Part shown: positions 1 through 64,000 of the stretch, in pieces | Layout: the number at the start of each line of letters is the position of its first letter | Numbering within the stretch: position 1 is the first letter of the stretch | Assembly (NCBI GenBank): GCA_021161905.1 | Contig: JAGGZT010000004.1 | Coordinates: 1-64,000, forward strand | Length of the DNA: 64,000 bases | Origin: Acidobacteriota bacterium | GTDB taxonomy: Bacteria; Acidobacteriota; B3-B38; Guanabaribacteriales; JAGGZT01 | Direction: 5' to 3' | Notes under the pieces: model-generated | Database searches by the model: none | What the model saw: the letters and a program-made list of their open reading frames with translations, nothing else | What the model was told of the DNA's origin: nothing | Position numbers and translations under genes: made by a program

Positions 1-110
1 AACAACTCGCGGAATAGCTCCGGTGAGGGGTAAAAGGCAGTAAAGAAAGGGATAAACGCCTTCTTCCCCCGAGACCTTATGACCTTAAACCTCTCCCCAA
101 TCCTTCCCAC
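1..110 (-). CDS. trpA: Tryptophan synthase alpha chain, N-terminal part (runs off window)
   Basis: The minus strand opens with GTG at 110-108, preceded by a strong AGGAGG site, and reads MGRIGERF then, further on, [14 protein letters not shown], which matches the conserved TrpA start (a RIxExF helix followed by the FIPFxTAGxP strand). About 36 residues are present before the window ends. TrpA cleaves indole-3-glycerol phosphate and channels indole to TrpB. The start overlaps the end of trpB by 26 bases, as expected for translationally coupled trpBA. The usual Gly of TAGYP is Phe here (TAFYP), a small oddity. The frame was too short to be listed as a long ORF; identification rests on motif and position. 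Confidence 0.85.
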
Positions 111-1290
111 TTTCTCCTCCTATCCTTTCTATTATGTTAAGGTCCTTATCCCCTCTCCCCGAGATATTGATCACCACCAAGCTATCCCTATCAAGTTCCC
201 GGACCAACCTTTTGAGATAAGCCACGGCATGAGCCGACTCAAGAGCAGGGATTATACCCTCCAAGGAAGAAAGCTCCCAGAAAGCCTCCAGCGCCTCCTC
301 ATCGGTGACATTATCGAAGCTAACCCTCCCGGTATCTTTGAGGTAACTTAGCTCAGGTCCCACCCCAGGGTAGTCCAAACCGGCTGAGATCGAATGGGTG
401 GGCAAGACTTGACCCTCCTCATCCTGAAGGAGGTAGGAATAGGAACCATGAAGAACCCCCGGCGTTCCCCGGCAAAGGGTAGCCGAATGCTCTCCTAACT
501 TCTCTCCTCTTCCCCCTGCCTCCACTCCGATCATCTTCACCTTCTCCTCGCCAAGAAATGGATGGAAGAGACCGATGGAGTTCGACCCTCCACCCACACA
601 GGCGATGAGAAAGTCGGGCAATCTCCCCTCAAGGGAGAGGATCTGCTCTTTCACCTCCCGTCCGATCACTGACTGGAAATCCCTCACCATAGTGGGATAG
701 GGATGGGGACCGACAATTGAGCCTATCAGATAATGGGTGGTCTTCGCATTGGTCACCCAATCCCGTATCGCCTCGTTAATCGCCTCCTTCAGTGTTCGAG
801 AACCGGCTTTTACCTTTATGATACGAGCACCCAGTATCCTCATCCGCAGTTGATTGGGCGCCTGCCTTGCATAATCCTTCTCCCCCATATAGATGACACA
901 CTCGATCCCAAGAAGGGCACAGGCAGTGGCAGTGGCTACACCGTGTTGTCCTGCTCCTGTCTCCGCCACTATCCTTTTCTTCCCTAACCTCTTGGTCAGA
1001 AGCGCCTGTCCCAGGCAATTGTTGATCTTGTGGGCACCGGTATGGCAGAGATCCTCTCTTTTGAGGTAGATCTTGCATTTGTATTTCTCGCTCAAGTTCC
1101 TCGCGAAATAAAGTGGCGTGGGCCGACCCACATAATGGGTGAGATAGTACTGAAACTCCTTAGAAAAAGATGGATCGTCCTTGGATTCAAGGTACGCCTG
1201 CTCAAGCTCGAGAAGGTTCTCCATCAAGGTCTCAGGGACAAACCTCCCACCAAAAACACCGAATTTACCTAACTCCTTTGAAGATCCCAT
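85..1290 (-). CDS. trpB: Tryptophan synthase beta chain
   Basis: 401 residues, the normal TrpB length. It condenses indole with L-serine using PLP in the cytoplasmic alpha2-beta2 complex. The PLP lysine lies in HTGAHKINN (about residues 82-90), the phosphate-binding glycine loop is GGGSNSIG (about 233-240), and the N-terminus [14 protein letters not shown] is typical of TrpB1. It overlaps trpF by 22 bases and trpA by 26, so it is the sixth gene of the trp transcript. The ATG at 1290 follows AGGTGAGG. No missing catalytic residues are seen. Confidence 0.97.
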
Positions 1291-1880
1291 TTCCTCACCT
1301 TTAGGATGAATTCCTTTAACTTATCGGGGTTTTTAACTCCTTCTTTCTCCTCTACCCCACGACAAACATCGACCCCGTAAGGGGAAACCCTGGAAAGGGC
1401 GAACTCCACATTCTCCGGAGTCAACCTCCCTGCCAGGATCACCCTCCCCCACCTTCCCGCTTCCCTGGCAACATCCCAATCATAGCCGAGGGCAAAATCG
1501 CCTTTGGGGAGGTCCAACATAAAGAAGGGAAGACGAAACCTCCTGATTTCCTCTAAAACCTTACTTCCGCCAACCTTGAAAACCTTGATCCCCCTCTTCC
1601 CAAATGCCTTGAGGTAGGATACATCCTCCTCCCCATGGAACTGCGCCAGATCGAGAAGACAATACTCCATAACCTCCCTCACCATAGAGAGCTCCTCGTT
1701 CATAAAAACACCGACGGTGTAAACGAACGGCGGAAGCTCTAACACCATCTCCCTCACCCTTTCCGGGGATACCCTCCGTGGGCTTGGGGCGAAGATGAAC
1801 CCCAAAGCATCGGCACCGGCATCTACCGCCATAAGCGCATCCTTGAGATTGGTGATCCCACAGATCTTGATCTTAGTCAT
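1269..1880 (-). CDS. trpF: Phosphoribosylanthranilate isomerase
   Basis: A TIM-barrel enzyme of about 203 residues that isomerises N-(5-phosphoribosyl)anthranilate to CdRP in tryptophan synthesis. It begins [11 protein letters not shown], with the catalytic Cys in KICGITN, and carries the phosphate-binding [17 protein letters not shown] segment (catalytic Asp/SSGVE-equivalent) near the C-terminus. A longer frame opens at 1904, but the start at 1880 is preferred: it has the family N-terminus, a GGGGAAGGG ribosome site, and an ATGA overlap with the trpC stop codon, indicating translational coupling. Confidence 0.94.
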
Positions 1881-2668
1881 CCCTTCCCCCTCAGCGCGGA
1901 ACAAAATGACCTAAGCTTCTTCCCGGGATCGGCTGCCTTTACCAAAGCCTCTCCAATGAGAAATCCATCGGCTCCAAGTCCCCGGTAAAAAACGAGGTCC
2001 TCTTCTTTCCTGATCCCGCTCTCCACTATCTTCACCTTAGAACTGGATATCAGAGGGAGGAGCCTCCTCGACACATCGAGATCCACCTCAAAGGTATTCA
2101 AGTCCCTGTTATTTATGCCGACTACCTCTGCGGAAGCATCAAGGGCTTTTAACAACTCTTCTTTGGTATGAACCTCTACCAAGGCTTCCATCCCCAATTC
2201 CCTGGTGAGATTTAGAAGATCCTCAAGCCTCTTCCGGGAAAGAAGAGCAGTGATCAAAAGCAATGCATCTGCACCGGCAAGCTTTGTCTCTACGATTTGA
2301 TACTCATCGATGATGAAATCCTTTCTCAGAATAGGAACCTTAATGAATCCCTTCAAGTCTTGAATATCCTTCAACTGCCCACGGAAATATCTCTCCTCGG
2401 TTACCACCGAGATTGCCGAAGCACCGTTAGCCTGATATACCTCTCCTAACTCCTTGACCTCGCCTTCAAAAAGAACGCCCTTCGAGGGGGAAGCCCTCTT
2501 TATCTCGGCGATGATCCCGCCTCCCGAACGAATAGCTTCGGATAAAGAAAGAGGGTGAGAAGTGGTTTTCTCAGCCATTCGCAACAATCGAAAAAAGGGC
2601 AACCGCCTCTTCTTCTCTTCAATGAGCTCTCTCTTTATCTTTGTCATCTCCTTTAAGAACTCAATCAT
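1877..2668 (-). CDS. trpC: Indole-3-glycerol phosphate synthase
   Basis: 263 residues, a single-domain IGPS (not fused to TrpF). It closes the indole ring from CdRP. Visible hallmarks are the IAEIKRASPSKG strand with the catalytic Lys, VPILRKDFIIDEYQI, VEVHTKEEL, the GINNRDLNTFEVD strand, and the phosphate-binding VESGIRKEED / GFLIGEALVKA segments. It overlaps trpD by 8 bases upstream and trpF by 4 bases downstream, so it is embedded in a tightly coupled operon. Confidence 0.97.
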   Translation of the reverse strand: MIEFLKEMTKIKRELIEEKKRRLPFFRLLRMAEKTTSHPLSLSEAIRSGGGIIAEIKRASPSKGVLFEGEVKELGEVYQANGASAISVVTEERYFRGQLKDIQDLKGFIKVPILRKDFIIDEYQIVETKLAGADALLLITALLSRKRLEDLLNLTRELGMEALVEVHTKEELLKALDASAEVVGINNRDLNTFEVDLDVSRRLLPLISSSKVKIVESGIRKEEDLVFYRGLGADGFLIGEALVKAADPGKKLRSFCSALRGKG

Positions 2669-3683
2669 TCCTTCCTCCCTTGGCGAAGGAAATGAACTGG
2701 GAGAATAATCTCAGAGCCTTGCCGGAATCGATAGACTCTTCCGCCATCTCCACCCCTTCCTTTATGTCCCTCGCTCTACCCGAGACAAAGATAGCTGCTC
2801 CCGAGTTCAATAGAACTATATCCCTTGTCGGTCCCTTTTCTCCCTTCAATACCCGGTGAAGGAGCTCTACATTCTCCTTAACCGAATAGGCTTTTATAGA
2901 AGCTAAGGGGACACTCTTGATGGCGAAAGCCTCCGGGACGATCTCTACCTCCTCTATCCTCTCCTCGGTTACCAGAAGGCCCCGGGTGGGTGCGCTAATG
3001 GAAATTTCATCCAAACCATCAAGGGAATGAACGATCAACGCCTTCTCCGTTCCCATAAGCTTCAGCGCCTTCGAAATCGGCATCATAAGATCGGGAGAGT
3101 AAACGCCCAACAACTGCCTCTTGACCCTCAAAGGATTGGCTAAGGGACCGATTATGTTGAATATGGTCCTTACCCCGATCTCTCTCCTCGGCTGAAGGGC
3201 ATACTTCATCGCAGGATGGAACCGGGGAGCAAAAAGGAAGCCAAAACCGATCTCGTCGATAGCCTGAGCCACCTTCTCCGGGGAAAGATCGAGATCAACC
3301 CCTACCGCTTCTAAAAGATCGGCACTCCCGCATCTGCTTGAGACAGAACGATTACCATGCTTTGCCACCTTTACCCCAGCACCAGCAGTTACAAATGAAG
3401 AGATGGTGGAGATGTTGAAGGTAGAACGACCGTCTCCCCCGGTTCCACAGAGATCGATCAGGTCCTCGCTTTTTGTCTCGATCTTCACCGCCTTTTTCAA
3501 AACACCCTTTACACTGCCGACGATCTCCTCGATGCTCTCCCCTTTCATTCGGAGGGCAATGAGAAAGGCGGCGATCTGAACCGGGGTGGTCTTATTTGAC
3601 ATAATCTCGTCCATCACCCCCTCCGCCTCAGCCGAAGCCAGACTCTTTCTCTCCAAGAGAGCGGATATCGCTTCTTTGATCAT
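2661..3683 (-). CDS. trpD: Anthranilate phosphoribosyltransferase
   Basis: 340 residues, standard for TrpD. It transfers phosphoribose from PRPP to anthranilate. The PRPP-binding glycine loop GTGGDGRSTFNIST lies at about residues 82-95, followed by KHGNRSVSSRCGSADLLEAVG and the FAPRFHPAMKYALQPRREIGVRTIFN segment that lines the anthranilate tunnel. It is a separate gene from trpG, unlike the enterobacterial trpGD fusion. The gap to trpG is 11 bases. Confidence 0.97.
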   Translation of the reverse strand: MIKEAISALLERKSLASAEAEGVMDEIMSNKTTPVQIAAFLIALRMKGESIEEIVGSVKGVLKKAVKIETKSEDLIDLCGTGGDGRSTFNISTISSFVTAGAGVKVAKHGNRSVSSRCGSADLLEAVGVDLDLSPEKVAQAIDEIGFGFLFAPRFHPAMKYALQPRREIGVRTIFNIIGPLANPLRVKRQLLGVYSPDLMMPISKALKLMGTEKALIVHSLDGLDEISISAPTRGLLVTEERIEEVEIVPEAFAIKSVPLASIKAYSVKENVELLHRVLKGEKGPTRDIVLLNSGAAIFVSGRARDIKEGVEMAEESIDSGKALRLFSQFISFAKGGRND

Positions 3684-3694
3684 AATCCTCCCTC

Positions 3695-4264
3695 CTAACC
3701 AACCAGTTGGAGAAAATTTCTCAAAATCCTTTTACCTTCCCTGGTGAGAAAGGATTCCGGGTGGAACTGAACCCCTTCCACCCTTTTATCCTTCAGCCTT
3801 ATTCCCATAATCTCCCCCTCCTCGGTGTAAGATGAGACTTCGAGAGAGGGGGGAAGAGACTCCTCCTCAACCAAAAGGGAATGGTATCTGGTAGCTATGA
3901 AGGGGTTTTTCACCCCCTCGTAGAGCGTCTTCCCATCGTGGTAGATCTCCGACAGCTTACCGTGCATCACCCTATCCGCTCTCTTCACCGTTCCACCAAA
4001 GGTATAGGCAATGCACTGATGACCCAAACACACCCCCAATATGGGGATTTCCCCGGCAAACATCTTTATCAACTCGTTGGAGATACCGGCTTCCTTCGGG
4101 GTCTTGGGACCAGGAGATATGACCAGGTAATTCGGTGAGAGCCTCCTCGCCTCACGGAGGGAAATCTGGTCATTCCTCCTCACTACTACCTCTTCGCCAA
4201 GCTCCATAAAAGCCTGAGCCAAATTGAAGACGAAGGAATCGTAATTATCTATTAGTAAGATCAT
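3695..4264 (-). CDS. trpG: Anthranilate synthase glutamine amidotransferase subunit
   Basis: 189 residues of class I glutamine amidotransferase, providing ammonia to TrpE. The triad is visible: Cys in GVCLGHQCIAY (about residue 79), and His and Glu in VQFHPESF near the C-terminus. It starts [15 protein letters not shown], the standard TrpG/PabA N-terminus. Its start overlaps the trpE end by 20 bases. TrpG and PabA cannot be separated by sequence alone and one protein may serve both pathways; the operon context supports trpG. Confidence 0.95.
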   Translation of the reverse strand: MILLIDNYDSFVFNLAQAFMELGEEVVVRRNDQISLREARRLSPNYLVISPGPKTPKEAGISNELIKMFAGEIPILGVCLGHQCIAYTFGGTVKRADRVMHGKLSEIYHDGKTLYEGVKNPFIATRYHSLLVEEESLPPSLEVSSYTEEGEIMGIRLKDKRVEGVQFHPESFLTREGKRILRNFLQLVG

Positions 4265-5675
4265 CCTCCCCCTCCGATAGCTTTATCGCTTGATATAATC
4301 CCTCCATTTTGTTCAAGGTTTCCCAATATTCAGCCGAAGGATCGGAATCCGCCACAATCCCCGCCCCAGCCTGGAGGTAATACCTCCCCTGCTGATAGAC
4401 GATCATCCTGATGGCGATGCACATATCCATATTCCCATCGAGCCCGAAATAACCGAGAGCGCCAGCATAAGGACCCCTTCTCATCCCCTCTAACTCCTCG
4501 ATGATCTCCATCGCCCTTATCTTGGGGGCGCCGGTCACCGTTCCCGCGGGAAAGGCGGCTCTGAAGAGATCCAAGGCGTCAAATCGCGGGTCTATCCTCC
4601 CGATAACTTCGGAGACGATGTGCATCACATGGGAGTACTTCTCCAGCTTCATCCGCTCCTTCACCTCTATGGAATGAGGGAGACACACCTTGCCCAGATC
4701 GTTCCTTGCGAGATCAACAAGCATTACATGTTCTGCGATCTCCTTCTCGCTTTGGAAAAGCTCCTTTTCTAATTCCTTCTCCTCCTCGGGAGTTTTCCCT
4801 CGGGGTCTCGTTCCAGCAATGGGGTGAACCGAGGCTATTCCCTCCCGTAATTTGGCTAATGCCTCGGGCGAGGAGCCAATGAGCTGAAAATCATCGAAAT
4901 CCAAGAAAAACATATAAGGCGAAGGATTAATCGTCCTCAACGCACGATAGATCTCGAAAGGCGGAGCGGAGGTCTCTCCAGTAAATCTTTGCGATAAAAC
5001 CACCTGAAAAACATCCCCGGCTAATATGTATTCCTTTGCCTTTTTAACCAATCCCTCGAAATCGCCTTGGCTAATATTCCCCTTAGGTCTTTTTGATTTC
5101 TCTCGCTTCCTGAGTTTGCCTCTCAGATCCAAGAACCGATTAAGAGCAGTTTTTATCTCCTCTATCCTCTTAAAAACCGCTTCTGAAGCCTCTCTCCTAT
5201 CCGTGAGGGTGATTATCTTCACACTGTGAGTGATATGATCGAATACTACGATATCCCTCATAAGGGAAAGAACACCTTCGGGTAAAGGCAGGCCATCGGA
5301 AAGATCAAGTTTAACCGGCTCGAAGAACCTGACTATGTCGTAGCCCAGATATCCTACCCAACCGCCGATTAAAGGAGAAAGCTCTGGTTTGGGAAGAACC
5401 TCATAGGAAAATACAACCCTCCGCAGCTTCTCCAAAAATTCTTGCGGCTCAGAATTGACCCTACCGCCATCTACGAAAATTTTTCCTTCGTCGATTCTGA
5501 TCGTGGAAAGAGGATTCAACCCGATGAAGGAATAACGACCAAGCTTCTCCCCCTTTTCCACGCTCTCCAAAAGGAACTTAGCGCCGAGCCCTCTCAACTT
5601 CAGGAAAGCGGAAACCGGGGTCTCCAAATCAGCGACGATCTCCTTCCAATAAGGGAACAATTCCACCTTTTTCAT
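4245..5675 (-). CDS. trpE: Anthranilate synthase component I
   Basis: About 476 residues starting [10 protein letters not shown] at 5675, which has AAGGAG six bases upstream. The longer frame from 5717 would begin inside the attenuator terminator stem and is rejected. N-terminal lobe carries [17 protein letters not shown], the LLES-type motif that binds tryptophan for feedback inhibition. The C-terminal chorismate-binding domain has [14 protein letters not shown], the [12 protein letters not shown] motif and [18 protein letters not shown]. It produces anthranilate from chorismate with ammonia from TrpG. First structural gene of the operon and directly downstream of the attenuator. Confidence 0.96.
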
Positions 5676-5699
5676 CTCAAGCTCCTTGTTCCTCAGAAT

Positions 5700-5740
5700 A
5701 AAAAAAGACCCACTCATCCTTTCTCAGGATCAGTGGGTCT
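5700..5740 (-). terminator. trp attenuator terminator hairpin (3:4)
   Basis: On the minus strand AGACCCACT (5740-5732) pairs with AGTGGGTCT (5714-5706), with an inner ATCC/GGAT extension, followed by a run of six to seven T. It lies between the leader peptide stop and trpE, so it must be regulatory. Its left arm is also the right arm of the alternative antiterminator at 5732-5770. Confidence 0.93.
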
Positions 5741-5770
5741 GTTAAGGGGGAAGAATCCTTACAGACCCAC
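5732..5770 (-). promoter_or_regulatory. trp antiterminator hairpin (2:3)
   Basis: GTGGGTCTGT at 5770-5761 (end of the leader ORF) is fully complementary to ACAGACCCAC just downstream, extended by AAGG/CCTT across a one-base bulge. Forming this stem consumes the left arm of the 5700-5740 terminator. A third pairing, CCACCCT with AGGGTGG inside the leader ORF (1:2 stem, roughly 5807-5765), frees the terminator. This is the three-way switch of ribosome-mediated attenuation. Confidence 0.88.
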
Positions 5771-5854
5771 CCTCTTAAACCACCAATAATAGGTGTAGTA
5801 AGGGTGGATCGTACCTAAAACCTCTATCTTTTTACTTCCCCCTATATTACCCAT
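5759..5854 (-). CDS. trpL: trp leader peptide with tandem Trp codons
   Basis: A 31-codon frame starting at ATG 5854 and stopping at 5759 contains the run YYTYYWWF, with TGG TGG at 5785-5780, and ends inside strand 2 of the attenuator. An upstream in-frame ATG at 5863 lies too close to the -10 box to be transcribed. There is no Shine-Dalgarno site before either ATG, and the -10 box ends ten bases before 5854, so the peptide is probably read from a nearly leaderless mRNA. Ribosome stalling at Trp (and possibly Tyr/Phe) codons would favour the antiterminator and trpE expression. The role is inferred from the architecture, which is unambiguous. Confidence 0.87.
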   Translation of the reverse strand: MGNIGGSKKIEVLGTIHPYYTYYWWFKRVGL

Positions 5855-5864
5855 TGCAGGCATT

Positions 5865-5892
5865 ATTTTAATCAAGAAAACCCACTTGTCAA
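5865..5892 (-). promoter_or_regulatory. trp operon promoter
   Basis: Minus strand TTGACA (5892-5887), 16-base spacer, TAAAAT (5870-5865). It is the only good sigma-70 match upstream of the leader peptide. The 5893-6031 interval otherwise holds AT-rich sequence with nothing I can name. Confidence 0.8.
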
Positions 5893-6031
5893 CCCCTAAA
5901 TTTTGATCGATTATTTATAAAACAGAAGCACTAACTTCTCTCATATATCAATAACTTAATTTTAACGGTTTACTGGCGATGAGCGCTTCTTATCTTCCAT
6001 CTTAAAGTCAAGTTAGGGGAGATCATCCATA

Positions 6032-7165
6032 TTAGCCCTCAATCTTGTAGAGGGCATAACGGTAGCCCCGTTCGTAATACTCGGCTATCAATTTAAGCTT
6101 AAAGTTTTCCAGGATGTAACGGCAAAATTTGTTCTGCTCCGGATCGTTCACATTGCACCAGAAGTTGTAGTGGAAATATATCCCCCCGCGAAACCGTTTT
6201 AACTTACTGGTAATGAAGGTTCTATTATTGAACACGAGGTAAGCCTGAGCGGAGCTCCTTTTAAAGAGGAGGAACATATTGGGATTGTGGGTGATGATCA
6301 GTGAATTATCGGGAACCATTCGGGCAAATTTCTTGGCGTATAGGTAGTCCATCCGGGCACCCCAAGCCTCCTCGCCAACCGCCCTCACCAACGGCAGAAA
6401 CCAGGTAAAGGCAAAGACGGTTATCACCAGGGGAACCCATTTGAGTCGTCCTCCCTTAAGCCTCTCCTGAAGGAGGGAGAGTCCGAGACCGGAAAGAACC
6501 GCAAGAGGAGCGTAGGAAAGAAGGGAGAAACGGACATCAGCTCCATATCGATAGCTCCCGGCATAAAAGGGAATAAATATCCCCCAGAAGAGGAGAAACC
6601 AACCGAAAGGAAGAAACTTTGCCCGCCATCTTTTTCCAAAGAAGAATCCCACTATAGCCAGAATGCTGAACAAGACCGGGAACCAGTGATTATCAAAGTA
6701 AAACCAACCGTTGGTTCGGAGGTTATAGTGCACATAGCTGAGGGCGAATTTAGGACCCCTGCTTCCCCAGGGCTCCCCGCCAACGGCAATGATATGAGCC
6801 AAGTGAGGGATGATTAAAAAGAAGGAAATCACTCCCATTTTGTAGATTCTCGACCTTATAAGCTCAGCAGGAGCAAGAAGAAGAATAGCTATTCCGAAAA
6901 CGAGGATAAGGAGAAACGATTCCGGACGGAACTGGCAGGCAAAAGGGAGAAGAACGAAGGCGAGAAAAAGAAGGGAGTTTTTTCTCTCCTTAAGGTAGAA
7001 GACAAGAAATAAAAGGGAGAAAACAGCAAGGGAAGCAGCTGAAGGTTCAACCGCGGTGGTGTTTGACCAGAGGAGATTCTCCGGAATAAGAAGATAGATG
7101 AGGGCAGAATAAATGCCGACCAAGAAGCTGTCGAAAAGGAGATAGGAGAGCAAAAACACACTCAA
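6032..7165 (-). CDS. ArnT/PMT-like membrane glycosyltransferase, C-terminal fragment (frameshifted)
   Basis: About 377 residues with eight or more hydrophobic segments followed by a soluble C-terminal tail with several aromatic residues. It is the continuation of the gene at 7192-7713: the frame stays open upstream to the T7 tract at 7239-7233, and adding one T joins the two into a single protein of about 561 residues, the size of GT39/GT83-type (ArnT, PMT_2) enzymes that move a sugar from a polyprenyl-phosphate donor on the outer face of the inner membrane. Acceptor and sugar are unknown. The ATG at 7165 is not a convincing native start because no ribosome site precedes it and the homologous sequence continues upstream. 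Confidence 0.7.
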   Translation of the reverse strand: MSVFLLSYLLFDSFLVGIYSALIYLLIPENLLWSNTTAVEPSAASLAVFSLLFLVFYLKERKNSLLFLAFVLLPFACQFRPESFLLILVFGIAILLLAPAELIRSRIYKMGVISFFLIIPHLAHIIAVGGEPWGSRGPKFALSYVHYNLRTNGWFYFDNHWFPVLFSILAIVGFFFGKRWRAKFLPFGWFLLFWGIFIPFYAGSYRYGADVRFSLLSYAPLAVLSGLGLSLLQERLKGGRLKWVPLVITVFAFTWFLPLVRAVGEEAWGARMDYLYAKKFARMVPDNSLIITHNPNMFLLFKRSSAQAYLVFNNRTFITSKLKRFRGGIYFHYNFWCNVNDPEQNKFCRYILENFKLKLIAEYYERGYRYALYKIEG

Positions 7166-7191
7166 AACAGCAAGACTGAAGAGGAGATTAT

Positions 7192-7713
7192 TCAGGATAT
7201 AGCCATAGATCTCGTTATCGCCAAAGATCCTGAAAAAAAGCTCACCAAATAGGGATAGCCATATGGCTCCTTATTATATTCTCCACTGAAACACTTAAAC
7301 TCCCCATATTCGTATGTCCCGTAATTGCACATCTGGGCTCTCTTGAGGTGGGCGAGGTTCTGAGCGACATTGAGGTATATCGTCTCATCATAGTAGATTC
7401 GGTGAATGCGAGGAGGAAGAAAAAGAGACATCAAGAATGAGCCGAGTACCAAAGCGAGGATTACATATCGTTCCTTCCTGGAGAATGAGATAAAGAGTCT
7501 CTTTATATGATCGAAGCTAATGATTATTCCAACGATGATGAGAACGAAGTTCACCTCAAGAACGATGGGGATGATGGTCTTCAACTCCTCCTTTATCCGA
7601 TGGGGGTTTCCCGAGGACAAAAGAAGAAGAAAGAAAAATACGCCAAGAAAATAAAGCAGGACAAAAATGAAAAATCTTATCCCTTTTTTTATCAAGCCCT
7701 TCTTTCCCTCCAT
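7192..7713 (-). CDS. ArnT/PMT-like membrane glycosyltransferase, N-terminal fragment (frameshifted)
   Basis: Encodes the N-terminal 165 or so residues: a cytoplasmic basic stretch, two to three membrane segments, and the first periplasmic loop with YYDETIYLNVAQNLA, the acidic D-E motif expected at the catalytic site of GT-C enzymes, then NKEPYGYPYLV, a loop typical of PMT_2 proteins. After the homopolymer at 7233-7239 the frame goes out and stops at 7192. Last gene of the 11556-6032 operon, 17 bases after the carbamoyltransferase. Confidence 0.7.
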   Translation of the reverse strand: MEGKKGLIKKGIRFFIFVLLYFLGVFFFLLLLSSGNPHRIKEELKTIIPIVLEVNFVLIIVGIIISFDHIKRLFISFSRKERYVILALVLGSFLMSLFLPPRIHRIYYDETIYLNVAQNLAHLKRAQMCNYGTYEYGEFKCFSGEYNKEPYGYPYLVSFFSGSLAITRSMAIS

Positions 7714-7730
7714 TACTCACCCTCCCCTCT

Positions 7731-9422
7731 TTATTCACCAAAGACCAAGAAATCACCGATTGCAAGGCAATCGCATCCGGTACGGACGAAGGTAGAAACA
7801 GCATCTTCAGGGGAGCAAACAATGGGCTCCCCATGGATATTGAAACTGGTATTCAAAACGACGGAAAGACCGGTAAGCTCCTTTACATAGCGCAGAAGCT
7901 TCCCGTAGCGGGAGTCCTCCTCGCAGACGATCTGGGGGCGGCAGGAAAGATCGATGCTTATCACCCCCTTCAGCCTGTTCTTCATCTCCTCCTTTATGAT
8001 GTAGGCAAAGGTCATAAATCTATCGGGACGCCCTTTCAAATTCTTGAAGCATTCCTTTGCATCCTCCACAAGGAGAGAGGGGCAAAAAGGCTGGTACCAA
8101 ACCCGTTTTTTGAGCCTAAGGTTCAAGGCGTCCTTTATCTCAAGGGAATCGGGACGAGCGAGGATGCTCCTTCCCCCAAGAGCACGAGGTCCTACCTCCA
8201 TCCGTCCCTGAAACCACATCACGATGTTTCCCTCTTTAATGAGCTCAGCCACCCTCCTCTCTATGTCCTCTACCCGCTGGTAATTCAACCTATGCCGTTT
8301 CAAGACTTCCTCTATCTCAGAAGGTGAGTAGTCCGGTCCTAAAAAGAGGTTCTCCAATCGATAGGAAGAGACCCCGTTAAGCTGATAATTAAGGTAAAAA
8401 GCTGCCCCAAGAGCAAGCCCTCCATCAGCCATATGGGGAAATACATAGCAATCGGAGACTTCAGGAAGGTCCCTTATCTTCATATTCAGCTTGATGTTCG
8501 AGGCAACACCACCGGCAAAGGCAACCCGTTTAAGCGATGTCTCCCCTATCGCATTTCTCACCAACTCAAGCACCTTGACCTCGATCGTCCTCTGAGCCAT
8601 ATAGGCAAACTGCTCTGGCGGGAAACACCAAAGAACCCTCCGAAGCTCCTTGAGCATCCCCAACGAGGAATAACGCGCCTTTACCTTAAGACCCTCCACC
8701 TTGAAAAAGTCGAGCAAGGGGTTTTTATCATCGGGCACTGGATAGGCATAATCGGCAAGCGCCATAACCTTCCCTTCATCCTCAAGCTCCCTCATATGGA
8801 GGAGGTTGGTTACATGCTCGAAGAAGATACCGAGGGAATCCTTACCTGAAATGAAGGAGAGAGGGCGAAGCTTCCCCTCTTCAAATACGCTCACCGTTCC
8901 TGAAAGCCCGTCTCCAATCCCATCGATGGTGAGAACAAGGGCACTATCGAACCCACTGGTGAAGGCAGCTCCTGCGGCATGGGCTAAGTGGTGATTCACG
9001 AAGTAAAGCCTGAAGTCAGAAAAACCAAGCCTTCTAAGCGCCTTCTTGATGGGGATGCCTCCGATCCATCTGTAGATGGGAAGGGGACCGAGTTCAGTCA
9101 ACCTGTATTTAGCTCGCTTCTTGATACCAGAGAAAAGGCTTGGCTGTTTCTTCCTCCTCCTTATCAGGTAATACTCCTCCTTAAAGGAAGGGAAAACGCG
9201 AGCCAATGTCTTTGCAAAATCGGAGGTGGAGATAGCGATATGCTTTATCTCCTCTGGATCGAGGGCAAGGCGTTCGAAGATCATCCTTATCGAACGCTCG
9301 GGAAAGGAGACCTCGAGCTTTCTCCTCGTCAGCCTCTCCTCATTTATAGCGAAGAGGACCTCATCTCCGCGGATAAGAGCGGCACCGGAATCGTGCCCGT
9401 CCCAGATACCGAGAATATACAT
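7731..9422 (-). CDS. NodU/CmcH-family carbamoyltransferase
   Basis: 563 residues, full length for the family. The N-terminal Kae1-like domain starts YILGIWDGHDSGAALI and has the metal-binding HHLAHAAGAA (about 143-152) and a DGIGDGLSGT nucleotide loop. The C-terminal YrdC-like domain has GRMEVGPRALGGRSILA and the LNTSFNIHGEPIVCSP segment. Such enzymes transfer a carbamoyl group from carbamoyl phosphate, through carbamoyl-AMP, to a hydroxyl of a sugar, antibiotic or lipid-linked glycan. Its neighbours (GT2, B12-radical SAM, ArnT-like) suggest that the acceptor is an envelope sugar, which is inference. It lies 18 bases after the radical SAM gene. Confidence 0.9.
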   Translation of the reverse strand: MYILGIWDGHDSGAALIRGDEVLFAINEERLTRRKLEVSFPERSIRMIFERLALDPEEIKHIAISTSDFAKTLARVFPSFKEEYYLIRRRKKQPSLFSGIKKRAKYRLTELGPLPIYRWIGGIPIKKALRRLGFSDFRLYFVNHHLAHAAGAAFTSGFDSALVLTIDGIGDGLSGTVSVFEEGKLRPLSFISGKDSLGIFFEHVTNLLHMRELEDEGKVMALADYAYPVPDDKNPLLDFFKVEGLKVKARYSSLGMLKELRRVLWCFPPEQFAYMAQRTIEVKVLELVRNAIGETSLKRVAFAGGVASNIKLNMKIRDLPEVSDCYVFPHMADGGLALGAAFYLNYQLNGVSSYRLENLFLGPDYSPSEIEEVLKRHRLNYQRVEDIERRVAELIKEGNIVMWFQGRMEVGPRALGGRSILARPDSLEIKDALNLRLKKRVWYQPFCPSLLVEDAKECFKNLKGRPDRFMTFAYIIKEEMKNRLKGVISIDLSCRPQIVCEEDSRYGKLLRYVKELTGLSVVLNTSFNIHGEPIVCSPEDAVSTFVRTGCDCLAIGDFLVFGE

Positions 9423-9440
9423 CGATCATTCCTCCAATTT

Positions 9441-10835
9441 TTAACCGAGGATATCGGACAGCTTCCTCAACAAACGCGAAAAAATACTCCTTCTCGCGCT
9501 CCTCAAAATCCCGAAAAAAACCCGGGGCTGAGAGTAAAACCTTCGATACGCCCTTCTCCTAAATTTAACGCAATCACTACGGGAAAAACCGGGAAGCTCC
9601 ATCACCGCCTGATGCTGACTGAACTCGGAAAATTCTCCCTTTATCCAACCCTCCTCGGTGGCGATGGTATAGAGCTCGGAGCCGGGAAAAGGGGCGGCAC
9701 AATAAAACTGGGCGAAATCGAGCCCCAAGGACTTAGAAAAAGCGATCGTCTCCTCTGCGGTATCCCTCGTTTCTCCGGGAAGACCGATGATGAAGTGTCC
9801 CACCACCTCAAGACCTGCCTCCTTGGCTAACCTCACCGCTCTTTCTATATCCTTTCTCGCTATCCCCTTCTTCGCCCTTCTCAATACCTCCTCGCTCGCC
9901 GACTCTATCCCGTAGCTTATCATAAAACAACCTGCCCTTCGCATCAGGGTAAGGAGCTCCTCATCCACCGTATCTACCCTGCTGTTTGCTGCCCAGCTTA
10001 TATCGAGCCCATTATCGATTATTGCCTGACAAAGAAGAGAGGCATACTCCCTATCGATGGTGAAGGTATCCGCCCAGAAGAGAAAATCCCGCACCCCGTA
10101 CCGGGCGATATCGTTTTCTATCTCCGAAATCACCCGGGGGACCGACCGTTTACGCACCTTCTTCCCATAATAAACACCAGTGGTACAAAAGGTGCACGGG
10201 TAAGGACATCCACGAACAGGGGCGACGATTAGAAACCGCCTTTCCTCCAGGGGAAGCCGATAACTATCGAGGTTCACCAGATGCCAGGCTGGATCGGGTA
10301 GAGCATCGAGGTCTTCGATAAACCCTCGCTGGGGGTTATGAACGATCTCCCCCCTCCTTCGATAGCTTATCCCTCTAACCTTTGATGGTTCGTGCCCCTG
10401 AGAAAGTGTCTCCACCAGCTCCTTCGCCGTCTCCTCTGGCTCATTCCTGATGACGAAATCGAGCGCTTCTTCCCTAAGGCATTCAGCAGGAAGGGCGGTA
10501 GGATGGGTACCGAAGATAGCGGTACGACAGCGAGGGACCACTTCCTTTATCATCCTCGCCAGAGCAAGGTCGTTCTTGATAGTGGGGGTCGCGGTTGACC
10601 AAATAGAGATGTTAGGGGAAAAATGAGCGATAACCTCTCTCAGCCTATCGAAAGAAACACCTTCTGCCGGGCAGTCGATGAGTTTAACCTGATGTCCCGC
10701 CTGCTCGAGGAGAGAAGCGACCATCGCCAGGGAAAGGGGAGGCCAAAGGACAGTCCACATACTCTGTTCCTGGGTGCACCTGCCCTCTCTGATAAACTTC
10801 CCTTCCGCCGGGGGATTGAGCAAAAGTATCTTCAT
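9441..10835 (-). CDS. B12-binding-domain radical SAM protein
   Basis: 464 residues. The N-terminal 150 residues form a cobalamin-binding-type Rossmann domain (MKILLLNPPAEG, then SLLEQAGHQVKLID). The radical SAM core has the cluster motif C210-PYP-C214-TF-C217, followed by FWADTFTID and YGIESASEEVL, typical of the class with SPASM-less C-termini. Members catalyse methylations, ring rearrangements or C-C bond formations on lipids, hopanoids and natural products; the specific reaction here cannot be read from sequence. Located between GT2 and carbamoyltransferase genes in one operon (gaps 30 and 18 bases). Confidence 0.88.
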   Translation of the reverse strand: MKILLLNPPAEGKFIREGRCTQEQSMWTVLWPPLSLAMVASLLEQAGHQVKLIDCPAEGVSFDRLREVIAHFSPNISIWSTATPTIKNDLALARMIKEVVPRCRTAIFGTHPTALPAECLREEALDFVIRNEPEETAKELVETLSQGHEPSKVRGISYRRRGEIVHNPQRGFIEDLDALPDPAWHLVNLDSYRLPLEERRFLIVAPVRGCPYPCTFCTTGVYYGKKVRKRSVPRVISEIENDIARYGVRDFLFWADTFTIDREYASLLCQAIIDNGLDISWAANSRVDTVDEELLTLMRRAGCFMISYGIESASEEVLRRAKKGIARKDIERAVRLAKEAGLEVVGHFIIGLPGETRDTAEETIAFSKSLGLDFAQFYCAAPFPGSELYTIATEEGWIKGEFSEFSQHQAVMELPGFSRSDCVKFRRRAYRRFYSQPRVFFGILRSARRSIFSRLLRKLSDILG

Positions 10836-10865
10836 TTCGGGAAAGATTGTAACTCAAATCTTTGA

Positions 10866-11556
10866 CTAAAAGAAAAGATATTTTATAAGCGAATAAACAT
10901 AACGAAACCAGACCCTTGAGAGACGGATGTTAGAAACTCCGTACCTTCGCTTATACTCATGAGCAGGAACCTCAGCCATCCGGTAGCCCTTTTTCAATGT
11001 CTTTATTATCATCTCCTGCTCTATGGTGGAGATGTTCTCCTTTAGGTCGAACTTCTTGAGGACTTCGGTCCTTATTGCTCGAAATCCATTCTGGCTTTCG
11101 CTAAGCCTCACCTTGAACCGCCAATTTATGCAGGCGATGATGAAAGAACTTCCCATCAAGCGGAGACATTCATCGAAGGTACCGTGAAGCTCGTTCGAGC
11201 CGCCCAGGAGCCGAGAGCCTGAGACATGATCCGCCTCTTTCTTTAGGATCGGTTCCACAAGCCTCGGGATATCATCTGGATCATGAGAGCCGTCAGCGTC
11301 CATAAAAACGGTAATCTCTGTTCTTATATGGGGAATCGCGCTTCGTATGGCATCGCCCTTTCCTCTTCGGTTATCCCTTATTACCTTTGCTCCCTTAGCA
11401 AGGGCGATGTTATAGGTATTGTCGGTGGAATGACCATCAACTACGATTACCTCACAGGCGTAATCCTTCACCCGCTCGATAAGCTCACCTATGGTTCTCT
11501 CCTCATTCTTCGCCGGTATTACAAACCGTTATTGATTTTCTTACTGCCTCTTCCAC
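10866..11556 (-). CDS. Family 2 glycosyltransferase (DPM1-like), one-base frameshift near the start
   Basis: The long open part (from 11471 downwards) encodes a GT2 fold with VIVVDGHSTDNT, RGKGDAIR, the metal-binding FMDADGSHDP and a QNGFRAI acceptor loop, as in polyprenyl-phosphate sugar transferases. The family N-terminus continues upstream as VIPAKNEERTIGELIERV to about 11522, then meets a stop. Removing one T from TTT at 11525-11523 joins it to GTG 11556, giving MEEAVRKSITVVIPAKNEE, a canonical GT2 start and about 229 residues in total. The GTG is only six bases from the -10 box, implying a leaderless message. First gene of the operon. Confidence 0.78.
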
Positions 11557-11562
11557 CTTTTT

Positions 11563-11591
11563 ATTATAACCGAAGGAGAAACGGCTCTCAA
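11563..11591 (-). promoter_or_regulatory. Promoter of the GT2/radical SAM/carbamoyltransferase operon
   Basis: Minus strand TTGAGA (11591-11586), 17-base spacer, TATAAT (11568-11563). The expected transcription start falls on or next to GTG 11556. Confidence 0.7.
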
Positions 11592-11613
11592 AACCATTTC
11601 TCCATAAATGGAG
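11575..11613. repeat. Overlapping dyads over the promoter (possible operator or RNA switch)
   Basis: GGAGAAACGG (11575-11584) and CCATTTCTCC (11594-11603) form a 9/10 inverted repeat centred on the -35 hexamer of the minus-strand promoter. CTCCAT (11600-11605) and ATGGAG (11608-11613) form a second dyad that shares bases 11600-11603 with the first, so the two structures exclude each other. It lies between divergent operons. Confidence 0.5.
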
Positions 11614-11621
11614 CAGAAGAG

Positions 11622-11650
11622 TTCTTATTTCCCTATTTTTATAGTAGAAT
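11622..11650 (+). promoter_or_regulatory. Possible promoter of the first amidohydrolase gene
   Basis: TTCTTA (11622-11627), 17-base spacer, TAGAAT (11645-11650), 21 bases upstream of the ATG and followed by a near-perfect AGGAGG ribosome site. The -35 match is weak. Confidence 0.35.
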
Positions 11651-11671
11651 AGCTAATTAAGGAGGTAAAAG

Positions 11672-12907
11672 ATGAGGAGACGAGGTTTAATCATAGCGAT
11701 TTTTCTCCTATTCCTCATCCCCTTGCTCTCGATAGCTGGGGAGAGGGTTATTGCCATCAAAGGGGGTAAAATCTATACCGTAACCAAAGGAACGATAAAG
11801 AACGGGACCATTCTCATAAAGGGGAAAAAGATCGTAGCGGTTGGCAGGAATATCAGAATCCCTCAGGAAGCAGAGATCATAGACGCCAAGGGAAAAGTCA
11901 TCACTCCGGGCTTGGTGGATGCCCATTCCCACTTGGGCTTAGGACCGAGTGGAGGAGTAACCGAGGACAACGAGATGACCGACCCTGCCACCCCGCAACT
12001 GCGGATCATCGACTCGATAAACCCTTACGGCGAGGAACCGGACAAAGGTTGTTTCAGGAAAGCCTTAGCCGAGGGGGTAACCACCGTGATCTGCCGTCCG
12101 GGGAGTGGAAATGTCATCGGGGGGCAGGCAGCAGCGGTAAAGACCTATGGAAAGACAGTGGACGAGATAATAAGGAACTTCCCCTGCGATATGAAGATGG
12201 CGATGGGAAGAAAGAAGGGGACGGGCGGTTACCCGATGACCAAAATGGGCACCGCCTACATCATCAGGAAATACCTCCTCTTGGGAAGGGAATATCAGAA
12301 AAAACTTGAGGAATACGAGAAAGAGAAAAAGAAAAACCCAAAGGCAAAACCACCGAAGCGAGACCTCAAGGCAGAAGCGATGGCACTCGTCACCTCGGGG
12401 AGACTTCCAGTACACATCCATGTAATTGATGCCAATGACATAATGACCATCGTCCGGATAGCAACCGAGTTCGGTCTAAAAGATGTCTCCTTAGGACATG
12501 CGGAGGAGGCATACAAGGTGGCAAGAGAACTCGCCAAACACAACATCAAGGTGGTGGTTGGTCCCCGGGTCATCGTCTATGATGATGAGAACCATTTGAT
12601 AGACCTCGCTGAATACCTTAGGAAGGCGGGAGTTGAGGTCTCCATTATGACCGATGCCGATGTGGTTCAACAGGAGTACCTCCGCTATCAGGCAGCTCTT
12701 GCGGTAAAGTACGGTATGCCCTACGAGGAGGCTCTCCGTGCCATCACCCTTAATCCAGCGAAGCTCGCCGGCGTTGCCGATAAGGTAGGAAGCATCGAGC
12801 CGGGAAAACTGGCTGATATCGTCATATTCTCCGGCGATCCCTTCGATGTATTGAGTGGGGTGGAAAAGGTCTTCATCGAAGGGAAACTTGTCTATAAAGC
12901 AAAATAA
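11672..12907 (+). CDS. Exported amidohydrolase 1 (metal site intact)
   Basis: 411 residues with a signal peptide (basic start, hydrophobic residues 6-21, cleavage near SIAGE). The composite amidohydrolase fold follows: an N-terminal beta-sandwich ending KVITPGLVDAHSHLG with the HxH ligands H85 and H87, a RPGSGNVIGG loop, VHIHVIDAND and LGHAEEAYK supplying the later His ligands, and IMTDAD with the C-terminal Asp. All expected metal ligands are present. The family includes imidazolonepropionase-like and dipeptidase-like enzymes; the substrate is unknown but the location should be periplasmic. First of six related domains in five genes. Confidence 0.9.
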   Translation: MRRRGLIIAIFLLFLIPLLSIAGERVIAIKGGKIYTVTKGTIKNGTILIKGKKIVAVGRNIRIPQEAEIIDAKGKVITPGLVDAHSHLGLGPSGGVTEDNEMTDPATPQLRIIDSINPYGEEPDKGCFRKALAEGVTTVICRPGSGNVIGGQAAAVKTYGKTVDEIIRNFPCDMKMAMGRKKGTGGYPMTKMGTAYIIRKYLLLGREYQKKLEEYEKEKKKNPKAKPPKRDLKAEAMALVTSGRLPVHIHVIDANDIMTIVRIATEFGLKDVSLGHAEEAYKVARELAKHNIKVVVGPRVIVYDDENHLIDLAEYLRKAGVEVSIMTDADVVQQEYLRYQAALAVKYGMPYEEALRAITLNPAKLAGVADKVGSIEPGKLADIVIFSGDPFDVLSGVEKVFIEGKLVYKAK

Positions 12908-12919
12908 GGGGAGAGTAAA

Positions 12920-14167
12920 ATGAGAGTTAAAGAATTGAAAATAATCGCGGCAATCCTATTCCTTTTCTCCCTCATTGCATATCCCTCCGAGAGAGCGACG
13001 GTCATTATTGGGGGGAAGGTGATCACCGTGACCAAGGGGATCATAGAGAAGGGGAAAATAGTAATTAGAGATGGGAAGATCGTCGCGGTAGGGAAAAATG
13101 TGAAGATACCAAAGGGAGCGATGAGGATAGATGCGAGGGGAAAGGTGATCCTTCCCGGTCTCATCGAGGCGGATACTACTCTCGGCTTGGGAGGAATGAG
13201 AGGAGGAGACGCCAACGAGGCGACCAAGCCAAACACCGCTGAGCTCTCGGTACTCGATGCCATCAATCCCTTCGACAAGAACATTGAGCGCGCCCTGGCG
13301 GGCGGAATAACCACTGCCCTCATCAATCCGGGGAGAATAAATGTTATCGGAGGCCAAGGAGCAGTGGTAAAGCTCTCAGGGAGAACGGTATCGGAGATGG
13401 TACTTTTAGCTCCTGCTGGAGTAAAGTTCTCCTTAGGCGAAGGACCCAAATTCTACTATGGGAAGAAGGGACGTCTTCCCTCTACCAGAATGGGGGCTGC
13501 CTATATAGTAAGGAAGGCTCTCCTCGATGCCAGGGATTATCTAAAGGAATGGGAGGACTATCAAGAAGCGAAGAAGGAGGGGAAAGACGCTAAAGAACCG
13601 AGAAAGAATCTCTCGCTTGAGCCATTGGCTAAACTCTTAAAGGGTGAGTTAACCGCCTATATCGAATGCTACCGAGCTGACGACATTATGACCGCCCTGA
13701 GGTTGATCGATGAGTTCAAAATTAAAAAGGCAGTCCTCGTTGGGGTAAGCGATGGGTACTTGGTAGCTGATGAGATCGCAAAGAGGAAGGTGCCGGTCAT
13801 CATCACCCCAGCAGGGGTAGAACCTCATAGGATGGAGACGGAGCGAATAAACATAAAGAACGCCGCCATTCTCCACAAGGCAGGGGTAAAGGTTATCCTC
13901 CACGCTTCTTATTCTATGGGGGTCGGGGCGGTAAGGGAGCTCCCCCTCCTCTCTGCCTTCGCTATAAAAGGCGGGCTTCCCCGAGAAGAGGCGCTTAAAG
14001 GGATAACCATCTATCCCGCAGAGGTCCTTGGGGTAAGTGATAGGATTGGAAGCATTGAGCCAGAGAAAGATGCCGATCTCGTTATCTTTTCGGGAGATCC
14101 CTTCTTCTATCGTAGCCGGGTGGAAAAGGTTCTGATAAACGGGAAAATAGTCTACTCTTTAAAATAA
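12920..14167 (+). CDS. Exported amidohydrolase paralogue 2 (metal ligands lost)
   Basis: 415 residues, signal peptide in the first 22 or so. It aligns along its whole length with the gene before it (KVITVTKG, KVILPGLIEAD, PGRINVIGGQGAVVK, GSIEPEKDADLVIFSGDPF). However the HxH position is EADTT, the strand-5 His position is AYIECYRADD, the strand-6 His is replaced in VGVSDGYL, and the strand-8 Asp position is HASYS. All ligand positions are therefore altered, so it is probably a non-catalytic subunit or partner. It follows the first gene by 12 bases with its own GGGGAG site. Confidence 0.88.
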   Translation: MRVKELKIIAAILFLFSLIAYPSERATVIIGGKVITVTKGIIEKGKIVIRDGKIVAVGKNVKIPKGAMRIDARGKVILPGLIEADTTLGLGGMRGGDANEATKPNTAELSVLDAINPFDKNIERALAGGITTALINPGRINVIGGQGAVVKLSGRTVSEMVLLAPAGVKFSLGEGPKFYYGKKGRLPSTRMGAAYIVRKALLDARDYLKEWEDYQEAKKEGKDAKEPRKNLSLEPLAKLLKGELTAYIECYRADDIMTALRLIDEFKIKKAVLVGVSDGYLVADEIAKRKVPVIITPAGVEPHRMETERINIKNAAILHKAGVKVILHASYSMGVGAVRELPLLSAFAIKGGLPREEALKGITIYPAEVLGVSDRIGSIEPEKDADLVIFSGDPFFYRSRVEKVLINGKIVYSLK

Positions 14168-14171
14168 GGAG

Positions 14172-14192
14172 AGAGGGAATCCCCCCTCTTTT
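14172..14192 (+). terminator. Weak terminator-like hairpin
   Basis: AGAGGG (14172-14177) pairs with CCCTCT (14184-14189) across a six-base loop and is followed by a short T-rich stretch. It sits just after the second amidohydrolase stop codon. Stem is short, so partial termination is more likely than full. Confidence 0.4.
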
Positions 14193-14217
14193 CCTTTCCG
14201 TTAAAGACCATTTTTCG

Positions 14218-14247
14218 TTGTTAAGGGGCTTTCCTATGAGGTATAAT
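14218..14247 (+). promoter_or_regulatory. Possible internal promoter before amidohydrolase 3
   Basis: TTGTTA (14218-14223), 18-base spacer, TATAAT (14242-14247), about 50 bases upstream of the third gene. Together with the hairpin before it this would split the array into two transcription units. Confidence 0.5.
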
Positions 14248-14298
14248 TGTTTGTTTAACACAAAATACCTGTAATCCCATAATCAAGGGAGGTAGCCT

Positions 14299-15546
14299 AT
14301 GAAATATAGGTCTATTTTGGTAGCGACTCTGGCGATCATCCTCCTCCCCTTGTGGCTGATGGCTCAGAACCTCTACATAAAGGGAGGGACGATCATCACC
14401 GTCACCAAGGGGACAATTAAAGGAGGAGCCATCCTTATCAAAAAAGGAAAGATCGCTGCGGTGGGGAGGAATGTTAAATGTCCTCCCGGGGTAAAGGTGA
14501 TTGATGCTAAAGGGAAATACATCATCCCAGGGATAATCGACGCCCATTCCCATATGGCACTTGACGGCGATATTAACGAAGCGACCAACCCAGTTACTGC
14601 CGAAGTAAGGATGAGGGATGCCATCGACTTTGACAATCCGGTGATCCTCCAGGCGCTCGGTGGAGGGGTGGCGGCGGCAAAGCTGATGCATGGAAGCGCC
14701 AATGTAATCGGCGGTCTCAATGTAGTGGTAAAGCTCAAATGGGGGAAACCACCTGAAGAGTGGTTTATCCCTGACGCCCACAAACAACTTAAGATGGCTT
14801 ATGGTGAGAACCCAAAACGGGTCTATGGTTCCCGAGGACAAATGCCCTCGACCAGAATGGGGAACGCTTATGCGCTGAGGAACGCAATGATCCAGGCGAA
14901 GGAGTATATGAGGAAGTGGGCGGAATATGAAAAGGCAAAGAAAGAGGGAAAAGATGCCAAGAGGCCGAAACGGGATTTGAGGCTCGAGACCTTAGCCGAT
15001 CTCCTTCGGGGTAAATACACCGTCGATTTCCATTGCTATCGTGCCGATGGGATCGCCAACCTCCTTTCGATAGCTGATGAGTTCGGTTTCCGGGTAGAGG
15101 TGTTGAGCCATGCCCTCGAGGGATATAAGATCCCGGATATAATAAAAAGTCATAACGCATCGGTCTCCACCTTTGCTGACGGCTGGGGTTATAAGATGGA
15201 GGCGTTCGATGGCATACCCTATATGGTACCCCTTCTCTTCCGTTACGGGGTAAATGTACTGGTAAGCTCGGACTCGGACAACACCATCAGAAGGCTCTAT
15301 ATAGAGGCCTCCAAGGCGATGAAGTACGGCGACCTCACCCCTGATGAAGCACTTAGGTTGATAACTATAAACCCAGCAAAGGCGCTTGGGCTCGACCACC
15401 GGATGGGAAGCATCGAGGTAGGCAAGGATGGAGATATCGCCATCTTCGACCGCCATCCAATGGATACCTTTACCAAATGCGTGATGACCATCATCGAGGG
15501 CGAGGTTTACTTCGACATCAACAAATATGCTTCCTCTCCTAAATGA
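14299..15546 (+). CDS. Exported amidohydrolase 3 (metal site intact)
   Basis: 415 residues with a signal peptide ending near LWLMAQN. HxH is present in IIDAHSHMALDGD, the strand-5 His in VDFHCYRAD, strand-6 His in LSHALEGYK and the strand-8 Asp in VSSDSDN, so a competent metal centre is expected. It shares the conserved DINEATNPVTAEVRMRDAIDFDNP segment and the GSANVIGG loop with its neighbours. The C-terminal GSIEVGKDGDIAIFDRHP closes the beta-sandwich. Ribosome site GGGAGG. Substrate unknown. Confidence 0.9.
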   Translation: MKYRSILVATLAIILLPLWLMAQNLYIKGGTIITVTKGTIKGGAILIKKGKIAAVGRNVKCPPGVKVIDAKGKYIIPGIIDAHSHMALDGDINEATNPVTAEVRMRDAIDFDNPVILQALGGGVAAAKLMHGSANVIGGLNVVVKLKWGKPPEEWFIPDAHKQLKMAYGENPKRVYGSRGQMPSTRMGNAYALRNAMIQAKEYMRKWAEYEKAKKEGKDAKRPKRDLRLETLADLLRGKYTVDFHCYRADGIANLLSIADEFGFRVEVLSHALEGYKIPDIIKSHNASVSTFADGWGYKMEAFDGIPYMVPLLFRYGVNVLVSSDSDNTIRRLYIEASKAMKYGDLTPDEALRLITINPAKALGLDHRMGSIEVGKDGDIAIFDRHPMDTFTKCVMTIIEGEVYFDINKYASSPK

Positions 15547-15558
15547 TGGAGGAATAAG

Positions 15559-16872
15559 ATGAGAACAAATAAACTATCAAAAACGCTGGTGCTTATCGCC
15601 TTTTTCTTTCTTCTTGCTACAAGCACCTTTGCTGACGAGAAGCCGATCCTGATCAAGGGAGGTACTATCGTCCCCGTGACCAAACCCATCATAAAGAAGG
15701 GAGACATCCTCATAAAGGATGGAAAAATCGTCCAAATGGGAAGAAGGATCAAAGCGCCCCGCGGAGCCAGGGTGATAGACGCAAGAGGGTTATACATCTA
15801 CCCCGGGATGATCGACGCCTACAGTAGCCTGGGAATGGTTGAGGTAGGAAGCGTTTCCGCCACTGTGGATACCAACGAGACAACGAAAAAGATAACCCCC
15901 TTCCTCTCGGTGCTCGATGCCATCGATCCCGACTCTGCTCCGATAGGGGTAACCCGGGTAAACGGAATAACCACCGCTCTGGTATCTCCTGGCGCAGCCA
16001 ACCCAATAGCGGGCAAAGCAGCGGTGATCGATCTTGCCGGGCGCACCGTTGACGAAATGGTTTTGGCGCCGGATGTAGCGATGATCTTTTCCTTCACCAA
16101 AGGTAGCAGGGGCTACGGAAGCAGGGGAAGAGGGGGATATCCCTCAACGAGAATGGGGATTGCTGCTCTAATCAGACAAACATTGATCGATGCGGAAGAC
16201 TACCTTAAAAAGATCGAAACCTGGGAGAAAAAGGGAAAAAAGGGACCGAAGCCACCGAGAAATACCACCTATGAGGCGCTCATACCGGTATTAAAGGGAG
16301 AGATGCCCGTCATCGCCAATGTGCGGGAGGCAAGGGAGATAAGGGTGGCGCTCGAGATAGCCGATGCCTTCCATCTCAAGCTCATCCTCTTAAATGCCAA
16401 TGAATGCGACAAAATGATAGAAAAGATCAAGGAGCGGAATATCCCCATCCTTCTGGGAAACATCTTCACCAATCCCGATGAAACTCAGCCCTACGACTTC
16501 TACTACAAGCTACCCCTCAGGCTCTATCGAAACGGCATCAAGTTCGCCATCTTCGTCGGCGGTGCCCATTCGGTGAGGAACCTTCCCTACTCCGCAGCGG
16601 TGGCAGTCGCTTACGGACTCCCCTATGAAGAAGGGTTAAAGTCGATAACCATCTATCCGGCGGAGATATTGGGGATCGCTGACAAGGTGGGAAGCATCGA
16701 GAAGGGCAAGATCGCCAACTTGGTAGTCTGGACCGGGGATCCCCTTCAGGTGAGATCGCGGGTAAAACATCTGATCATCAAAGGGAAGCTCGTCCCCCTC
16801 ACCAACCACGATACCGAGCTCAGGGATAGGTATCTCCACCTCTACAAACATTTAAAGATAAAACTCCATTAA
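15559..16872 (+). CDS. Exported amidohydrolase paralogue 4 (metal ligands lost)
   Basis: 437 residues with a signal peptide (hydrophobic residues 10-24, then TFADEK). Overall fold motifs are kept (GLYIYPGMIDAYSS, PGAANPIAGKAAV, GSIEKGKIANLVVWTGDP), but HxH reads AYSS, the strand-5 site reads IANVREARE, the strand-6 site LLNANECDK and the strand-8 site VGGAHS. It is therefore a second predicted non-catalytic paralogue, placed right after an intact one, 12 bases downstream with a GGAGG site. It carries a short charged C-terminal extension of about 20 residues. Confidence 0.88.
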   Translation: MRTNKLSKTLVLIAFFFLLATSTFADEKPILIKGGTIVPVTKPIIKKGDILIKDGKIVQMGRRIKAPRGARVIDARGLYIYPGMIDAYSSLGMVEVGSVSATVDTNETTKKITPFLSVLDAIDPDSAPIGVTRVNGITTALVSPGAANPIAGKAAVIDLAGRTVDEMVLAPDVAMIFSFTKGSRGYGSRGRGGYPSTRMGIAALIRQTLIDAEDYLKKIETWEKKGKKGPKPPRNTTYEALIPVLKGEMPVIANVREAREIRVALEIADAFHLKLILLNANECDKMIEKIKERNIPILLGNIFTNPDETQPYDFYYKLPLRLYRNGIKFAIFVGGAHSVRNLPYSAAVAVAYGLPYEEGLKSITIYPAEILGIADKVGSIEKGKIANLVVWTGDPLQVRSRVKHLIIKGKLVPLTNHDTELRDRYLHLYKHLKIKLH

Positions 16873-16885
16873 TGGGGAGGGACCG

Positions 16886-19369
16886 ATGAAAAAGGCTAAA
16901 GTAACCCTTATCGCCTTAGCTCTTCTTTTCTCCCTTCTTCTCTCCCCCGCCTCTTCCAAAGACGAAGGGATAATCGCCATCAAGGGGAAGATCGTTTATA
17001 CCGCTTCAGGTGCTCCCATCAAAAACGGGGTAATCCTGATCAAGGGAGGAAAGATCATAAAGGTAGGATCGAGGCTAAAAATACCAAAGGGCGCGGCCGT
17101 CTATACCGCTAAGGTGGTGATGCCTGGGTTGGTCGAGGCTCACTCCCACTTTGCGGTGATGTCCGACGCCAACGAGGCCACCAATCCCATCACCCCCGGG
17201 ATGAGGGTATCGGATGCGATAAACATCAGCGATCCTTATTTCTATTATCCTCTCTCAGGTGGAGTGACCACCATCGTAACAAGACCGGGAAGTGCCAATG
17301 TGATCGGAGGATTAAGCGCAGCTCTCAAGCTAAAGCACAATGTCCCTCTTGATAAGATGATCATCAAGGATCCCTGCGACTTCAAGATGGCGCTCGAAGG
17401 GAATCCGATAGGCGTTTACGGAAGACGGGGAAGGATGCCAGCGACGATGATGGGATGCTATTACCTTGCCCGCAAGACCTTCCTCAGGGGCCAGGAATAC
17501 ATCAAAAAGTGGGAGAAATACGAGAAAGAGAAGAAGAAAAACCCAAACGCCATACCGCCGAAGCGCGATCTCGCCTTAGAGGCGGTAGCGATGGCGCTTA
17601 AGCGAGAGATACCGGTTCACATCCACACCGCAAAGGCGAACGAGGTGGATGCTGGCCTTCGCCTTTTTGACGAATTTCATCTTGACGGGAGCTTTGCCCA
17701 CGCCTATTGGGGCTATCTTATCGCCGATGAATTGGGGAAGAGGAAGGAGGTCCTCGTCCTTGGTCCGGAGATGTTCTTCCACTACTTCGGGGAAAAGGGA
17801 ATAATGAACTCCGCTGCTATCCTGGCAGCAAAGGGGGCGAAGATAGCGGTCCAGACAGATGCAAATGCCTACGGGGTAAAGTACCTTCGAAATACCGCCG
17901 CTCTCTGTGTCCGATATGGACTCCCTGAGGATGTAGCTATAAAGGCGATAACCATAAACGCTGCCGATGCGGTAAACCTCGATGACCGGGTAGGAAGCAT
18001 CGAGCCGGGAAAGGACGCCGATATCGTCCTTATGGACGGCGATCCCTTCGAGGTCTTGACCACGGTAGAAAAGGTCTTCGTCGATGGTAAGCTCGAATTC
18101 GAGAACAAGAAGCATTACCATACCATTGCCGATCTCAAACTCGCCCCTCCCAAGATAAGCCACAAAAAGATAAAAATAAGAAGAAAAAGTGAGAAGACCA
18201 TCGCAATCACCGGAGGAAGGATCATTACCGTCAGCAACGGAGTGATAGATAGGGGGACGATACTGATCGAGAACGGGAAGATAAAAGCGGTGGGAAGAAG
18301 GATCCACATTCCCAAAGAAGCAACGGTAATCGATGCTTCGGGCAAGGTGATAATGCCGGGGATCGTCGCTGCTGCCTCCTCCCTTGGGCTCTATTCCGAC
18401 TGGAAGAGGATAACCCACACCGATGAAGCGGTAAACCCAGTGACTCCGGCAATGGAGGTAATCCACGCCATAGACCCCTTCTTCCCCACGGTACGAGATG
18501 TCCTCGTCTCTGGGGTGACCACCGCCAACGTCAATCCGGGTGCTGCCAATGTGCTCGGCGGAAGAGGGGCAGTCATAAAGACAGTGGGAAGAACGGTGGA
18601 GGAGATGCTGGTCAAGAAACACAGTATGATGATGGCCTCCTACTGTTCCCGCCCCAAATCGGTCTATGGCTCGAAGGGAAGGATGCCAGCAACCAGAATG
18701 GCTATCGCCTATCTCCTCCGGGACAATTTCCTCAAAGCCAAAGAATATAAAGAGAGGCTCGAAAAGGCGAAAAAAGAAGGAAGGGAGATACACCGTGACC
18801 TAAACCTTGAGGCGCTCATCCCGGTGATCGAAGGTAAGATGCCGTTGATGGTCGAAGCGGAGAGGAAAAGCGACATCCTAAGGGCGATAGAGATAGCCGA
18901 TGAGTTTAAGATAAAACTGATAATTCTCGGAGGAGCGGAAGCACATCTGGTAGCTGACCAGCTCGCGGAGCGAAATATACCGGTGGTTATCACCCATCTC
19001 AGGGAGCACAGGAGGACCAATGAGACGAAGAGATTCAGAACCGATATGGCAGCACTCCTGGAAAAGAAAGGGGTGAAGGTTGGATTTATGTTGGACGACG
19101 CCAGATGGCCCATAAGCACCTTAGGCCATCAGGATGGAAACCTCCTGATGAACGCCGCCCTATGTTTCAAGCTCGGGATGAGCGAGGAAGGAGCGATAAA
19201 GGCACTCACCATCTATCCAGCAGAGTTCCTCAATATAGCGGACCGGCTAGGAAGCATCGAGAAAGGGAAGGATGCTGATATCATCATCCTCAAGGGGCAC
19301 CCATTCCTCCTGAAGGCAGTACCAGAATTGGTAATGGTCAACGGAAAGATAGCCTATAAGGAGAGATAA
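16886..19369 (+). CDS. Exported double-domain amidohydrolase 5 (intact plus inactive halves)
   Basis: 827 residues: a signal peptide (1-24) and two complete amidohydrolase units of about 400 residues joined by a lysine-rich linker near residues 415-435. The first unit is intact: VEAHSHFAVMSD, VHIHTAKANE, FAHAYWGY, VQTDANA. The second has lost every ligand position: VAAASSLGLYSD, LMVEAERKSD, LGGAEAHLV, LDDARWP. It reproduces, as a fusion, the intact-then-inactive order of the separate gene pairs upstream. The gene starts 14 bases after the previous one. Substrate unknown; a heterodimer-like enzyme is the simplest reading. Confidence 0.9.
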   Translation: MKKAKVTLIALALLFSLLLSPASSKDEGIIAIKGKIVYTASGAPIKNGVILIKGGKIIKVGSRLKIPKGAAVYTAKVVMPGLVEAHSHFAVMSDANEATNPITPGMRVSDAINISDPYFYYPLSGGVTTIVTRPGSANVIGGLSAALKLKHNVPLDKMIIKDPCDFKMALEGNPIGVYGRRGRMPATMMGCYYLARKTFLRGQEYIKKWEKYEKEKKKNPNAIPPKRDLALEAVAMALKREIPVHIHTAKANEVDAGLRLFDEFHLDGSFAHAYWGYLIADELGKRKEVLVLGPEMFFHYFGEKGIMNSAAILAAKGAKIAVQTDANAYGVKYLRNTAALCVRYGLPEDVAIKAITINAADAVNLDDRVGSIEPGKDADIVLMDGDPFEVLTTVEKVFVDGKLEFENKKHYHTIADLKLAPPKISHKKIKIRRKSEKTIAITGGRIITVSNGVIDRGTILIENGKIKAVGRRIHIPKEATVIDASGKVIMPGIVAAASSLGLYSDWKRITHTDEAVNPVTPAMEVIHAIDPFFPTVRDVLVSGVTTANVNPGAANVLGGRGAVIKTVGRTVEEMLVKKHSMMMASYCSRPKSVYGSKGRMPATRMAIAYLLRDNFLKAKEYKERLEKAKKEGREIHRDLNLEALIPVIEGKMPLMVEAERKSDILRAIEIADEFKIKLIILGGAEAHLVADQLAERNIPVVITHLREHRRTNETKRFRTDMAALLEKKGVKVGFMLDDARWPISTLGHQDGNLLMNAALCFKLGMSEEGAIKALTIYPAEFLNIADRLGSIEKGKDADIIILKGHPFLLKAVPELVMVNGKIAYKER

Positions 19370-19382
19370 GGGGGGATTAAAA

Positions 19383-19414
19383 GGGGGGTGGCAAATGCCA
19401 CCCCCCCTTTTTTT
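19383..19414. terminator. Strong bidirectional rho-independent terminator
   Basis: GGGGGGTGGC (19383-19392), AAAT loop, GCCACCCCCC, then a T7 run (19408-19414). On the minus strand the same stem is followed by TTTT. It separates the amidohydrolase array from the convergent V/A-ATPase operon. Confidence 0.92.
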
Positions 19415-19465
19415 AATCTATTAGCCTTTACCCCGAGCCTCCTAACAACCTCTACCAAGAGAAGG

Positions 19466-19921
19466 TTACTTGGCGGTCACCAAGAAGAGCGAGACCATAA
19501 GCCCCAAAATGGCATAAAGCTCGGGGAAAACCCCCATAGTGAGCACCTTTCCTAACGCGGTCTCATCGCTCTTTATCAGCTCGATCCCGGTAACGCAAAC
19601 CCTCGCCTGATATAAAGCGGAGAAGAAACCAACCACACTCACCGGAATGGCAGAGCAGAGGAAATAAAGCCCGGTGTAGAAGTCTATTGTACTAAGGGTG
19701 CCGAGCTTCCGGAGGAGCATAAAGGCGATAACAAATCCGTAGATACCCTGGGAGCTGGGAAGCGCCGCCGCCGGAAGAAAACGACCAAACCGCCTGGGGA
19801 ACTGTTCCAGCGCTCCGTGGGTAGCGTTTCCCGTCATCAGAAGCCCCAGCGCTGAACCAATGCCAGGGAAAAGAAACGCAAACACCACACCGAGATAAGC
19901 AAGAAATATTCCTAATGTCAT
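19466..19921 (-). CDS. ntpK: V/A-type ATPase rotor subunit K
   Basis: 151 residues forming two helical hairpins (four membrane helices), the duplicated proteolipid of the V/A rotor ring. Helix 2 has LPSSQGIYGF (L54, S57, Q58), helix 3 has ALYQAR (Q105) and helix 4 has FPELYAI with the essential carboxylate E134. In Enterococcus NtpK the equivalent L/T/Q/Q/E residues bind Na+, so sodium coupling is suggested. It overlaps the I subunit gene by ATGA and is the last gene of the operon. Confidence 0.93.
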   Translation of the reverse strand: MTLGIFLAYLGVVFAFLFPGIGSALGLLMTGNATHGALEQFPRRFGRFLPAAALPSSQGIYGFVIAFMLLRKLGTLSTIDFYTGLYFLCSAIPVSVVGFFSALYQARVCVTGIELIKSDETALGKVLTMGVFPELYAILGLMVSLFLVTAK

Positions 19922-21699
19922 AGCCCTTCCTTTCCTTTAACCGGTTTCAATTTCCGAAATGATTCGAAGTTTAACCCTCCACCTTCGTAAAATTGCTTAT
20001 AAAACTCCACAAATTGGAGCCTTAAGCTATGAACAAAACCGCTTATCAAGCCGAGGGCAATGTTGCCCCCATGGCCCAGAACGAGGATCAATATAGCAAG
20101 GGGCCAACCAATATAAGGGGCGGACTTGAACTGTGCCGCCATATCGTTCACCACCGAGGCAATAATACCGGTGGCAACCGAAAGGGCGAAGAGTCGAGAA
20201 TAAGAGAGAAGATCGCCCAAGAAACCAGTAGCCCCATAAAGACCCCATAAGCCGAGGCCTATCTGCTTAAACACCCCTTCACCATAAGCGGAGAGACCAA
20301 TGACCAAGATCGCCCCGAGCACTATGAAACCAAATCCCACATCCTTCGCCCCTAAATAAACCGCTGTTGCCCCCCAGATTATCCCCAGATAACCAAGATT
20401 GCCGATCGCCCGAAGCGGTAAACCATCCTTATACCACTTGTAAGCCTTCAGGATCACCCCTACCGAGATCTGGATGAGCCCAAAGAAAAGGGCAAGGGCA
20501 AACAGCCTCATCTTATTCGAAGGGTCGAATATTATGAGTCTCCGTATCGGCGAATTGGGCGCCCAATTTATACTGAAGATGGTTCCGGTAGCCAAGCCGA
20601 AACCGGTAACAAACAGGGTGAGCATCCGGAAGAGCTTCAGCCCCTTCTCGAGCCCTGGAGTGAGTTTCTTCTTAAAGAGTTTCAAGGCAAGCGAGCTTAG
20701 AAGGAAGAGGATCAACCCATAGCCAGCATCGCCGAGACACATCCCGAAGAAGATGGCAAAGAACGGGGCAACGGCGACAGTGGTATCAATTTCATCGTAC
20801 GATGGCTGTGAATGGAGCTCGGTAATAAGCTGGAATGGTTCAAGAACCGGCTTATTCTTCAGGATAACCGGCACATCCTCACCCTTCTTCGGGGGCTCGA
20901 CAAGCCACGCCAAACGGAAGGAGGAAAGGGCGCTCTTGATCTCAGGCACCCATTCTGCCGGGGTCCAACCCTGAAGCATAAAGACGCTTCCCTCCCTCCC
21001 CAGCATCCCCTTCGCCTCCTCAAAGGCTATCCGATCGAGAAGTTCTACCTCAACCTCCCTAAGGAAAGGAAGATAAGAAGATAAAAGGGCGATCTCCTTC
21101 TCAACCTCGGCGATCTCTTTCTCAACCTCGGCGATCTCCTGCTCGATATCCGTCAGGTCCTGCTCCGGTAACTTGGCTTCGGCATAACCCTCGATCTTCT
21201 CTTTGTAGGAGAAAACCACCAGATAAACCATATCACCGGTCTGATAGGTAACCTTGTATACCTTATCCTTAAGGTCGAGCCGAGCAAACTGGGAACGAGG
21301 CAGGATAAAGAACTGAAGAGTAATCCCTCTTTCACCAAGCTCCTTTATCTCGGAAAGGGAGATCCCTCCCCAGGGGATCCATCTCTCCCTCAATTTAAGG
21401 AGTGATTTTTTCTTTACCTTGAGTTCCTCTTTCTTCTCAAGTAGAGATTCAAGCTTCTCTCCTATCTCCTTCCAATCTACCTCCTCTTTCTTCTTCCTCC
21501 TTTTAGCCTTCTTCTCGTAGGGGGTGAGGATTTCCATTATCCTTCGGAGATTAGCGAGGTCTTCGAGGAGTTCTTCCTTAGGCTTCCCCTTAGTCACCGG
21601 GATCAGATGGAGCTTTCCTATCTCCTGGAGCTTCCCCAGTACCTTCTCCTCATCATCCTTCAAGCCAACGATGGTAATCTTCCTCATCGGGACGATCAT
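19918..21699 (-). CDS. ntpI: V/A-type ATPase membrane stator subunit I
   Basis: 593 residues. The N-terminal 290 or so are soluble with long coiled-coil arms (lysine- and glutamate-rich around residues 60-100 and 180-210), and the C-terminal half has about seven membrane helices that form the ion half-channels. It is the 'a'-type subunit coupling ion flow to rotation of the K ring and holding the peripheral stalks. It shares one base with the D gene and overlaps K by four bases. Confidence 0.93.
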   Translation of the reverse strand: MIVPMRKITIVGLKDDEEKVLGKLQEIGKLHLIPVTKGKPKEELLEDLANLRRIMEILTPYEKKAKRRKKKEEVDWKEIGEKLESLLEKKEELKVKKKSLLKLRERWIPWGGISLSEIKELGERGITLQFFILPRSQFARLDLKDKVYKVTYQTGDMVYLVVFSYKEKIEGYAEAKLPEQDLTDIEQEIAEVEKEIAEVEKEIALLSSYLPFLREVEVELLDRIAFEEAKGMLGREGSVFMLQGWTPAEWVPEIKSALSSFRLAWLVEPPKKGEDVPVILKNKPVLEPFQLITELHSQPSYDEIDTTVAVAPFFAIFFGMCLGDAGYGLILFLLSSLALKLFKKKLTPGLEKGLKLFRMLTLFVTGFGLATGTIFSINWAPNSPIRRLIIFDPSNKMRLFALALFFGLIQISVGVILKAYKWYKDGLPLRAIGNLGYLGIIWGATAVYLGAKDVGFGFIVLGAILVIGLSAYGEGVFKQIGLGLWGLYGATGFLGDLLSYSRLFALSVATGIIASVVNDMAAQFKSAPYIGWPLAILILVLGHGGNIALGLISGFVHSLRLQFVEFYKQFYEGGGLNFESFRKLKPVKGKEGL

Positions 21700-22331
21700 C
21701 AGGCTACCTCCGTAAGAAGAGCACCACCGGTGGTACCGGCATATTTCTGTTTCGCCACCTTGGCAATTACCGTGGTCTCCCTCTCTCTATCCCCTAACCG
21801 CTCGTAAAGATAGGTCTCTGCCTCAAGTAGTTCTGGTATTAACTTCTTATCAAAGAGGTTTATCCGCTGGGTTACCTTCTTCAACTCGGCTGCGAGCACC
21901 CGGTAAGCCTCTTCGAGGACGATGATATTATAGTGAAGCCTCTTTATCTCCTTCACCGTAGCAAGGACATAGTCGAAAACCGGAGGAGTGGCTGCTAAAC
22001 TGTATTTTCCCTCCTCGAAAACCACATCCTTAAACAACTTCACTCTAACTCCACCTATCACCCCAGGAACGAGGATAACCTTTTTTGTAGTAATAAGCTT
22101 TGCCGGATCTTTATTGATCAGGACAAGCGCCTCAGAGGAAAGGTCTTTCACCCTCTCTTCCATCTTCCTCTTAAGCCCTTCTATTTCCCGCCTCAGCTGA
22201 TTGCACTCGAGGGTAAGCTGCTTCTGCTTCAGCTCAAGGATGGGTATCGCCCGCTCTAACCTCTCCCTCTTCTTTCTCAGCTCGAGGAGGGTTCCCCTTG
22301 TTTTCGCCAGGGTGGAGACCTCTATCGGCAT
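21699..22331 (-). CDS. ntpD: V/A-type ATPase central shaft subunit D
   Basis: 210 residues, mostly two long helices (residues 5-70 and 130-200) with a short central beta region, as in the central rotor stalk of V/A ATPases. It starts IEVSTLAKTRGTLLELRKKRERLE, close to the family start in which an N-terminal helix runs into the A3B3 head. It abuts the B subunit gene directly. Confidence 0.93.
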   Translation of the reverse strand: MPIEVSTLAKTRGTLLELRKKRERLERAIPILELKQKQLTLECNQLRREIEGLKRKMEERVKDLSSEALVLINKDPAKLITTKKVILVPGVIGGVRVKLFKDVVFEEGKYSLAATPPVFDYVLATVKEIKRLHYNIIVLEEAYRVLAAELKKVTQRINLFDKKLIPELLEAETYLYERLGDRERETTVIAKVAKQKYAGTTGGALLTEVA

Positions 22332-23651
22332 CTACGCCGCCTCCTTCCTCCGATAGAACTGGTCGCTTATCTCCTTCCTTATACCAAGCACCTCAAGCGG
22401 GAGAATGGATATGAGATCCCAAGCGAGATCCAAGGTTTCCGTCATTGTTCGATTCTGATGTACTGGTAAGAACTCATTCTCGAATAGATCGCCGAACTTG
22501 AGGAACTTTTTGTCTATCTCCTGGGTTATCTCAAGCCCCATCGAAAGCTTCTCCTTGAGATCGAGGGAGTAAGAATAAGCCTTGATACAGGCATCCATAA
22601 TCGCCGGGTGATCGTGACGCGTCTCCTTCCCTATCACCAACTGCTTGAGCCGGGAAAGCGATTTAAGCACCATCACCTTATCATGCTCAATATAAATTTG
22701 TCCCTCAGTGATATAACCGGTGAGGTCGGGGACGGGATGGGTGATATCGCCATTCGGGACCGAGACCACCCCCAAGATGGTAACTGAACCCAGGTCTCCT
22801 CCCAAGTTGGTCGCCCGCTCGTAAACCTGAGCCAACTTGGTATAAAGATCGCCAGGATAGCCCGCCCGAGCCGGGATCTTATCCTGAGCGTTTGCCACTT
22901 CCATCAACGCATTGGCAAAGTTGAGCATATCGGAAAGAACGATAAACACATGCTTCCCCTCAAGGGCAAGCTGTTCTCCAATGGCGCAACAGATATGAGG
23001 AACATTGAGCCGTTCGATCGAGGATTCCGAAGCGAGGTTTATAATCATAATGGTCCGCTCAGGAGCCTCATTGAGCACCTCCTGGAAATAAAGGTACTCC
23101 TCATACTTAAGACCAATACCCCCGAAGATGACTACAAAGGGTTTTCGGTCGTTTACCTCTGCCTGACGGATGATCCTCCCCACTACCTTATTCACATCCT
23201 CCTCAGGTCTCTTGAAGATGGGTATCTTCTGGCTCCGGACAATGGTATTCGCCCCGTCAATGCCGGGGATCCCGGTCTGGATATAACCTGAACCCATCTT
23301 CCTCACTGTAGGGTTGATCACCGAACCAATAACGGGAACGAGCTTGCCCGAAGTGATTGGTGGCTTACCATCTATCGGCTCGAATACCCCGTTGAATCTG
23401 CGCCCGAGAAGAAGCTCTGAATCGTAGGGGATCATCAGTGGGCGACCAGTGAAATAAACTGGCTGACGGGTGCTCATCCCAAGTGTCCCCCTGAGGGACT
23501 GGATATAAACGGTATCACCAGCGAGCTTCACTACCTGACCAATCCCATAGCCGGGGAAATGCGCTATCTCCCGATTACCTATTCCCATCGTCCCCTTTAT
23601 CTCCGCTATAGGACCGGCTATCTGTCTGATCTCGGTATATATCTTCTTCAT
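22332..23651 (-). CDS. ntpB: V/A-type ATPase subunit B (non-catalytic)
   Basis: 439 residues, normal for B. The head forms an A3B3 hexamer. It lacks a Walker A motif, as expected, and keeps IFGGIGLKYEEYLYFQ, the LSDMLNFANALMEVANAQDKIPARAGYPGDLYTKLAQVYERA region and VVSVPNGDITHPVPDLTGYITEGQI. Its start overlaps the A gene stop by four bases. Confidence 0.95.
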   Translation of the reverse strand: MKKIYTEIRQIAGPIAEIKGTMGIGNREIAHFPGYGIGQVVKLAGDTVYIQSLRGTLGMSTRQPVYFTGRPLMIPYDSELLLGRRFNGVFEPIDGKPPITSGKLVPVIGSVINPTVRKMGSGYIQTGIPGIDGANTIVRSQKIPIFKRPEEDVNKVVGRIIRQAEVNDRKPFVVIFGGIGLKYEEYLYFQEVLNEAPERTIMIINLASESSIERLNVPHICCAIGEQLALEGKHVFIVLSDMLNFANALMEVANAQDKIPARAGYPGDLYTKLAQVYERATNLGGDLGSVTILGVVSVPNGDITHPVPDLTGYITEGQIYIEHDKVMVLKSLSRLKQLVIGKETRHDHPAIMDACIKAYSYSLDLKEKLSMGLEITQEIDKKFLKFGDLFENEFLPVHQNRTMTETLDLAWDLISILPLEVLGIRKEISDQFYRRKEAA

Positions 23652-25375
23652 TCTTTCAGTAACTCCTTCCTTATCTTCTCCGCATATTCTTGGTAATCCT
23701 TTTGATAATTCATCTGTATAAGTTCATAAGTTATCTTGGCGATCTTTTCCCTCATCTTTTCCTTTCCCAGCGTTTCCAGCTTCTTCGCCCACTCTATTAT
23801 CTCCCTCAAAAACTCAAGCATAAAATAATGCCGTTCGAGACTGGTAGCTCCATCTACCGGGTGGAAGAAGTTCTGAACGAGATAAGAATCACGGATCATC
23901 AGGGAAAGTTGATAGGCAAGATAATCACGATCGGAAACACCAGCATCGCCTAAAATATCTATCTGCTCCTTGATCCTTACCCCTTCGAGGATATAACCTT
24001 TAAGGAGCTCCACATCCTCCACCCAGCGGGGATATCCTTTCTCGGCAAAAAATGGAGCAAGGTCTTCAAAATACTTGCTCTTCGAGATAAGGGGATCGAT
24101 AGCAGGATAGATTCTCGCTTCGGCAAGACGCCGGGAAAGACCAAAGAAACAACCAGTTACCTTGATCGTCGCCTGGGTTACCGGCTCTGAAAAATCACCA
24201 CCTGGAGGGCTTACCGCTCCAATAATGGTTACGCTTCCCATCCTCTCATCGGAGCCCAAACAACGGACCTTTCCTGCTCGTTCATACCATGAACTTATTC
24301 TGGTCTCAAGATAAGCGGGAAATCCCTCTTCACCCGGTATCTCCTCCAAGCGACCAGACATCTCCCTCAACGCCTGAAGCCAACGGGAGGTGGAATCGGC
24401 AAGCACCAATACATCATAGCCCTGATCCCGGAAGTACTCCCCGAAGGTTACCCCAAGATAGACCGAACTCTCCCGCGCCGACACCGGCATCGCCGAGGTA
24501 TTAACTACCATTATCGTCCGCTCGATCAGGGGCCTTCCTGTATCGGGATCGGTAAGCTCGGGGAACTCGGTAATAAGCTCAACCATCTCTCCTGCCCGCT
24601 CACCACAGCCGACATAGACAACCACCTGAGCCCGAGACTGGCGAGAAAGCTGGTGTTCAGCAACGGTCTTCCCCGTTCCAAAGGCTCCAGGGAGACAACC
24701 GGTTCCTCCTTTAGCAATGGGGAGGAAACCGTCTATTATCCTCGTCCTCGTCTCGAGGAGCTCGGAGAGCTTTAGCCTCTCTTTGATCGGTCGGGGGGTC
24801 CTTATGGGCCATTTTTGAACCATTGAGAGCTCGTGCTTCTTCCCCTCTTTATCCTTCACTACCGCCACCGTATCGTAAGCGCTGAACTCCCCCTTCTTTA
24901 TCTCCAGGATCTCACCGGAGATCCCTACTGGGACCATTATCCGATGCTCAATTAAGGGTGTCTCCTGAACTGTGCCAATTATGTCGCCTTCGACCACTAC
25001 ATCACCCTTCTTTACCTTGGGTACGAACTCCCATTTTTTCTCTGGATCAACCGCTGGGTAATGAACACCTCGGGTAAGGAAAAGACCATATTTCCTCAAC
25101 GGATTGCCCAAACCATCGAATATCTCGGTAAGGATACCGGGACCAAGCTCCACCTGAAGCACATCGCCGGTAAACTCCACTTTTTCCCCGGTGCGGATCA
25201 TTGTAGTATCTTCATAAACCTGAATATCGGCAAGCCCAGGGCGTATTCGGATCACCTCGCCCATCAACCGCTCCTCACCAACATAAACCACTTCCCCCAT
25301 CCTAACGCTACCAGGAATGGTCGCCCGCACCAGGTTCTCATCAATAAGGGTTATCGTGCCTATCCTATCTCCCAC
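23648..25375 (-). CDS. ntpA: V/A-type ATPase catalytic subunit A
   Basis: 575 residues, typical length. Walker A is GAFGTGKTV (about residues 231-239) and the catalytic Glu lies in VYVGCGERAGEM; the arginine-containing LADSTSRWLQALREMS segment and the bulge region (about 110-190) specific to A-type subunits are present. It hydrolyses or makes ATP in the A3B3 head. It overlaps the DUF2764 gene by 16 bases. Confidence 0.96.
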   Translation of the reverse strand: MGDRIGTITLIDENLVRATIPGSVRMGEVVYVGEERLMGEVIRIRPGLADIQVYEDTTMIRTGEKVEFTGDVLQVELGPGILTEIFDGLGNPLRKYGLFLTRGVHYPAVDPEKKWEFVPKVKKGDVVVEGDIIGTVQETPLIEHRIMVPVGISGEILEIKKGEFSAYDTVAVVKDKEGKKHELSMVQKWPIRTPRPIKERLKLSELLETRTRIIDGFLPIAKGGTGCLPGAFGTGKTVAEHQLSRQSRAQVVVYVGCGERAGEMVELITEFPELTDPDTGRPLIERTIMVVNTSAMPVSARESSVYLGVTFGEYFRDQGYDVLVLADSTSRWLQALREMSGRLEEIPGEEGFPAYLETRISSWYERAGKVRCLGSDERMGSVTIIGAVSPPGGDFSEPVTQATIKVTGCFFGLSRRLAEARIYPAIDPLISKSKYFEDLAPFFAEKGYPRWVEDVELLKGYILEGVRIKEQIDILGDAGVSDRDYLAYQLSLMIRDSYLVQNFFHPVDGATSLERHYFMLEFLREIIEWAKKLETLGKEKMREKIAKITYELIQMNYQKDYQEYAEKIRKELLKE

Positions 25376-26235
25376 GACACCTCCTCCTCTTTAGCAGTAG
25401 CTGCGGCTACCAGCTCTTCTCTAATCCTCCCTCCTAAATCGCCCTCCGCCTCTCTCCATCGCTCGAGGATGAGAAGCTTCAGGATATAAGCGAGCACTAC
25501 CTCTACATCAAAATAGATATAGGCGGTGAGCTCGTCTATCTTCCCCCACTTGATCTCGTCGAGCTTCTCCTCAAGGGAAAGGAAATCCCCTTGTTCAACA
25601 AGGGCTGAGACCTCCTTTATCCAAGGCAACTCCCTCCCCAATCCGAAATCAGTTACTGAAAAATTCTTTATAATCGTATCGGAAACTGAAATAATATCAG
25701 CAGATAGAGAGAGAGGAAGACCATCCTTGCAAATCAGGTAATCCTTTACCTCTAAGGACTTAGCCCGGGCACGGAGGGCGGTAACTACATTAATAAGAAT
25801 AACCTCAAAGGTGAAGAAACGACGAAGAAAAAGATTGGGAGTGGAAAGAGCTTCATAATAATAGAGCTCAAGCAACCGATCTAAAGGGTCAATCTTCTCT
25901 ATCTTCCCTGCTTTATATTCCTCGAGGTAAGCCTGCATAAACTGCGGAAACTCCTCTCTACCCCCTTCCCCCTCCTCCTCTTCCTCAAGCCACCTTTTAA
26001 GCTCTTCCTGGGAATATGTTCCCCAGGGAAGAAATCTCCCCTCTCCAGTCAAAAGATGATGAAGATTCAAACCATCGTACCTTCTCAAGATAATATCAAC
26101 AAAGGGCCAATGAACCTCCTCAATAAACTTCCTCTTTACCCGGAGGAAATCGCCCAAAGTAAACCGAGGACGTACTCCGCGCTCAAGCTTTATGAGAGAG
26201 GCGATTAAATAAGTATAATAATTGCCCGTTATCAT
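25360..26235 (-). CDS. DUF2764 protein of V/A-type ATPase operons
   Basis: 291 residues beginning MITGNYYTYLIASL, the start typical of DUF2764. The family is found almost only between the E and A genes of bacterial V/A ATPases (spirochaetes, Chlamydia, Bacteroidetes), where no subunit C is encoded, so it is thought to stand in for C at the base of the shaft; this is family knowledge plus inference. Mostly helical, no membrane segments. Adjacent to the E-like gene (one-base contact) and overlapping A. Confidence 0.85.
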   Translation of the reverse strand: MITGNYYTYLIASLIKLERGVRPRFTLGDFLRVKRKFIEEVHWPFVDIILRRYDGLNLHHLLTGEGRFLPWGTYSQEELKRWLEEEEEGEGGREEFPQFMQAYLEEYKAGKIEKIDPLDRLLELYYYEALSTPNLFLRRFFTFEVILINVVTALRARAKSLEVKDYLICKDGLPLSLSADIISVSDTIIKNFSVTDFGLGRELPWIKEVSALVEQGDFLSLEEKLDEIKWGKIDELTAYIYFDVEVVLAYILKLLILERWREAEGDLGGRIREELVAAATAKEEEVSWEIG

Positions 26236-27062
26236 TATCGTTCCTTCTCTGTACCCTCTTTATTTCCTCCCTTCTTCGTCCCTTTATCTTCCTTTTTCTT
26301 TCCCCTTTTTTCCTCTTCAGGCTTCTCATCCTCTCCCAAAAAATATCTGCGGAAATCTGGCCGGAGGAAGGAGACAAAAGAATCGGTAAGGGCTTCCATG
26401 GTAATATCAAGCTGGTAGTTTTCTCCCTTAGGCCCCACCTTGAAACCTACCTTGCCGTCCAAAATACCTATCTCCACCTTGGGCTTCTTCTCGGCTTTCT
26501 CTCTAATCTCTTTCTCGATCTTCTCTATGAAATAACCCTTCATCTCCTTCGCCTTTTCCTTGGGAAGAAGGAGCTCTATATCAGTAACCTCTCCCTTCCT
26601 CTTGCTGAATTCAGCAATCATAGTAAGGACCGCTTTCTTCAAGAAATCGGAATCGGTAAGAACCCCTTCTACCTCCTTGGCTACACTTCTTTTCAATAGA
26701 TGCTCCTCAAGATCTTCCTTCAGTTTAAGGAGAAAATCGCGCCCTGCTATCTTCAGGCTTTGCTCAAAACGCTCTCTTTCGCTAGCAAGCTTTCTCTCCA
26801 TCTCTTCATACTTCTTCTTTATCTCCTCCTCCACCTTCTTTCGCTTCTTCTTTATCTCCTCTTCCGCTTCTGCCTTCAGCTTCGCCACCTCTTCTTCGGT
26901 GGTCCTTATTCCCTCGTCTTTGATCTTCTTGATTAATTCCTTTACCCCTAACTCCTCCTTTCCTTCCTCATCATCCTTCCTCTTACCCTCAACCCGAGAC
27001 TTGCCAAAGAAGTACCCTACTATTAATGCTAAAAAGATCGCAGTCATCCAGACATATATCAT
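26235..27062 (-). CDS. V/A-type ATPase E-like stalk subunit with N-terminal membrane segment
   Basis: 275 residues. A hydrophobic segment at residues 3-19 is followed by a long charged coiled coil (about 25-130), then a compact domain (about 135-230) resembling subunit E, and a lysine/glutamate-rich disordered tail (about 232-275). E subunits build the peripheral stalk. The N-terminal anchor is unlike soluble archaeal/V-type E and resembles the membrane-anchored b subunit of F-type enzymes. It is the first gene of the operon, with AGAGGA before ATG 27062. Confidence 0.75.
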   Translation of the reverse strand: MIYVWMTAIFLALIVGYFFGKSRVEGKRKDDEEGKEELGVKELIKKIKDEGIRTTEEEVAKLKAEAEEEIKKKRKKVEEEIKKKYEEMERKLASERERFEQSLKIAGRDFLLKLKEDLEEHLLKRSVAKEVEGVLTDSDFLKKAVLTMIAEFSKRKGEVTDIELLLPKEKAKEMKGYFIEKIEKEIREKAEKKPKVEIGILDGKVGFKVGPKGENYQLDITMEALTDSFVSFLRPDFRRYFLGEDEKPEEEKRGKKKEDKGTKKGGNKEGTEKER

Positions 27063-27133
27063 CGCTTCCTCTCACCAGCTATGAAGGTTGACCACTTCAC
27101 CCATCAATGCCCCTTCTCAAGGCATATCATCTT

Positions 27134-27161
27134 ATTATGATAAAAAAGGCGGAGTTGTCAA
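27134..27161 (-). promoter_or_regulatory. Promoter of the V/A-type ATPase operon
   Basis: Minus strand TTGACA (27161-27156), 16-base spacer, CATAAT (27139-27134), about 70 bases before the E gene start. Confidence 0.72.
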
Positions 27162-27226
27162 GCCGTAATCTATATTACCATATATTTAAAAAGAGCTATC
27201 CGGCAGCAGATTAGGCCCAATACCCC

Positions 27227-27256
27227 TTGATTAAATCACCGCCAGCCAGCTAAACT
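27227..27256 (+). promoter_or_regulatory. Possible promoter of the dppBC-like genes
   Basis: TTGATT (27227-27232), 18-base spacer, TAAACT (27251-27256), 44 bases before the ATG at 27300. Confidence 0.35.
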
Positions 27257-27299
27257 TTTAACGAGATTATGAGACTGAGGCGGTGGAAGTTTTCATAAC

Positions 27300-28229
27300 A
27301 TGAAAAAATACATTACAAGACGACTGCTTCTCGCCATCCCCACGGTAATTGGGGTAGTAACCCTTGTTTTTTCTTTCATCCATTTCATCCCTGGGGATCC
27401 GGTATTGGCAATGCTCGGAGAAAACGCACCTGAAGCGGATATAACCGCCCTTAGGGAACAACTCGGTTTGAACAAACCTCTATATATCCAGTATATCGAC
27501 TACATCAAAGGACTAGTAAGAGGGGATCTCGGCTTTTCCTTACGAACAGGGCGTCCTGTTCTCGTTACCGTGTTATCGCGTTATCCGGCAACAATAGAAC
27601 TTGCTTTAGCCAGCCTCGCCCTTGCCCTTCTCATCTCCCTCCCTTTAGGAGTAATCGCCGCTACTAAGCGGAATACCTTCCTCGACCATCTTGCCCGTTT
27701 CTTCTCCCTTTTTGGGCTCTCCATTCCCAATTTCTGGTTGGGACCGCTCCTCATCATCATCTTCTCCCTAAAGTTAAACCTCCTCCCCGTATCCGGACGC
27801 GGAGGAATATCTCACCTCATCCTTCCTGCCATCACTTTAGGAACCGCCCTATCCGCTATCCTTACCCGGATGGTTCGAGCAAGCCTCCTCGAGGAAATAG
27901 GGAAGGAGTATATAAGGGCAGCAAGGGCAAGGGGACTACCAGAATATATAGTCATTGGGAAACACGCCCTTAAGAACGCTTTAATACCAGTGATAACCAT
28001 TATCGGGCTCCAATTCGGTACCCTTCTTGCCGGAGCGATAATTACCGAGACGATCTTCGCCTGGCCCGGGATTGGACGCCTCCTCATCCAAGCGATAAAC
28101 CAACGCGACTACCCGGTGGTCCAGGGAACGATATTAGCCATATCCTTCGGATATATATTGGTAAACCTGCTGACCGATATCGCTTACTCCTTAGCAGATC
28201 CGAGGATAAGATATGGAGAAAAAGGATGA
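27300..28229 (+). CDS. Oligopeptide/dipeptide-type ABC transporter permease (DppB-like)
   Basis: 309 residues with six membrane helices. It starts MKKYITRRLLLAIPTVIGV, the standard DppB/OppB first helix, has the periplasmic domain with FIPGDPVLAMLGENAP, and the EAA loop near EYIRAARARGLPEYIVIGKHALKNALIPVI that contacts the ATPase. Substrates in the family are peptides, nickel or glycans, so specificity is open. No binding protein or ATPase gene adjoins it; those subunits must be encoded elsewhere. Overlaps the next gene by four bases. Confidence 0.9.
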   Translation: MKKYITRRLLLAIPTVIGVVTLVFSFIHFIPGDPVLAMLGENAPEADITALREQLGLNKPLYIQYIDYIKGLVRGDLGFSLRTGRPVLVTVLSRYPATIELALASLALALLISLPLGVIAATKRNTFLDHLARFFSLFGLSIPNFWLGPLLIIIFSLKLNLLPVSGRGGISHLILPAITLGTALSAILTRMVRASLLEEIGKEYIRAARARGLPEYIVIGKHALKNALIPVITIIGLQFGTLLAGAIITETIFAWPGIGRLLIQAINQRDYPVVQGTILAISFGYILVNLLTDIAYSLADPRIRYGEKG

Positions 28230-29047
28230 GGCTCTTTAAAGAGAATCCAGCTACCTCCTTCGGAGTAGCGGTAATCTCCATCTTTATCGTGATAGCCATT
28301 CTCGCTCCCCTCATTGCTCCCTACCCCCCTGAAGAACAGGAGCTCAGCCAACGTCTTGCCCCTCCCTCACTCTTCCATCCGATGGGAAGGGATGACTTTG
28401 GACGGGACATCCTCTCACGGGCGATCTATGGGGTACGGGTCTCCATTTTAGTGGGGATAGTGGTGGTAGGAATATCAGCCGTTATCGGGGTAATCCTCGG
28501 CCTTATTGCGGGCTACTTTGGCGGTTTCCTGGACGAGCTTCTGATGAGGATTGTGGATATCCTCCTCGCCTTTCCTGGTATTCTCCTCGCTATTGCCATC
28601 GTGGCGGTGTTAGGTCCTGGGCTTAAAAACCTCCTCCTCGCTCTTTCCCTCATCGGCTGGGTCTCCTACGCCAGATTAACCCGGGGACAGGTTTTAAAAA
28701 TAAAAGAACTGGAGTATATTGAAGCAGCACGGGCAATAGGGGCGGGAAACCTCCGTATCCTTTTCCGTCACCTCCTTCCCAATGTGATCCCACCGGTAAT
28801 CATACAAGCCACCCTGGGGATCGCTGGAGTAATCATCGCCGAGGCGAGCTTGAGCTTCCTCGGACTTGGGGTACCACCTCCCTCTCCCTCTTTAGGGGGG
28901 ATGCTCAGCGAGGGGCTTTCGCATTTAGTTGACGCCCCTCATCTAACCATATTTCCTGGTTTGATGATCTCGCTTCTCGTCCTCGCCTTCAACTTCCTGG
29001 GGGATGGCCTCAGGGATTTGCTCGATCCTCGGCTGAAGAACTACTAA
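28226..29047 (+). CDS. Oligopeptide/dipeptide-type ABC transporter permease (DppC-like)
   Basis: 273 residues. N-terminal helix after a short basic start, then LAPPSLFHPMGRDDFGRDILSR, the hallmark of DppC/OppC proteins, and the EAA loop ELEYIEAARAIGAGNLRILFRHLLPN. C-terminus ends GDGLRDLLDPRL, also typical. It pairs with the preceding permease as a heterodimer. Its stop codon overlaps that of the convergent cupin gene by three bases, so no terminator lies between. Confidence 0.9.
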   Translation: MRLFKENPATSFGVAVISIFIVIAILAPLIAPYPPEEQELSQRLAPPSLFHPMGRDDFGRDILSRAIYGVRVSILVGIVVVGISAVIGVILGLIAGYFGGFLDELLMRIVDILLAFPGILLAIAIVAVLGPGLKNLLLALSLIGWVSYARLTRGQVLKIKELEYIEAARAIGAGNLRILFRHLLPNVIPPVIIQATLGIAGVIIAEASLSFLGLGVPPPSPSLGGMLSEGLSHLVDAPHLTIFPGLMISLLVLAFNFLGDGLRDLLDPRLKNY

Positions 29048-29406
29048 TTAGAGGAGATCCTACCGTAATCATCGACCAGCCGGACCACATCGTCGAGATG
29101 AGGAGTGGATACCTCGACTACATCGCAGGCCTCATCGGCGCGCATCCGATGCTTCACCCCTGGCTTTATCCGGTAGCTTTTTCCTGGCTCGAGAGTAAGC
29201 TCCTTAAGACCATCACCTTCATCTACAACCAGGGTCATCCTCCCCCGGAGGAGATAAATGGTCTCGTCCTTTACATTGTGATATTGAAGGCTAAGCTGAT
29301 GTCCTTTCTCGATGTGAAGTATCTTACCCACATAGGATTCACTATGAGCAAATATAAGCTCGTAACCCCAAGGTTTTTCAACCTTTTTTATCTCCTGATA
29401 GCCCAT
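29044..29406 (-). CDS. Cupin, mannose-6-phosphate isomerase type II-like
   Basis: 120 residues forming one cupin barrel. It has KPWGYELIFAHSESYVGKILHI, LSLQYHNVKDETIYLLRG (metal-ligand Q-H-E pattern) and IKPGVKHRMRA with the later His. This matches the C-terminal isomerase domain of ManC/type II PMI, usually acting on sugar phosphates. Here it stands alone without the guanylyltransferase domain. It overlaps ptsI by 29 bases and is the last gene of the long minus-strand operon. Confidence 0.82.
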   Translation of the reverse strand: MGYQEIKKVEKPWGYELIFAHSESYVGKILHIEKGHQLSLQYHNVKDETIYLLRGRMTLVVDEGDGLKELTLEPGKSYRIKPGVKHRMRADEACDVVEVSTPHLDDVVRLVDDYGRISSN

Positions 29407-31192
29407 TTCCTCCTCCCCGGTGGTTGTTGCGTAATTCAGTAAGAACCCTCCCGCTAAAACGGCTCGCCATCCTCTCTAAAAGGTATTCCTCTATCTCCTT
29501 GGCGGTGGAGAAGGTCAAAACCCGCCTTGCTATCTCCTCAGCCTCGGAGAGAGAAACCGAGCGAATCACATTCTTGATAAGGGGAATGGATGCCGGATTC
29601 ATACTCAATTGGGTAAGCCCCATTCCAAGGAGAACCATCACCAAGATGGGATCGGCGGCGATCTCACCACATATATTGACCTCTATCTCCGCCTTTTTTG
29701 CCGCCTCCACGACGAACTTCACACTCCTCAAAATGGCTGGATGAAGTGGTTGATAGAGATGGCTCACCGCCATATTGGTCCGGTCAACAGCGAGGAAGTA
29801 CTGAACAAGATCATTGGTACCGATGCTAAAGAAATCCGCCTCCATCGCCAGGATATCAGCGGTAGCTGCGGCTGAGGGAACTTCTATCATCACCCCAAGC
29901 GGCATATCTTCGTTGATAGGAACCCCTTCCCTCTTCAATTCCTCCTTAGCCTCGGAGAATATCTCTTTTACTTCCCTCAACTCCTCCAATCCAGAGATAA
30001 GAGGAAACACCACCCTTATATCCCCATATGCACTCGCCCTCAAGAGTGCCCGAAGCTGGGTCTTGAAAAGATCTCTCCTCTTCAGACAATAACGGATAGC
30101 CCTAAGCCCCAATACTGGATTCGCCTCGTCTGGCGCCCCCTCCCTGTCACTTAACTTCTCACCGCCAAGATCGAGAGTGCGTACGATAGCTGGATGAGGA
30201 GAGACCTTCTCAGTCAATTCCCGATACACCTGGAAGTGCTCCTCTTCAGTAGGAGGCTCAAAACCCGGTTTAAGGAAGAGAAATTCAGACCGATAAAGAC
30301 CAATACCCTCTGCCCCATAAGCGATGGCAGCATCCACCTCCTCGGGAAGATCGATATTTGCCTGAAGGGTCACCTTCACTCCGTCGGTGGTCACCGCCTC
30401 CAGCTCCTTGGTTCGGAAAAGCCTCGCCTCATAGTCTCGGAGCTGGAGCTGCTTCACCCGGTACTCCTTTATAAGCACCTCGGTCGGTTCCACAATTACC
30501 ACCCCTTCATCGCCATCGATTATCACCCTATCCCCAGTCCTCACCTCAGAAGTTACCCCATTCACCCCTACCACCGCCGGTATCTTCCGGGAACGGGCGA
30601 TGATCCCGGTATGGGAGGTAGCCCCCCCGGTATCGGTAGCGAACCCAAGAAGAAAACGAGGGGCAAGATGGGCGAGATCAGAGGGGGTAAGATTGGGGGC
30701 AATCACTATCACCTCCTCGGAAAGAGACATCTTGGACTGGAAAAAAGGGGAGGAAGAGAGGTTCAAAAGTAATCTATTTCCCACATCCTCTATATCCACC
30801 TTGCGGTCTCTGAAAAACTCATCTTCGATGGAAGAAAAGGCAGCGATTATATCGTCTATTACCAACCTTATTGCCCACTCTACATTGACCCGGCTTTCTT
30901 TTATAACCCGCTCCACCTCAGCGATGAAAACCGGATCCTCAAGCATCATCAGATGAGAGTCGAAGATACAGACAGGTATACCCCCACCCTCTTGAGAGAA
31001 CCGCTTTTTGAGATCGATGAGCTGTCTTTTAGAGCGGGAAAGCGCCTCCTTCAACTTCTTTAGCTCTAAGGGAATATCTTCCTCCTGGATGCTCCTCCGA
31101 ATTACCGGGATCCTTCTACTTTTAAGGACAAGAGCTTTACCAATGGCGATACCTGGTGATATCCCATTCCCCCTCAATACCCGTCCCTTCAT
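29378..31192 (-). CDS. ptsI: PTS phosphoenolpyruvate-protein phosphotransferase (enzyme I)
   Basis: 604 residues (family 570-610). It autophosphorylates from PEP on the His in GGATSHTGIIARS (about residue 195) and passes the phosphate to HPr. The C-terminal PEP-binding barrel has GIGLYRSEFLFL, the LDLGGEK strand, and GTNDLVQYFLAVDR, with the Cys region VNICGEIAADP. Its ATG overlaps the HPr stop by four bases. Together with HPr, HprK and an EIIA it forms a phosphorelay, but no sugar permease is encoded here. Confidence 0.96.
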   Translation of the reverse strand: MKGRVLRGNGISPGIAIGKALVLKSRRIPVIRRSIQEEDIPLELKKLKEALSRSKRQLIDLKKRFSQEGGGIPVCIFDSHLMMLEDPVFIAEVERVIKESRVNVEWAIRLVIDDIIAAFSSIEDEFFRDRKVDIEDVGNRLLLNLSSSPFFQSKMSLSEEVIVIAPNLTPSDLAHLAPRFLLGFATDTGGATSHTGIIARSRKIPAVVGVNGVTSEVRTGDRVIIDGDEGVVIVEPTEVLIKEYRVKQLQLRDYEARLFRTKELEAVTTDGVKVTLQANIDLPEEVDAAIAYGAEGIGLYRSEFLFLKPGFEPPTEEEHFQVYRELTEKVSPHPAIVRTLDLGGEKLSDREGAPDEANPVLGLRAIRYCLKRRDLFKTQLRALLRASAYGDIRVVFPLISGLEELREVKEIFSEAKEELKREGVPINEDMPLGVMIEVPSAAATADILAMEADFFSIGTNDLVQYFLAVDRTNMAVSHLYQPLHPAILRSVKFVVEAAKKAEIEVNICGEIAADPILVMVLLGMGLTQLSMNPASIPLIKNVIRSVSLSEAEEIARRVLTFSTAKEIEEYLLERMASRFSGRVLTELRNNHRGGGNGLSGDKKG

Positions 31193-31458
31193 CCCTCTTC
31201 CCCAAAACCGGTAGCAACCAATTCCGAAAGAGCCCTTACAGCCTCCTCCTCGTCCTCCCCTGAGGCAGAGATCTCTATTCGCGATCCCTTGGGAGCAGTG
31301 AGGAGGAGGATCCCCATAATGCTCTTCCCATTAACGGTAAAGCCGTCCTTACTAACCTTAACCTCAGAGGCAAACCGGCTTGCCAACTGGACAAACCTCG
31401 CCGCTGCCCGGGCATGAAGCCCCAACTTATTGACGATCTCCACCTCTCGACTGACCAA
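31189..31458 (-). CDS. ptsH: Phosphocarrier protein HPr
   Basis: 89 residues. His15-equivalent is in LGLHARAAARF and Ser46-equivalent in NGKSIMGIL, so both the PEP-dependent site and the HprK target are present. The C-terminal half reads GSRIEISASGEDEEEAVRAL, standard for HPr. It lies five bases after EIIA-Man and overlaps ptsI. Presence of hprK in the same operon supports Ser phosphorylation as the control input. Confidence 0.96.
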   Translation of the reverse strand: MVSREVEIVNKLGLHARAAARFVQLASRFASEVKVSKDGFTVNGKSIMGILLLTAPKGSRIEISASGEDEEEAVRALSELVATGFGEEG

Positions 31459-31463
31459 TTCCT

Positions 31464-31874
31464 CTATCTCCCAGTAGCTGAGAGAAGTTCACTGGCTACA
31501 TAGATGCTCTTTTTACCTCGCTCCTTAAGCTCAGTGGCAATTTGCTTCAGCTTCATATCCTCCCGCTGAAACTCCACCAATTTTATCAACATCGGAAGGT
31601 TGACCCCGGTAACGATCTCCACCTCTCCCTCTTTAAGAAAGGACAGACTTATGTTGGTCGGTGTCCCTCCAAACATATCGGTAAGTATCAACACTCCCTC
31701 CCCCTTATTCACTTCCTTTATCGCCTTCTTGATCCTCGACCGGGAGTAATCCACATCATCATCCCATCCTATCGAGATCGCCTTTACCGGTCCCATCTCT
31801 CCCACTATCTTGTGACATGCCGAGATGAGCTCATCACCCAAATTACCATGGGTTATCACTACTGCTCCTACCAT
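31464..31874 (-). CDS. PTS EIIA, mannose family
   Basis: 136 residues, an EIIA-Man fold. The phospho-acceptor His is in VVITHGNLGDELISA (residue 9), followed by LILTDMFGGTPTNISL and VNLPMLIKL typical of the family. With no EIIB/C/D genes here it is likely a regulatory phosphate acceptor, as inferred for similar hprK-rapZ-EIIA-HPr-EI clusters in other bacteria. Start shows no strong ribosome site; gap to rapZ is 16 bases. Confidence 0.93.
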   Translation of the reverse strand: MVGAVVITHGNLGDELISACHKIVGEMGPVKAISIGWDDDVDYSRSRIKKAIKEVNKGEGVLILTDMFGGTPTNISLSFLKEGEVEIVTGVNLPMLIKLVEFQREDMKLKQIATELKERGKKSIYVASELLSATGR

Positions 31875-31890
31875 CTCATCTCTCCTAAAA

Positions 31891-32757
31891 TTATTGCCTT
31901 TCTATATCGCGGTGGCAAACCCTTACCATAAAGCCCTTATCCTCAATGAACTTGGCGAGTTCATTTGCCACCACAACCGAACGATGCCTCCCTCCTGTAC
32001 AACCTATACCTATGGTGAGATAACTCTTTCCCTCAGCAATAAACCGAGGAAGGAGGAAGGAAATAAAACCGGTCAACCTTTTAAAGAATTCCTGATACTC
32101 CTTGCCCCCAGTAACAAAACGACATACCTCCTCTTCGATACCGGTTTTATTCCTCAACTCCTCGTTGAAATGGGGATTGGGAAGAAACCTAACATCAAAG
32201 ACGAGGTCAGAATCGTTGGGGAGCCCGTATTTATACCCAAAACTGACCACAGATATAAAAAGCTTCCTCTTCCTTCTCCCTTCGGAGAGAAGCTCGAAGA
32301 GATAACTCCGAAATTGATGCACATTGAACCGCGAGGTATCAACGATTATATCCGCTTTTGTCCTCACATTGGCGAGTAGCTTCCTTTCCTCAGCTATATT
32401 CTCCTTTATCGTATCCAGAGTCCCCAATGGATGGGGACGTCGGGACTCGCTATACCTCCGGATCAACACATCATCATCCGCCTCAAGAAAGATGAGGGTC
32501 ATCGGAAGCTTCCTTTTCCTCAACTCCTCATATACCTGATCGAAGTCGGAGAGGAAATTTCGCTCCCTAATATCGATAACCACCCCTATTTTGGTTATTT
32601 CTTCACTCGATACCTCACAGAGATCAACAAATGTGGGGATAAGGCGGATGGGAAGATTGTCTACACAAAAATAACCTAAATCCTCAAGGGTATGAATAGC
32701 CAAACTCTTACCTGAGCCGGAAAGCCCCGTTATGATGGCAAAATTAGCGATCCTCAC
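31891..32757 (-). CDS. rapZ: RapZ/YvcJ family nucleotide-binding protein
   Basis: 288 residues. N-terminal P-loop is ITGLSGSGKSLAIHTLEDLGYFCVDNLP; the C-terminal half has VSFGYKYGLPNDSDLVFDVRFLPNPH and the signature IGIGCTGGRHRSVVVAN. In enterobacteria RapZ binds sRNAs that control glucosamine-6-phosphate synthase; in Bacillus the homologue binds nucleotides. The exact role here is unknown. It begins with GTG, overlapping the hprK stop by four bases. Confidence 0.94.
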   Translation of the reverse strand: MRIANFAIITGLSGSGKSLAIHTLEDLGYFCVDNLPIRLIPTFVDLCEVSSEEITKIGVVIDIRERNFLSDFDQVYEELRKRKLPMTLIFLEADDDVLIRRYSESRRPHPLGTLDTIKENIAEERKLLANVRTKADIIVDTSRFNVHQFRSYLFELLSEGRRKRKLFISVVSFGYKYGLPNDSDLVFDVRFLPNPHFNEELRNKTGIEEEVCRFVTGGKEYQEFFKRLTGFISFLLPRFIAEGKSYLTIGIGCTGGRHRSVVVANELAKFIEDKGFMVRVCHRDIERQ

Positions 32758-33746
32758 TCGAGGTCTTCCTCCGATGGTTTCACCTTTGGGGGAGCGGGCT
32801 CCATCATCCTCCTCTCCATATGCTCAATGAACTCCCGGGCAGGATATTCACCGCGAAGCTTGAGGAGATGGTTTCTCGCCGCCACTTCAATAAGGATAGA
32901 TAGATTCCTCCCCGGCACTATCGGCAGTTTAATCAGGGGAAGCTTCACCCCAAGAATCTCATAGCGGAGCTCCTCTAAGCCCAGACGATCATACTCCTCA
33001 TTCTCCTCCCATCGTTCCAAAGCCACCACCAACTCTACTCGCTTACATCTCCTGGTAGAGGCAACGCCAAAAAGCTCTTTTATATCAACGATGCCCAAAC
33101 CACGGAGCTCAAGGAAGTGCTGCAGTGGTTCCGGTCCTCTGCCGATCAGGATGTTTCCCGAACGACGCCTTATCTCAATTACATCATCGGCAACCAACCT
33201 GTGCCCCCGAACCACCAAATCCAAGGCACACTCGCTCTTTCCGATACCGCTCTCCCCAATGATAAGCACCCCTACCCCCCATAGATCGACAAGCACCCCA
33301 TGAACCACTGTCCGAGGGGCGAGTTGATTATCGAGGAAGGAGTTTATCCTCTCCCTAAATTCATCCTCGCAAAGGGAGGTGGAAAATAGGGGAACTTGAT
33401 ACTGCTCGGCAATCTCGATGACCTCTGGTGGAGGAACAAGCCCTCCAGCGATGATTATCCCTGCAATGGAGGTGGAACATATCTTCACCATCACTTCACT
33501 TCGCTTGGTTCCAGACAACTTCTTGAGGTAGAGAACCTCCTTCTCTCCAAGGAGGAGAAGGCTTCCCTCTTCGAGATATTCCAGATTACCAGCAAGGATA
33601 AGACCAGGGTCCTTTATCCGGGGATGGGTTATCTCCCGCTTAAGCCCCCTCTTTCCACAGAGAAGGCTGATGCCCAGTTCCAACGACTTCTCAGAGAGAA
33701 GCTCCCGTGCCTTGAGCCTAACTCGCTTAATCCTCTTTGCAGTCAT
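32754..33746 (-). CDS. hprK: HPr kinase/phosphorylase
   Basis: 330 residues. The N-terminal DRTGG-like sensing domain spans about 1-135. The catalytic domain has Walker A GESGIGKSECALDL (about 165-178), VADDVIEI, and the signature LELRGLGIVDIKELFG. It phosphorylates HPr on Ser46 and reverses this according to metabolic state. Its substrate is encoded three genes downstream. Confidence 0.95.
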   Translation of the reverse strand: MTAKRIKRVRLKARELLSEKSLELGISLLCGKRGLKREITHPRIKDPGLILAGNLEYLEEGSLLLLGEKEVLYLKKLSGTKRSEVMVKICSTSIAGIIIAGGLVPPPEVIEIAEQYQVPLFSTSLCEDEFRERINSFLDNQLAPRTVVHGVLVDLWGVGVLIIGESGIGKSECALDLVVRGHRLVADDVIEIRRRSGNILIGRGPEPLQHFLELRGLGIVDIKELFGVASTRRCKRVELVVALERWEENEEYDRLGLEELRYEILGVKLPLIKLPIVPGRNLSILIEVAARNHLLKLRGEYPAREFIEHMERRMMEPAPPKVKPSEEDLE

Positions 33747-33752
33747 TTACCC

Positions 33753-34271
33753 CTACCCTTCTGGGGTAATCAACCCAAAATTCCCATCTTTAAGACGATA
33801 AATAACATTTATTTTATCACTCTCTGAATTCCTAAAAACGAGGAAATTATCTCGGGAGAAGGATAGCTGAAGCGCAGCCTCCTCCACCGTCATCGGCTTC
33901 AGCTCGATACGCTCCATCCGGACCACCTGGGGAAAACCCTCTCCTCCCTCTTCCTTGGGACTCCCGGTGCGTTCCTCCTTCCTTTTTCTATCGATTATCT
34001 TCTCCTTGCTCCTTCTCGCCTGCTTCTCCAGCTTATCAACCACTTCAGATATGCTGGTGTACATATCGGATGTCTCCTCCTTCCCCGTTAGCACCAAATG
34101 ACGGGCTTTTACCGTAATCTCAGCGATCTGGCGATATTTCTCCACCGATAGGATAGCATGGACCTCCTCTATATCGTCAATAAATCGCTTTAACTTATTC
34201 ACCTTTTCCTCAACAAATGATTTGAGAGCCGGTGTTACCTCAAGCTGACGGCCAGTAACCTCAATCCTCAT
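33753..34271 (-). CDS. hpf: Ribosome hibernation promoting factor, long form
   Basis: 172 residues. N-terminal S30AE domain (about 1-95: IEVTGRQLEVTPALKSFVEEKVNKL) sits in the 30S mRNA channel; the C-terminal domain (about 115-172: RMERIELKPMTVEEAALQL ... VIYRLKDGNFGLITP) dimerises to give 100S ribosomes. The long form is usual outside gammaproteobacteria. The rpoN-hpf order is a widely conserved arrangement. Confidence 0.95.
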   Translation of the reverse strand: MRIEVTGRQLEVTPALKSFVEEKVNKLKRFIDDIEEVHAILSVEKYRQIAEITVKARHLVLTGKEETSDMYTSISEVVDKLEKQARRSKEKIIDRKRKEERTGSPKEEGGEGFPQVVRMERIELKPMTVEEAALQLSFSRDNFLVFRNSESDKINVIYRLKDGNFGLITPEG

Positions 34272-34305
34272 TTGCCTCTCCTTATCCCAATTTTTAGTAT
34301 GATTA

Positions 34306-35730
34306 TTATTCCTCTTTCTTTCTCTGATTAGAGGGAAGAATGCCCATCTCCTCCCTATATTTGGCTATGGTACGCCGGGCAATGGTTATCCCTTCTTTAT
34401 TCAAGGATTGAGCGATAGCAGCATCGGAGAGGGGACGACGAGGGTCCTCCTCAGCTATCATCCGCCTTATCCTCATCTTAACCACTGACTGGGAGATGCT
34501 CCCCTCATCCGAACGAAGCCCTCGCTGGAAGAAATAACGAAGCTCAAATACCCCCTGGGGGGTGTGAATATACTTATTGCTCACAATACGACTCACTGTA
34601 GACTCATGCATCCCCACCTCCTCAGCCACATCGGCAAGTACCATTGGACGAAGATACTCTGGACCTTTATCAAGAAACTCTCGTTGGAATTTGACGATCG
34701 CTTGAGCAACCTTCAGGATACTTCGCTGACGCTGTTCAAAGCTCCTTAAGAGGGAAACCGCTGAACGGAGTTTATCCCTAACATAGGTGATGACCTGCGT
34801 CGGAACATCCTGTTTAACCTTGAGAAGCCTGCGATAGAAGGGGCTTATCCTCAATCGAGGAAGCCCCTCCTCATTCAAGAAAACCACATAATCATCCCCA
34901 CTCTTAACCACGAAGATATCAGGTACTATGTAGTGGGGCTCGAAGGAAGAATATTTCCTCCCTGGCTTCGGATCAAGCCTTCTTATTATCTCTAAATGAG
35001 CTTCGAGTTCCCTCTTCGATAAACCCAAGCTCCTCGCGATCTTTCCGTGATTTTTCCCCTTTAGAAGCTCTAAATGATCTTTCACGATCTCCTCGGTCTT
35101 GGTTCCGGAAAGACCAAGCGCAGCGAGCTGAACCAGGAGACACTCCCTGAGATCACGAGCTCCCACCCCCACTGGGTCAAAGCTCTGGACCAACTTAAGC
35201 GCCTCCTCTACCTCCTCCTTTGTTGCCTTAGCAGCATTAGCTATCTCTTCAATATCCGTCTTTAAATAACCATCGGGATCAATATTACCGATAATATAGG
35301 TGGCTATTCTTCTCTGTTTTTCAGGAATAAAGGAAAGATTCAACTGCCAAAGGAGATGCTCTTCAAGGGAAATAGATTTGGTCAAGGTATTCTCAAACGA
35401 GGGAAGCTCCCTCGTCTCCAGACTCCCCCTGGGATATTTAGGAAAATCCTCATAGTCCTGAAAGTAAACCTCCCAATCCACCTCGTTCAAACCATTGCTC
35501 AACCTTACTTCCTGCTCCCCTTCGCTCTCCTTTCCCTCCTCCCTCTCCTGCTCTTCTCCTACAGGGTCCTGAGGGATCTCCTCAAGTAAGGGGTTCTCCG
35601 CCATCTCCTGTCGGATAAGGTTTTCCAATTCCAGCTTGGAAAGCTGAAGGAGCTTTATCGCCTGCTGAAGGGTAGGAGTAAGAACCAATCTTTGGCTTAA
35701 TTTTGATACCAGCTTTTGCTTCAAGTCCAT
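34306..35730 (-). CDS. rpoN: RNA polymerase sigma-54 factor
   Basis: 474 residues. Region I is glutamine- and leucine-rich (QRLVLTPTLQQAIKLLQLSKLELENLIRQEM), region II is acidic, and the core-binding and DNA-binding domains follow, with the RpoN box IARRTIAKYREEMGI close to the C-terminus. It recognises -24/-12 promoters and needs an AAA+ activator; the NtrC-type regulator at 53905-55272 in this window is a likely partner. It is five bases after lptB. Confidence 0.97.
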   Translation of the reverse strand: MDLKQKLVSKLSQRLVLTPTLQQAIKLLQLSKLELENLIRQEMAENPLLEEIPQDPVGEEQEREEGKESEGEQEVRLSNGLNEVDWEVYFQDYEDFPKYPRGSLETRELPSFENTLTKSISLEEHLLWQLNLSFIPEKQRRIATYIIGNIDPDGYLKTDIEEIANAAKATKEEVEEALKLVQSFDPVGVGARDLRECLLVQLAALGLSGTKTEEIVKDHLELLKGKNHGKIARSLGLSKRELEAHLEIIRRLDPKPGRKYSSFEPHYIVPDIFVVKSGDDYVVFLNEEGLPRLRISPFYRRLLKVKQDVPTQVITYVRDKLRSAVSLLRSFEQRQRSILKVAQAIVKFQREFLDKGPEYLRPMVLADVAEEVGMHESTVSRIVSNKYIHTPQGVFELRYFFQRGLRSDEGSISQSVVKMRIRRMIAEEDPRRPLSDAAIAQSLNKEGITIARRTIAKYREEMGILPSNQRKKEE

Positions 35731-35735
35731 AGTCC

Positions 35736-36467
35736 TTAATTTAACTTGAATTTATCCCCAAGATAGACCCTCCTCACCTCCTCATCTTCCTCCAACTCCT
35801 CCGGGGTACCTGAACGGAAGATCCTCCCCTCATTGATAATATAAGCTCGATCGCAGATGGTTAGGGTTTCCCTTACATTATGGTCGGTTATGAGAACTCC
35901 AATACCCCTTTTCTTCAGTCTTCTTATTATATCTTGAATATCGGCTATCGTCTTTGGGTCGATGCCGGTAAACGGCTCATCGAAAAGAACAAATCGAGGT
36001 GAGGTAACCAATGCCCGAGCAAGCTCCACCCTCCTCCTCTCACCACCGGAAAGGGTATAACCCTTATTCCGAGAAAGATGGGAAACACCAAGCTCCCGAA
36101 GAAGTCCGGTGATGATCTCTTCCCTCCTTCCTGAATTCACCCCTAAACCCTCGAGGATGAGGAGGAGATTCTCCTCCACTGTTAATCCACGGAATATCGA
36201 GGGCTCTTGAGGAAGGTAACCTATGCCCTTCCTCGCCCTTAAATACATCGGAAGCGAGGTTATCTCCTCCCCATTCAAAAATATCCTCCCCTTATCGGGC
36301 ATAGTCAAGCCCACTATCATCCTGAAGGTGGTCGTCTTCCCCGCTCCATTAGGACCAAGTAGCCCCACAATCTCCCCTTCGGCAACGGAAAGGCTCACCT
36401 GGGAAACGACCGTACGATAACCATAATTCTTCACCAACCGAGTCGCCTCCAGGGAGATCTTGTCCAC
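35736..36467 (-). CDS. lptB: LPS export ABC transporter ATPase
   Basis: 243 residues. Walker [16 protein letters not shown]-loop [12 protein letters not shown], signature [15 protein letters not shown], Walker [13 protein letters not shown], and H-loop [10 protein letters not shown]. It drives LPS extraction with LptF/G, which are not in this window. It is adjacent to the LptC/LptA gene and precedes rpoN, the common lptB-rpoN order of diderm bacteria. Confidence 0.95.
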
Positions 36468-38420
36468 TCAGTCCCTCCCCTTCTCCTTATACACTGCTTT
36501 CACCCTCTCATTCTCTCTGGAAACAGCCCTCATTTTATCACCACCTATAATTAAAGTCAACCGACGCCCAGCGAGCTCTCCTTCACCAAATCGAGAGATC
36601 TTGGCAGGAGAACCGGTGAGGATTAGTGTCTTGTTGAAGAAAAAATACTCCCCCTTTTCCCCCTCAGCCCTATCCTGAAGATAGAAGATCCTCACCCTCC
36701 CTCGGGCTATCCCCCGCCTCCAGCCACCTCTCACCTTGTCCTCAAAAAGGGTAACTTCATCCCCTTTTACCCTAAGCTCCCCTTGAGAGAGAGCAACATC
36801 ACCTCTTATCAGGAGCTTCCCTTCCTCCCGATAATAAAAGAGCTCCCCTCCCGAGACCCTTATCGGTCCTTCAAGACCCTTCTCCTTCTTTTTCTTCCCC
36901 CCCGTCTTAGGTTGATCAAGCCGGGCACGGACATCCCCCGAGGCGACCAAGATACCAGCAGTGCGCTCGATATCGAGCTCCTTGGCAAACAGTATCCCCG
37001 CATCGTAAAGAACCCTCACTAATCCCTTATAATGAAGACGATCGAAGATATGATCATAGTGAAGAGTATCGGCATTGACCACTACCTTTCTTCCTTTAGC
37101 TCCACCAGGGAAGAGCTCACCTGAGGAGGAAAACCGAGAGACAACTTGGGAAAAAGCGGCAAAATCCCCGCTATTTCCAAAGAAATCTATCCTCTCTCCG
37201 GAGAGAAGCTCATCACCTTTATTCATAACAGCCTCTCTAAGAAGAACTATCCGGTTATCTTTGAGGATATACCTCCCCTCCTTGGCTCTTCCCTTCAGCT
37301 CTCCCTGCTCGACCTCAATGCCCCCTAAAAGATTAAAACCCGTTATCTCCCCCCTATCGTCCGCCTTACCCCTGATCTCTCGACATATCACCCTGATCAT
37401 TTCTCCCTCTCTTGGAGAAATGGTTATGGTAGTTCCACTATAACCGTCCACTTCAGACAACCGTCCTCCCTCGCCAAAAGAGAACTCGATCCTTTTTGCC
37501 TCAAGCCTCCTCTCACCGTAATCAGAGGAGGAAAAGCTCACACTGGCAGGATTGAGGAGCTGAAGAAACCTGAGGTTTTTTCCAGAAGGGTCAAAGATAA
37601 CCACAATAGCGGATCCAGAAAGCCTTTTTCTCTCGCCTTTGGCGAAAAAAGCCTCCTTAAAGGAGGAACTGCCCAAGGAGGAGATAGCCAGGTTCTCCTC
37701 ATTCCCCCATATCTCCATCCGCTTCAAAGAATTACTGTCAGGGAGAAGGCGGAATATCGCCCTTTCCCCCCGCACAAAATCATCTCCGCTCGCTACCATT
37801 ACCCCTCCCCGGAGGAAAATCCTCTGCTCCTTCCTCCGGAACTCCCCAGCTGAGGCAACAACCTCAATGGGAGAAGAAACCCCTTCCCTTCTTAGCTTTA
37901 TCCTGACCCCCTTTTCTAACTTTAAAACTCCATCCTTAAGATAATAAGACCCAGCACCCGCTTTCCCAGAAAACCTTTTACCCCTAAACCACACCTCAGA
38001 CGGTGCATAAAGCTCCTTCGTCTCCGGAAGATATTTCAGAAACTCGGTCCTAACCACAAGGCCATCCCCCCTTTTTGCTACGATATTCCCCTCCATCTCG
38101 ACCGAGAAATCGGCACCTTTCGGGGTCAGGCGAGCTTCTTTTCCCGTTATCACCACCTTCCTCTCACCGATAGAGGTGGTCAGGATAAAATTTTTATAAC
38201 TGGTGGTTCTATCGGGAAAAGAAGCGCTTTCTTCTGCTTTCAAGGTAAAGGTCGGTGTAACGATCTCTCCCCCATAACTAACCGAGCTTTCCTCCCGCAC
38301 TTTGATAGGAGAGGGCTTCCTCGAAGATGAAGAAGGAGAACGGCGGGCGAGATAAATATAGATAACGAAAAAGAAGAGAAAGAAAAGAAGGATGAGGCGA
38401 ACTGCCTTTCGTTTATCCAT
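36468..38420 (-). CDS. LptC-LptA-like periplasmic LPS transport protein (large)
   Basis: 650 residues. One N-terminal membrane helix (about 7-26), an LptC-like region (about 45-190: EIVTPTFTLKAEE ... LTPKGADFSVEMEGNIVAKR), and several OstA/LptA-like beta-jellyroll stretches through the C-terminus (for example about 425-490 and 500-620, with VVNADTLHYD, GDVALSQGELRVKGDEV). LptC and LptA are normally about 190 residues each and separate. A fused LPS bridge is the simplest reading; exact domain borders are inferred from repeat pattern, not computed. Confidence 0.75.
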   Translation of the reverse strand: MDKRKAVRLILLFFLFFFVIYIYLARRSPSSSSRKPSPIKVREESSVSYGGEIVTPTFTLKAEESASFPDRTTSYKNFILTTSIGERKVVITGKEARLTPKGADFSVEMEGNIVAKRGDGLVVRTEFLKYLPETKELYAPSEVWFRGKRFSGKAGAGSYYLKDGVLKLEKGVRIKLRREGVSSPIEVVASAGEFRRKEQRIFLRGGVMVASGDDFVRGERAIFRLLPDSNSLKRMEIWGNEENLAISSLGSSSFKEAFFAKGERKRLSGSAIVVIFDPSGKNLRFLQLLNPASVSFSSSDYGERRLEAKRIEFSFGEGGRLSEVDGYSGTTITISPREGEMIRVICREIRGKADDRGEITGFNLLGGIEVEQGELKGRAKEGRYILKDNRIVLLREAVMNKGDELLSGERIDFFGNSGDFAAFSQVVSRFSSSGELFPGGAKGRKVVVNADTLHYDHIFDRLHYKGLVRVLYDAGILFAKELDIERTAGILVASGDVRARLDQPKTGGKKKKEKGLEGPIRVSGGELFYYREEGKLLIRGDVALSQGELRVKGDEVTLFEDKVRGGWRRGIARGRVRIFYLQDRAEGEKGEYFFFNKTLILTGSPAKISRFGEGELAGRRLTLIIGGDKMRAVSRENERVKAVYKEKGRD

Positions 38421-38439
38421 AAAGTTACCTCACCCTTCC

Positions 38440-38445
38440 ATTATA
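38440..38445 (-). promoter_or_regulatory. Possible -10 element before the LptC/LptA-like gene
   Basis: A minus-strand TATAAT lies 19 bases before the ATG at 38420, but the spacing to a good -35 box is poor. Confidence 0.3.
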
Positions 38446-38465
38446 ACAGGGAACTCAACTAAAGG

Positions 38466-38864
38466 TTAAGCAGAGAGGAGTTTGATGAACAACCTTCGTC
38501 TTCTTGGACCATCAAACTCGCAGAAGAATACGCCCTGCCAGGTTCCCAGATGAAGCCTTCCTTCCTCGATTATCACCATTACCGAAGAACCGACTATACT
38601 CGCCTTTATATGGGCATCCGCATTCCCCTCAAGATGGCGGTATCCCCTTCCTCGAGGGATTAACTCCTCAAGTTTAGCCAATATATCCTCCCTGACACTG
38701 GGGTCCGCATGCTCGTTTATCGTTATCCCGGCGGTGGTATGAGGGACATAAAGGCAGCAGACCCCGTCCTTGATCCCACTTTTTGTTACCTCCTGCTGGA
38801 TCTTATTGGTGATATCCACCATCTGGGTGCGGGAGGTGGTCACCACCTCGATCTCCTGAAACAT
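38466..38864 (-). CDS. YjbQ family protein
   Basis: 132 residues, the whole length of the family (UPF0047/YjbQ). Conserved features are CCLYVPHTTAGITINEHADPSV, the HLEGNADAHIKASIVG strand with His ligands and LHLGTWQGVFFCEFDGPR. Members have been reported with weak thiamin phosphate synthase activity, but the physiological role is unclear. It is 17 bases after the Nif3-like gene. Confidence 0.9.
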   Translation of the reverse strand: MFQEIEVVTTSRTQMVDITNKIQQEVTKSGIKDGVCCLYVPHTTAGITINEHADPSVREDILAKLEELIPRGRGYRHLEGNADAHIKASIVGSSVMVIIEEGRLHLGTWQGVFFCEFDGPRRRRLFIKLLSA

Positions 38865-38881
38865 TGAACATCCTCCTTACT

Positions 38882-39634
38882 CTATAATCCCGTAGGGAGA
38901 TCGATAAACAAAACCTCAAGGGAAAACCGTTCCTTAATCCGCTCACCCAAAGCAAGAACCCCCCATTTTTCGGTGGCATAATGCCCGGCGAAGATGCAGT
39001 TTATCCCGAGCTCCCGTGCCAAATGGTAGTGAGCGTGGCTCGGTTCACCGGAAAGAAAGAGATCACAGCTCGCCTTAACCGCATCCTCTACCAGCTCAGG
39101 CGCCCTACCACTTACTATCCCCACCCGACTTACCTCGGGAGAGCCAAAGGGGAGAAGAAGGGGGTTCTTACCCACTCTCTCATTCACCAAAGCAGCCATC
39201 TCCTCCCTTGCTATGGGAGATCCTGTCTCCGCCACCACCCCGACCAATACCCCGTGATAATCCCCAAACATCCTAACGGGCGAAAGGGAAAGAAGCTTAG
39301 CGATCCGGGCATTGTTCCCCACCTCAGGATGGATGTCAAGGGGAAGGTGAGCAGCATATAGAGAGATACCCCCCTCTATCAACTCCTTTATCCGGTGGTA
39401 ATGAGCTCCAATTAAAGGGTAAACCTTTCCCCAAAAAAGGCCATGATGAACGATAAGGAAGTCCACTTCCTCCTTCCTCGCCTGGCGAAAGGCGGCAAGG
39501 GAGGCATCAACAGCAAGAGCCACCCGATTCACCTCTCCCCTCCCTTCAACCTGAAGCCCGTTAAGCGATTCATCCGGAACCTCAGAGAGGTGCAAAAAAT
39601 CATCAAGATAGGAGACAAGTTCATCCCGTCTCAT
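38882..39634 (-). CDS. Nif3-like dinuclear metal-centre protein
   Basis: 250 residues. Family motifs: SLNGLQVEGR, DFLIVHHGLFWG, AAHLPLDIHPEVGNNARIA, and near the C-terminus FAGHYATEKWGVLALG with paired His/Glu ligands. Nif3/YbgI family proteins bind two metals; a GTP cyclohydrolase I type 2 label is common but not well proven. A strong AAAGGAGGAG site precedes ATG 39634. It is divergent from the M23 lipoprotein. Confidence 0.9.
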   Translation of the reverse strand: MRRDELVSYLDDFLHLSEVPDESLNGLQVEGRGEVNRVALAVDASLAAFRQARKEEVDFLIVHHGLFWGKVYPLIGAHYHRIKELIEGGISLYAAHLPLDIHPEVGNNARIAKLLSLSPVRMFGDYHGVLVGVVAETGSPIAREEMAALVNERVGKNPLLLPFGSPEVSRVGIVSGRAPELVEDAVKASCDLFLSGEPSHAHYHLARELGINCIFAGHYATEKWGVLALGERIKERFSLEVLFIDLPTGL

Positions 39635-39673
39635 CTCTCCTCCTTTCTCGCCTATTATGGTATACTAAACCAG

Positions 39674-40336
39674 ATGAAAGGGAAAGGCTATTCGTTCATC
39701 ATCTTGATCGCCATCCTTCTCCTTCTCTCATCCTGCGCCCCTTCTCCTAAGAAGGGGCTACCAAGGAAAGGGATATACCACATCGTTGAACCAGGGCAGA
39801 CCCTGTGGCGCATCGCCAAAGCCTATGGAGTAGATCTCGAATATTTGGCGGAAATAAACGGCATCGACGACCCTACCCTGATCTATGTGGGAGAGAAGAT
39901 ATTTATCCCTGGAGCAAGGAAAAGGCTATATATCCCTCCTTATAAGCCCCCTTCCCTCTCTTTCTTTCTTTCCTGGCCCCTTTTTGGGGAGGTCACTTCT
40001 CTCTTTGGACCGAGAGGAAACGGTTTCCACACCGGGATAGATATCGCGGCAAAACCGGGAACCCCTATAAGAGCGGCTGCGGATGGAGTGGTGATATATG
40101 CGGGACAGAGGTTTCACGGATACGGGAAGATGGTGATGATCGAGCATCCAGGTGGCATCACCACCATTTACGCCCACAATAAGGAAAACTTAGTAAGGAA
40201 GGGAGATAGGGTAAGACGAGGTGAGATAATCGCCCTTGTCGGCAGTTCAGGAAACGCCACCGGACCCCACCTCCACTTCGAGGTGAGAAAGGGGAATACC
40301 CCGATAAATCCAATCTTGCTATTGACCAAAAAGTAG
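39674..40336 (+). CDS. LysM plus M23 peptidase lipoprotein (NlpD-like)
   Basis: 220 residues starting at ATG 39674; a longer frame from 39443 runs antisense through the Nif3-like gene and is rejected. A signal peptide ends with lipobox LSSC (Cys about 20). LysM (about 35-80: YHIVEPGQTLWRIAKAYGVD ... IYVGEKIFIPG) binds peptidoglycan. The M23 domain (about 105-215) has HTGIDIAA and HLHFEVRKG, so the Zn ligands H and D plus HxH are kept and enzymatic activity is possible, unlike degenerate NlpD. TATACT sits eight bases before the ATG, implying a leaderless message. Confidence 0.9.
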   Translation: MKGKGYSFIILIAILLLLSSCAPSPKKGLPRKGIYHIVEPGQTLWRIAKAYGVDLEYLAEINGIDDPTLIYVGEKIFIPGARKRLYIPPYKPPSLSFFLSWPLFGEVTSLFGPRGNGFHTGIDIAAKPGTPIRAAADGVVIYAGQRFHGYGKMVMIEHPGGITTIYAHNKENLVRKGDRVRRGEIIALVGSSGNATGPHLHFEVRKGNTPINPILLLTKK

Positions 40337-40340
40337 CTTT

Positions 40341-40751
40341 TCAATCCTCCTCGATTATCTCGAACCGGCTTTTTATCTCTATATCCTCCCGCAAGGAAGC
40401 CAATGCACCACAGTACTTTTCCTGCGAGAGCTCTATTGCATGGTTCACCCTCTCCTCAGGGATCCCTTTGCCATATACCCTGTATAAAAGCTCGATCTTT
40501 TTGTATCGCTTAGGATGATCAGACGCCCGTTCCCCTTCTATCTCTACCTCGAATCTTCTTACTTTGAGCTTCATTTTCTCAAGGATGGATATCACATCCA
40601 TCCCACTACAGCCAGCAATGGCAATGAGCAGGAGCTCCATCGGGGAGGGGCCTCCCTCCTTCCCCCCTCTAAGGGCAAGGGGAGCACCAGTTTCCACCTC
40701 CCCCAAGAAGCCAAGACCTTCGCCGACCCATTTTATCTTCGCCTTAGGCAT
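40341..40751 (-). CDS. OsmC family protein, copy 2
   Basis: 136 residues of the OsmC/Ohr fold. Two redox-candidate cysteines lie in IAGCSGMDVISIL and QEKYCGALASL; the glycine-rich GGKEGGPSPMELLL loop is typical. It is close kin to the gene at 40767-41171, 15 bases upstream, so the pair arose by tandem duplication. OsmC proteins can reduce organic hydroperoxides; whether this one does is not known. Confidence 0.9.
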   Translation of the reverse strand: MPKAKIKWVGEGLGFLGEVETGAPLALRGGKEGGPSPMELLLIAIAGCSGMDVISILEKMKLKVRRFEVEIEGERASDHPKRYKKIELLYRVYGKGIPEERVNHAIELSQEKYCGALASLREDIEIKSRFEIIEED

Positions 40752-40766
40752 CGTCGACCCTCCATC

Positions 40767-41171
40767 TCAAGCCTTGATTATCTCGTAGGTGGTTTCCATT
40801 TCAATATCCTTGTTGAGGGAATGGAGCACCCGACAGTATTTCTCCTCGGTGAGCTCGATCGCCCGTTTGAGCTTTTCCTCAGGGATATCCCCGAATACCC
40901 GGTAAACGGTGATTATCCTTTTGAAACGCTTGGGATCCTCAGCAACCAACTCTCCCTTTAACTCCACCTCGGCGTCCACCAAATTTACCCGCATCTTTTG
41001 AAGGATGGGGACGGTATATACCAAAAAACAACCGCCAAGGGCAATGAGGACAAACTCCATCGGGGAGGGGCCTCCCTCCTTTGTTGGTCTCAATATAAAC
41101 TCATGCCCTGTTCCCGAATGGGCAGAAATAGCCAAACCATCTTTCGTCCATTTAAGCTTCGCTTCAGGCAT
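40767..41171 (-). CDS. OsmC family protein, copy 1
   Basis: 134 residues. Has GPSPMEFVLIALGGCFLVYTVPIL and TEEKYCRVLHSL with two cysteines. It shares the N-terminal KLKWTKDGLAISAHSGTG pattern and the VYRVFGDIPEEKLKRAIELTEEKYC block with the following gene. Start ATG overlaps the hotdog gene stop by eight bases. Divergence of the two copies suggests different partners or substrates. Confidence 0.9.
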   Translation of the reverse strand: MPEAKLKWTKDGLAISAHSGTGHEFILRPTKEGGPSPMEFVLIALGGCFLVYTVPILQKMRVNLVDAEVELKGELVAEDPKRFKRIITVYRVFGDIPEEKLKRAIELTEEKYCRVLHSLNKDIEMETTYEIIKA

Positions 41172-41601
41172 CTCTTTCTCCTTTATCTCTGATGATCTTA
41201 TAATTAACCGTTCCTTTAGCTATCAAAAAACCGGTTTCATTGAACACAGCTACCTCTCCCACCGCGATGCGCCTTCCCACACGAAGGGGATTAGCCCGGG
41301 CGATTAGCATAGTTCCTCTCTCCCCGGGAATAAGAAAGTTAACCGTAAGGGAAATCGAGGCGAGCTGAGCCCCTTCGGGTAATTCTGGGTAGATAGCGAA
41401 GGCGGCTACGGTATCGATAAGGGTAGCGATAACCCCCCCATGGGCGAAGCCGTACATATGGGTGTGGTTCTCCTCGAGCTCGATCCGCATCTCCGCTTCC
41501 CCTCGTGCCACCTTAGTAAGCCTCATCCCCAGCTTATAGGGGAAATTATCCTTCTGATACATCCTTTCGATCTCGGCAATCCTGTCCTTGCTAAGCTCCA
41601 T
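41164..41601 (-). CDS. Hotdog-fold thioesterase (PaaI-like)
   Basis: About 145 residues beginning MELSKDRIAEIERMYQ at 41601, which has AAGGAGAAGG upstream and an 11-base overlap with the DUF488 gene; the longer frame from 41664 is not used. The hotdog signature is HMYGFAHGGVIATLIDTVAAFA, with the acidic residue of the helix as the catalytic candidate, then SISLTVNFLIPGERG. Probably hydrolyses aryl- or acyl-CoA esters. Confidence 0.87.
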   Translation of the reverse strand: MELSKDRIAEIERMYQKDNFPYKLGMRLTKVARGEAEMRIELEENHTHMYGFAHGGVIATLIDTVAAFAIYPELPEGAQLASISLTVNFLIPGERGTMLIARANPLRVGRRIAVGEVAVFNETGFLIAKGTVNYKIIRDKGERDA

Positions 41602-42061
41602 CAACCTTCTCCTTCTTAAAAAGATGGGTCTCCTCCTCCCGAGGGGACCAGGTCCGCTCCTCATCTATTATGTGGACTACCTTAAAGCCTAATCGGGTAA
41701 GCTCGCGGGCGATAAATCGGCGATGACACCGCCAAGGAAACCGCTCAGCACAGACGATAGCGGTAGGCTCACTCTCCCCTTCAGCCACGAGCTTAGCCAA
41801 GCCTCGCTTGAATGATTCGGTCGTCTGGTATCTCTCATATCCCCCCTTTCGATAACCACCAAGCTCCTCACCGAACCAAAGATATCTCATCCCCCTTCGG
41901 TTCGCCTCCGAGGCAAGAGCCTCACGAGAAAAATAAGGAAATCGACTCTTGGGAAACCTTCTCACATCAGCAATCAATTTGATTCCCCATCTTGCAAGAA
42001 GGGAGAAAAACTCATCCTTCTCCCTGATACTCGTTCCCACAGTGTAAATAACCCGCCTCAT
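41591..42061 (-). CDS. DUF488 family protein
   Basis: 156 residues. Conserved features: YTVGTSIREKDEFF, LIADVRRFPKSRFPYF, RYLWFGEELGGYR, and the Cys-rich VCAERFPWRCHRRFIARELTRLG. The function of the family is unknown; conserved Cys/Arg residues suggest nucleic acid or metal binding. It is the first gene of a four-gene operon (DUF488, hotdog, two OsmC). ATG lies nine bases from a TATATA -10 box, so the transcript is likely leaderless. Confidence 0.9.
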   Translation of the reverse strand: MRRVIYTVGTSIREKDEFFSLLARWGIKLIADVRRFPKSRFPYFSREALASEANRRGMRYLWFGEELGGYRKGGYERYQTTESFKRGLAKLVAEGESEPTAIVCAERFPWRCHRRFIARELTRLGFKVVHIIDEERTWSPREEETHLFKKEKVDGA

Positions 42062-42070
42062 CTCACAAGG

Positions 42071-42099
42071 TATATACCACAGATCAAACCGATTAACAA
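42071..42099 (-). promoter_or_regulatory. Promoter of the DUF488/OsmC operon
   Basis: Minus strand TTGTTA (42099-42094), 17-base spacer, TATATA (42076-42071), ending nine bases before ATG 42061. Confidence 0.7.
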
Positions 42100-42112
42100 G
42101 AAGAGGGCATCC

Positions 42113-43318
<1,206 letters not shown>

Positions 43319-43361
43319 ATCAACAATTATCCTAAACTTTTAAGGTGGAGGGAAAAGGGAT

Positions 43362-43673
43362 ATGTGGTTTAATCTGATGCTCTTTCAACAAAAACAACCC
43401 TCGGGTGGAGGGTTCTTAGGATTGGTCCCTCTAATTTTGATATTTATCATTTTCTACTTCCTTCTCATCGCCCCAATGAAGCGAAGGCAGAAAAAACTTC
43501 AGGAGATGATAAACAACCTCAAGGTGGGAGATAAAGTGATAACCACTGGAGGGATATATGGCAAAGTGGTAGGAATTGGTAGGGACCACATCCAGCTCAA
43601 GATAGCGGATAAGGTGAAGATCGATGTCGCCAAGCAGGCGATAGCAGGACTTCAACCCGAAGATAGAGAATAA
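43362..43673 (+). CDS. yajC: Sec translocon accessory protein YajC
   Basis: 103 residues. One membrane helix (about 20-38: FLGLVPLILIFIIFYFLLI) is followed by APMKRRQKKLQEMINNLKVGDKVITTGGIYGKVVGI, the family signature. It associates with SecD and SecF, which lie two genes downstream. GGAGGGAAAAGGG precedes the ATG. Confidence 0.95.
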   Translation: MWFNLMLFQQKQPSGGGFLGLVPLILIFIIFYFLLIAPMKRRQKKLQEMINNLKVGDKVITTGGIYGKVVGIGRDHIQLKIADKVKIDVAKQAIAGLQPEDRE

Positions 43674-43687
43674 TCAAAAGAGGAGAT

Positions 43688-44356
43688 ATGAAAAAAGAGA
43701 TCCATCTCTCAGAGGTAATGGAAAACCCCAAGGTGAAGGAACTCCTCAGGGTTGCCGATTCCTACCTTGATAGGATAGGCTACACCGAACACGGTTTTCG
43801 TCATGCCCGGCTTACTGCCAAAACGGCACGAAACATCCTGGAGAAGCTTGACTATTCGAGAAAGGAAGCGGAGCTTGCTGCCATCGCTGGCTATCTTCAT
43901 GACATCGGCAACTTTCTGGGAAGAAGGGCTCATCCATCAGCGGGGGCGCTTCTTGCCAAAGATATCCTCTCAGAGATGGGGATGTCTTTTTCCGAGGTAA
44001 TAGCGGTGATGCAAGCTATATCTAACCATGAAGAGGATAGCGGAACCTCAACCGATCCCATCTCAGCAGCAGTGGTCATCGCCGACAAGGCGGATGTTCA
44101 TCGCTCCCGGGTGCGAAATCCGCGATTTATCAAGTTCGATGTACACGATAGGGTGAACTATGCGGTCACCTCCTCCAAACTTACCGTAGAGTCAGCCAAA
44201 AGAACAATAACCCTTAATTTAGAGATCGATACCGAGATCTCTCCGGTAATGGAGTATTTCGAGATATTCCTCTCCCGGATGGTGGTCTGCCGCCGAGCAG
44301 GGGATATCTTGAATGCAAAATTTCAACTAATAATAAACGGTGCCCAATTGATATGA
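43688..44356 (+). CDS. HD-domain phosphohydrolase
   Basis: 222 residues. HD motif: EHGFRHARLTAKTA (first His), AGYLHDIGNFLGRRAH (HD pair and following His) and ADKADVHRSRV (Asp), giving the full metal set. It has no obvious membrane or sensory domain. Such proteins cleave nucleotides or phosphate esters; substrate unknown. It sits between yajC (14-base gap) and secD (10-base gap), so it is co-transcribed with protein export genes. Confidence 0.88.
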   Translation: MKKEIHLSEVMENPKVKELLRVADSYLDRIGYTEHGFRHARLTAKTARNILEKLDYSRKEAELAAIAGYLHDIGNFLGRRAHPSAGALLAKDILSEMGMSFSEVIAVMQAISNHEEDSGTSTDPISAAVVIADKADVHRSRVRNPRFIKFDVHDRVNYAVTSSKLTVESAKRTITLNLEIDTEISPVMEYFEIFLSRMVVCRRAGDILNAKFQLIINGAQLI

Positions 44357-44366
44357 GGGGGAATCG

Positions 44367-45935
44367 ATGAGAAAAAACATCAAAACAAGGATAATATTTA
44401 TCCTAATTGTGGTGGGCTTATGCGTTTTGTCCTTTTATCCTCCCCAAAAGAAGATAAAGTTGGGTCTCGATCTCAAGGGAGGAAGTCATTTGGTACTTGA
44501 GGTAAATGTGGATGAATCAGTGAAAGCGGAATTATCCCAGTTGAGAGATAGTATTGCCGCTGAGCTCAACGACAAATCCATCCCCTTTGACAATGTGAGG
44601 CTTAAGCCCGATCTAACCATCGAGATAACCGCCAATCGGGAAGAGCGGGCGGCGATAAAGACAATAGTTGATAAAAACTTCCCCGTTCTTGACTTCAAGG
44701 TAGAGCCAGGGAGTCCATCTCGCTTTCTCCTCGTCCCCAAGCAAGCCTACATCCGCGATATAAAAGAGAAAACGATGCGCCAGACCCTAAATACTCTGAG
44801 AAACCGAGTGGACGCCTTCGGTGTGGAAGAACCGACAATAGAAAGGCAGGGAATAGGAGGGAATCGGATCGTGCTTGAGCTCCCTGGAGTTGATGATCCG
44901 GAGCGGATAAAAGAGCGACTGAAGACAGTGGCTCAGCTCGAATGGAAAGAGGTGGTGGCTGGTCCCTTCCCTTCCAAAGAAGCAGCTCTATCCGCCTACG
45001 GAGGAAAGGTGCCTGAAGGGATGGAGCTTCTAAGCTACACCCCGAGAAGAGGGATGCAAACAGGGAAAACGGAATATTACCTCTTGAAGAAAAAGCCCAT
45101 CGTCTCTGGGAAAGACCTTAAAAATGCAAGGAGGGGGACCGATGAAAACGGCTTTCCTGCGGTCGACTTCTCCTTAAGTCCCGAGGGGGGAAGGAAGTTT
45201 GCTCGGTTCACTGAAAAACATGTCGGCGATCTGGTAGCTATCGTGCTCGACAACGAGATTCAATCGGTACCGGTGGTGAAAACGAGGATCGGCTCCAGAG
45301 GGCAGATCACCGGCAACTTCACCCAGCAGGAGGCGCAGGACCTTGCCCTTCTCCTCCGCGCTGGGGCTTTGCCCGCTTCGATGCGCTATATTGAGGAAAG
45401 AACGGTAGGTCCTTCACTGGGCTGGGATTCAATAAGGAAAGGCGTCATCGCCGCCATCATTGGGCTTTTAGCGGTATTGATATTTATGCCCATCTATTAC
45501 AAATGGGCGGGGCTGAATGCAGATGTTGCCCTTATCCTTAATATGGTGATCATCCTTGGGGTACTCGCCTACTTCCGAGCAACGCTCACCCTTCCTGGCA
45601 TCGCCGGGTTGATCCTAACAATAGGTATGTCGGTGGATGCCAATGTGCTCATATTCGAGCGGATAAGGGAGGAGCTAAGGCTTGGTAAAACGGTCCGTTC
45701 TGCAGTGGATGCGGGATTTAACAAAGCGTTCTGGACCATCTTCGACGCCAATCTCACCACCCTCATTGCTGCCTTATTCCTCTTCCAGTTCGGGACCGGT
45801 CCCATCAAAGGATTTGCGGTCACTCTGAGCATCGGTATTATCGCCAGTATGTTCACCGCCATCTATGTCTCGAGAACAATATTCGAGATCATCCTTCAAA
45901 CAAAGGGAAGGCGAATTGAAAAATTGAGCATTTAG
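44367..45935 (+). CDS. secD: Protein translocase subunit SecD
   Basis: 522 residues. N-terminal helix, then LGLDLKGGSHLVLEV (conserved D1-D4 motifs), the P1 periplasmic domain (about 40-320) with TLRNRVDAFGVEEPTIERQG, and five C-terminal helices with the GALPASMRYIEERTVGPSLG and SVDANVLIFERIREELRLG signatures. It uses ion motive force to pull translocating proteins from the periplasmic side. It is followed by secF at 16 bases. Confidence 0.97.
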   Translation: MRKNIKTRIIFILIVVGLCVLSFYPPQKKIKLGLDLKGGSHLVLEVNVDESVKAELSQLRDSIAAELNDKSIPFDNVRLKPDLTIEITANREERAAIKTIVDKNFPVLDFKVEPGSPSRFLLVPKQAYIRDIKEKTMRQTLNTLRNRVDAFGVEEPTIERQGIGGNRIVLELPGVDDPERIKERLKTVAQLEWKEVVAGPFPSKEAALSAYGGKVPEGMELLSYTPRRGMQTGKTEYYLLKKKPIVSGKDLKNARRGTDENGFPAVDFSLSPEGGRKFARFTEKHVGDLVAIVLDNEIQSVPVVKTRIGSRGQITGNFTQQEAQDLALLLRAGALPASMRYIEERTVGPSLGWDSIRKGVIAAIIGLLAVLIFMPIYYKWAGLNADVALILNMVIILGVLAYFRATLTLPGIAGLILTIGMSVDANVLIFERIREELRLGKTVRSAVDAGFNKAFWTIFDANLTTLIAALFLFQFGTGPIKGFAVTLSIGIIASMFTAIYVSRTIFEIILQTKGRRIEKLSI

Positions 45936-45951
45936 GGAAGGAGAAAGAACA

Positions 45952-47115
45952 ATGCAGTGGCTGGTTGGGACTAATATCGATTTCTTAGGGAAGAAATTTA
46001 TCTTCCTTTCTATCTCAGTGGGGCTCATAATAATTGGCGCTATTTACCTCTCCCTGTATGGACTGAACTATGGGATAGACTTCGCTGGGGGCACTATGCT
46101 TCGCGTCCGGTTTGTCAATCCTCCTGGGGTAGGAGAGATAAGAAAGAAGATAGAAGCCCTCAATCTGGGCGATACGGTCATCCAAACATTTGGCGATAAC
46201 CATGAACTTCTCATTCGAGTGGAGAATGTAGCGAGGAAGGAAGCAGCAGGGAGTGAGAAGACAGTAGCTCTAATAGTCAACGCATTGAGAAACAAGGAAG
46301 ATAAATTAAGGGAAAATGAAGGTAAGTTAGACCTCAACGAGGTGGGAGCAGCCATCATAGGAAAGAAACTCGCAGAGATCGATCCGTTAAATAAAGGCGA
46401 TGAGACCCTTTATCAGAAGATCGGAAGGAAAATCATCAACTTCAGGAAAACTAACAACGGGGTTATCACAAGCTTTGAAGATTTAAAAAAGGTGGAAGGC
46501 GTCACCGAACCAGTCATCTCAGCGCTCAAGGACCATTTTTATCTCGGGAGCTTCACTGTCACCAATACGGAGATGGTTGGTCCCAAGGTAGGGGCAGACC
46601 TAAGGAAAAAAGCTATATCCGCTCTTACCCTTGCTCTGATTGGAATGCTCATCTACATAACCCTCCGCTTCCAGTTCTACTTCGCGGTAGGAGCCATTAT
46701 AGCTCTCGCCCACGACGCCTTTATCTCCGCCTCTCTCTTTGCTATGAGCGGTGGGGAGTTCAACCTTCCCATCATAGCTGCTCTGCTCACCGTGGTCGGT
46801 TATTCGATAAACGATACCATCGTCGTCTACGACCGGATAAGGGATAATATGAGGCTAATGAGGAAGGATCCGTTGGAGAAGATTATGAATAGGAGCATCA
46901 ATCAGACCCTGAGCCGTACTATCCTTACCTCCTTCACCACCTTCATCGTTGTCTTGGCTCTTTATCTTTTTGGTAGCGAGACCATTAAGGGGTTCGCCTT
47001 GGTCCTCATCATCGGGATAATTGTGGGAACCTACTCCTCAATATACATCGCAAGCCCAATAGCCCTCTTCCTGAACCGAATAAGGGAGAAAAAGGCAAAG
47101 AAAAAAAGAAGATAA
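45952..47115 (+). CDS. secF: Protein translocase subunit SecF with an extra periplasmic insert
   Basis: 387 residues, longer than the usual 300-330. Hallmarks are GLNYGIDFAGGTMLRVRF, the TNTEMVGPKVGADLRKKAISAL boundary and VGYSINDTIVVYDRIRDN. The extra 70 or so residues fall in the first periplasmic domain (about 105-200) and include NFRKTNNGVITSFEDLKK followed by VEGVTEPVISALKD, which resembles a ComEA-type helix-hairpin-helix. The rest has six membrane helices as expected. Confidence 0.95.
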   Translation: MQWLVGTNIDFLGKKFIFLSISVGLIIIGAIYLSLYGLNYGIDFAGGTMLRVRFVNPPGVGEIRKKIEALNLGDTVIQTFGDNHELLIRVENVARKEAAGSEKTVALIVNALRNKEDKLRENEGKLDLNEVGAAIIGKKLAEIDPLNKGDETLYQKIGRKIINFRKTNNGVITSFEDLKKVEGVTEPVISALKDHFYLGSFTVTNTEMVGPKVGADLRKKAISALTLALIGMLIYITLRFQFYFAVGAIIALAHDAFISASLFAMSGGEFNLPIIAALLTVVGYSINDTIVVYDRIRDNMRLMRKDPLEKIMNRSINQTLSRTILTSFTTFIVVLALYLFGSETIKGFALVLIIGIIVGTYSSIYIASPIALFLNRIREKKAKKKRR

Positions 47116-47130
47116 CCTCTATTAAATGCA

Positions 47131-47643
47131 GTGATGACCTTTCTCCATATATTAGGCTATATTGGGTTCTATCTTTTACTTGTGGTGGGGTTGGTTGCCA
47201 TCATCTTCACCTTGCCTGGTAACTTTATCATCTTTGGGGGCGCCCTGTTATACGCCATCCTTACTGACTTTTCTAAGATCGGGTGGCGACTTCTTCTAAC
47301 CTTGGGGCTAATGGCTACTGCATCTGAGCTCTTCGAGTATGTTCTGGGAGTAGTAGGGGCAAAGAGGTGGGGGGCAAGCAAATGGGGAATCATCGGTGCT
47401 CTAATTGGGGCAATAATAGGCTCCATAGTTCTTGCTCCCTTGTTTTTCGGCATTGGGGCGCTAATTGGGCTCTTCGCTGGTGCCTTCCTCGGTGCCTCCA
47501 TTGCGGAGCTGATACGAGGTATCTCGCCGGATAAAGCCTTCCGTGCTGGTTTAGGAGCATTGGTAGGAAGAATTGGAGCCACCTTACTCAAGCTGGTTAT
47601 CGGAGTGACGATGATATTTCTGATAGTGAAAGCTACTATCTAA
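47131..47643 (+). CDS. DUF456 membrane protein
   Basis: 170 residues, almost wholly hydrophobic with four to five helices and repeated Gly-rich segments (GIIGALIGAIIGSIVLAPLF, LIGLFAGAFLGASIAELIRG), as in DUF456. Start may be GTG 47131 or the adjacent ATG 47134; no clear ribosome site. Function unknown. It is 15 bases after secF and probably ends that operon. Confidence 0.82.
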   Translation: MMTFLHILGYIGFYLLLVVGLVAIIFTLPGNFIIFGGALLYAILTDFSKIGWRLLLTLGLMATASELFEYVLGVVGAKRWGASKWGIIGALIGAIIGSIVLAPLFFGIGALIGLFAGAFLGASIAELIRGISPDKAFRAGLGALVGRIGATLLKLVIGVTMIFLIVKATI

Positions 47644-47704
47644 CCCCAACTTATTGACTTACGCGGAGATGAATGTTATTCTCTCGTAAGGTAAGGAGGA
47701 TAAT

Positions 47705-48445
47705 TTGTTTCCCGGGTTGGTATTGGCTCAACTGGTCACTGTAAAAAGGTTTTTTTCCGAAGACATCCTTTCCCTTATAGTTTTGGCAGAACCAGTGGGA
47801 AAGGCGGTTCTTCTCATACTTCTCTTCTTCTCCATAATCTCCTTATCAATAATATTCGAAAAATCAAGGGCGATAAAGAGAGCAAGGATAAAGAGCCGTG
47901 AATTCCTTCGGATATTTAGGAAAAGCGGCAAATTCTCCGAAGTAAACGCCGCCTGTGGTAAACTGAGGGAAAGTCCATTAGTGGGTCTATTCCTTGCTGG
48001 ATTTAACGAATTGAACTATCAGCTAAAAACCGGATATGCTGCTCAAATGTCCCAAGGGAACCCGGAGGTGAAGGTAACCATTCGCTCGATGGAGGCCATC
48101 GCTCGTGCCCTACAACGGGCAGCCTCTCTTGAGATAAACAAGCTGGAGCGGGGATTGAATTTTCTGGCGACAACGGCGAGCGTTGCCCCCTTCTTCGGCC
48201 TCTTTGGCACGGTGTGGGGGATAATCACCGCCTTCCACCGGATCGGGGTCCAAGGGACAGCAAGCCTCTCTGCCATCGCTCCAGGGATAGCGGCTGCTCT
48301 CATCACCACTGCCTTCGGTCTTGTGGTCGCCATCCCCGCAGTGATCGGCTACAATCACCTCCTCAATAAGATAAAGATATTGTCCTCCGAAATGGACGAT
48401 TTTATCCTGGAATTCATAACCATAGCCGAAAGGAATTTTACCTAA
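47705..48445 (+). CDS. tolQ: TolQ/ExbB-type proton channel protein
   Basis: 246 residues starting at TTG 47705 after AAGGAGG. Three membrane helices: about 25-48, 150-170 (ATTASVAPFFGLFGTVWGII, the conserved Thr/Gly helix) and 185-210 (PGIAAALITTAFGLVVAIPAV). It forms the energising motor with the TolR-like protein, harvesting proton motive force for outer-membrane constriction. The downstream tolB-pal-cpoB set identifies the group as Tol rather than Exb. Confidence 0.93.
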   Translation: MFPGLVLAQLVTVKRFFSEDILSLIVLAEPVGKAVLLILLFFSIISLSIIFEKSRAIKRARIKSREFLRIFRKSGKFSEVNAACGKLRESPLVGLFLAGFNELNYQLKTGYAAQMSQGNPEVKVTIRSMEAIARALQRAASLEINKLERGLNFLATTASVAPFFGLFGTVWGIITAFHRIGVQGTASLSAIAPGIAAALITTAFGLVVAIPAVIGYNHLLNKIKILSSEMDDFILEFITIAERNFT

Positions 48446-48889
48446 ATGGCACCGCTCGAACTTCCCTCTAAGGAGACGAGAACCACCGGGGCACTCTCTC
48501 AGATAAATCTAACCCCTCTAATCGATGTCGCCCTTACCCTGCTGATCATATTTATGATAACCGCTCCCTTTATGTACCGGGGGATCGATGTAAATGTCCC
48601 CCAAACAAAAAGTGGAAAACCAACCAACGAGCAACGGGTAATGATAACCATCACCAAAGAAGGGAGGGTGTTTGTAAACGACCAGCCGGTACTTATATCC
48701 ATCCTCCCCCAGAGATTAAAGGAACTTGCTGTAGTCACTGAGAACCGTCCTGTATTCCTTCGAGCAGACAAGGAGGTCCCTTATGGCAAGGTGATGGAGG
48801 TTATGGATCTTCTAAAGGAAGCGGGGATCGAGAAGGTCGGTTTGATAACCACCCCCCCGAGCAAACTGCTTAATAAGAAGAAACGATGA
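48446..48889 (+). CDS. tolR: TolR/ExbD-type protein
   Basis: 147 residues. One membrane helix (about 27-45) with the conserved Asp in NLTPLIDVALTLLIIFMI, then the periplasmic domain ending EAGIEKVGLITTPP. It directly abuts tolQ without spacing and overlaps the next gene by four bases. It transmits motor motion to the TolA-like protein. Confidence 0.93.
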   Translation: MAPLELPSKETRTTGALSQINLTPLIDVALTLLIIFMITAPFMYRGIDVNVPQTKSGKPTNEQRVMITITKEGRVFVNDQPVLISILPQRLKELAVVTENRPVFLRADKEVPYGKVMEVMDLLKEAGIEKVGLITTPPSKLLNKKKR

Positions 48890-49605
48890 ACGGGGTAAAC
48901 CGTGTTTTAGAAAGAAGAAAAAGGATAAAGGAACATTTCACCTTCGGGGTCATCCTATCACTTCTGCTCCATAGCGCGGTAGCAGCTTTTATAATCCTCG
49001 CCCCTCGCTGGACCTCCTCAAAGGAAGAACGGTACATCACCGTGGAACTCATCAGCCTGCCAAAGCCTGCCCGGACTGCGAAGAAGAAGGCAGCGGTAAT
49101 GAAAATAAAGGAGGAAGCACCGAAACCTCCTAAGAAAGAGGAGAAAACGCTCGTCCTCCCGAAAGAGGGAAAAAAGAGAGAAAGGGAGAGGGAAAAACCG
49201 GTTAAGAGGGAGAAGGTCAAGAAACAGAGCGAAAGAAAACCTATCCCCCCTAAACAAATGGGGAGGGAAGCGACCATCAGTGGAGGATTACGGGGAGGGG
49301 ATATAAGCTTATTAAACATCCATAATATCCGTTTCCTCTGGTATCAGACGATCGTTACCTCCATCCTCCGCTCCAATTGGGCAACTGCGGTCGCTGGGGA
49401 GGAGGCAAGGGGGAAGAAGGTGGTGGTGATGTTCACCATAAAGAAAAATGGAGAGATCTCCGGGGTGAAGTTGGTAAAAAGATCAGGGATTTTCACCTTG
49501 GATCAGGCGGTTCTCAGAGCCATCTTAAACTCCAGCCCATTACCACCGATCCCGGAGGAGTTTGGAAAGGAGGAACTCATTGCTGAATATGAATTCGTGT
49601 ATTAG
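48886..49605 (+). CDS. TolA/TonB-like energy transducer
   Basis: 239 residues. A membrane helix at about 20-38, a charged linker (about 55-125) of Lys, Glu and Pro, and a TonB_C domain (about 155-239: VVVMFTIKKNGEISGVKLVKRSG ... LDQAVLRAILNSSPLPPIPEEF). The domain is TonB-type rather than classical TolA domain III, but the position between TolR and TolB supports the TolA role. Exact identity is therefore uncertain. Confidence 0.85.
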   Translation: MNGVNRVLERRKRIKEHFTFGVILSLLLHSAVAAFIILAPRWTSSKEERYITVELISLPKPARTAKKKAAVMKIKEEAPKPPKKEEKTLVLPKEGKKREREREKPVKREKVKKQSERKPIPPKQMGREATISGGLRGGDISLLNIHNIRFLWYQTIVTSILRSNWATAVAGEEARGKKVVVMFTIKKNGEISGVKLVKRSGIFTLDQAVLRAILNSSPLPPIPEEFGKEELIAEYEFVY

Positions 49606-49617
49606 GGGGGAGAAGGG

Positions 49618-50919
49618 ATGAAGAAAAGGAGCTTTTCCCTTATTGCAATCCTATTAATGATAAGCGCCACCGTCTTTTCTCAGCAGGTTGATCTAAAAGG
49701 GCTGATAGAGAGGAAGGGGGCAAGGAGGATAAGGATCGCCATCCCGGAACTGGTCATCCGGAGCGAGAAGAGCCAAAAGCTACTGACCGCCGCCTCGGCT
49801 ATCGTTTCCTCATTGAAATACGACCTCGACTTCTCCCTTGTTTTCTCGGTAATCGGAAGGGAGGAGATGTCCTCTCTCCCTCCGTTCGACGATAGGGCTT
49901 TCTCCTTCTCTGCTTTTGAGGGGATAGGCGCCGAAGCGTTGGTAGCGGGGAATATCCGTTTAGAGGGGGGAAAGCTGGTATTAGAAGTCCGGGTCTACGA
50001 TGTAAAGACGAGACAGATGATATTGGGTAAGAGATACCGAGGAGAACTCTCTCAAGCCCGTTACATCGCTCATACCTTAGCTGATGAGATCGTACTCCGC
50101 TACACTGGAAAACCTGGGATAGCGAGGAGCAAGATCGCCTTCTCCTCCGATAGAACGGGGGCAAAGGAGCTCTTCCTGATGGACTACGACGGAGCAAATG
50201 TGAGGCAGGTGACCAATTTCAAATCGATCACTATCTTCCCCGCTCTATCCCCTGATGGAAAGAGGATCGCCTTCACCTCGTTCTTCTCCGGCTTCCCCCG
50301 ACTCTATCTCCTTACCTTAGCCTTGGGTGAGGTGAAGACCCTCTTCAGTGCTTCGGGATTGAACTCCACCCCCAGTTGGTCTCCCGATGGGAAGAAGATC
50401 GCCTTCACCTCAAGCAAGGACGGAAATGCAGAGATATACATCCTTGATCTTGAAACGGGCAAGTTGAAGCGGATCACCCATTCCCCTGCTATCGATACCA
50501 ACCCTTGCTTTTCCCCTACAGGGAGAGAGATCGCCTTCACCTCGAGCAGGAGCGGTTCCCCCCAGATATACATCGTGGATGTGGATGGAGCCAATCTGAG
50601 AAGGCTCACCTACCAGGGACAGTATAACGATGGCGCTACCTGGTCCCCTGATGGGCTCAAGATAGCTTATGCCTCCCGCTTTGGTGTGCGCTTCGACATC
50701 TTTATGATAAACTTAAAGGAGAATGTGCCCTACCGGCTGACCATAGATGCGGGAAGCAATGAGAGCCCTGCCTGGTCGCCGGATGGGAAACATATCGTCT
50801 TTTCCTCGAACCGGGATGGACGATATCATATATATGTGATGAATGCTGATGGCACTGATCAGCGTCGGCTAACAAGAAAGGGAAATAATTTTACCCCCTC
50901 CTGGAGTAGGGGGGAATAA
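49618..50919 (+). CDS. tolB: Tol-Pal system periplasmic protein TolB
   Basis: 433 residues: a signal peptide (1-21), an N-terminal alpha/beta domain (about 25-170) and a six-bladed beta-propeller of repeated blades with consensus SPDGKKIAFTS, ending in TDQRRLTRKGNNFTPSW. It binds Pal and, through its N-terminus, TolA. It is 12 bases after the TonB-type gene and 18 before pal. Confidence 0.95.
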   Translation: MKKRSFSLIAILLMISATVFSQQVDLKGLIERKGARRIRIAIPELVIRSEKSQKLLTAASAIVSSLKYDLDFSLVFSVIGREEMSSLPPFDDRAFSFSAFEGIGAEALVAGNIRLEGGKLVLEVRVYDVKTRQMILGKRYRGELSQARYIAHTLADEIVLRYTGKPGIARSKIAFSSDRTGAKELFLMDYDGANVRQVTNFKSITIFPALSPDGKRIAFTSFFSGFPRLYLLTLALGEVKTLFSASGLNSTPSWSPDGKKIAFTSSKDGNAEIYILDLETGKLKRITHSPAIDTNPCFSPTGREIAFTSSRSGSPQIYIVDVDGANLRRLTYQGQYNDGATWSPDGLKIAYASRFGVRFDIFMINLKENVPYRLTIDAGSNESPAWSPDGKHIVFSSNRDGRYHIYVMNADGTDQRRLTRKGNNFTPSWSRGE

Positions 50920-50937
50920 AAAGGTGGAGGAAAGTAA

Positions 50938-51510
50938 GTGCTTATGAAAGGGAAAGGGTTAATATCTTTGGGAATCGGGGTGTTAGTTACCCTTCTCCTA
51001 TTTGGGTGTGGCGGGAAGAAAGCGAAGACAATAGAGACCCCTCCTCCAGTTCCCACCGTGGAGAAACAAACTCCTAAGGAAACGATAAAGAGGAAACCAG
51101 CAGCCGTCATCAAGCCGATAAAGGGGAAGGAGGTCGATATCAGTACCCTATCTATGGATGAGCTCAATGAGCTGGGTTTCCTGAAGGACATCCACTTCGA
51201 CTTCGACAAGTACAACATAAAACCGGAAGAAGCGAGGATACTTGAGGAAAACGCCCGCTGGCTTAAGGCACATCCTACGGTGAAGATAATAATAGAAGGT
51301 CATTGCGACGAACGGGGAACCAATGAGTACAATCTCGCTTTAGGTGAGAAAAGAGCGAGGGCGGCGTACAACTATCTGGTAGCCCTGGGAATCGACCCCT
51401 CACGGATGAAGATAATAAGCTATGGAGAGGAGATGCCCATAGACCCAGGGCATAATGAAATCGCCTGGGCAAAGAACCGCCGGGCTCACTTTTTGATCGT
51501 AGCGAAGTAA
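50938..51510 (+). CDS. pal: Peptidoglycan-associated lipoprotein
   Basis: 190 residues from GTG 50938 (ATG 50944 is a possible start). Lipobox LLFGC at about residue 24. Proline/lysine-rich linker, then the OmpA domain (about 85-190) with [51 protein letters not shown] and [10 protein letters not shown], the peptidoglycan-binding set. GGAGG precedes the GTG by seven bases. Confidence 0.95.
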
Positions 51511-51531
51511 TAAAGAAAGGAGGTATTAAGA

Positions 51532-52344
51532 TTGAGAAAAGGCAGGGTTATCTTTCTATCGCTCCTACTCTCCTCCCTAATATTCGCCGGCTGCGGTCCC
51601 AACAAGGAGATCCTCAAGATGCAGGATGACATCGCAAAGATCGAGCGGGAGATCCAACTCATCAAGCAAAAACAGGAGGAGATCGAAGGAACCCTAAACA
51701 GCACTAAGGAGAACCTTTATTCCGAGATAGAAAAGATCCAAAAAATCCAAGCAGACTCCCTCCTTAAGATAGACGGGCTCAACACCAACTACCAGATCCT
51801 ATCGGAGAAGCTCGATGATACCAACTACCGCCTTTCCTCCCTCTCTCAGGAAATCTCCAATATAAAGATCCGGTTGAAGCAACCCCAGGAGATATATCAG
51901 CCAGTGCCCCCGGCGGAGAAGAAGGAAGCACCCACCCCTTCTACCCCACCATCGACTACCGCCTCTCCGGAGGAGCTGTATAATCAAGCACGAGCCGATC
52001 TCCTCCGAGGAAATTACGATTTAGCAATAGCTGGATTCCAGGAATTCATCAAACGGTACCCCGAACACGAGCTCGCCGACAATGCTCAATACTGGCTCGG
52101 GGAGTGTTACTATGCCCAGGAGATGTTTGACCAGGCAGCTTCTGAGTTCGACAAGGTGATCACCAACTATCCCCGAGGGGACAAGGTACCCAGCGCCTAT
52201 CTTAAGAAGGGGTTTTGCTACTTCGAATTGAACCAAACCGCTCGTGGGGTTATCGTTCTCCAACAGCTGATAAAGCTCTATCCCAACTCGAATGAGGCGA
52301 AGATCGCTCGGGAGAGGCTACGCAGTCTTGGATTAAGACCCTAA
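51532..52344 (+). CDS. Tol-associated coiled-coil/TPR protein (CpoB/YbgF-like)
   Basis: 270 residues starting at TTG 51532 after AAAGGAGG. A lipobox FAGC near residue 20 makes it a lipoprotein, unlike enterobacterial CpoB. A coiled coil (about 24-110) drives trimerisation, a Pro/Thr linker follows, and tetratricopeptide repeats fill about 135-268 ([28 protein letters not shown]). It coordinates peptidoglycan synthesis with outer-membrane constriction in model species. Confidence 0.9.
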
Positions 52345-52360
52345 AAGAGGGAGCCGGAAG

Positions 52361-52762
52361 ATGGCACGAGGTCTTAATCGGGTTTTCCTCATCGGAAGGT
52401 TGGGAAGGGACCCGGAACTAAGGAGCACCCCGACAGGACAACAGGTAGCCAATTTTACCTTAGCCACCGATGAGGTCTGGCTTGACAAAAATAACCAGTG
52501 GCAACAACGAACCGAGTGGCACCGGATAGTTGCCTGGGGTAGATTAGCTGAATTCTCCCATCAATACCTTGCTAAGGGAAAGCTGGTCTTTGTAGAGGGA
52601 AGGCTCCAAAGCAGAAGCTGGGAAGACAGAGAGGGAAACAAACGCACCACTACCGAGATAAGGGCGAATCGAATAATCATCCTCGAAAAGAAGGGGGAAA
52701 CGGTTCCTGAAGAAGAGGTAATACCGGACGAGGTTCCTCCTGACGACGACATTCCATTCTGA
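52361..52762 (+). CDS. ssb: Single-stranded DNA-binding protein
   Basis: 133 residues. OB fold beginning [33 protein letters not shown], with [14 protein letters not shown] and [13 protein letters not shown]. The acidic C-terminal tail DDDIPF that recruits partner proteins is intact. It is 16 bases after the TPR lipoprotein, an unusual tail to a tol operon, and ends convergent with the DUF4388 gene at a gap of eight bases. Confidence 0.95.
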
Positions 52763-52770
52763 ACCAAGGA

Positions 52771-53499
52771 TTAAACCGTACTCTCCTCTCGAACTTTGAT
52801 CAAACCGAGAAGGAGCAAGCCGGTGATAATCTGTTTCACCTTAAGGGGAGGGATATCAACGAGGGGGTAAATATCCCCAAACCTTCTTCTCCCATCTATC
52901 TTGGTAATTACCAAATCCACCTCCTTCTCGAACATAAGTCGTTTATAGCCGTCCAGAAACCGATCAGCCAAGGCGAGGACTTTATCATCATCTGGAAGAT
53001 GATGATTTAGCCAGTTCTCATTATTTATGTGACGAACGACATCGAAAACCAGCTGATAAGAATTGATGGGGAGCTTTATCATCCGCTCTGGAAGGTACCC
53101 CTCACGAAGCAAATAGCTTCCTTCATCCCAAAGGAAAAGGCTGAGTACGATCCTCCCCAATTGGAGCTTAAGTGCCCAGAGAAGGGTTTTAGGTGATATA
53201 TATCCCAAATCAAGAAGCACCTTGCCCAAAGTCTTCTCCGGACCTACCTCCGCCAACGCCTTATTGAGCTTCTCCTCCGTTATCTTCCCCGTCTTGACCA
53301 AAAGATAACCCAATTTGTCCTCAGCCTGATTGGAGGAGGCATAGACCACCTTGCCATAAAAAAGGTAGACGACTTTGGTAATCTCCCCCCTTCTCAACCG
53401 AAGTTCCCCGGTATACTTCCTGTCGATCAAAGAGACGAGGAGGTGGGGAAACGAATAGGGGACAAGTTCACCTTTTACTAACGACCCTTCTCTCTCCAA
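52771..53499 (-). CDS. DUF4388 (PATAN-like) domain protein
   Basis: 242 residues starting at TTG 53499 after GAGG. N-terminal DUF4388 region (about 1-150: SFPHLLVSLIDRKYTGELRLRRG, VYLFYGKVVYASS, LLVKTGKITEEKLNKAL, LGKVLLDLGYISPKTLLWAL), with a mixed C-terminal part. Such proteins are common in deltaproteobacteria and Acidobacteria, often with signalling or gliding genes. No membrane segments. The gene begins 22 bases after the RNase P RNA 3' end. Confidence 0.78.
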   Translation of the reverse strand: MEREGSLVKGELVPYSFPHLLVSLIDRKYTGELRLRRGEITKVVYLFYGKVVYASSNQAEDKLGYLLVKTGKITEEKLNKALAEVGPEKTLGKVLLDLGYISPKTLLWALKLQLGRIVLSLFLWDEGSYLLREGYLPERMIKLPINSYQLVFDVVRHINNENWLNHHLPDDDKVLALADRFLDGYKRLMFEKEVDLVITKIDGRRRFGDIYPLVDIPPLKVKQIITGLLLLGLIKVREESTV

Positions 53500-53521
53500 T
53501 TTCGCCTCACAAAACCCTTAA

Positions 53522-53890
53522 CACCGGAGTAGATCATAAGCCGGATTCTGTCCCCACCTTTTAGGTGGGTGATGATCATTCATCTTGGGTGCTGGTTTCC
53601 CAGCACCTCATGCGGCCTACCCGGAGGCATCGTGCGGGCCACACTCAAGCGCCTCCCTATTTGGCCTTGCTCCGTGTGGGGTTTACCCTGCCTCCGGCAT
53701 CACTGCCAGAGCGGTGCGCTCTTACCGCACCATTTCACCCTTACCTCGCTTAAAAGCGAGGCGGTGTAGTTTCTGTGGCACTTTCCTTGGGGTCACCCCC
53801 ACTGGGTATTACCCAGCACACTGCCCTCTGGAGTCCGGACTTTCCTCCGACACCCTCAAAGCGTCGGCGATCATCGGATCTACTCCGGTG
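53522..53890 (-). ncRNA. rnpB: RNase P RNA, bacterial type A
   Basis: Minus-strand sequence has GAGGAAAGTCCGGACTCC, AGAGGGCAGTGTGCTGGGTAA, a GAAACTACACCGCC core element, and ends with ACAGAATCCGGCTTATG, all hallmarks of bacterial RNase P RNA. The first 14 bases (CACCGGAGTAGATC) pair perfectly with the last 14, forming helix P1 and fixing both ends; the length is about 369. It is the ribozyme that matures tRNA 5' ends. No clear own promoter is seen. Confidence 0.96.
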
Positions 53891-53904
53891 GGTAAGAACC
53901 AAAA

Positions 53905-55272
53905 TTAATCCCCCAATCTTGAGGTAACGATACCGTACTGCCTCATTTTTTTATAGAGATTGCTTCGAGGGGTGTCAAGAGCCTCTGCCGTCTTCGATAT
54001 ATTAAACCCGCATTCCTTGAGTTTGGCTAAGATGAACTCCCGTTCCGCAAGCTGGCGAAACTCTCGAAGGCTTCTTGCCTTGAAGAGATCGCCCATTTGC
54101 CTTGGCGAAGGTTCTCCCAATGCCCTCAATACCTCTTTTTCATCCACCACCTCCTTCGAGCTTAATATAAGGATCCGCTCCACCGTGTTTTTGAGCTCTC
54201 GGACATTTCCGGGCCAACGATGATTGACGAATACCTCCATTGCCCCCTTAGTGTAGCTCCTCTTCCTAAAATTATTCTTGGCACAAAACTCCCTGGTAAA
54301 ATAATCAACGAGAATAGGGATATCCTCCCGCCGTTCCCGAAGCGGGGGGACATATATCGGCACTACATTCAACCGATAAAATAGCTCTTCGCGGAAATTC
54401 CCTTTCTCTATCTCCCTCTTAAGGTCCTTGTTGGTGGCGGCGATAACCCGAACATCTACCTTTATCGTCCGATTGCTCCCTATCCGCTCCACCTCTCCTT
54501 CCTGAAGCACCCGCAACAACTTAGCCTGAGTCTTAAGACTCATATCACCGACCTCGTCGAGAAAAAGGGTTCCCCTATCTGCCAGTTCAAACTTGCCTAT
54601 CTTCCGCTCGGTGGCACCGGTAAACGACCCCTTCTCATGACCGAATAGCTCGCTCTCAATCAGATCGTCCGGGATAGCGGCGCAGTTAACCTGAACAAAC
54701 CGCTCCCTTCTTCGGGGGCTGGTCTCATGGATCGCCCGGGCGACCAGCTCCTTACCCACCCCACTCTCCCCGGTGATGAGTATAGTGGCAGCGGTCGGTG
54801 CTGCCATCTCTATCTCCCGCCAGATCTTCCTTATCGCTTCCGACCTTCCCACCATCTCATAATCCTTGGCAAAGCGAAGTTTCAACTCGCGATTCTCCTC
54901 GGTGAGCCTCTTTTGTTTGAGAGCATTTCTTATCACCAAAAGGAGCTTCTCCCGCTCGAGAGGCTTTTCCAAGAAGTCGAAGGCGCCAAGCCGGGTAGCC
55001 TCTACTGCGGTAGCTATGGTCCCATGACCCGAAATGACCACCACCTGGGTATCAATCCCTTCCTCCTTCAGTCGCCGTAAAAGTTCAAGCCCATCCATCC
55101 CAGGCATCTTTATATCAAGGAGAAGTAGATCGGGCTTCTCCTCTGTCAGAAGAGATAGGGCGGAGGTGCCATCGGCAGCCTCTATATACTCATAGCCCTC
55201 GTATTCGAGAATTAGACGAAGGGTATCGCGAATACCCTCTTCATCGTCTACTACCAGAATTCGCCCTTTCAT
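53905..55272 (-). CDS. Sigma-54-dependent response regulator (NtrC family)
   Basis: 455 residues. Receiver domain (about 1-120) with phospho-acceptor Asp in LLLDIKMPGMDG; AAA+ domain (about 140-370) with Walker A GESGVGKEL, the sigma-54 contact loop GSFTGA and Walker B LFLDEVGDM; C-terminal Fis-type HTH (FNISKTAEALDTPRSNLYKKMRQYGI). It activates RpoN promoters. No histidine kinase adjoins; it follows htrA with an ATGA overlap, suggesting envelope stress control by inference. Confidence 0.94.
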   Translation of the reverse strand: MKGRILVVDDEEGIRDTLRLILEYEGYEYIEAADGTSALSLLTEEKPDLLLLDIKMPGMDGLELLRRLKEEGIDTQVVVISGHGTIATAVEATRLGAFDFLEKPLEREKLLLVIRNALKQKRLTEENRELKLRFAKDYEMVGRSEAIRKIWREIEMAAPTAATILITGESGVGKELVARAIHETSPRRRERFVQVNCAAIPDDLIESELFGHEKGSFTGATERKIGKFELADRGTLFLDEVGDMSLKTQAKLLRVLQEGEVERIGSNRTIKVDVRVIAATNKDLKREIEKGNFREELFYRLNVVPIYVPPLRERREDIPILVDYFTREFCAKNNFRKRSYTKGAMEVFVNHRWPGNVRELKNTVERILILSSKEVVDEKEVLRALGEPSPRQMGDLFKARSLREFRQLAEREFILAKLKECGFNISKTAEALDTPRSNLYKKMRQYGIVTSRLGD

Positions 55273-56654
55273 CGTTTTACCCTCAGCGCTACATAGCGGG
55301 ATAACACCCCACCGTAGGCATCAACCGAAGAGATATAAAGGATAACTACCCTCCCCCGCATCGCCCTCTTCAACTCCCTTTTATAATCCTTTACCGAACT
55401 CACCTTTACCCCGTTCACCTCCTGAATAAGATCTCCTCTCTTTAGCCCCACCTCAACCGCTTGAGAAAGGGGATAAATACGGGAAATAGTCACTCCCTTG
55501 ATCTTCCTTCCAAACCTCCGAGCGAGGGCTTCCTTCAGCTCAGCCACCTCAATCCCAAGCGGTGGTCCTTTAACCTCCTTTTTACCCTTGCCCTTTCCCT
55601 TCAATCGGGTAGATTGAGGTGACCGTTTGAGTACCGCAAAGAGGGTGAGCTTCCTTCTTCCCCTCATTATAACTAAGGGGACCCTTTTACCAGGAGGGGT
55701 ACCCGCCACCGCCGGATAGAGCTCCTTGGGAGAGGTTATCCTTCTTCCATTGAAGGAGATGATCACATCTCCCCTCCTTATCCCTGTCTTCTCAGCAGCA
55801 CTTCCTGGCTCCACCATACCCACCAAAGCGCCCTTGGTGACACCGAGCTTAAGCCCATAGGCGAGCTCTGGAGTGATCTCCTGAGGATAAACCCCAAGAT
55901 AGCCATACTCCACCCTCCCTTTGGCAATCAACTGAGGAATAACCCTCTTCGCGATGTTTATCGGAATGGCAAAACCTAAGTTCTCTGAGTTGGCAATGAT
56001 CAGGGTGTTTATCCCTATAACCTCGCCTCTAATGTTTATCAACGGTCCTCCGGAATTCCCGAAGTTTATTGCAGCATCGGTCTGGATGTAATTCCTAAAA
56101 GCAGTATTGGGAGAACCCAATGTCCTCTCCTTGGCACTAACCACTCCCACGGTTACCGTGTGCTCAAGGCCACTTGGATTGCCGATGGCAATAACCCATT
56201 CTCCTACCTTTATTTTGTCCGAATCACCAAGTCTAACCGTAGGAAGACGCCCTTTCGCCTCTATCTTTATAAGGGCGATATCGGTTGCCTCATCTCTCCC
56301 TATAACCCTCGCCACAAATTGACTTCCATCCGCCAACCGCACCAAGATCTTGTCCGCTCTCTTTACCACATGGCTGTTGGTCACTATATAACCTGCAGGA
56401 CTCACGATGAAACCAGAACCAGCAGCCCGGCTAACCCTGCTCCCTCCTCCCTCAGGGAAGAAAAAATCCCATAGATTCCCTTTGGTCTTGCCAGGCTCGA
56501 TCAGGGTATAGGTGGTGATGTTCACCACCGCTGGGTTCACTTTAGCAGCAATCTCAGAGAAATCGCCTAAAGGAGGTCGTACCTTCTGCAAAAATGGATA
56601 GGGGAAATGAAAGAAAATAACTATTAATGCTGAAGCCACAAGATACTTTTTCAT
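55269..56654 (-). CDS. Trypsin-like periplasmic protease (DegP/HtrA family)
   Basis: 461 residues. N-terminal membrane or signal segment, then a trypsin-like domain with His in IVTNSHVVKRAD (about 96), Asp in ATDIALIKI (about 126) and Ser in NFGNSGGPL (about 201). Two PDZ domains follow (about 255-335 and 370-455). It degrades or refolds damaged envelope proteins. DegP, DegQ and DegS cannot be told apart by sequence alone; two PDZ domains fit DegP/DegQ. Confidence 0.92.
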   Translation of the reverse strand: MKKYLVASALIVIFFHFPYPFLQKVRPPLGDFSEIAAKVNPAVVNITTYTLIEPGKTKGNLWDFFFPEGGGSRVSRAAGSGFIVSPAGYIVTNSHVVKRADKILVRLADGSQFVARVIGRDEATDIALIKIEAKGRLPTVRLGDSDKIKVGEWVIAIGNPSGLEHTVTVGVVSAKERTLGSPNTAFRNYIQTDAAINFGNSGGPLINIRGEVIGINTLIIANSENLGFAIPINIAKRVIPQLIAKGRVEYGYLGVYPQEITPELAYGLKLGVTKGALVGMVEPGSAAEKTGIRRGDVIISFNGRRITSPKELYPAVAGTPPGKRVPLVIMRGRRKLTLFAVLKRSPQSTRLKGKGKGKKEVKGPPLGIEVAELKEALARRFGRKIKGVTISRIYPLSQAVEVGLKRGDLIQEVNGVKVSSVKDYKRELKRAMRGRVVILYISSVDAYGGVLSRYVALRVKR

Positions 56655-56696
56655 CTTATTGGAAATAAAAATTATCCTTTTTCCTCAAACAATTAC

Positions 56697-56725
56697 ATAA
56701 TAAACTTTTTAGCGAATTAAGTCAA
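56697..56725 (-). promoter_or_regulatory. Promoter of the htrA/ntrC-like genes
   Basis: Minus strand TTGACT (56725-56720), 17-base spacer, TATTAT (56702-56697), 42 bases before the ATG. Confidence 0.72.
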
Positions 56726-56756
56726 GAGAAGGGACTTTATAGAGAGGGAATAATTA

Positions 56757-57005
56757 CTATCTCTTTTTGAAATGGAGAGCTTTGAGCTTATTCCTCAAAG
56801 TATTTCGATGGATACCAAGTACCTTAGCCGCATGGATCATCCTTTTACCATTCCTCTCAAGAACCTTGAGGATGAACCTCTTTTCAAACTCACTCATCGC
56901 CTCCCTAAGGGTGATACCTCGATCTATCATCTCTGAGATCAATTCATCAAGCTTACTCTGCATCTCTCCCTCCGCAGATACTCTGCCCTCCCTCGTTTCC
57001 CCCAC
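56757..57005 (-). CDS. Small Fis-type DNA-binding protein
   Basis: 82 residues (GTG 57005), or 68 from ATG 56963, which has the better ribosome site CGGAGGG. Almost the whole protein is a Fis domain: LREAMSEFEKRFILKVLERNGKRMIHAAKVLGIHRNTLRNKLKAL, with the final HTH intact. It could be a nucleoid protein or a stand-alone activator related to the neighbouring NtrC-type gene. Own promoter upstream. Confidence 0.85.
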   Translation of the reverse strand: MGETREGRVSAEGEMQSKLDELISEMIDRGITLREAMSEFEKRFILKVLERNGKRMIHAAKVLGIHRNTLRNKLKALHFKKR

Positions 57006-57046
57006 CTTTAGCCTGCCAGGATAGAAAGATATAAATTGATGTTAAT

Positions 57047-57076
57047 TTTATATCACGAGTAAATTTGAAGTGTCAA
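57047..57076 (-). promoter_or_regulatory. Promoter of the Fis-like gene
   Basis: Minus strand TTGACA (57076-57071), 18-base spacer, TATAAA (57052-57047). Confidence 0.72.
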
Positions 57077-57098
57077 CCCCATTTTCCCAAAATTCTTC

Positions 57099-57992
57099 TT
57101 ATAACTCCTCCCTACCCGTAAGTCGGCGGTAAGCTTCAAGATATTTCTCCCGCGTCTTCTCAACGATATCAGGAGGAAGCTCGGGAACAGGAGGTTTCTT
57201 ATCCCAACCGATGCTCTCGAGATAGTCGCGCACAAACTGCTTATCAAAACTCACCTGAGAACCACCCGGCTGATAGCTCGCTCGAGGCCAGAAGCGGGAA
57301 GAATCGGGGGTGAGTATCTCATCGATCAGGATCAACTCTCCATCAATAATGCCGAACTCAAACTTGGTATCAGCGATGATGATACCTCGGGATTCTCCAT
57401 AAGAGGAAGCGGTCTTATATATCTCGAGGCTTATATCCCTTATCTTCTGTGAAAGCTCCTTGCCCACCAATCGCACCATCTCCTCATAGGATATATTGAC
57501 ATCATGTCCTGAGCTCGCCTTGGTCGCTGGAGTAAATATCGGCTGGGGAAGCCTCGCTCCCTCAGGAAGCCCTTTAGGAAGAGGAACTCCACTTACCGAT
57601 CCTTTCTCCCGATACTCCTTGAAACCACCACCCGCAAGATACCCCCGAACAACACATTCTACATCGATCCTTTCCGCCTTCTTAACAAGCATAGATCGCT
57701 TCTCAAGCACCTCCCGAAATCCTCTAAGCTCCCTTGGAAACTGATCTACATCCCCGGTTATAAGGTGGTTTTCCACTATACCTGAGGTGAAATCGAACCA
57801 AAATAGGGAAAGCTGGGTGAGGATCTTTCCTTTATCGGGGATGGGGGTAGGAAGGATGTAATCAAAGGCAGAAATACGATCAGTAGCTACGATAAGCAGA
57901 TGTTCGCCGAGATCAAAGACTTCGCGAACCTTACCCCTACGAAAGAGAGGAACACCGGGAAGGTCCACCCTTGCTACTGGTTGCACAGACAT
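57099..57992 (-). CDS. purC: SAICAR synthetase
   Basis: 297 residues, the longer class seen in many bacteria and yeast. It condenses CAIR with aspartate using ATP. Motifs: GKVREVFDLGEHLLIVATDRISAFD, ECVVRGYLAGGGFKEY, and DTKFEFGIIDGELILIDEILTPDSSRFW. ATG 57992 follows AAGGAG at eight bases. An eight-base stem, CTTTCTTA/TAAGAAAG, lies between the tRNA and the ribosome site (about 57998-58022) and could act on mRNA processing. Likely co-transcribed with tRNA-Phe upstream. Confidence 0.96.
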   Translation of the reverse strand: MSVQPVARVDLPGVPLFRRGKVREVFDLGEHLLIVATDRISAFDYILPTPIPDKGKILTQLSLFWFDFTSGIVENHLITGDVDQFPRELRGFREVLEKRSMLVKKAERIDVECVVRGYLAGGGFKEYREKGSVSGVPLPKGLPEGARLPQPIFTPATKASSGHDVNISYEEMVRLVGKELSQKIRDISLEIYKTASSYGESRGIIIADTKFEFGIIDGELILIDEILTPDSSRFWPRASYQPGGSQVSFDKQFVRDYLESIGWDKKPPVPELPPDIVEKTREKYLEAYRRLTGREEL

Positions 57993-58040
57993 AAAAACTA
58001 CTCCTTCTTTCTTAGGTTAAATTTAAGAAAGAAAAATAAA

Positions 58041-58116
58041 TGGTGCCTCCGGGTGGAGTCGAACCACCGACGCAGGGATTTTCAGTCCCTCGCTCTACCA
58101 CCTGAGCTACAGAGGC
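58041..58116 (-). tRNA. tRNA-Phe(GAA)
   Basis: 76-base cloverleaf on the minus strand: acceptor GCCTCTG pairs with CGGAGGC, D-arm AGCTCAGGTGGTAGAGC, anticodon loop CTGAAAATC with GAA, variable loop TGCGTC, T-arm GGTGG TTCGACT CCACC, and an encoded CCA. All stems close. Confidence 0.97.
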
Positions 58117-58132
58117 ACCCGCCACTTATAAA

Positions 58133-58160
58133 TTTATAGAATGAAAAACCGCCTTGTCAA
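58133..58160 (-). promoter_or_regulatory. Promoter of tRNA-Phe (and possibly purC)
   Basis: Minus strand TTGACA (58160-58155), 16-base spacer, TATAAA (58138-58133), 16 bases before the mature tRNA 5' end. Confidence 0.72.
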
Positions 58161-58248
58161 CCCCTTTTTCGCAGGATTTTTTAAGAGGTAGTATACTCTC
58201 ATATCGCCGTAATGTATAGAGTAATGTCAAGAAAAACCATATATCAAA

Positions 58249-58524
58249 CTAACGAAAACTAAGAGTATCATCCTTTTGGATCGAGTGTTTGAGGAAATTC
58301 ACATCGTCATGTTCCGGGAAGTCGGAGCGATAATGTCCTCCCCGCGATTCCTCCCGGGCAAGCGCCGCTCGAGTAATAAGTCGAGCTACGGTAATGATGT
58401 TTACTGTCTCCAGTGCTTCACGGGAAGAAAGGGACAAAGGAGAGGGAAGCTCGATTGAGGAAATGTGAGAAAGAGCGGAAGAGAGCTTCTCGCCATCGCG
58501 GATTATCCCCACCTTCTCCCACAT
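58249..58524 (-). CDS. nadB: L-aspartate oxidase, C-terminal fragment (frameshifted)
   Basis: 91 residues of the NadB C-terminal helical domain (MWEKVGIIRDGEKL, then AREESRGGHYRSDFPEHDD with the family Arg-Gly-His-Tyr-Arg motif). The reading frame is open upstream of 58524 to the C6 run at 58622-58617, where one added base joins it to the FAD part. The ATG at 58524 is internal. Together the fragments match a normal NadB of about 520 residues. Confidence 0.8.
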   Translation of the reverse strand: MWEKVGIIRDGEKLSSALSHISSIELPSPLSLSSREALETVNIITVARLITRAALAREESRGGHYRSDFPEHDDVNFLKHSIQKDDTLSFR

Positions 58525-58595
58525 AAGTTTGGTTATCTCCTCCCGGATGGAGGTGAAATCAATTGTGGAAGATGAACCTTTAATAAATGGAAGCG

Positions 58596-59819
58596 CTACC
58601 TCAACCTTATCAGGCAGGGGGGCGGATCTTCTATTATCGTTTCCCCTGCCCGGGCACCATAGACCAAACCTTCAAGAAGTGAATTGGAGGCGAGACGGTT
58701 CGCCCCATGGACACCAGTACAGGCTACCTCTCCTGCAGCATATAGGTTCTCGATGCTTGTTCTTCCAAAGGTATCAGTTCTCACCCCCCCCATCATATAA
58801 TGGGCTGCCGGACGGACTGGAATGGGATCTTTAGTAATGTCTATATTATAGAAGAGGCAAGTCTCGTATATCTTGGGAAAGCGATGACGAAGGAACTTCC
58901 GGTCGAGATGAGTGAGATCAAGAAATACATGGGATGCTCCCGTCCTCCTCATTTCGGTGATTATCGCCCTGCTCACTACATCCCGCGGGGCAAGCTCTGC
59001 CTGAGGATGATATCGCTCCATAAACAGCTTCCCCTCTATGTTCCGCAGGAGTCCCCCTTCCCCTCTCAATGCCTCGGAGAGGAGAAACCGCGGGGCACCG
59101 GGAACGAAAAGGGAAGTGGGATGAAACTGAACGAACTCCATATCCATCATCTCGGCACCGGCGCGAAAGGCGATCGCCATCCCATCGCCAGTGGCAAAGG
59201 AAGGATTGGTAGTCTCAGAATAGACCCTGCCACAACCGCCGGTAGCCAGAAGCACCGCCCGAGAACAAAGAAGATATCGCTTCCCACTCTTTTCATCAAT
59301 ATAACTCACCCCCAAACATCTTCCATCCACGGTTATCAACTCGATGGTATAGCTCCGGGGAAGAAACTTTATATTTTTAATGGTCTTCGCCTTCTTCAAT
59401 AGAGCACGGACGATCTCCTTCCCTGTAGAATCACCATGAGCATGGAGGATGCGACGGCGAGAATGAGCTGCCTCTTTGGTGAAGGCAAGTTTCGTCCCTT
59501 CCCTATCGAACTCCGTTCCCCAGGCGATGAGTTCGGTGATGTAGCGGGGTCCCTCGGAAACAAGTATTCGTACCGCCTCTTCATTACACAACCCATCGCC
59601 CGCTTTTATCGTATCCTCAAAATGAAGCCTCACCTCATCCTCGTCAGAGAGGGCAACAGCTATCCCCCCTTGGGCGTATTCGGTGTTTGATTCCGATGGC
59701 TCATCCTTACACAAAACAAAAACCTCGCCACCCTTGGCGAGCTCTATCGCACCACGAAGTCCAGCGATACCACTCCCTACCACTACGAAGTCGACCTTAT
59801 AAATCTCTTCGCTCTTCAT
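58596..59819 (-). CDS. nadB: L-aspartate oxidase, N-terminal FAD part (frameshifted)
   Basis: From ATG 59819 (MKSEEIYKVDFVVVGSGIAGLRG) the FAD-binding domain is complete: GSGIAGL, ESNTEYAQGGIAVAL, HSRRRILHAHGDSTGKEI, and GEVACTGVHGANRLASNSLLEGLVYGARAG, the active-site region. It then shifts frame after EDPPP at 58617-58622 and stops at 58596. The enzyme oxidises aspartate to iminoaspartate for NAD synthesis. The longer start at 59864 adds 15 residues with no family similarity. nadA and nadC are not in the window. Confidence 0.9.
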   Translation of the reverse strand: MKSEEIYKVDFVVVGSGIAGLRGAIELAKGGEVFVLCKDEPSESNTEYAQGGIAVALSDEDEVRLHFEDTIKAGDGLCNEEAVRILVSEGPRYITELIAWGTEFDREGTKLAFTKEAAHSRRRILHAHGDSTGKEIVRALLKKAKTIKNIKFLPRSYTIELITVDGRCLGVSYIDEKSGKRYLLCSRAVLLATGGCGRVYSETTNPSFATGDGMAIAFRAGAEMMDMEFVQFHPTSLFVPGAPRFLLSEALRGEGGLLRNIEGKLFMERYHPQAELAPRDVVSRAIITEMRRTGASHVFLDLTHLDRKFLRHRFPKIYETCLFYNIDITKDPIPVRPAAHYMMGGVRTDTFGRTSIENLYAAGEVACTGVHGANRLASNSLLEGLVYGARAGETIIEDPPPCLIRLR

Positions 59820-59941
59820 CTTTATTACCACAACAATCTTAACATAAAAATAGCGGGTAACCAACCAATAACTTCGTCCTTGCTTTTGAGGCTTTCGGAT
59901 GGTATCATTAATCAGCTAAAATTTAGAAAGGGAGGTTGGGA

Positions 59942-60259
59942 GTGAAATTGGATGACGACTTAAGAAAGCTGATCAACGAATTAAGTGAGGTAATCAACGA
60001 AGCGATCGAAACCTCTCCCTCATTGCGATCTGCATTAAGACGATTGAGACGGAAAGGATATAACATATTCCTTATCCTCGAAGCTACCATGGGAGGGAAA
60101 AAACTTCCCCTAACCCCAAAGGGAAACGGGGGCAAACGAAATACAAACAATAATAACAAAGTAAACCGCTACCGGCTTGAGATGACCAAATCCGATCGAG
60201 ATTTCCTTAGAGCATTAAAGATAAGTCTCGACGACCCAAAAGAGAAGGGTGAGAAATGA
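59942..60259 (+). CDS. Conserved-looking small protein of unknown function
   Basis: About 105 residues from GTG 59942, with GGGAGG six bases upstream (a TTG at 59936 is less likely). The N-terminal half is acidic and helical (LDDDLRKLINELSEVINEAIE ... SLRSALRRLRRKGYNIFLILEATMG), the middle is Asn/Gly-rich and probably disordered, and the C-terminal part (YRLEMTKSDRDFLRALKISLDD) is another helix. I do not recognise the family. It overlaps the Trm112-like gene by four bases, so they are coupled. Confidence 0.7.
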   Translation: MKLDDDLRKLINELSEVINEAIETSPSLRSALRRLRRKGYNIFLILEATMGGKKLPLTPKGNGGKRNTNNNNKVNRYRLEMTKSDRDFLRALKISLDDPKEKGEK

Positions 60260-60444
60260 TAGACAAAGAGCTTCTCGACATCCTTGTCTGCCCTCTGTGC
60301 AAGGTTAAGGTAAAACTCACCAAGGATAAAAAGGGGCTCAAGTGTACCAAATGCAACCGGGTCTATCCCATTAAGGATGACATTCCGGTGATGCTAATCG
60401 ATGAAGCAGTAATTGATGAGGGAAAGGAGACGATCGAAGATTGA
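60256..60444 (+). CDS. Trm112 family small zinc-binding protein
   Basis: 62 residues: LLDILVCPLCKVKVKL then GLKCTKCNRVYPIKDDIPVML, giving CxxC...CxxC for one zinc, as in Trm112/YcaR proteins that stabilise methyltransferases. It begins with an ATGA overlap with the preceding gene and overlaps the GT9 gene by about 29 bases. Partner unknown. Confidence 0.92.
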   Translation: MIDKELLDILVCPLCKVKVKLTKDKKGLKCTKCNRVYPIKDDIPVMLIDEAVIDEGKETIED

Positions 60445-61486
60445 GCCCCCGGATATCTCCTCGATCTCCCGGGTCCTGATAATAAGGATAAAATCAATAG
60501 GAGATCTGGTATTAACCACCCCTTTTCTTTCCGCCCTCCGTAAATGGAGAAAGAATTTATTCATCGCCTTTGTGGTAGAGAAAGCCTTCTCCCCCCTTTT
60601 CTCCTCTGATCCCCGGATAGATCTTCTCATCCCGGTTAAACGAAGCCCTTTTGGGACTCTCGCTACAGCATGGAAGATAAGAAAGATCGGCTTCGATCTC
60701 GTGATAAACCTCCACGGAGGAAACAGAAGTGCCCTTCTCACCCTCCTTGCTAAAGGAAAGACCAAACTCGGCTTCGAGCACTTCCATTACCCCTTCGTCT
60801 ATACCCATCTTATACCCCATCCTCAAAAGTGCTATAGAACCGATAGAATACTCCATACCGTGGAGAATAACCTCTCATCGCTCCTCTGGCTTGGTATTCC
60901 CGTTGAAGAGAGGCCCAGGCTATCCTTGTTCCTCTCCAAGGAAATTGAAAGAAGAACGAAAAAGAGGCTTAATAGATTAGGGGTTAAAAACTCCTTCATC
61001 CTCATTCATCCTTTTGCCACCTTAAAAAGTAAAGAGTGGCCAGGAGAGAAATTCGCTGATCTCGGAAGAAGGATAAAAAACGAACTCCACCTCCCCCTAA
61101 TCTTCGTCTCGGAGCCGAGAAGAGAGAAAGAACTGAAGGAAAAAATCATCTCCTTATCCCCTGAGCTACCTTATCTCATCACTCATACCCTTGATGAGCT
61201 TGTGGCATTGATAAATCATTGCCATCTATTCATAGGGAATGATGCCGGTCCCACCCATATCGCTGCTGCTCTTGGGAAGAAGATAGTAGTAATATTCGGC
61301 TCCTCCGATCATCGGCGATGGCACCCCTGGGGAGTAAAATACTCCCTTATCCGCCATCCCCTGCCTTGCTCACCTTGCCCCGGTAAAAGGTGTAGCGAAG
61401 ATCCCCCTCTTTCCTGTATAAATAGTATCGAAGTGGACGAAGTCTTTAAAGAGGTGTTATCCCAGATAAATAGCGAGGAGGAGTAA
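60416..61486 (+). CDS. Family 9 glycosyltransferase (heptosyltransferase-like)
   Basis: About 356 residues from ATG 60416. Starts near VLIIRIKSIGDLVLTTPFLSALR and has the C-terminal donor site FIGNDAGPTHIAAALGKKIVVIFGSSD and LIRHPLPCSPCPGKRCSEDP, typical of ADP-heptose:LPS heptosyltransferases (WaaF/WaaC/WaaQ class). It probably adds heptose to the LPS core; exact acceptor unknown. It is followed immediately by the heptose kinase gene. Confidence 0.92.
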   Translation: MRERRRSKIEPPDISSISRVLIIRIKSIGDLVLTTPFLSALRKWRKNLFIAFVVEKAFSPLFSSDPRIDLLIPVKRSPFGTLATAWKIRKIGFDLVINLHGGNRSALLTLLAKGKTKLGFEHFHYPFVYTHLIPHPQKCYRTDRILHTVENNLSSLLWLGIPVEERPRLSLFLSKEIERRTKKRLNRLGVKNSFILIHPFATLKSKEWPGEKFADLGRRIKNELHLPLIFVSEPRREKELKEKIISLSPELPYLITHTLDELVALINHCHLFIGNDAGPTHIAAALGKKIVVIFGSSDHRRWHPWGVKYSLIRHPLPCSPCPGKRCSEDPPLSCINSIEVDEVFKEVLSQINSEEE

Positions 61487-62503
61487 GTGAAAGAAAGAGA
61501 AATTATCCCAAAAAAGCGAGCAGAGGAGATATTGAGAAATTTTCAGAGGAGAAAGATCCTCGTCATTGGCGATGTGATGCTCGACAGGTTCCTCTTCGGA
61601 AAGGCGGAACGGATCTCTCCCGAGGCGCCGGTTCCCGTAGTGACGATCGACCAGGAAAAGGTCCACCTCGGGGGAGCGGGAAATGTAGCTGCCAATATCT
61701 CGTCTCTGGGAGGTACTCCTCTCATAGTGGGGGTAGTGGGAAACGACCTCGAGGGGAGCCGGGTGAGGGAGTTGCTTCGCTCCTTAAAACTACCGGATGA
61801 TGGGCTCCTGGTTGACAAGGAAAGAATAACTACGGTGAAAACGCGGATCATAGCTCACAACCAGCAAGTAGTGCGGACCGATTGGGAAAAGAAAACCCCA
61901 CTTTCCCCTACAATGGAAAAGGCGATCGTCTCCCTCTTAAGCGATGTTTTGAATAATGTGGATGCAGTTATCGTTTCAGACTATGCCAAGGGGATGATAA
62001 CCCCAAAAATTATGAGTTACATTTTAACTGAGGGGAGGAAGCGTGATCTCTTCGTCGCCGTGGACCCCAAAATAAAAAATAAAGAGCTGTATCGAGGCGC
62101 GGATATCATCACCCCAAATGTAAATGAGGCGTCCGCATTAAGTGATATTGAGATAGGGAACGAGGAGGAGCTCATTAGAGCCGGGAGAAGGATCCTTCGC
62201 CAATTCCGCCTCCGAGCGTTGGTCATCACCAGGGGAGAGAGGGGCATCAGCCTCTTCCTCCGGGATAAGGATAGTGCCGTTCATATCCCTGCTGAGGCTC
62301 GCGAGGTATACGATGTTACCGGAGCTGGCGATACCGTCATCGCCAGCTTTACCCTGAGCAAAGCCTCTTCCGCCTCCTGGCAGGAGGCAGCGATAATCGC
62401 TAATTCGGCAGCTGGAGTGGTAGTGGGAAAGTTGGGTACTGCCACGGTAAGCATCGATGAGCTCGAGGAAAGTCTTGGAATATCCGGAGAGCTTTTCTTA
62501 TAG
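61487..62503 (+). CDS. D-glycero-beta-D-manno-heptose-7-phosphate kinase (HldE domain I type)
   Basis: 338 residues from GTG 61487 after AGGAGGAG. PfkB/ribokinase fold: VIGDVMLDRFLFGKAERISPEAPVPVV, VHLGGAGNVAANISSLGG, TITPNVNEASALS, and the catalytic EVYDVTGAGDTVIASFTLSKASS. It phosphorylates heptose-7-phosphate at O1. It lacks the C-terminal adenylyltransferase domain found in the bifunctional enzyme, so HldC-type activity must be encoded elsewhere. Confidence 0.93.
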   Translation: MKEREIIPKKRAEEILRNFQRRKILVIGDVMLDRFLFGKAERISPEAPVPVVTIDQEKVHLGGAGNVAANISSLGGTPLIVGVVGNDLEGSRVRELLRSLKLPDDGLLVDKERITTVKTRIIAHNQQVVRTDWEKKTPLSPTMEKAIVSLLSDVLNNVDAVIVSDYAKGMITPKIMSYILTEGRKRDLFVAVDPKIKNKELYRGADIITPNVNEASALSDIEIGNEEELIRAGRRILRQFRLRALVITRGERGISLFLRDKDSAVHIPAEAREVYDVTGAGDTVIASFTLSKASSASWQEAAIIANSAAGVVVGKLGTATVSIDELEESLGISGELFL

Positions 62504-62582
62504 CAATTTCCCCTCTTTTTACATAAAAACTAAATTTTTTGGACCTAACTGCCGATAATATCAAATGAGAGAGAACCTCACT

Positions 62583-62647
62583 GGCTGGTTGGGCAACAAT
62601 CTCTCCCTCCCCTTAACTGCCCCCTTCTCAGCTACACCCAACCAGCC
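62583..62647. repeat. Inverted repeat in the hldE-sigma factor gap
   Basis: GGCTGGTTGGG (62583-62593) and CCCAACCAGCC (62637-62647) are perfect 11-base inverted copies, separated by 43 C-rich bases. Nothing else in the 62504-62762 gap explains it. It has no T-run and does not match a known riboswitch that I recognise. Confidence 0.6.
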
Positions 62648-62673
62648 TACTACAGGTAAATCTGCATTAGTTG

Positions 62674-62701
62674 TTGACATTTTCTCTTCATTTAGTATAA
62701 T
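62674..62701 (+). promoter_or_regulatory. Promoter of the FliA-type sigma factor gene
   Basis: TTGACA (62674-62679), 16-base spacer, TATAAT (62696-62701), followed by a 55-base leader with TTAGGGGAG before the ATG. Both hexamers match the consensus exactly. Confidence 0.85.
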
Positions 62702-62762
62702 AAGAAACAACTAAGTCTCCTCTGAGCAGCTCCCCGGGGGAAAGTGCTTCTTTAGGGGAGAA

Positions 62763-63512
62763 ATGAAGAGGGGAGTTTTTTCCTTTCCGCTTTCTCTCAA
62801 GGAAAGAGAAAAGGTAGTAAAATACCTTCCTTTGGTAAAAAAGGTTGCGCGGCAGGTATTAATCTCTCACCGCCTCCCTTACACCGTAAAGGAACTCTTA
62901 AGTTATGGAGTAATTGGGCTGATCGATGCCTGCAAGAAGTTCGACCGGAGAAGGGGAGCCAGTTTTGAAACCTACGCCAGGCTTAGGATAAGGGGAGCTA
63001 TCCTTGATGGAATGAGAGCAGCCGATTGGCTACCTCGTTCTATACGGAAGAAGAAAAAGACGATATGGCGAGCCCTCTCTAAGCTCAGGGCTCAGCATAA
63101 GGGAAGAGTTCCTATAGATGAGATATGTAGATACTTAGGGATAGATAGCGACAAATACAGAAACTCCTACTTAGAAGCGCAAAACACCTTTATCGGGAGT
63201 TTAGAAGAATATTGCTTAAACGAAGAGGAGGGAAAAACCCTCCTCGCCACTCTGCCTGATAATAAGGTAAAAGACCCTTTCTCAATCTACGAGAAGAAGG
63301 AACTGAAGAATACCTTAGCTAAACTGATCGATGAGTTGCCATCTCGAGAGAGGATGATAATCTCTCTCCATTATTATGATGAGCTCAGTATTAGAGAGAT
63401 AGCACATATCCTCGGGCTATCGGAATCGAGGACCTCCCAGCTCCATGCAAAAGCTATCTCCAAATTGAGAAAAGGTCTTAGGAAGATTTTGAATAAGACG
63501 GTTGCCCCTTAA
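62763..63512 (+). CDS. RNA polymerase sigma-28 (FliA/SigD type) factor
   Basis: 249 residues. Regions 1.2-2 (KYLPLVKKVARQVLISHRLPYTVKELLSYGVIGLIDACKKF, then ASFETYARLRIRGAILDGMRAADWLPRSIRKK, the FliA signature), region 3, and region 4 with IISLHYYDELSIREIAHILGLSESRTSQLHAKA. It directs flagellar, chemotaxis or other late-gene transcription. No other flagellar genes are inside the window except the FlgM-like protein downstream. Confidence 0.92.
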   Translation: MKRGVFSFPLSLKEREKVVKYLPLVKKVARQVLISHRLPYTVKELLSYGVIGLIDACKKFDRRRGASFETYARLRIRGAILDGMRAADWLPRSIRKKKKTIWRALSKLRAQHKGRVPIDEICRYLGIDSDKYRNSYLEAQNTFIGSLEEYCLNEEEGKTLLATLPDNKVKDPFSIYEKKELKNTLAKLIDELPSRERMIISLHYYDELSIREIAHILGLSESRTSQLHAKAISKLRKGLRKILNKTVAP

Positions 63513-63591
63513 AAAACCGTTCATTAAAAAAGAGAGATTTTGCTGCCTTCCCTTCGATGAGCTGATATTTTGCACCTTTTTCTATGGCTTT

Positions 63592-63621
63592 TTGAACATA
63601 AAGGTGAAATTAGGTTATAAT
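63592..63621 (+). promoter_or_regulatory. Promoter of the FlgM-like gene
   Basis: TTGAAC (63592-63597), 18-base spacer, TATAAT (63616-63621), about 75 bases upstream of the small ORF. Confidence 0.65.
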
Positions 63622-63695
63622 ACAACATTAATAATTAGCCGATCTAATGATATGGGTTAGTTGAGGGGAGGAGGTGGAAAATAAACGGATGAAGG

Positions 63696-63896
63696 ATGGA
63701 AAGAGGGAAAAATTCCACCCCTCCTACGGATAATGGTTCTTCTCCCAGGGGACCGGCGAGGAGAAGAAAAGCTATAAAGAAGATAAAAAGAGCGGTTAAG
63801 GAGAACAAATATTTCATCTCCGCAGAGAAGATAGCGGAGAAGATAATTGAGAAATATTTTCTAACATCTCAAACCGATGAAGGAAAAACCAAGTAA
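63696..63896 (+). CDS. FlgM-like short protein (possible anti-sigma-28)
   Basis: 66 residues with a disordered Pro/Ser/Arg-rich start and a helical C-terminus IKRAVKENKYFISAEKIAEKIIEKYF, close in pattern to the sigma-binding end of FlgM (charged helix, a G/N-xY-x-(V/I) turn, then xKIAxKII). It lies just after a FliA-type sigma gene, which fits. The protein is shorter than usual FlgM (about 90) and the ribosome site is weak, so the true start, or a small frameshift upstream, is open. Confidence 0.62.
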   Translation: MERGKNSTPPTDNGSSPRGPARRRKAIKKIKRAVKENKYFISAEKIAEKIIEKYFLTSQTDEGKTK

Positions 63897-64000
63897 ATTA
63901 CTCTCATTCATCTTGATCCCCTTTTTGTTCCTCCTACCTACCCTCCAGCAGAAAAAGGTGGGAAGTGGATTTTCCCTGTTCTCGGAGAGGCAAGAGCTCG
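63877..64000 (+). CDS. M48-type exported metalloprotease, N-terminal start (runs off window)
   Basis: ATG 63877, out of frame with the FlgM-like gene and overlapping its end by 20 bases. It encodes a signal peptide (KEKPSKLLSFILIPFLFLLP) followed by GFSLFSERQEL, which matches the conserved start of M48/BepA-like proteases (NLFS-EQ-ELG). About 41 residues are visible; the HExxH motif would lie beyond the window, so the call is tentative. Confidence 0.55.
   Translation, partial: MKEKPSKLLSFILIPFLFLLPTLQQKKVGSGFSLFSERQEL

Follow-up and report, generated by a model that had tools for sequence, protein, structure and literature searches.

The window, by which we mean the whole 64,000-nucleotide stretch of Acidobacteriota DNA that was analysed, carries an array that appears to encode three exported amidohydrolases. 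Each would consist of a catalytic subunit and a subunit without a metal site, and the two most likely form an obligate heteromer in the periplasm. The obligate partnership of enzyme and pseudoenzyme is well supported by the evolution of the family, and from this we infer a physical complex. Each computational test applied to this interpretation came out in its favour.

The array occupies positions 11672-19369 on the plus strand. Five tandem genes with six homologous domains had been proposed for this region, and all five open reading frames were recovered there, on the plus strand, with the six domains (about 400 residues each) aligning to the first, D1, along their full length with 40-47% identity. 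The domains run intact, dead, intact, dead and then intact and dead within one polypeptide (D1/D2/D3/D4/D5=D6), the last reading frame being a two-domain fusion. The intact D1 (411 aa, 11672-12907) is followed after 12 bases by its dead partner D2 (415 aa, 12920-14167), and the intact D3 of the second pair (415 aa, 14299-15546) is followed, again after 12 bases, by its dead partner D4 (437 aa, 15559-16872). D5 (16886-18112) and D6 (18170-19369) are the intact N-terminal and the dead C-terminal half of the 827-aa fusion. Reading frames are open in all copies, and a Shine-Dalgarno-like sequence lies 5′ of each of the five. Only 12-13 bases separate the members of a pair, or the fusion from the gene before it, compared with 131 bases between D2 and D3. 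Because this longer gap contains a terminator-like hairpin (14168-14193) that ends in a short pyrimidine tail, together with a promoter-like site 5′ of D3 (TTGTTA-18-TATAAT, 14218-14247), and because a strong terminator-like hairpin with a T run lies 3′ of D6 (19383-19406), D1-D2 and D3-D4-D5D6 are probably two transcription units. All three signals are on the plus strand; the two in the gap are consensus matches only, and since hairpins and promoter-like sites are about as numerous by chance, the argument for these three lies in their location between genes.

The neighbours of the array (carbamoyltransferase, radical SAM, glycosyltransferase and V-type ATPase genes), all on the opposite strand, gave no clue to its function. 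Genes for a carbamoyltransferase, a B12-binding radical SAM protein and a glycosyltransferase (7731-11471, minus strand) are divergent from the array and are perhaps a surface-polysaccharide or secondary-metabolite cluster. On the other side a V/A-type ATPase subunit operon adjoins it (19466-27062, minus strand), in a genome with LPS-export genes. The window also contains a class A RNase P RNA (53522-53886) and a tRNA-Phe (58041-58116), both on the minus strand.

The original prediction was that the intact domains keep an HxH motif with later His and Asp residues. The alignment bore this out and added the β4 Lys: the full six-residue amidohydrolase site (HxH, β4 Lys, His, His, Asp) is present in D1 (H85 H87 K175 H250 H276 D328), D3 (H83 H85 K165 H245 H271 D325) and D5 (H86 H88 K167 H247 H272 D325). 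At most one of the six residues is left in each of D2 (D85 T87 K169 E249 G275 S330), D4 (Y88 S90 I176 N254 N279 G335) and D6 (A497 S499 M583 E657 G682 D737), and the four His positions are kept in none of them. The residues that do persist are the β4 Lys of D2 (K169) and the Asp at the strand-8 column of D6 (D737). The dead copies had been described as devoid of HxH and of the strand-5, -6 and -8 ligands; this holds for HxH and for the strand-5 and -6 His of all three, but not for the strand-8 ligand of D6. Throughout the family, five ligand columns show no variation among 151 intact copies. The β4 Lys, which occupies the position of the bridging carboxylated Lys of binuclear amidohydrolases, is found in 150 of the 151 (the remaining one reads X) and is gone from most dead copies. 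N100, S145 and K157 (D1 numbering), near-invariant in intact copies, are likewise missing from the dead ones.

All five proteins match Pfam PF01979 (amidohydrolase superfamily) with more than 25 bits, above the curated score. The nearest solved structure is Thermotoga maritima 3OOQ (TM0814-like), with a sequence match of 1.7e-76 that is far ahead of all others, and the (β/α)8 barrel and small β-sandwich are as in 3OOQ over about 390 columns. The AlphaFold model of the D5=D6 fusion, built from 19 natural fusions of which two are identical, had a pLDDT of 89 and a pTM of 0.89, and that of dead D2 a pLDDT of 88. In a fold search against 3OOQ the TM was 0.95 for the fusion model and 0.93 for D2 alone. 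These models give a confident prediction of both barrels of D5=D6, and probably of how the two are placed relative to each other, and the dead copies are predicted to retain the amidohydrolase fold. The fold motifs proposed to be common to all six domains are consistent with this: the domains align over their full length, and what the dead copies conserve (glycines, prolines and the GSIExGK region) is the fold. The closest relatives are TM0814-like by both sequence and fold matches and not imidazolonepropionase-like, as had been suggested. Against the imidazolonepropionase HutI model (TIGR01224) the best single domain, D1, scored 76.6 bits and the fusion 96.6, versus an equivalog cut-off of 298, and against the Xaa-Pro dipeptidase model (NF051886) scores were 46-119 bits versus a cut-off of 500; both assignments were rejected.

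The same pairing recurs in other genomes. In mixed loci from six phyla, a dead copy directly follows the intact copy, as a separate gene or fused to it, in 84 of 87 cases, the exceptions being L132 (at a contig end), L213 and Clostridium polynesiense. This recurrence excludes a chance origin of the pairing, and synteny and phylogeny together show intact/dead pairs across phyla; a lack of pairing in them, which the original prediction had named as a refutation, did not come true. Within Acidobacteriota, the phylum of the window, 121 of 247 genomes at least 90% complete contain the family, and none contains exactly one copy. For other phyla, where prevalence is based on the homologous loci found and on 26 whole genomes, Bacillota, archaea, Actinomycetota and Thermotogota mostly have a single intact gene without a signal peptide. 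Intact-dead or dead-intact-dead arrangements are found in Acidobacteriota/Aminicenantota, Bacteroidota, Planctomycetota, Gemmatimonadota, Latescibacterota and a Caulobacter (the L076 type). In such loci the genes are separate or fused in various combinations, with natural intact=dead fusions in many loci, Planctomycetota included, and with a second dead copy 5′ of the intact one in many. Some genomes have extra dead copies, and at L136 a lone dead copy stands apart from the intact one.

Several loci depart from the simple pair. L091 (Planctomycetota, 1-10801) is a nine-domain array with one fully intact domain and one that has four of the five ligands, and in the similar array of L230 (2599-13766) dead copies flank a run of three intact ones. 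In L066, L192, L193, L197 and L199 (L066 and L193 are identical in their array genes) the intact=dead fusion gene has behind it another dead gene, which belongs to a separate clade; the third domain of these loci has ligand columns such as GDQQG and the highest dN/dS seen (0.22). Three Clostridium loci (L094, 8832-11152; L227, 5751-8038; L229, 5697-8017) carry a dead-then-intact pair without signal peptides, in the order opposite to that of the diderm pairs, and probably represent a second, independent origin of the dead partner.

Export goes with pairing in this family. Of 77 paired intact copies without an upstream fusion, 69 have a hydrophobic N-terminus, versus 3 of 69 unpaired ones, and these three are of the paired kind, with a partner that is incomplete or off the contig. 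All five array proteins have a hydrophobic N-terminal signal (a heuristic call for the intact ones). Because of these signals, and because the window also encodes SecD, an LptC/LptD-like protein and a TolB-like protein, export of the array proteins to the periplasm is plausible; the N-termini of the array and of its paired relatives thus lend support to the earlier proposal of exported proteins.

We propose that each intact/dead pair (D1/D2, D3/D4, D5/D6) would assemble in the periplasm as an obligate heteromer. The intact barrel would hold a binuclear metal centre made up of the HxH of strand 1, a probably carboxylated Lys of strand 4, the His of strands 5 and 6 and the Asp of strand 8, and this centre would activate water to cleave a small amide, which may be a peptide. 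Its dead counterpart would stand in for a second catalytic subunit within a dimer or a larger complex, where it may serve folding, stability, shaping of the active-site entrance or substrate selection. We infer the metal number, the substrate and the role of the dead half. That the substrate is of peptide type is a guess, made from the S9 peptidase genes of the genome and from S9 and M20 peptidase genes near some relatives. The 2.09-Mb genome has 13 S9 peptidases; of 94 loci, 14 (several of them close relatives) have an S9 gene no more than 5 kb away, versus about 4-5 expected, as estimated from their density in 30 genomes, and M20 genes lie near 7 loci.

Alternatively, the dead copies could be separate periplasmic binding proteins, for instance for the substrate or a peptide, that form no complex with the enzymes and whose genes are merely co-transcribed with theirs. 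We consider this unlikely. Intact=dead fusions in several phyla and the fixed gene order favour contact between the partners, even though the genes are unfused in many loci, and the relative placement of the two barrels is confident in the fused model (pTM 0.89). The dead barrels do keep their fold and are under selection, and some genomes have extra copies of them, as might be expected of binding proteins, but the columns of the former pocket are very variable, unlike those of a conserved binding site.

The same columns bear on a second alternative, that the dead copies are diverged enzymes that bind metal or catalyse through other residues. Of the ligand columns, three lie at the 93rd-99th percentile of variability among the 82 following dead copies, in 57 of which the strand-6 His is replaced by Gly. 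A conserved replacement metal site seems to be absent, because the ligand columns of the dead copies rank among the most variable of the protein; column variability revealed no alternative ligand set conserved among the 82. Metal binding by other residues, which the original prediction had named as a finding that would overturn it, did not come true. The β4 Lys of D2, the strand-8 Asp of D6 and a Glu that recurs at the strand-5 column within the D2 lineage are what speaks for such diverged enzymes, a reading that we regard as quite improbable.

A maximum-likelihood tree built without the ligand columns placed the pairs of the window in three lineages, each of which also occurs as a pair elsewhere. 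The sister family has D1/D2 and a fused D5/D6; D1/D2 is present in two further families as well, D3/D4 in one further family, and the D5/D6 fusion in Ca. Saccharicenans and relatives of it. A single clade of all six window domains was rejected (AU test, p about 1e-88). Because of these two results the array is a set of old pairs put together, and not the product of local alternating duplication. The regular alternation first pointed out is thus real as an order, but it reflects three ancient pair lineages side by side and not a repeating design. A clade of the intact and dead members of one type was rejected for D3+D4 (AU test, p 7e-6) and D5+D6 (p 0.007) and not for D1+D2 (p 0.10). Intact copies as one clade were not rejected (p 0.233; the best tree requires 3 changes), so that one ancient origin of all dead copies is neither rejected nor shown.

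Intact and dead partners have parallel histories. Their identity matrices are correlated with r 0.86 (permuted maximum 0.11), and in genomes with several pairs the best hits of the partners agree in 451 of 585 cases, whereas 1000 within-genome shuffles gave at most 335. Part of this agreement could come from physical linkage alone, and the mirror-tree result is no proof of contact, because adjacent genes are co-inherited even where their products do not touch. In close relatives, dN/dS was 0.04-0.22 for dead copies and 0.03-0.19 for their intact partners; because the two are equally low, the dead copies are maintained proteins under purifying selection. That they are instead degenerating pseudogenes left by recent local duplication of their neighbours is very improbable: the homologues do stand in tandem, but the frames are open throughout, the dead copies equal their partners in having a dN/dS far below 1, and the D3+D4, D5+D6 and six-domain clades were rejected, if not D1+D2.

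For the enzyme/pseudoenzyme heteromer, a simple 1:1 composition is not certain, because in many loci a further dead copy precedes the intact one. Counting against an obligate partner are the single intact homologues of Bacillota and archaea, which do without a dead copy, and the lone dead copy at L136. A broader reading, which we put forward tentatively and hold to be somewhat doubtful, is that these are phylum-spanning exported amidohydrolases unable to work without dead subunits, including dead-intact-dead heterotrimers with two different dead subunits, and that this dependence is tied to a move from cytoplasm to envelope.

A precedent for the dead half is the pseudo-dihydroorotase of Pseudomonas aeruginosa aspartate transcarbamoylase (ATCase), an amidohydrolase-superfamily subunit without a metal site that is inactive yet required for the activity and assembly of its partner (PMC7053772). 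In ATCase the active subunit is a transcarbamoylase with a different fold, whereas the dead subunits of the array are paired with homologous intact amidohydrolases, and both halves are exported. 3OOQ resembles the intact copies of the array in sequence family, whole-chain fold and ligand set, but its Bacillota and archaeal relatives are mostly single and without a signal peptide, while the kind found in the window is exported and paired with dead copies. The CRMP or dihydropyrimidinase-related proteins are inactive amidohydrolase-superfamily paralogues that oligomerise. Their structures (2GSE, 4B90) gave weak sequence matches only to the array, and they differ in belonging to a eukaryotic cytosolic hydantoinase branch without operon pairing with an intact partner. 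HutI and the Xaa-Pro and arginine dipeptidases (2G3F, 2QS8, 3MTW, 3N2C) share the superfamily and the general active-site layout, but their fold matches show only 14-18% identity, and the array proteins score far below the curated family cut-offs. In the openly accessible literature we found no paper on 3OOQ/TM0814 or on inactive or tandem amidohydrolase pairs, and no published description of working-plus-dead pairing of exported amidohydrolases was found.

Pseudoenzymes have mostly been studied singly and largely in eukaryotes. Here a bacterial family offers the pairing of a working with a dead copy across many lineages and phyla, correlated with export and fused in several. Its natural series of single enzyme, pair, triplet and fusion lets one ask why an enzyme retains a dead twin. 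It also carries a warning for annotation: half or more of the family's proteins in such genomes are probably not enzymes.
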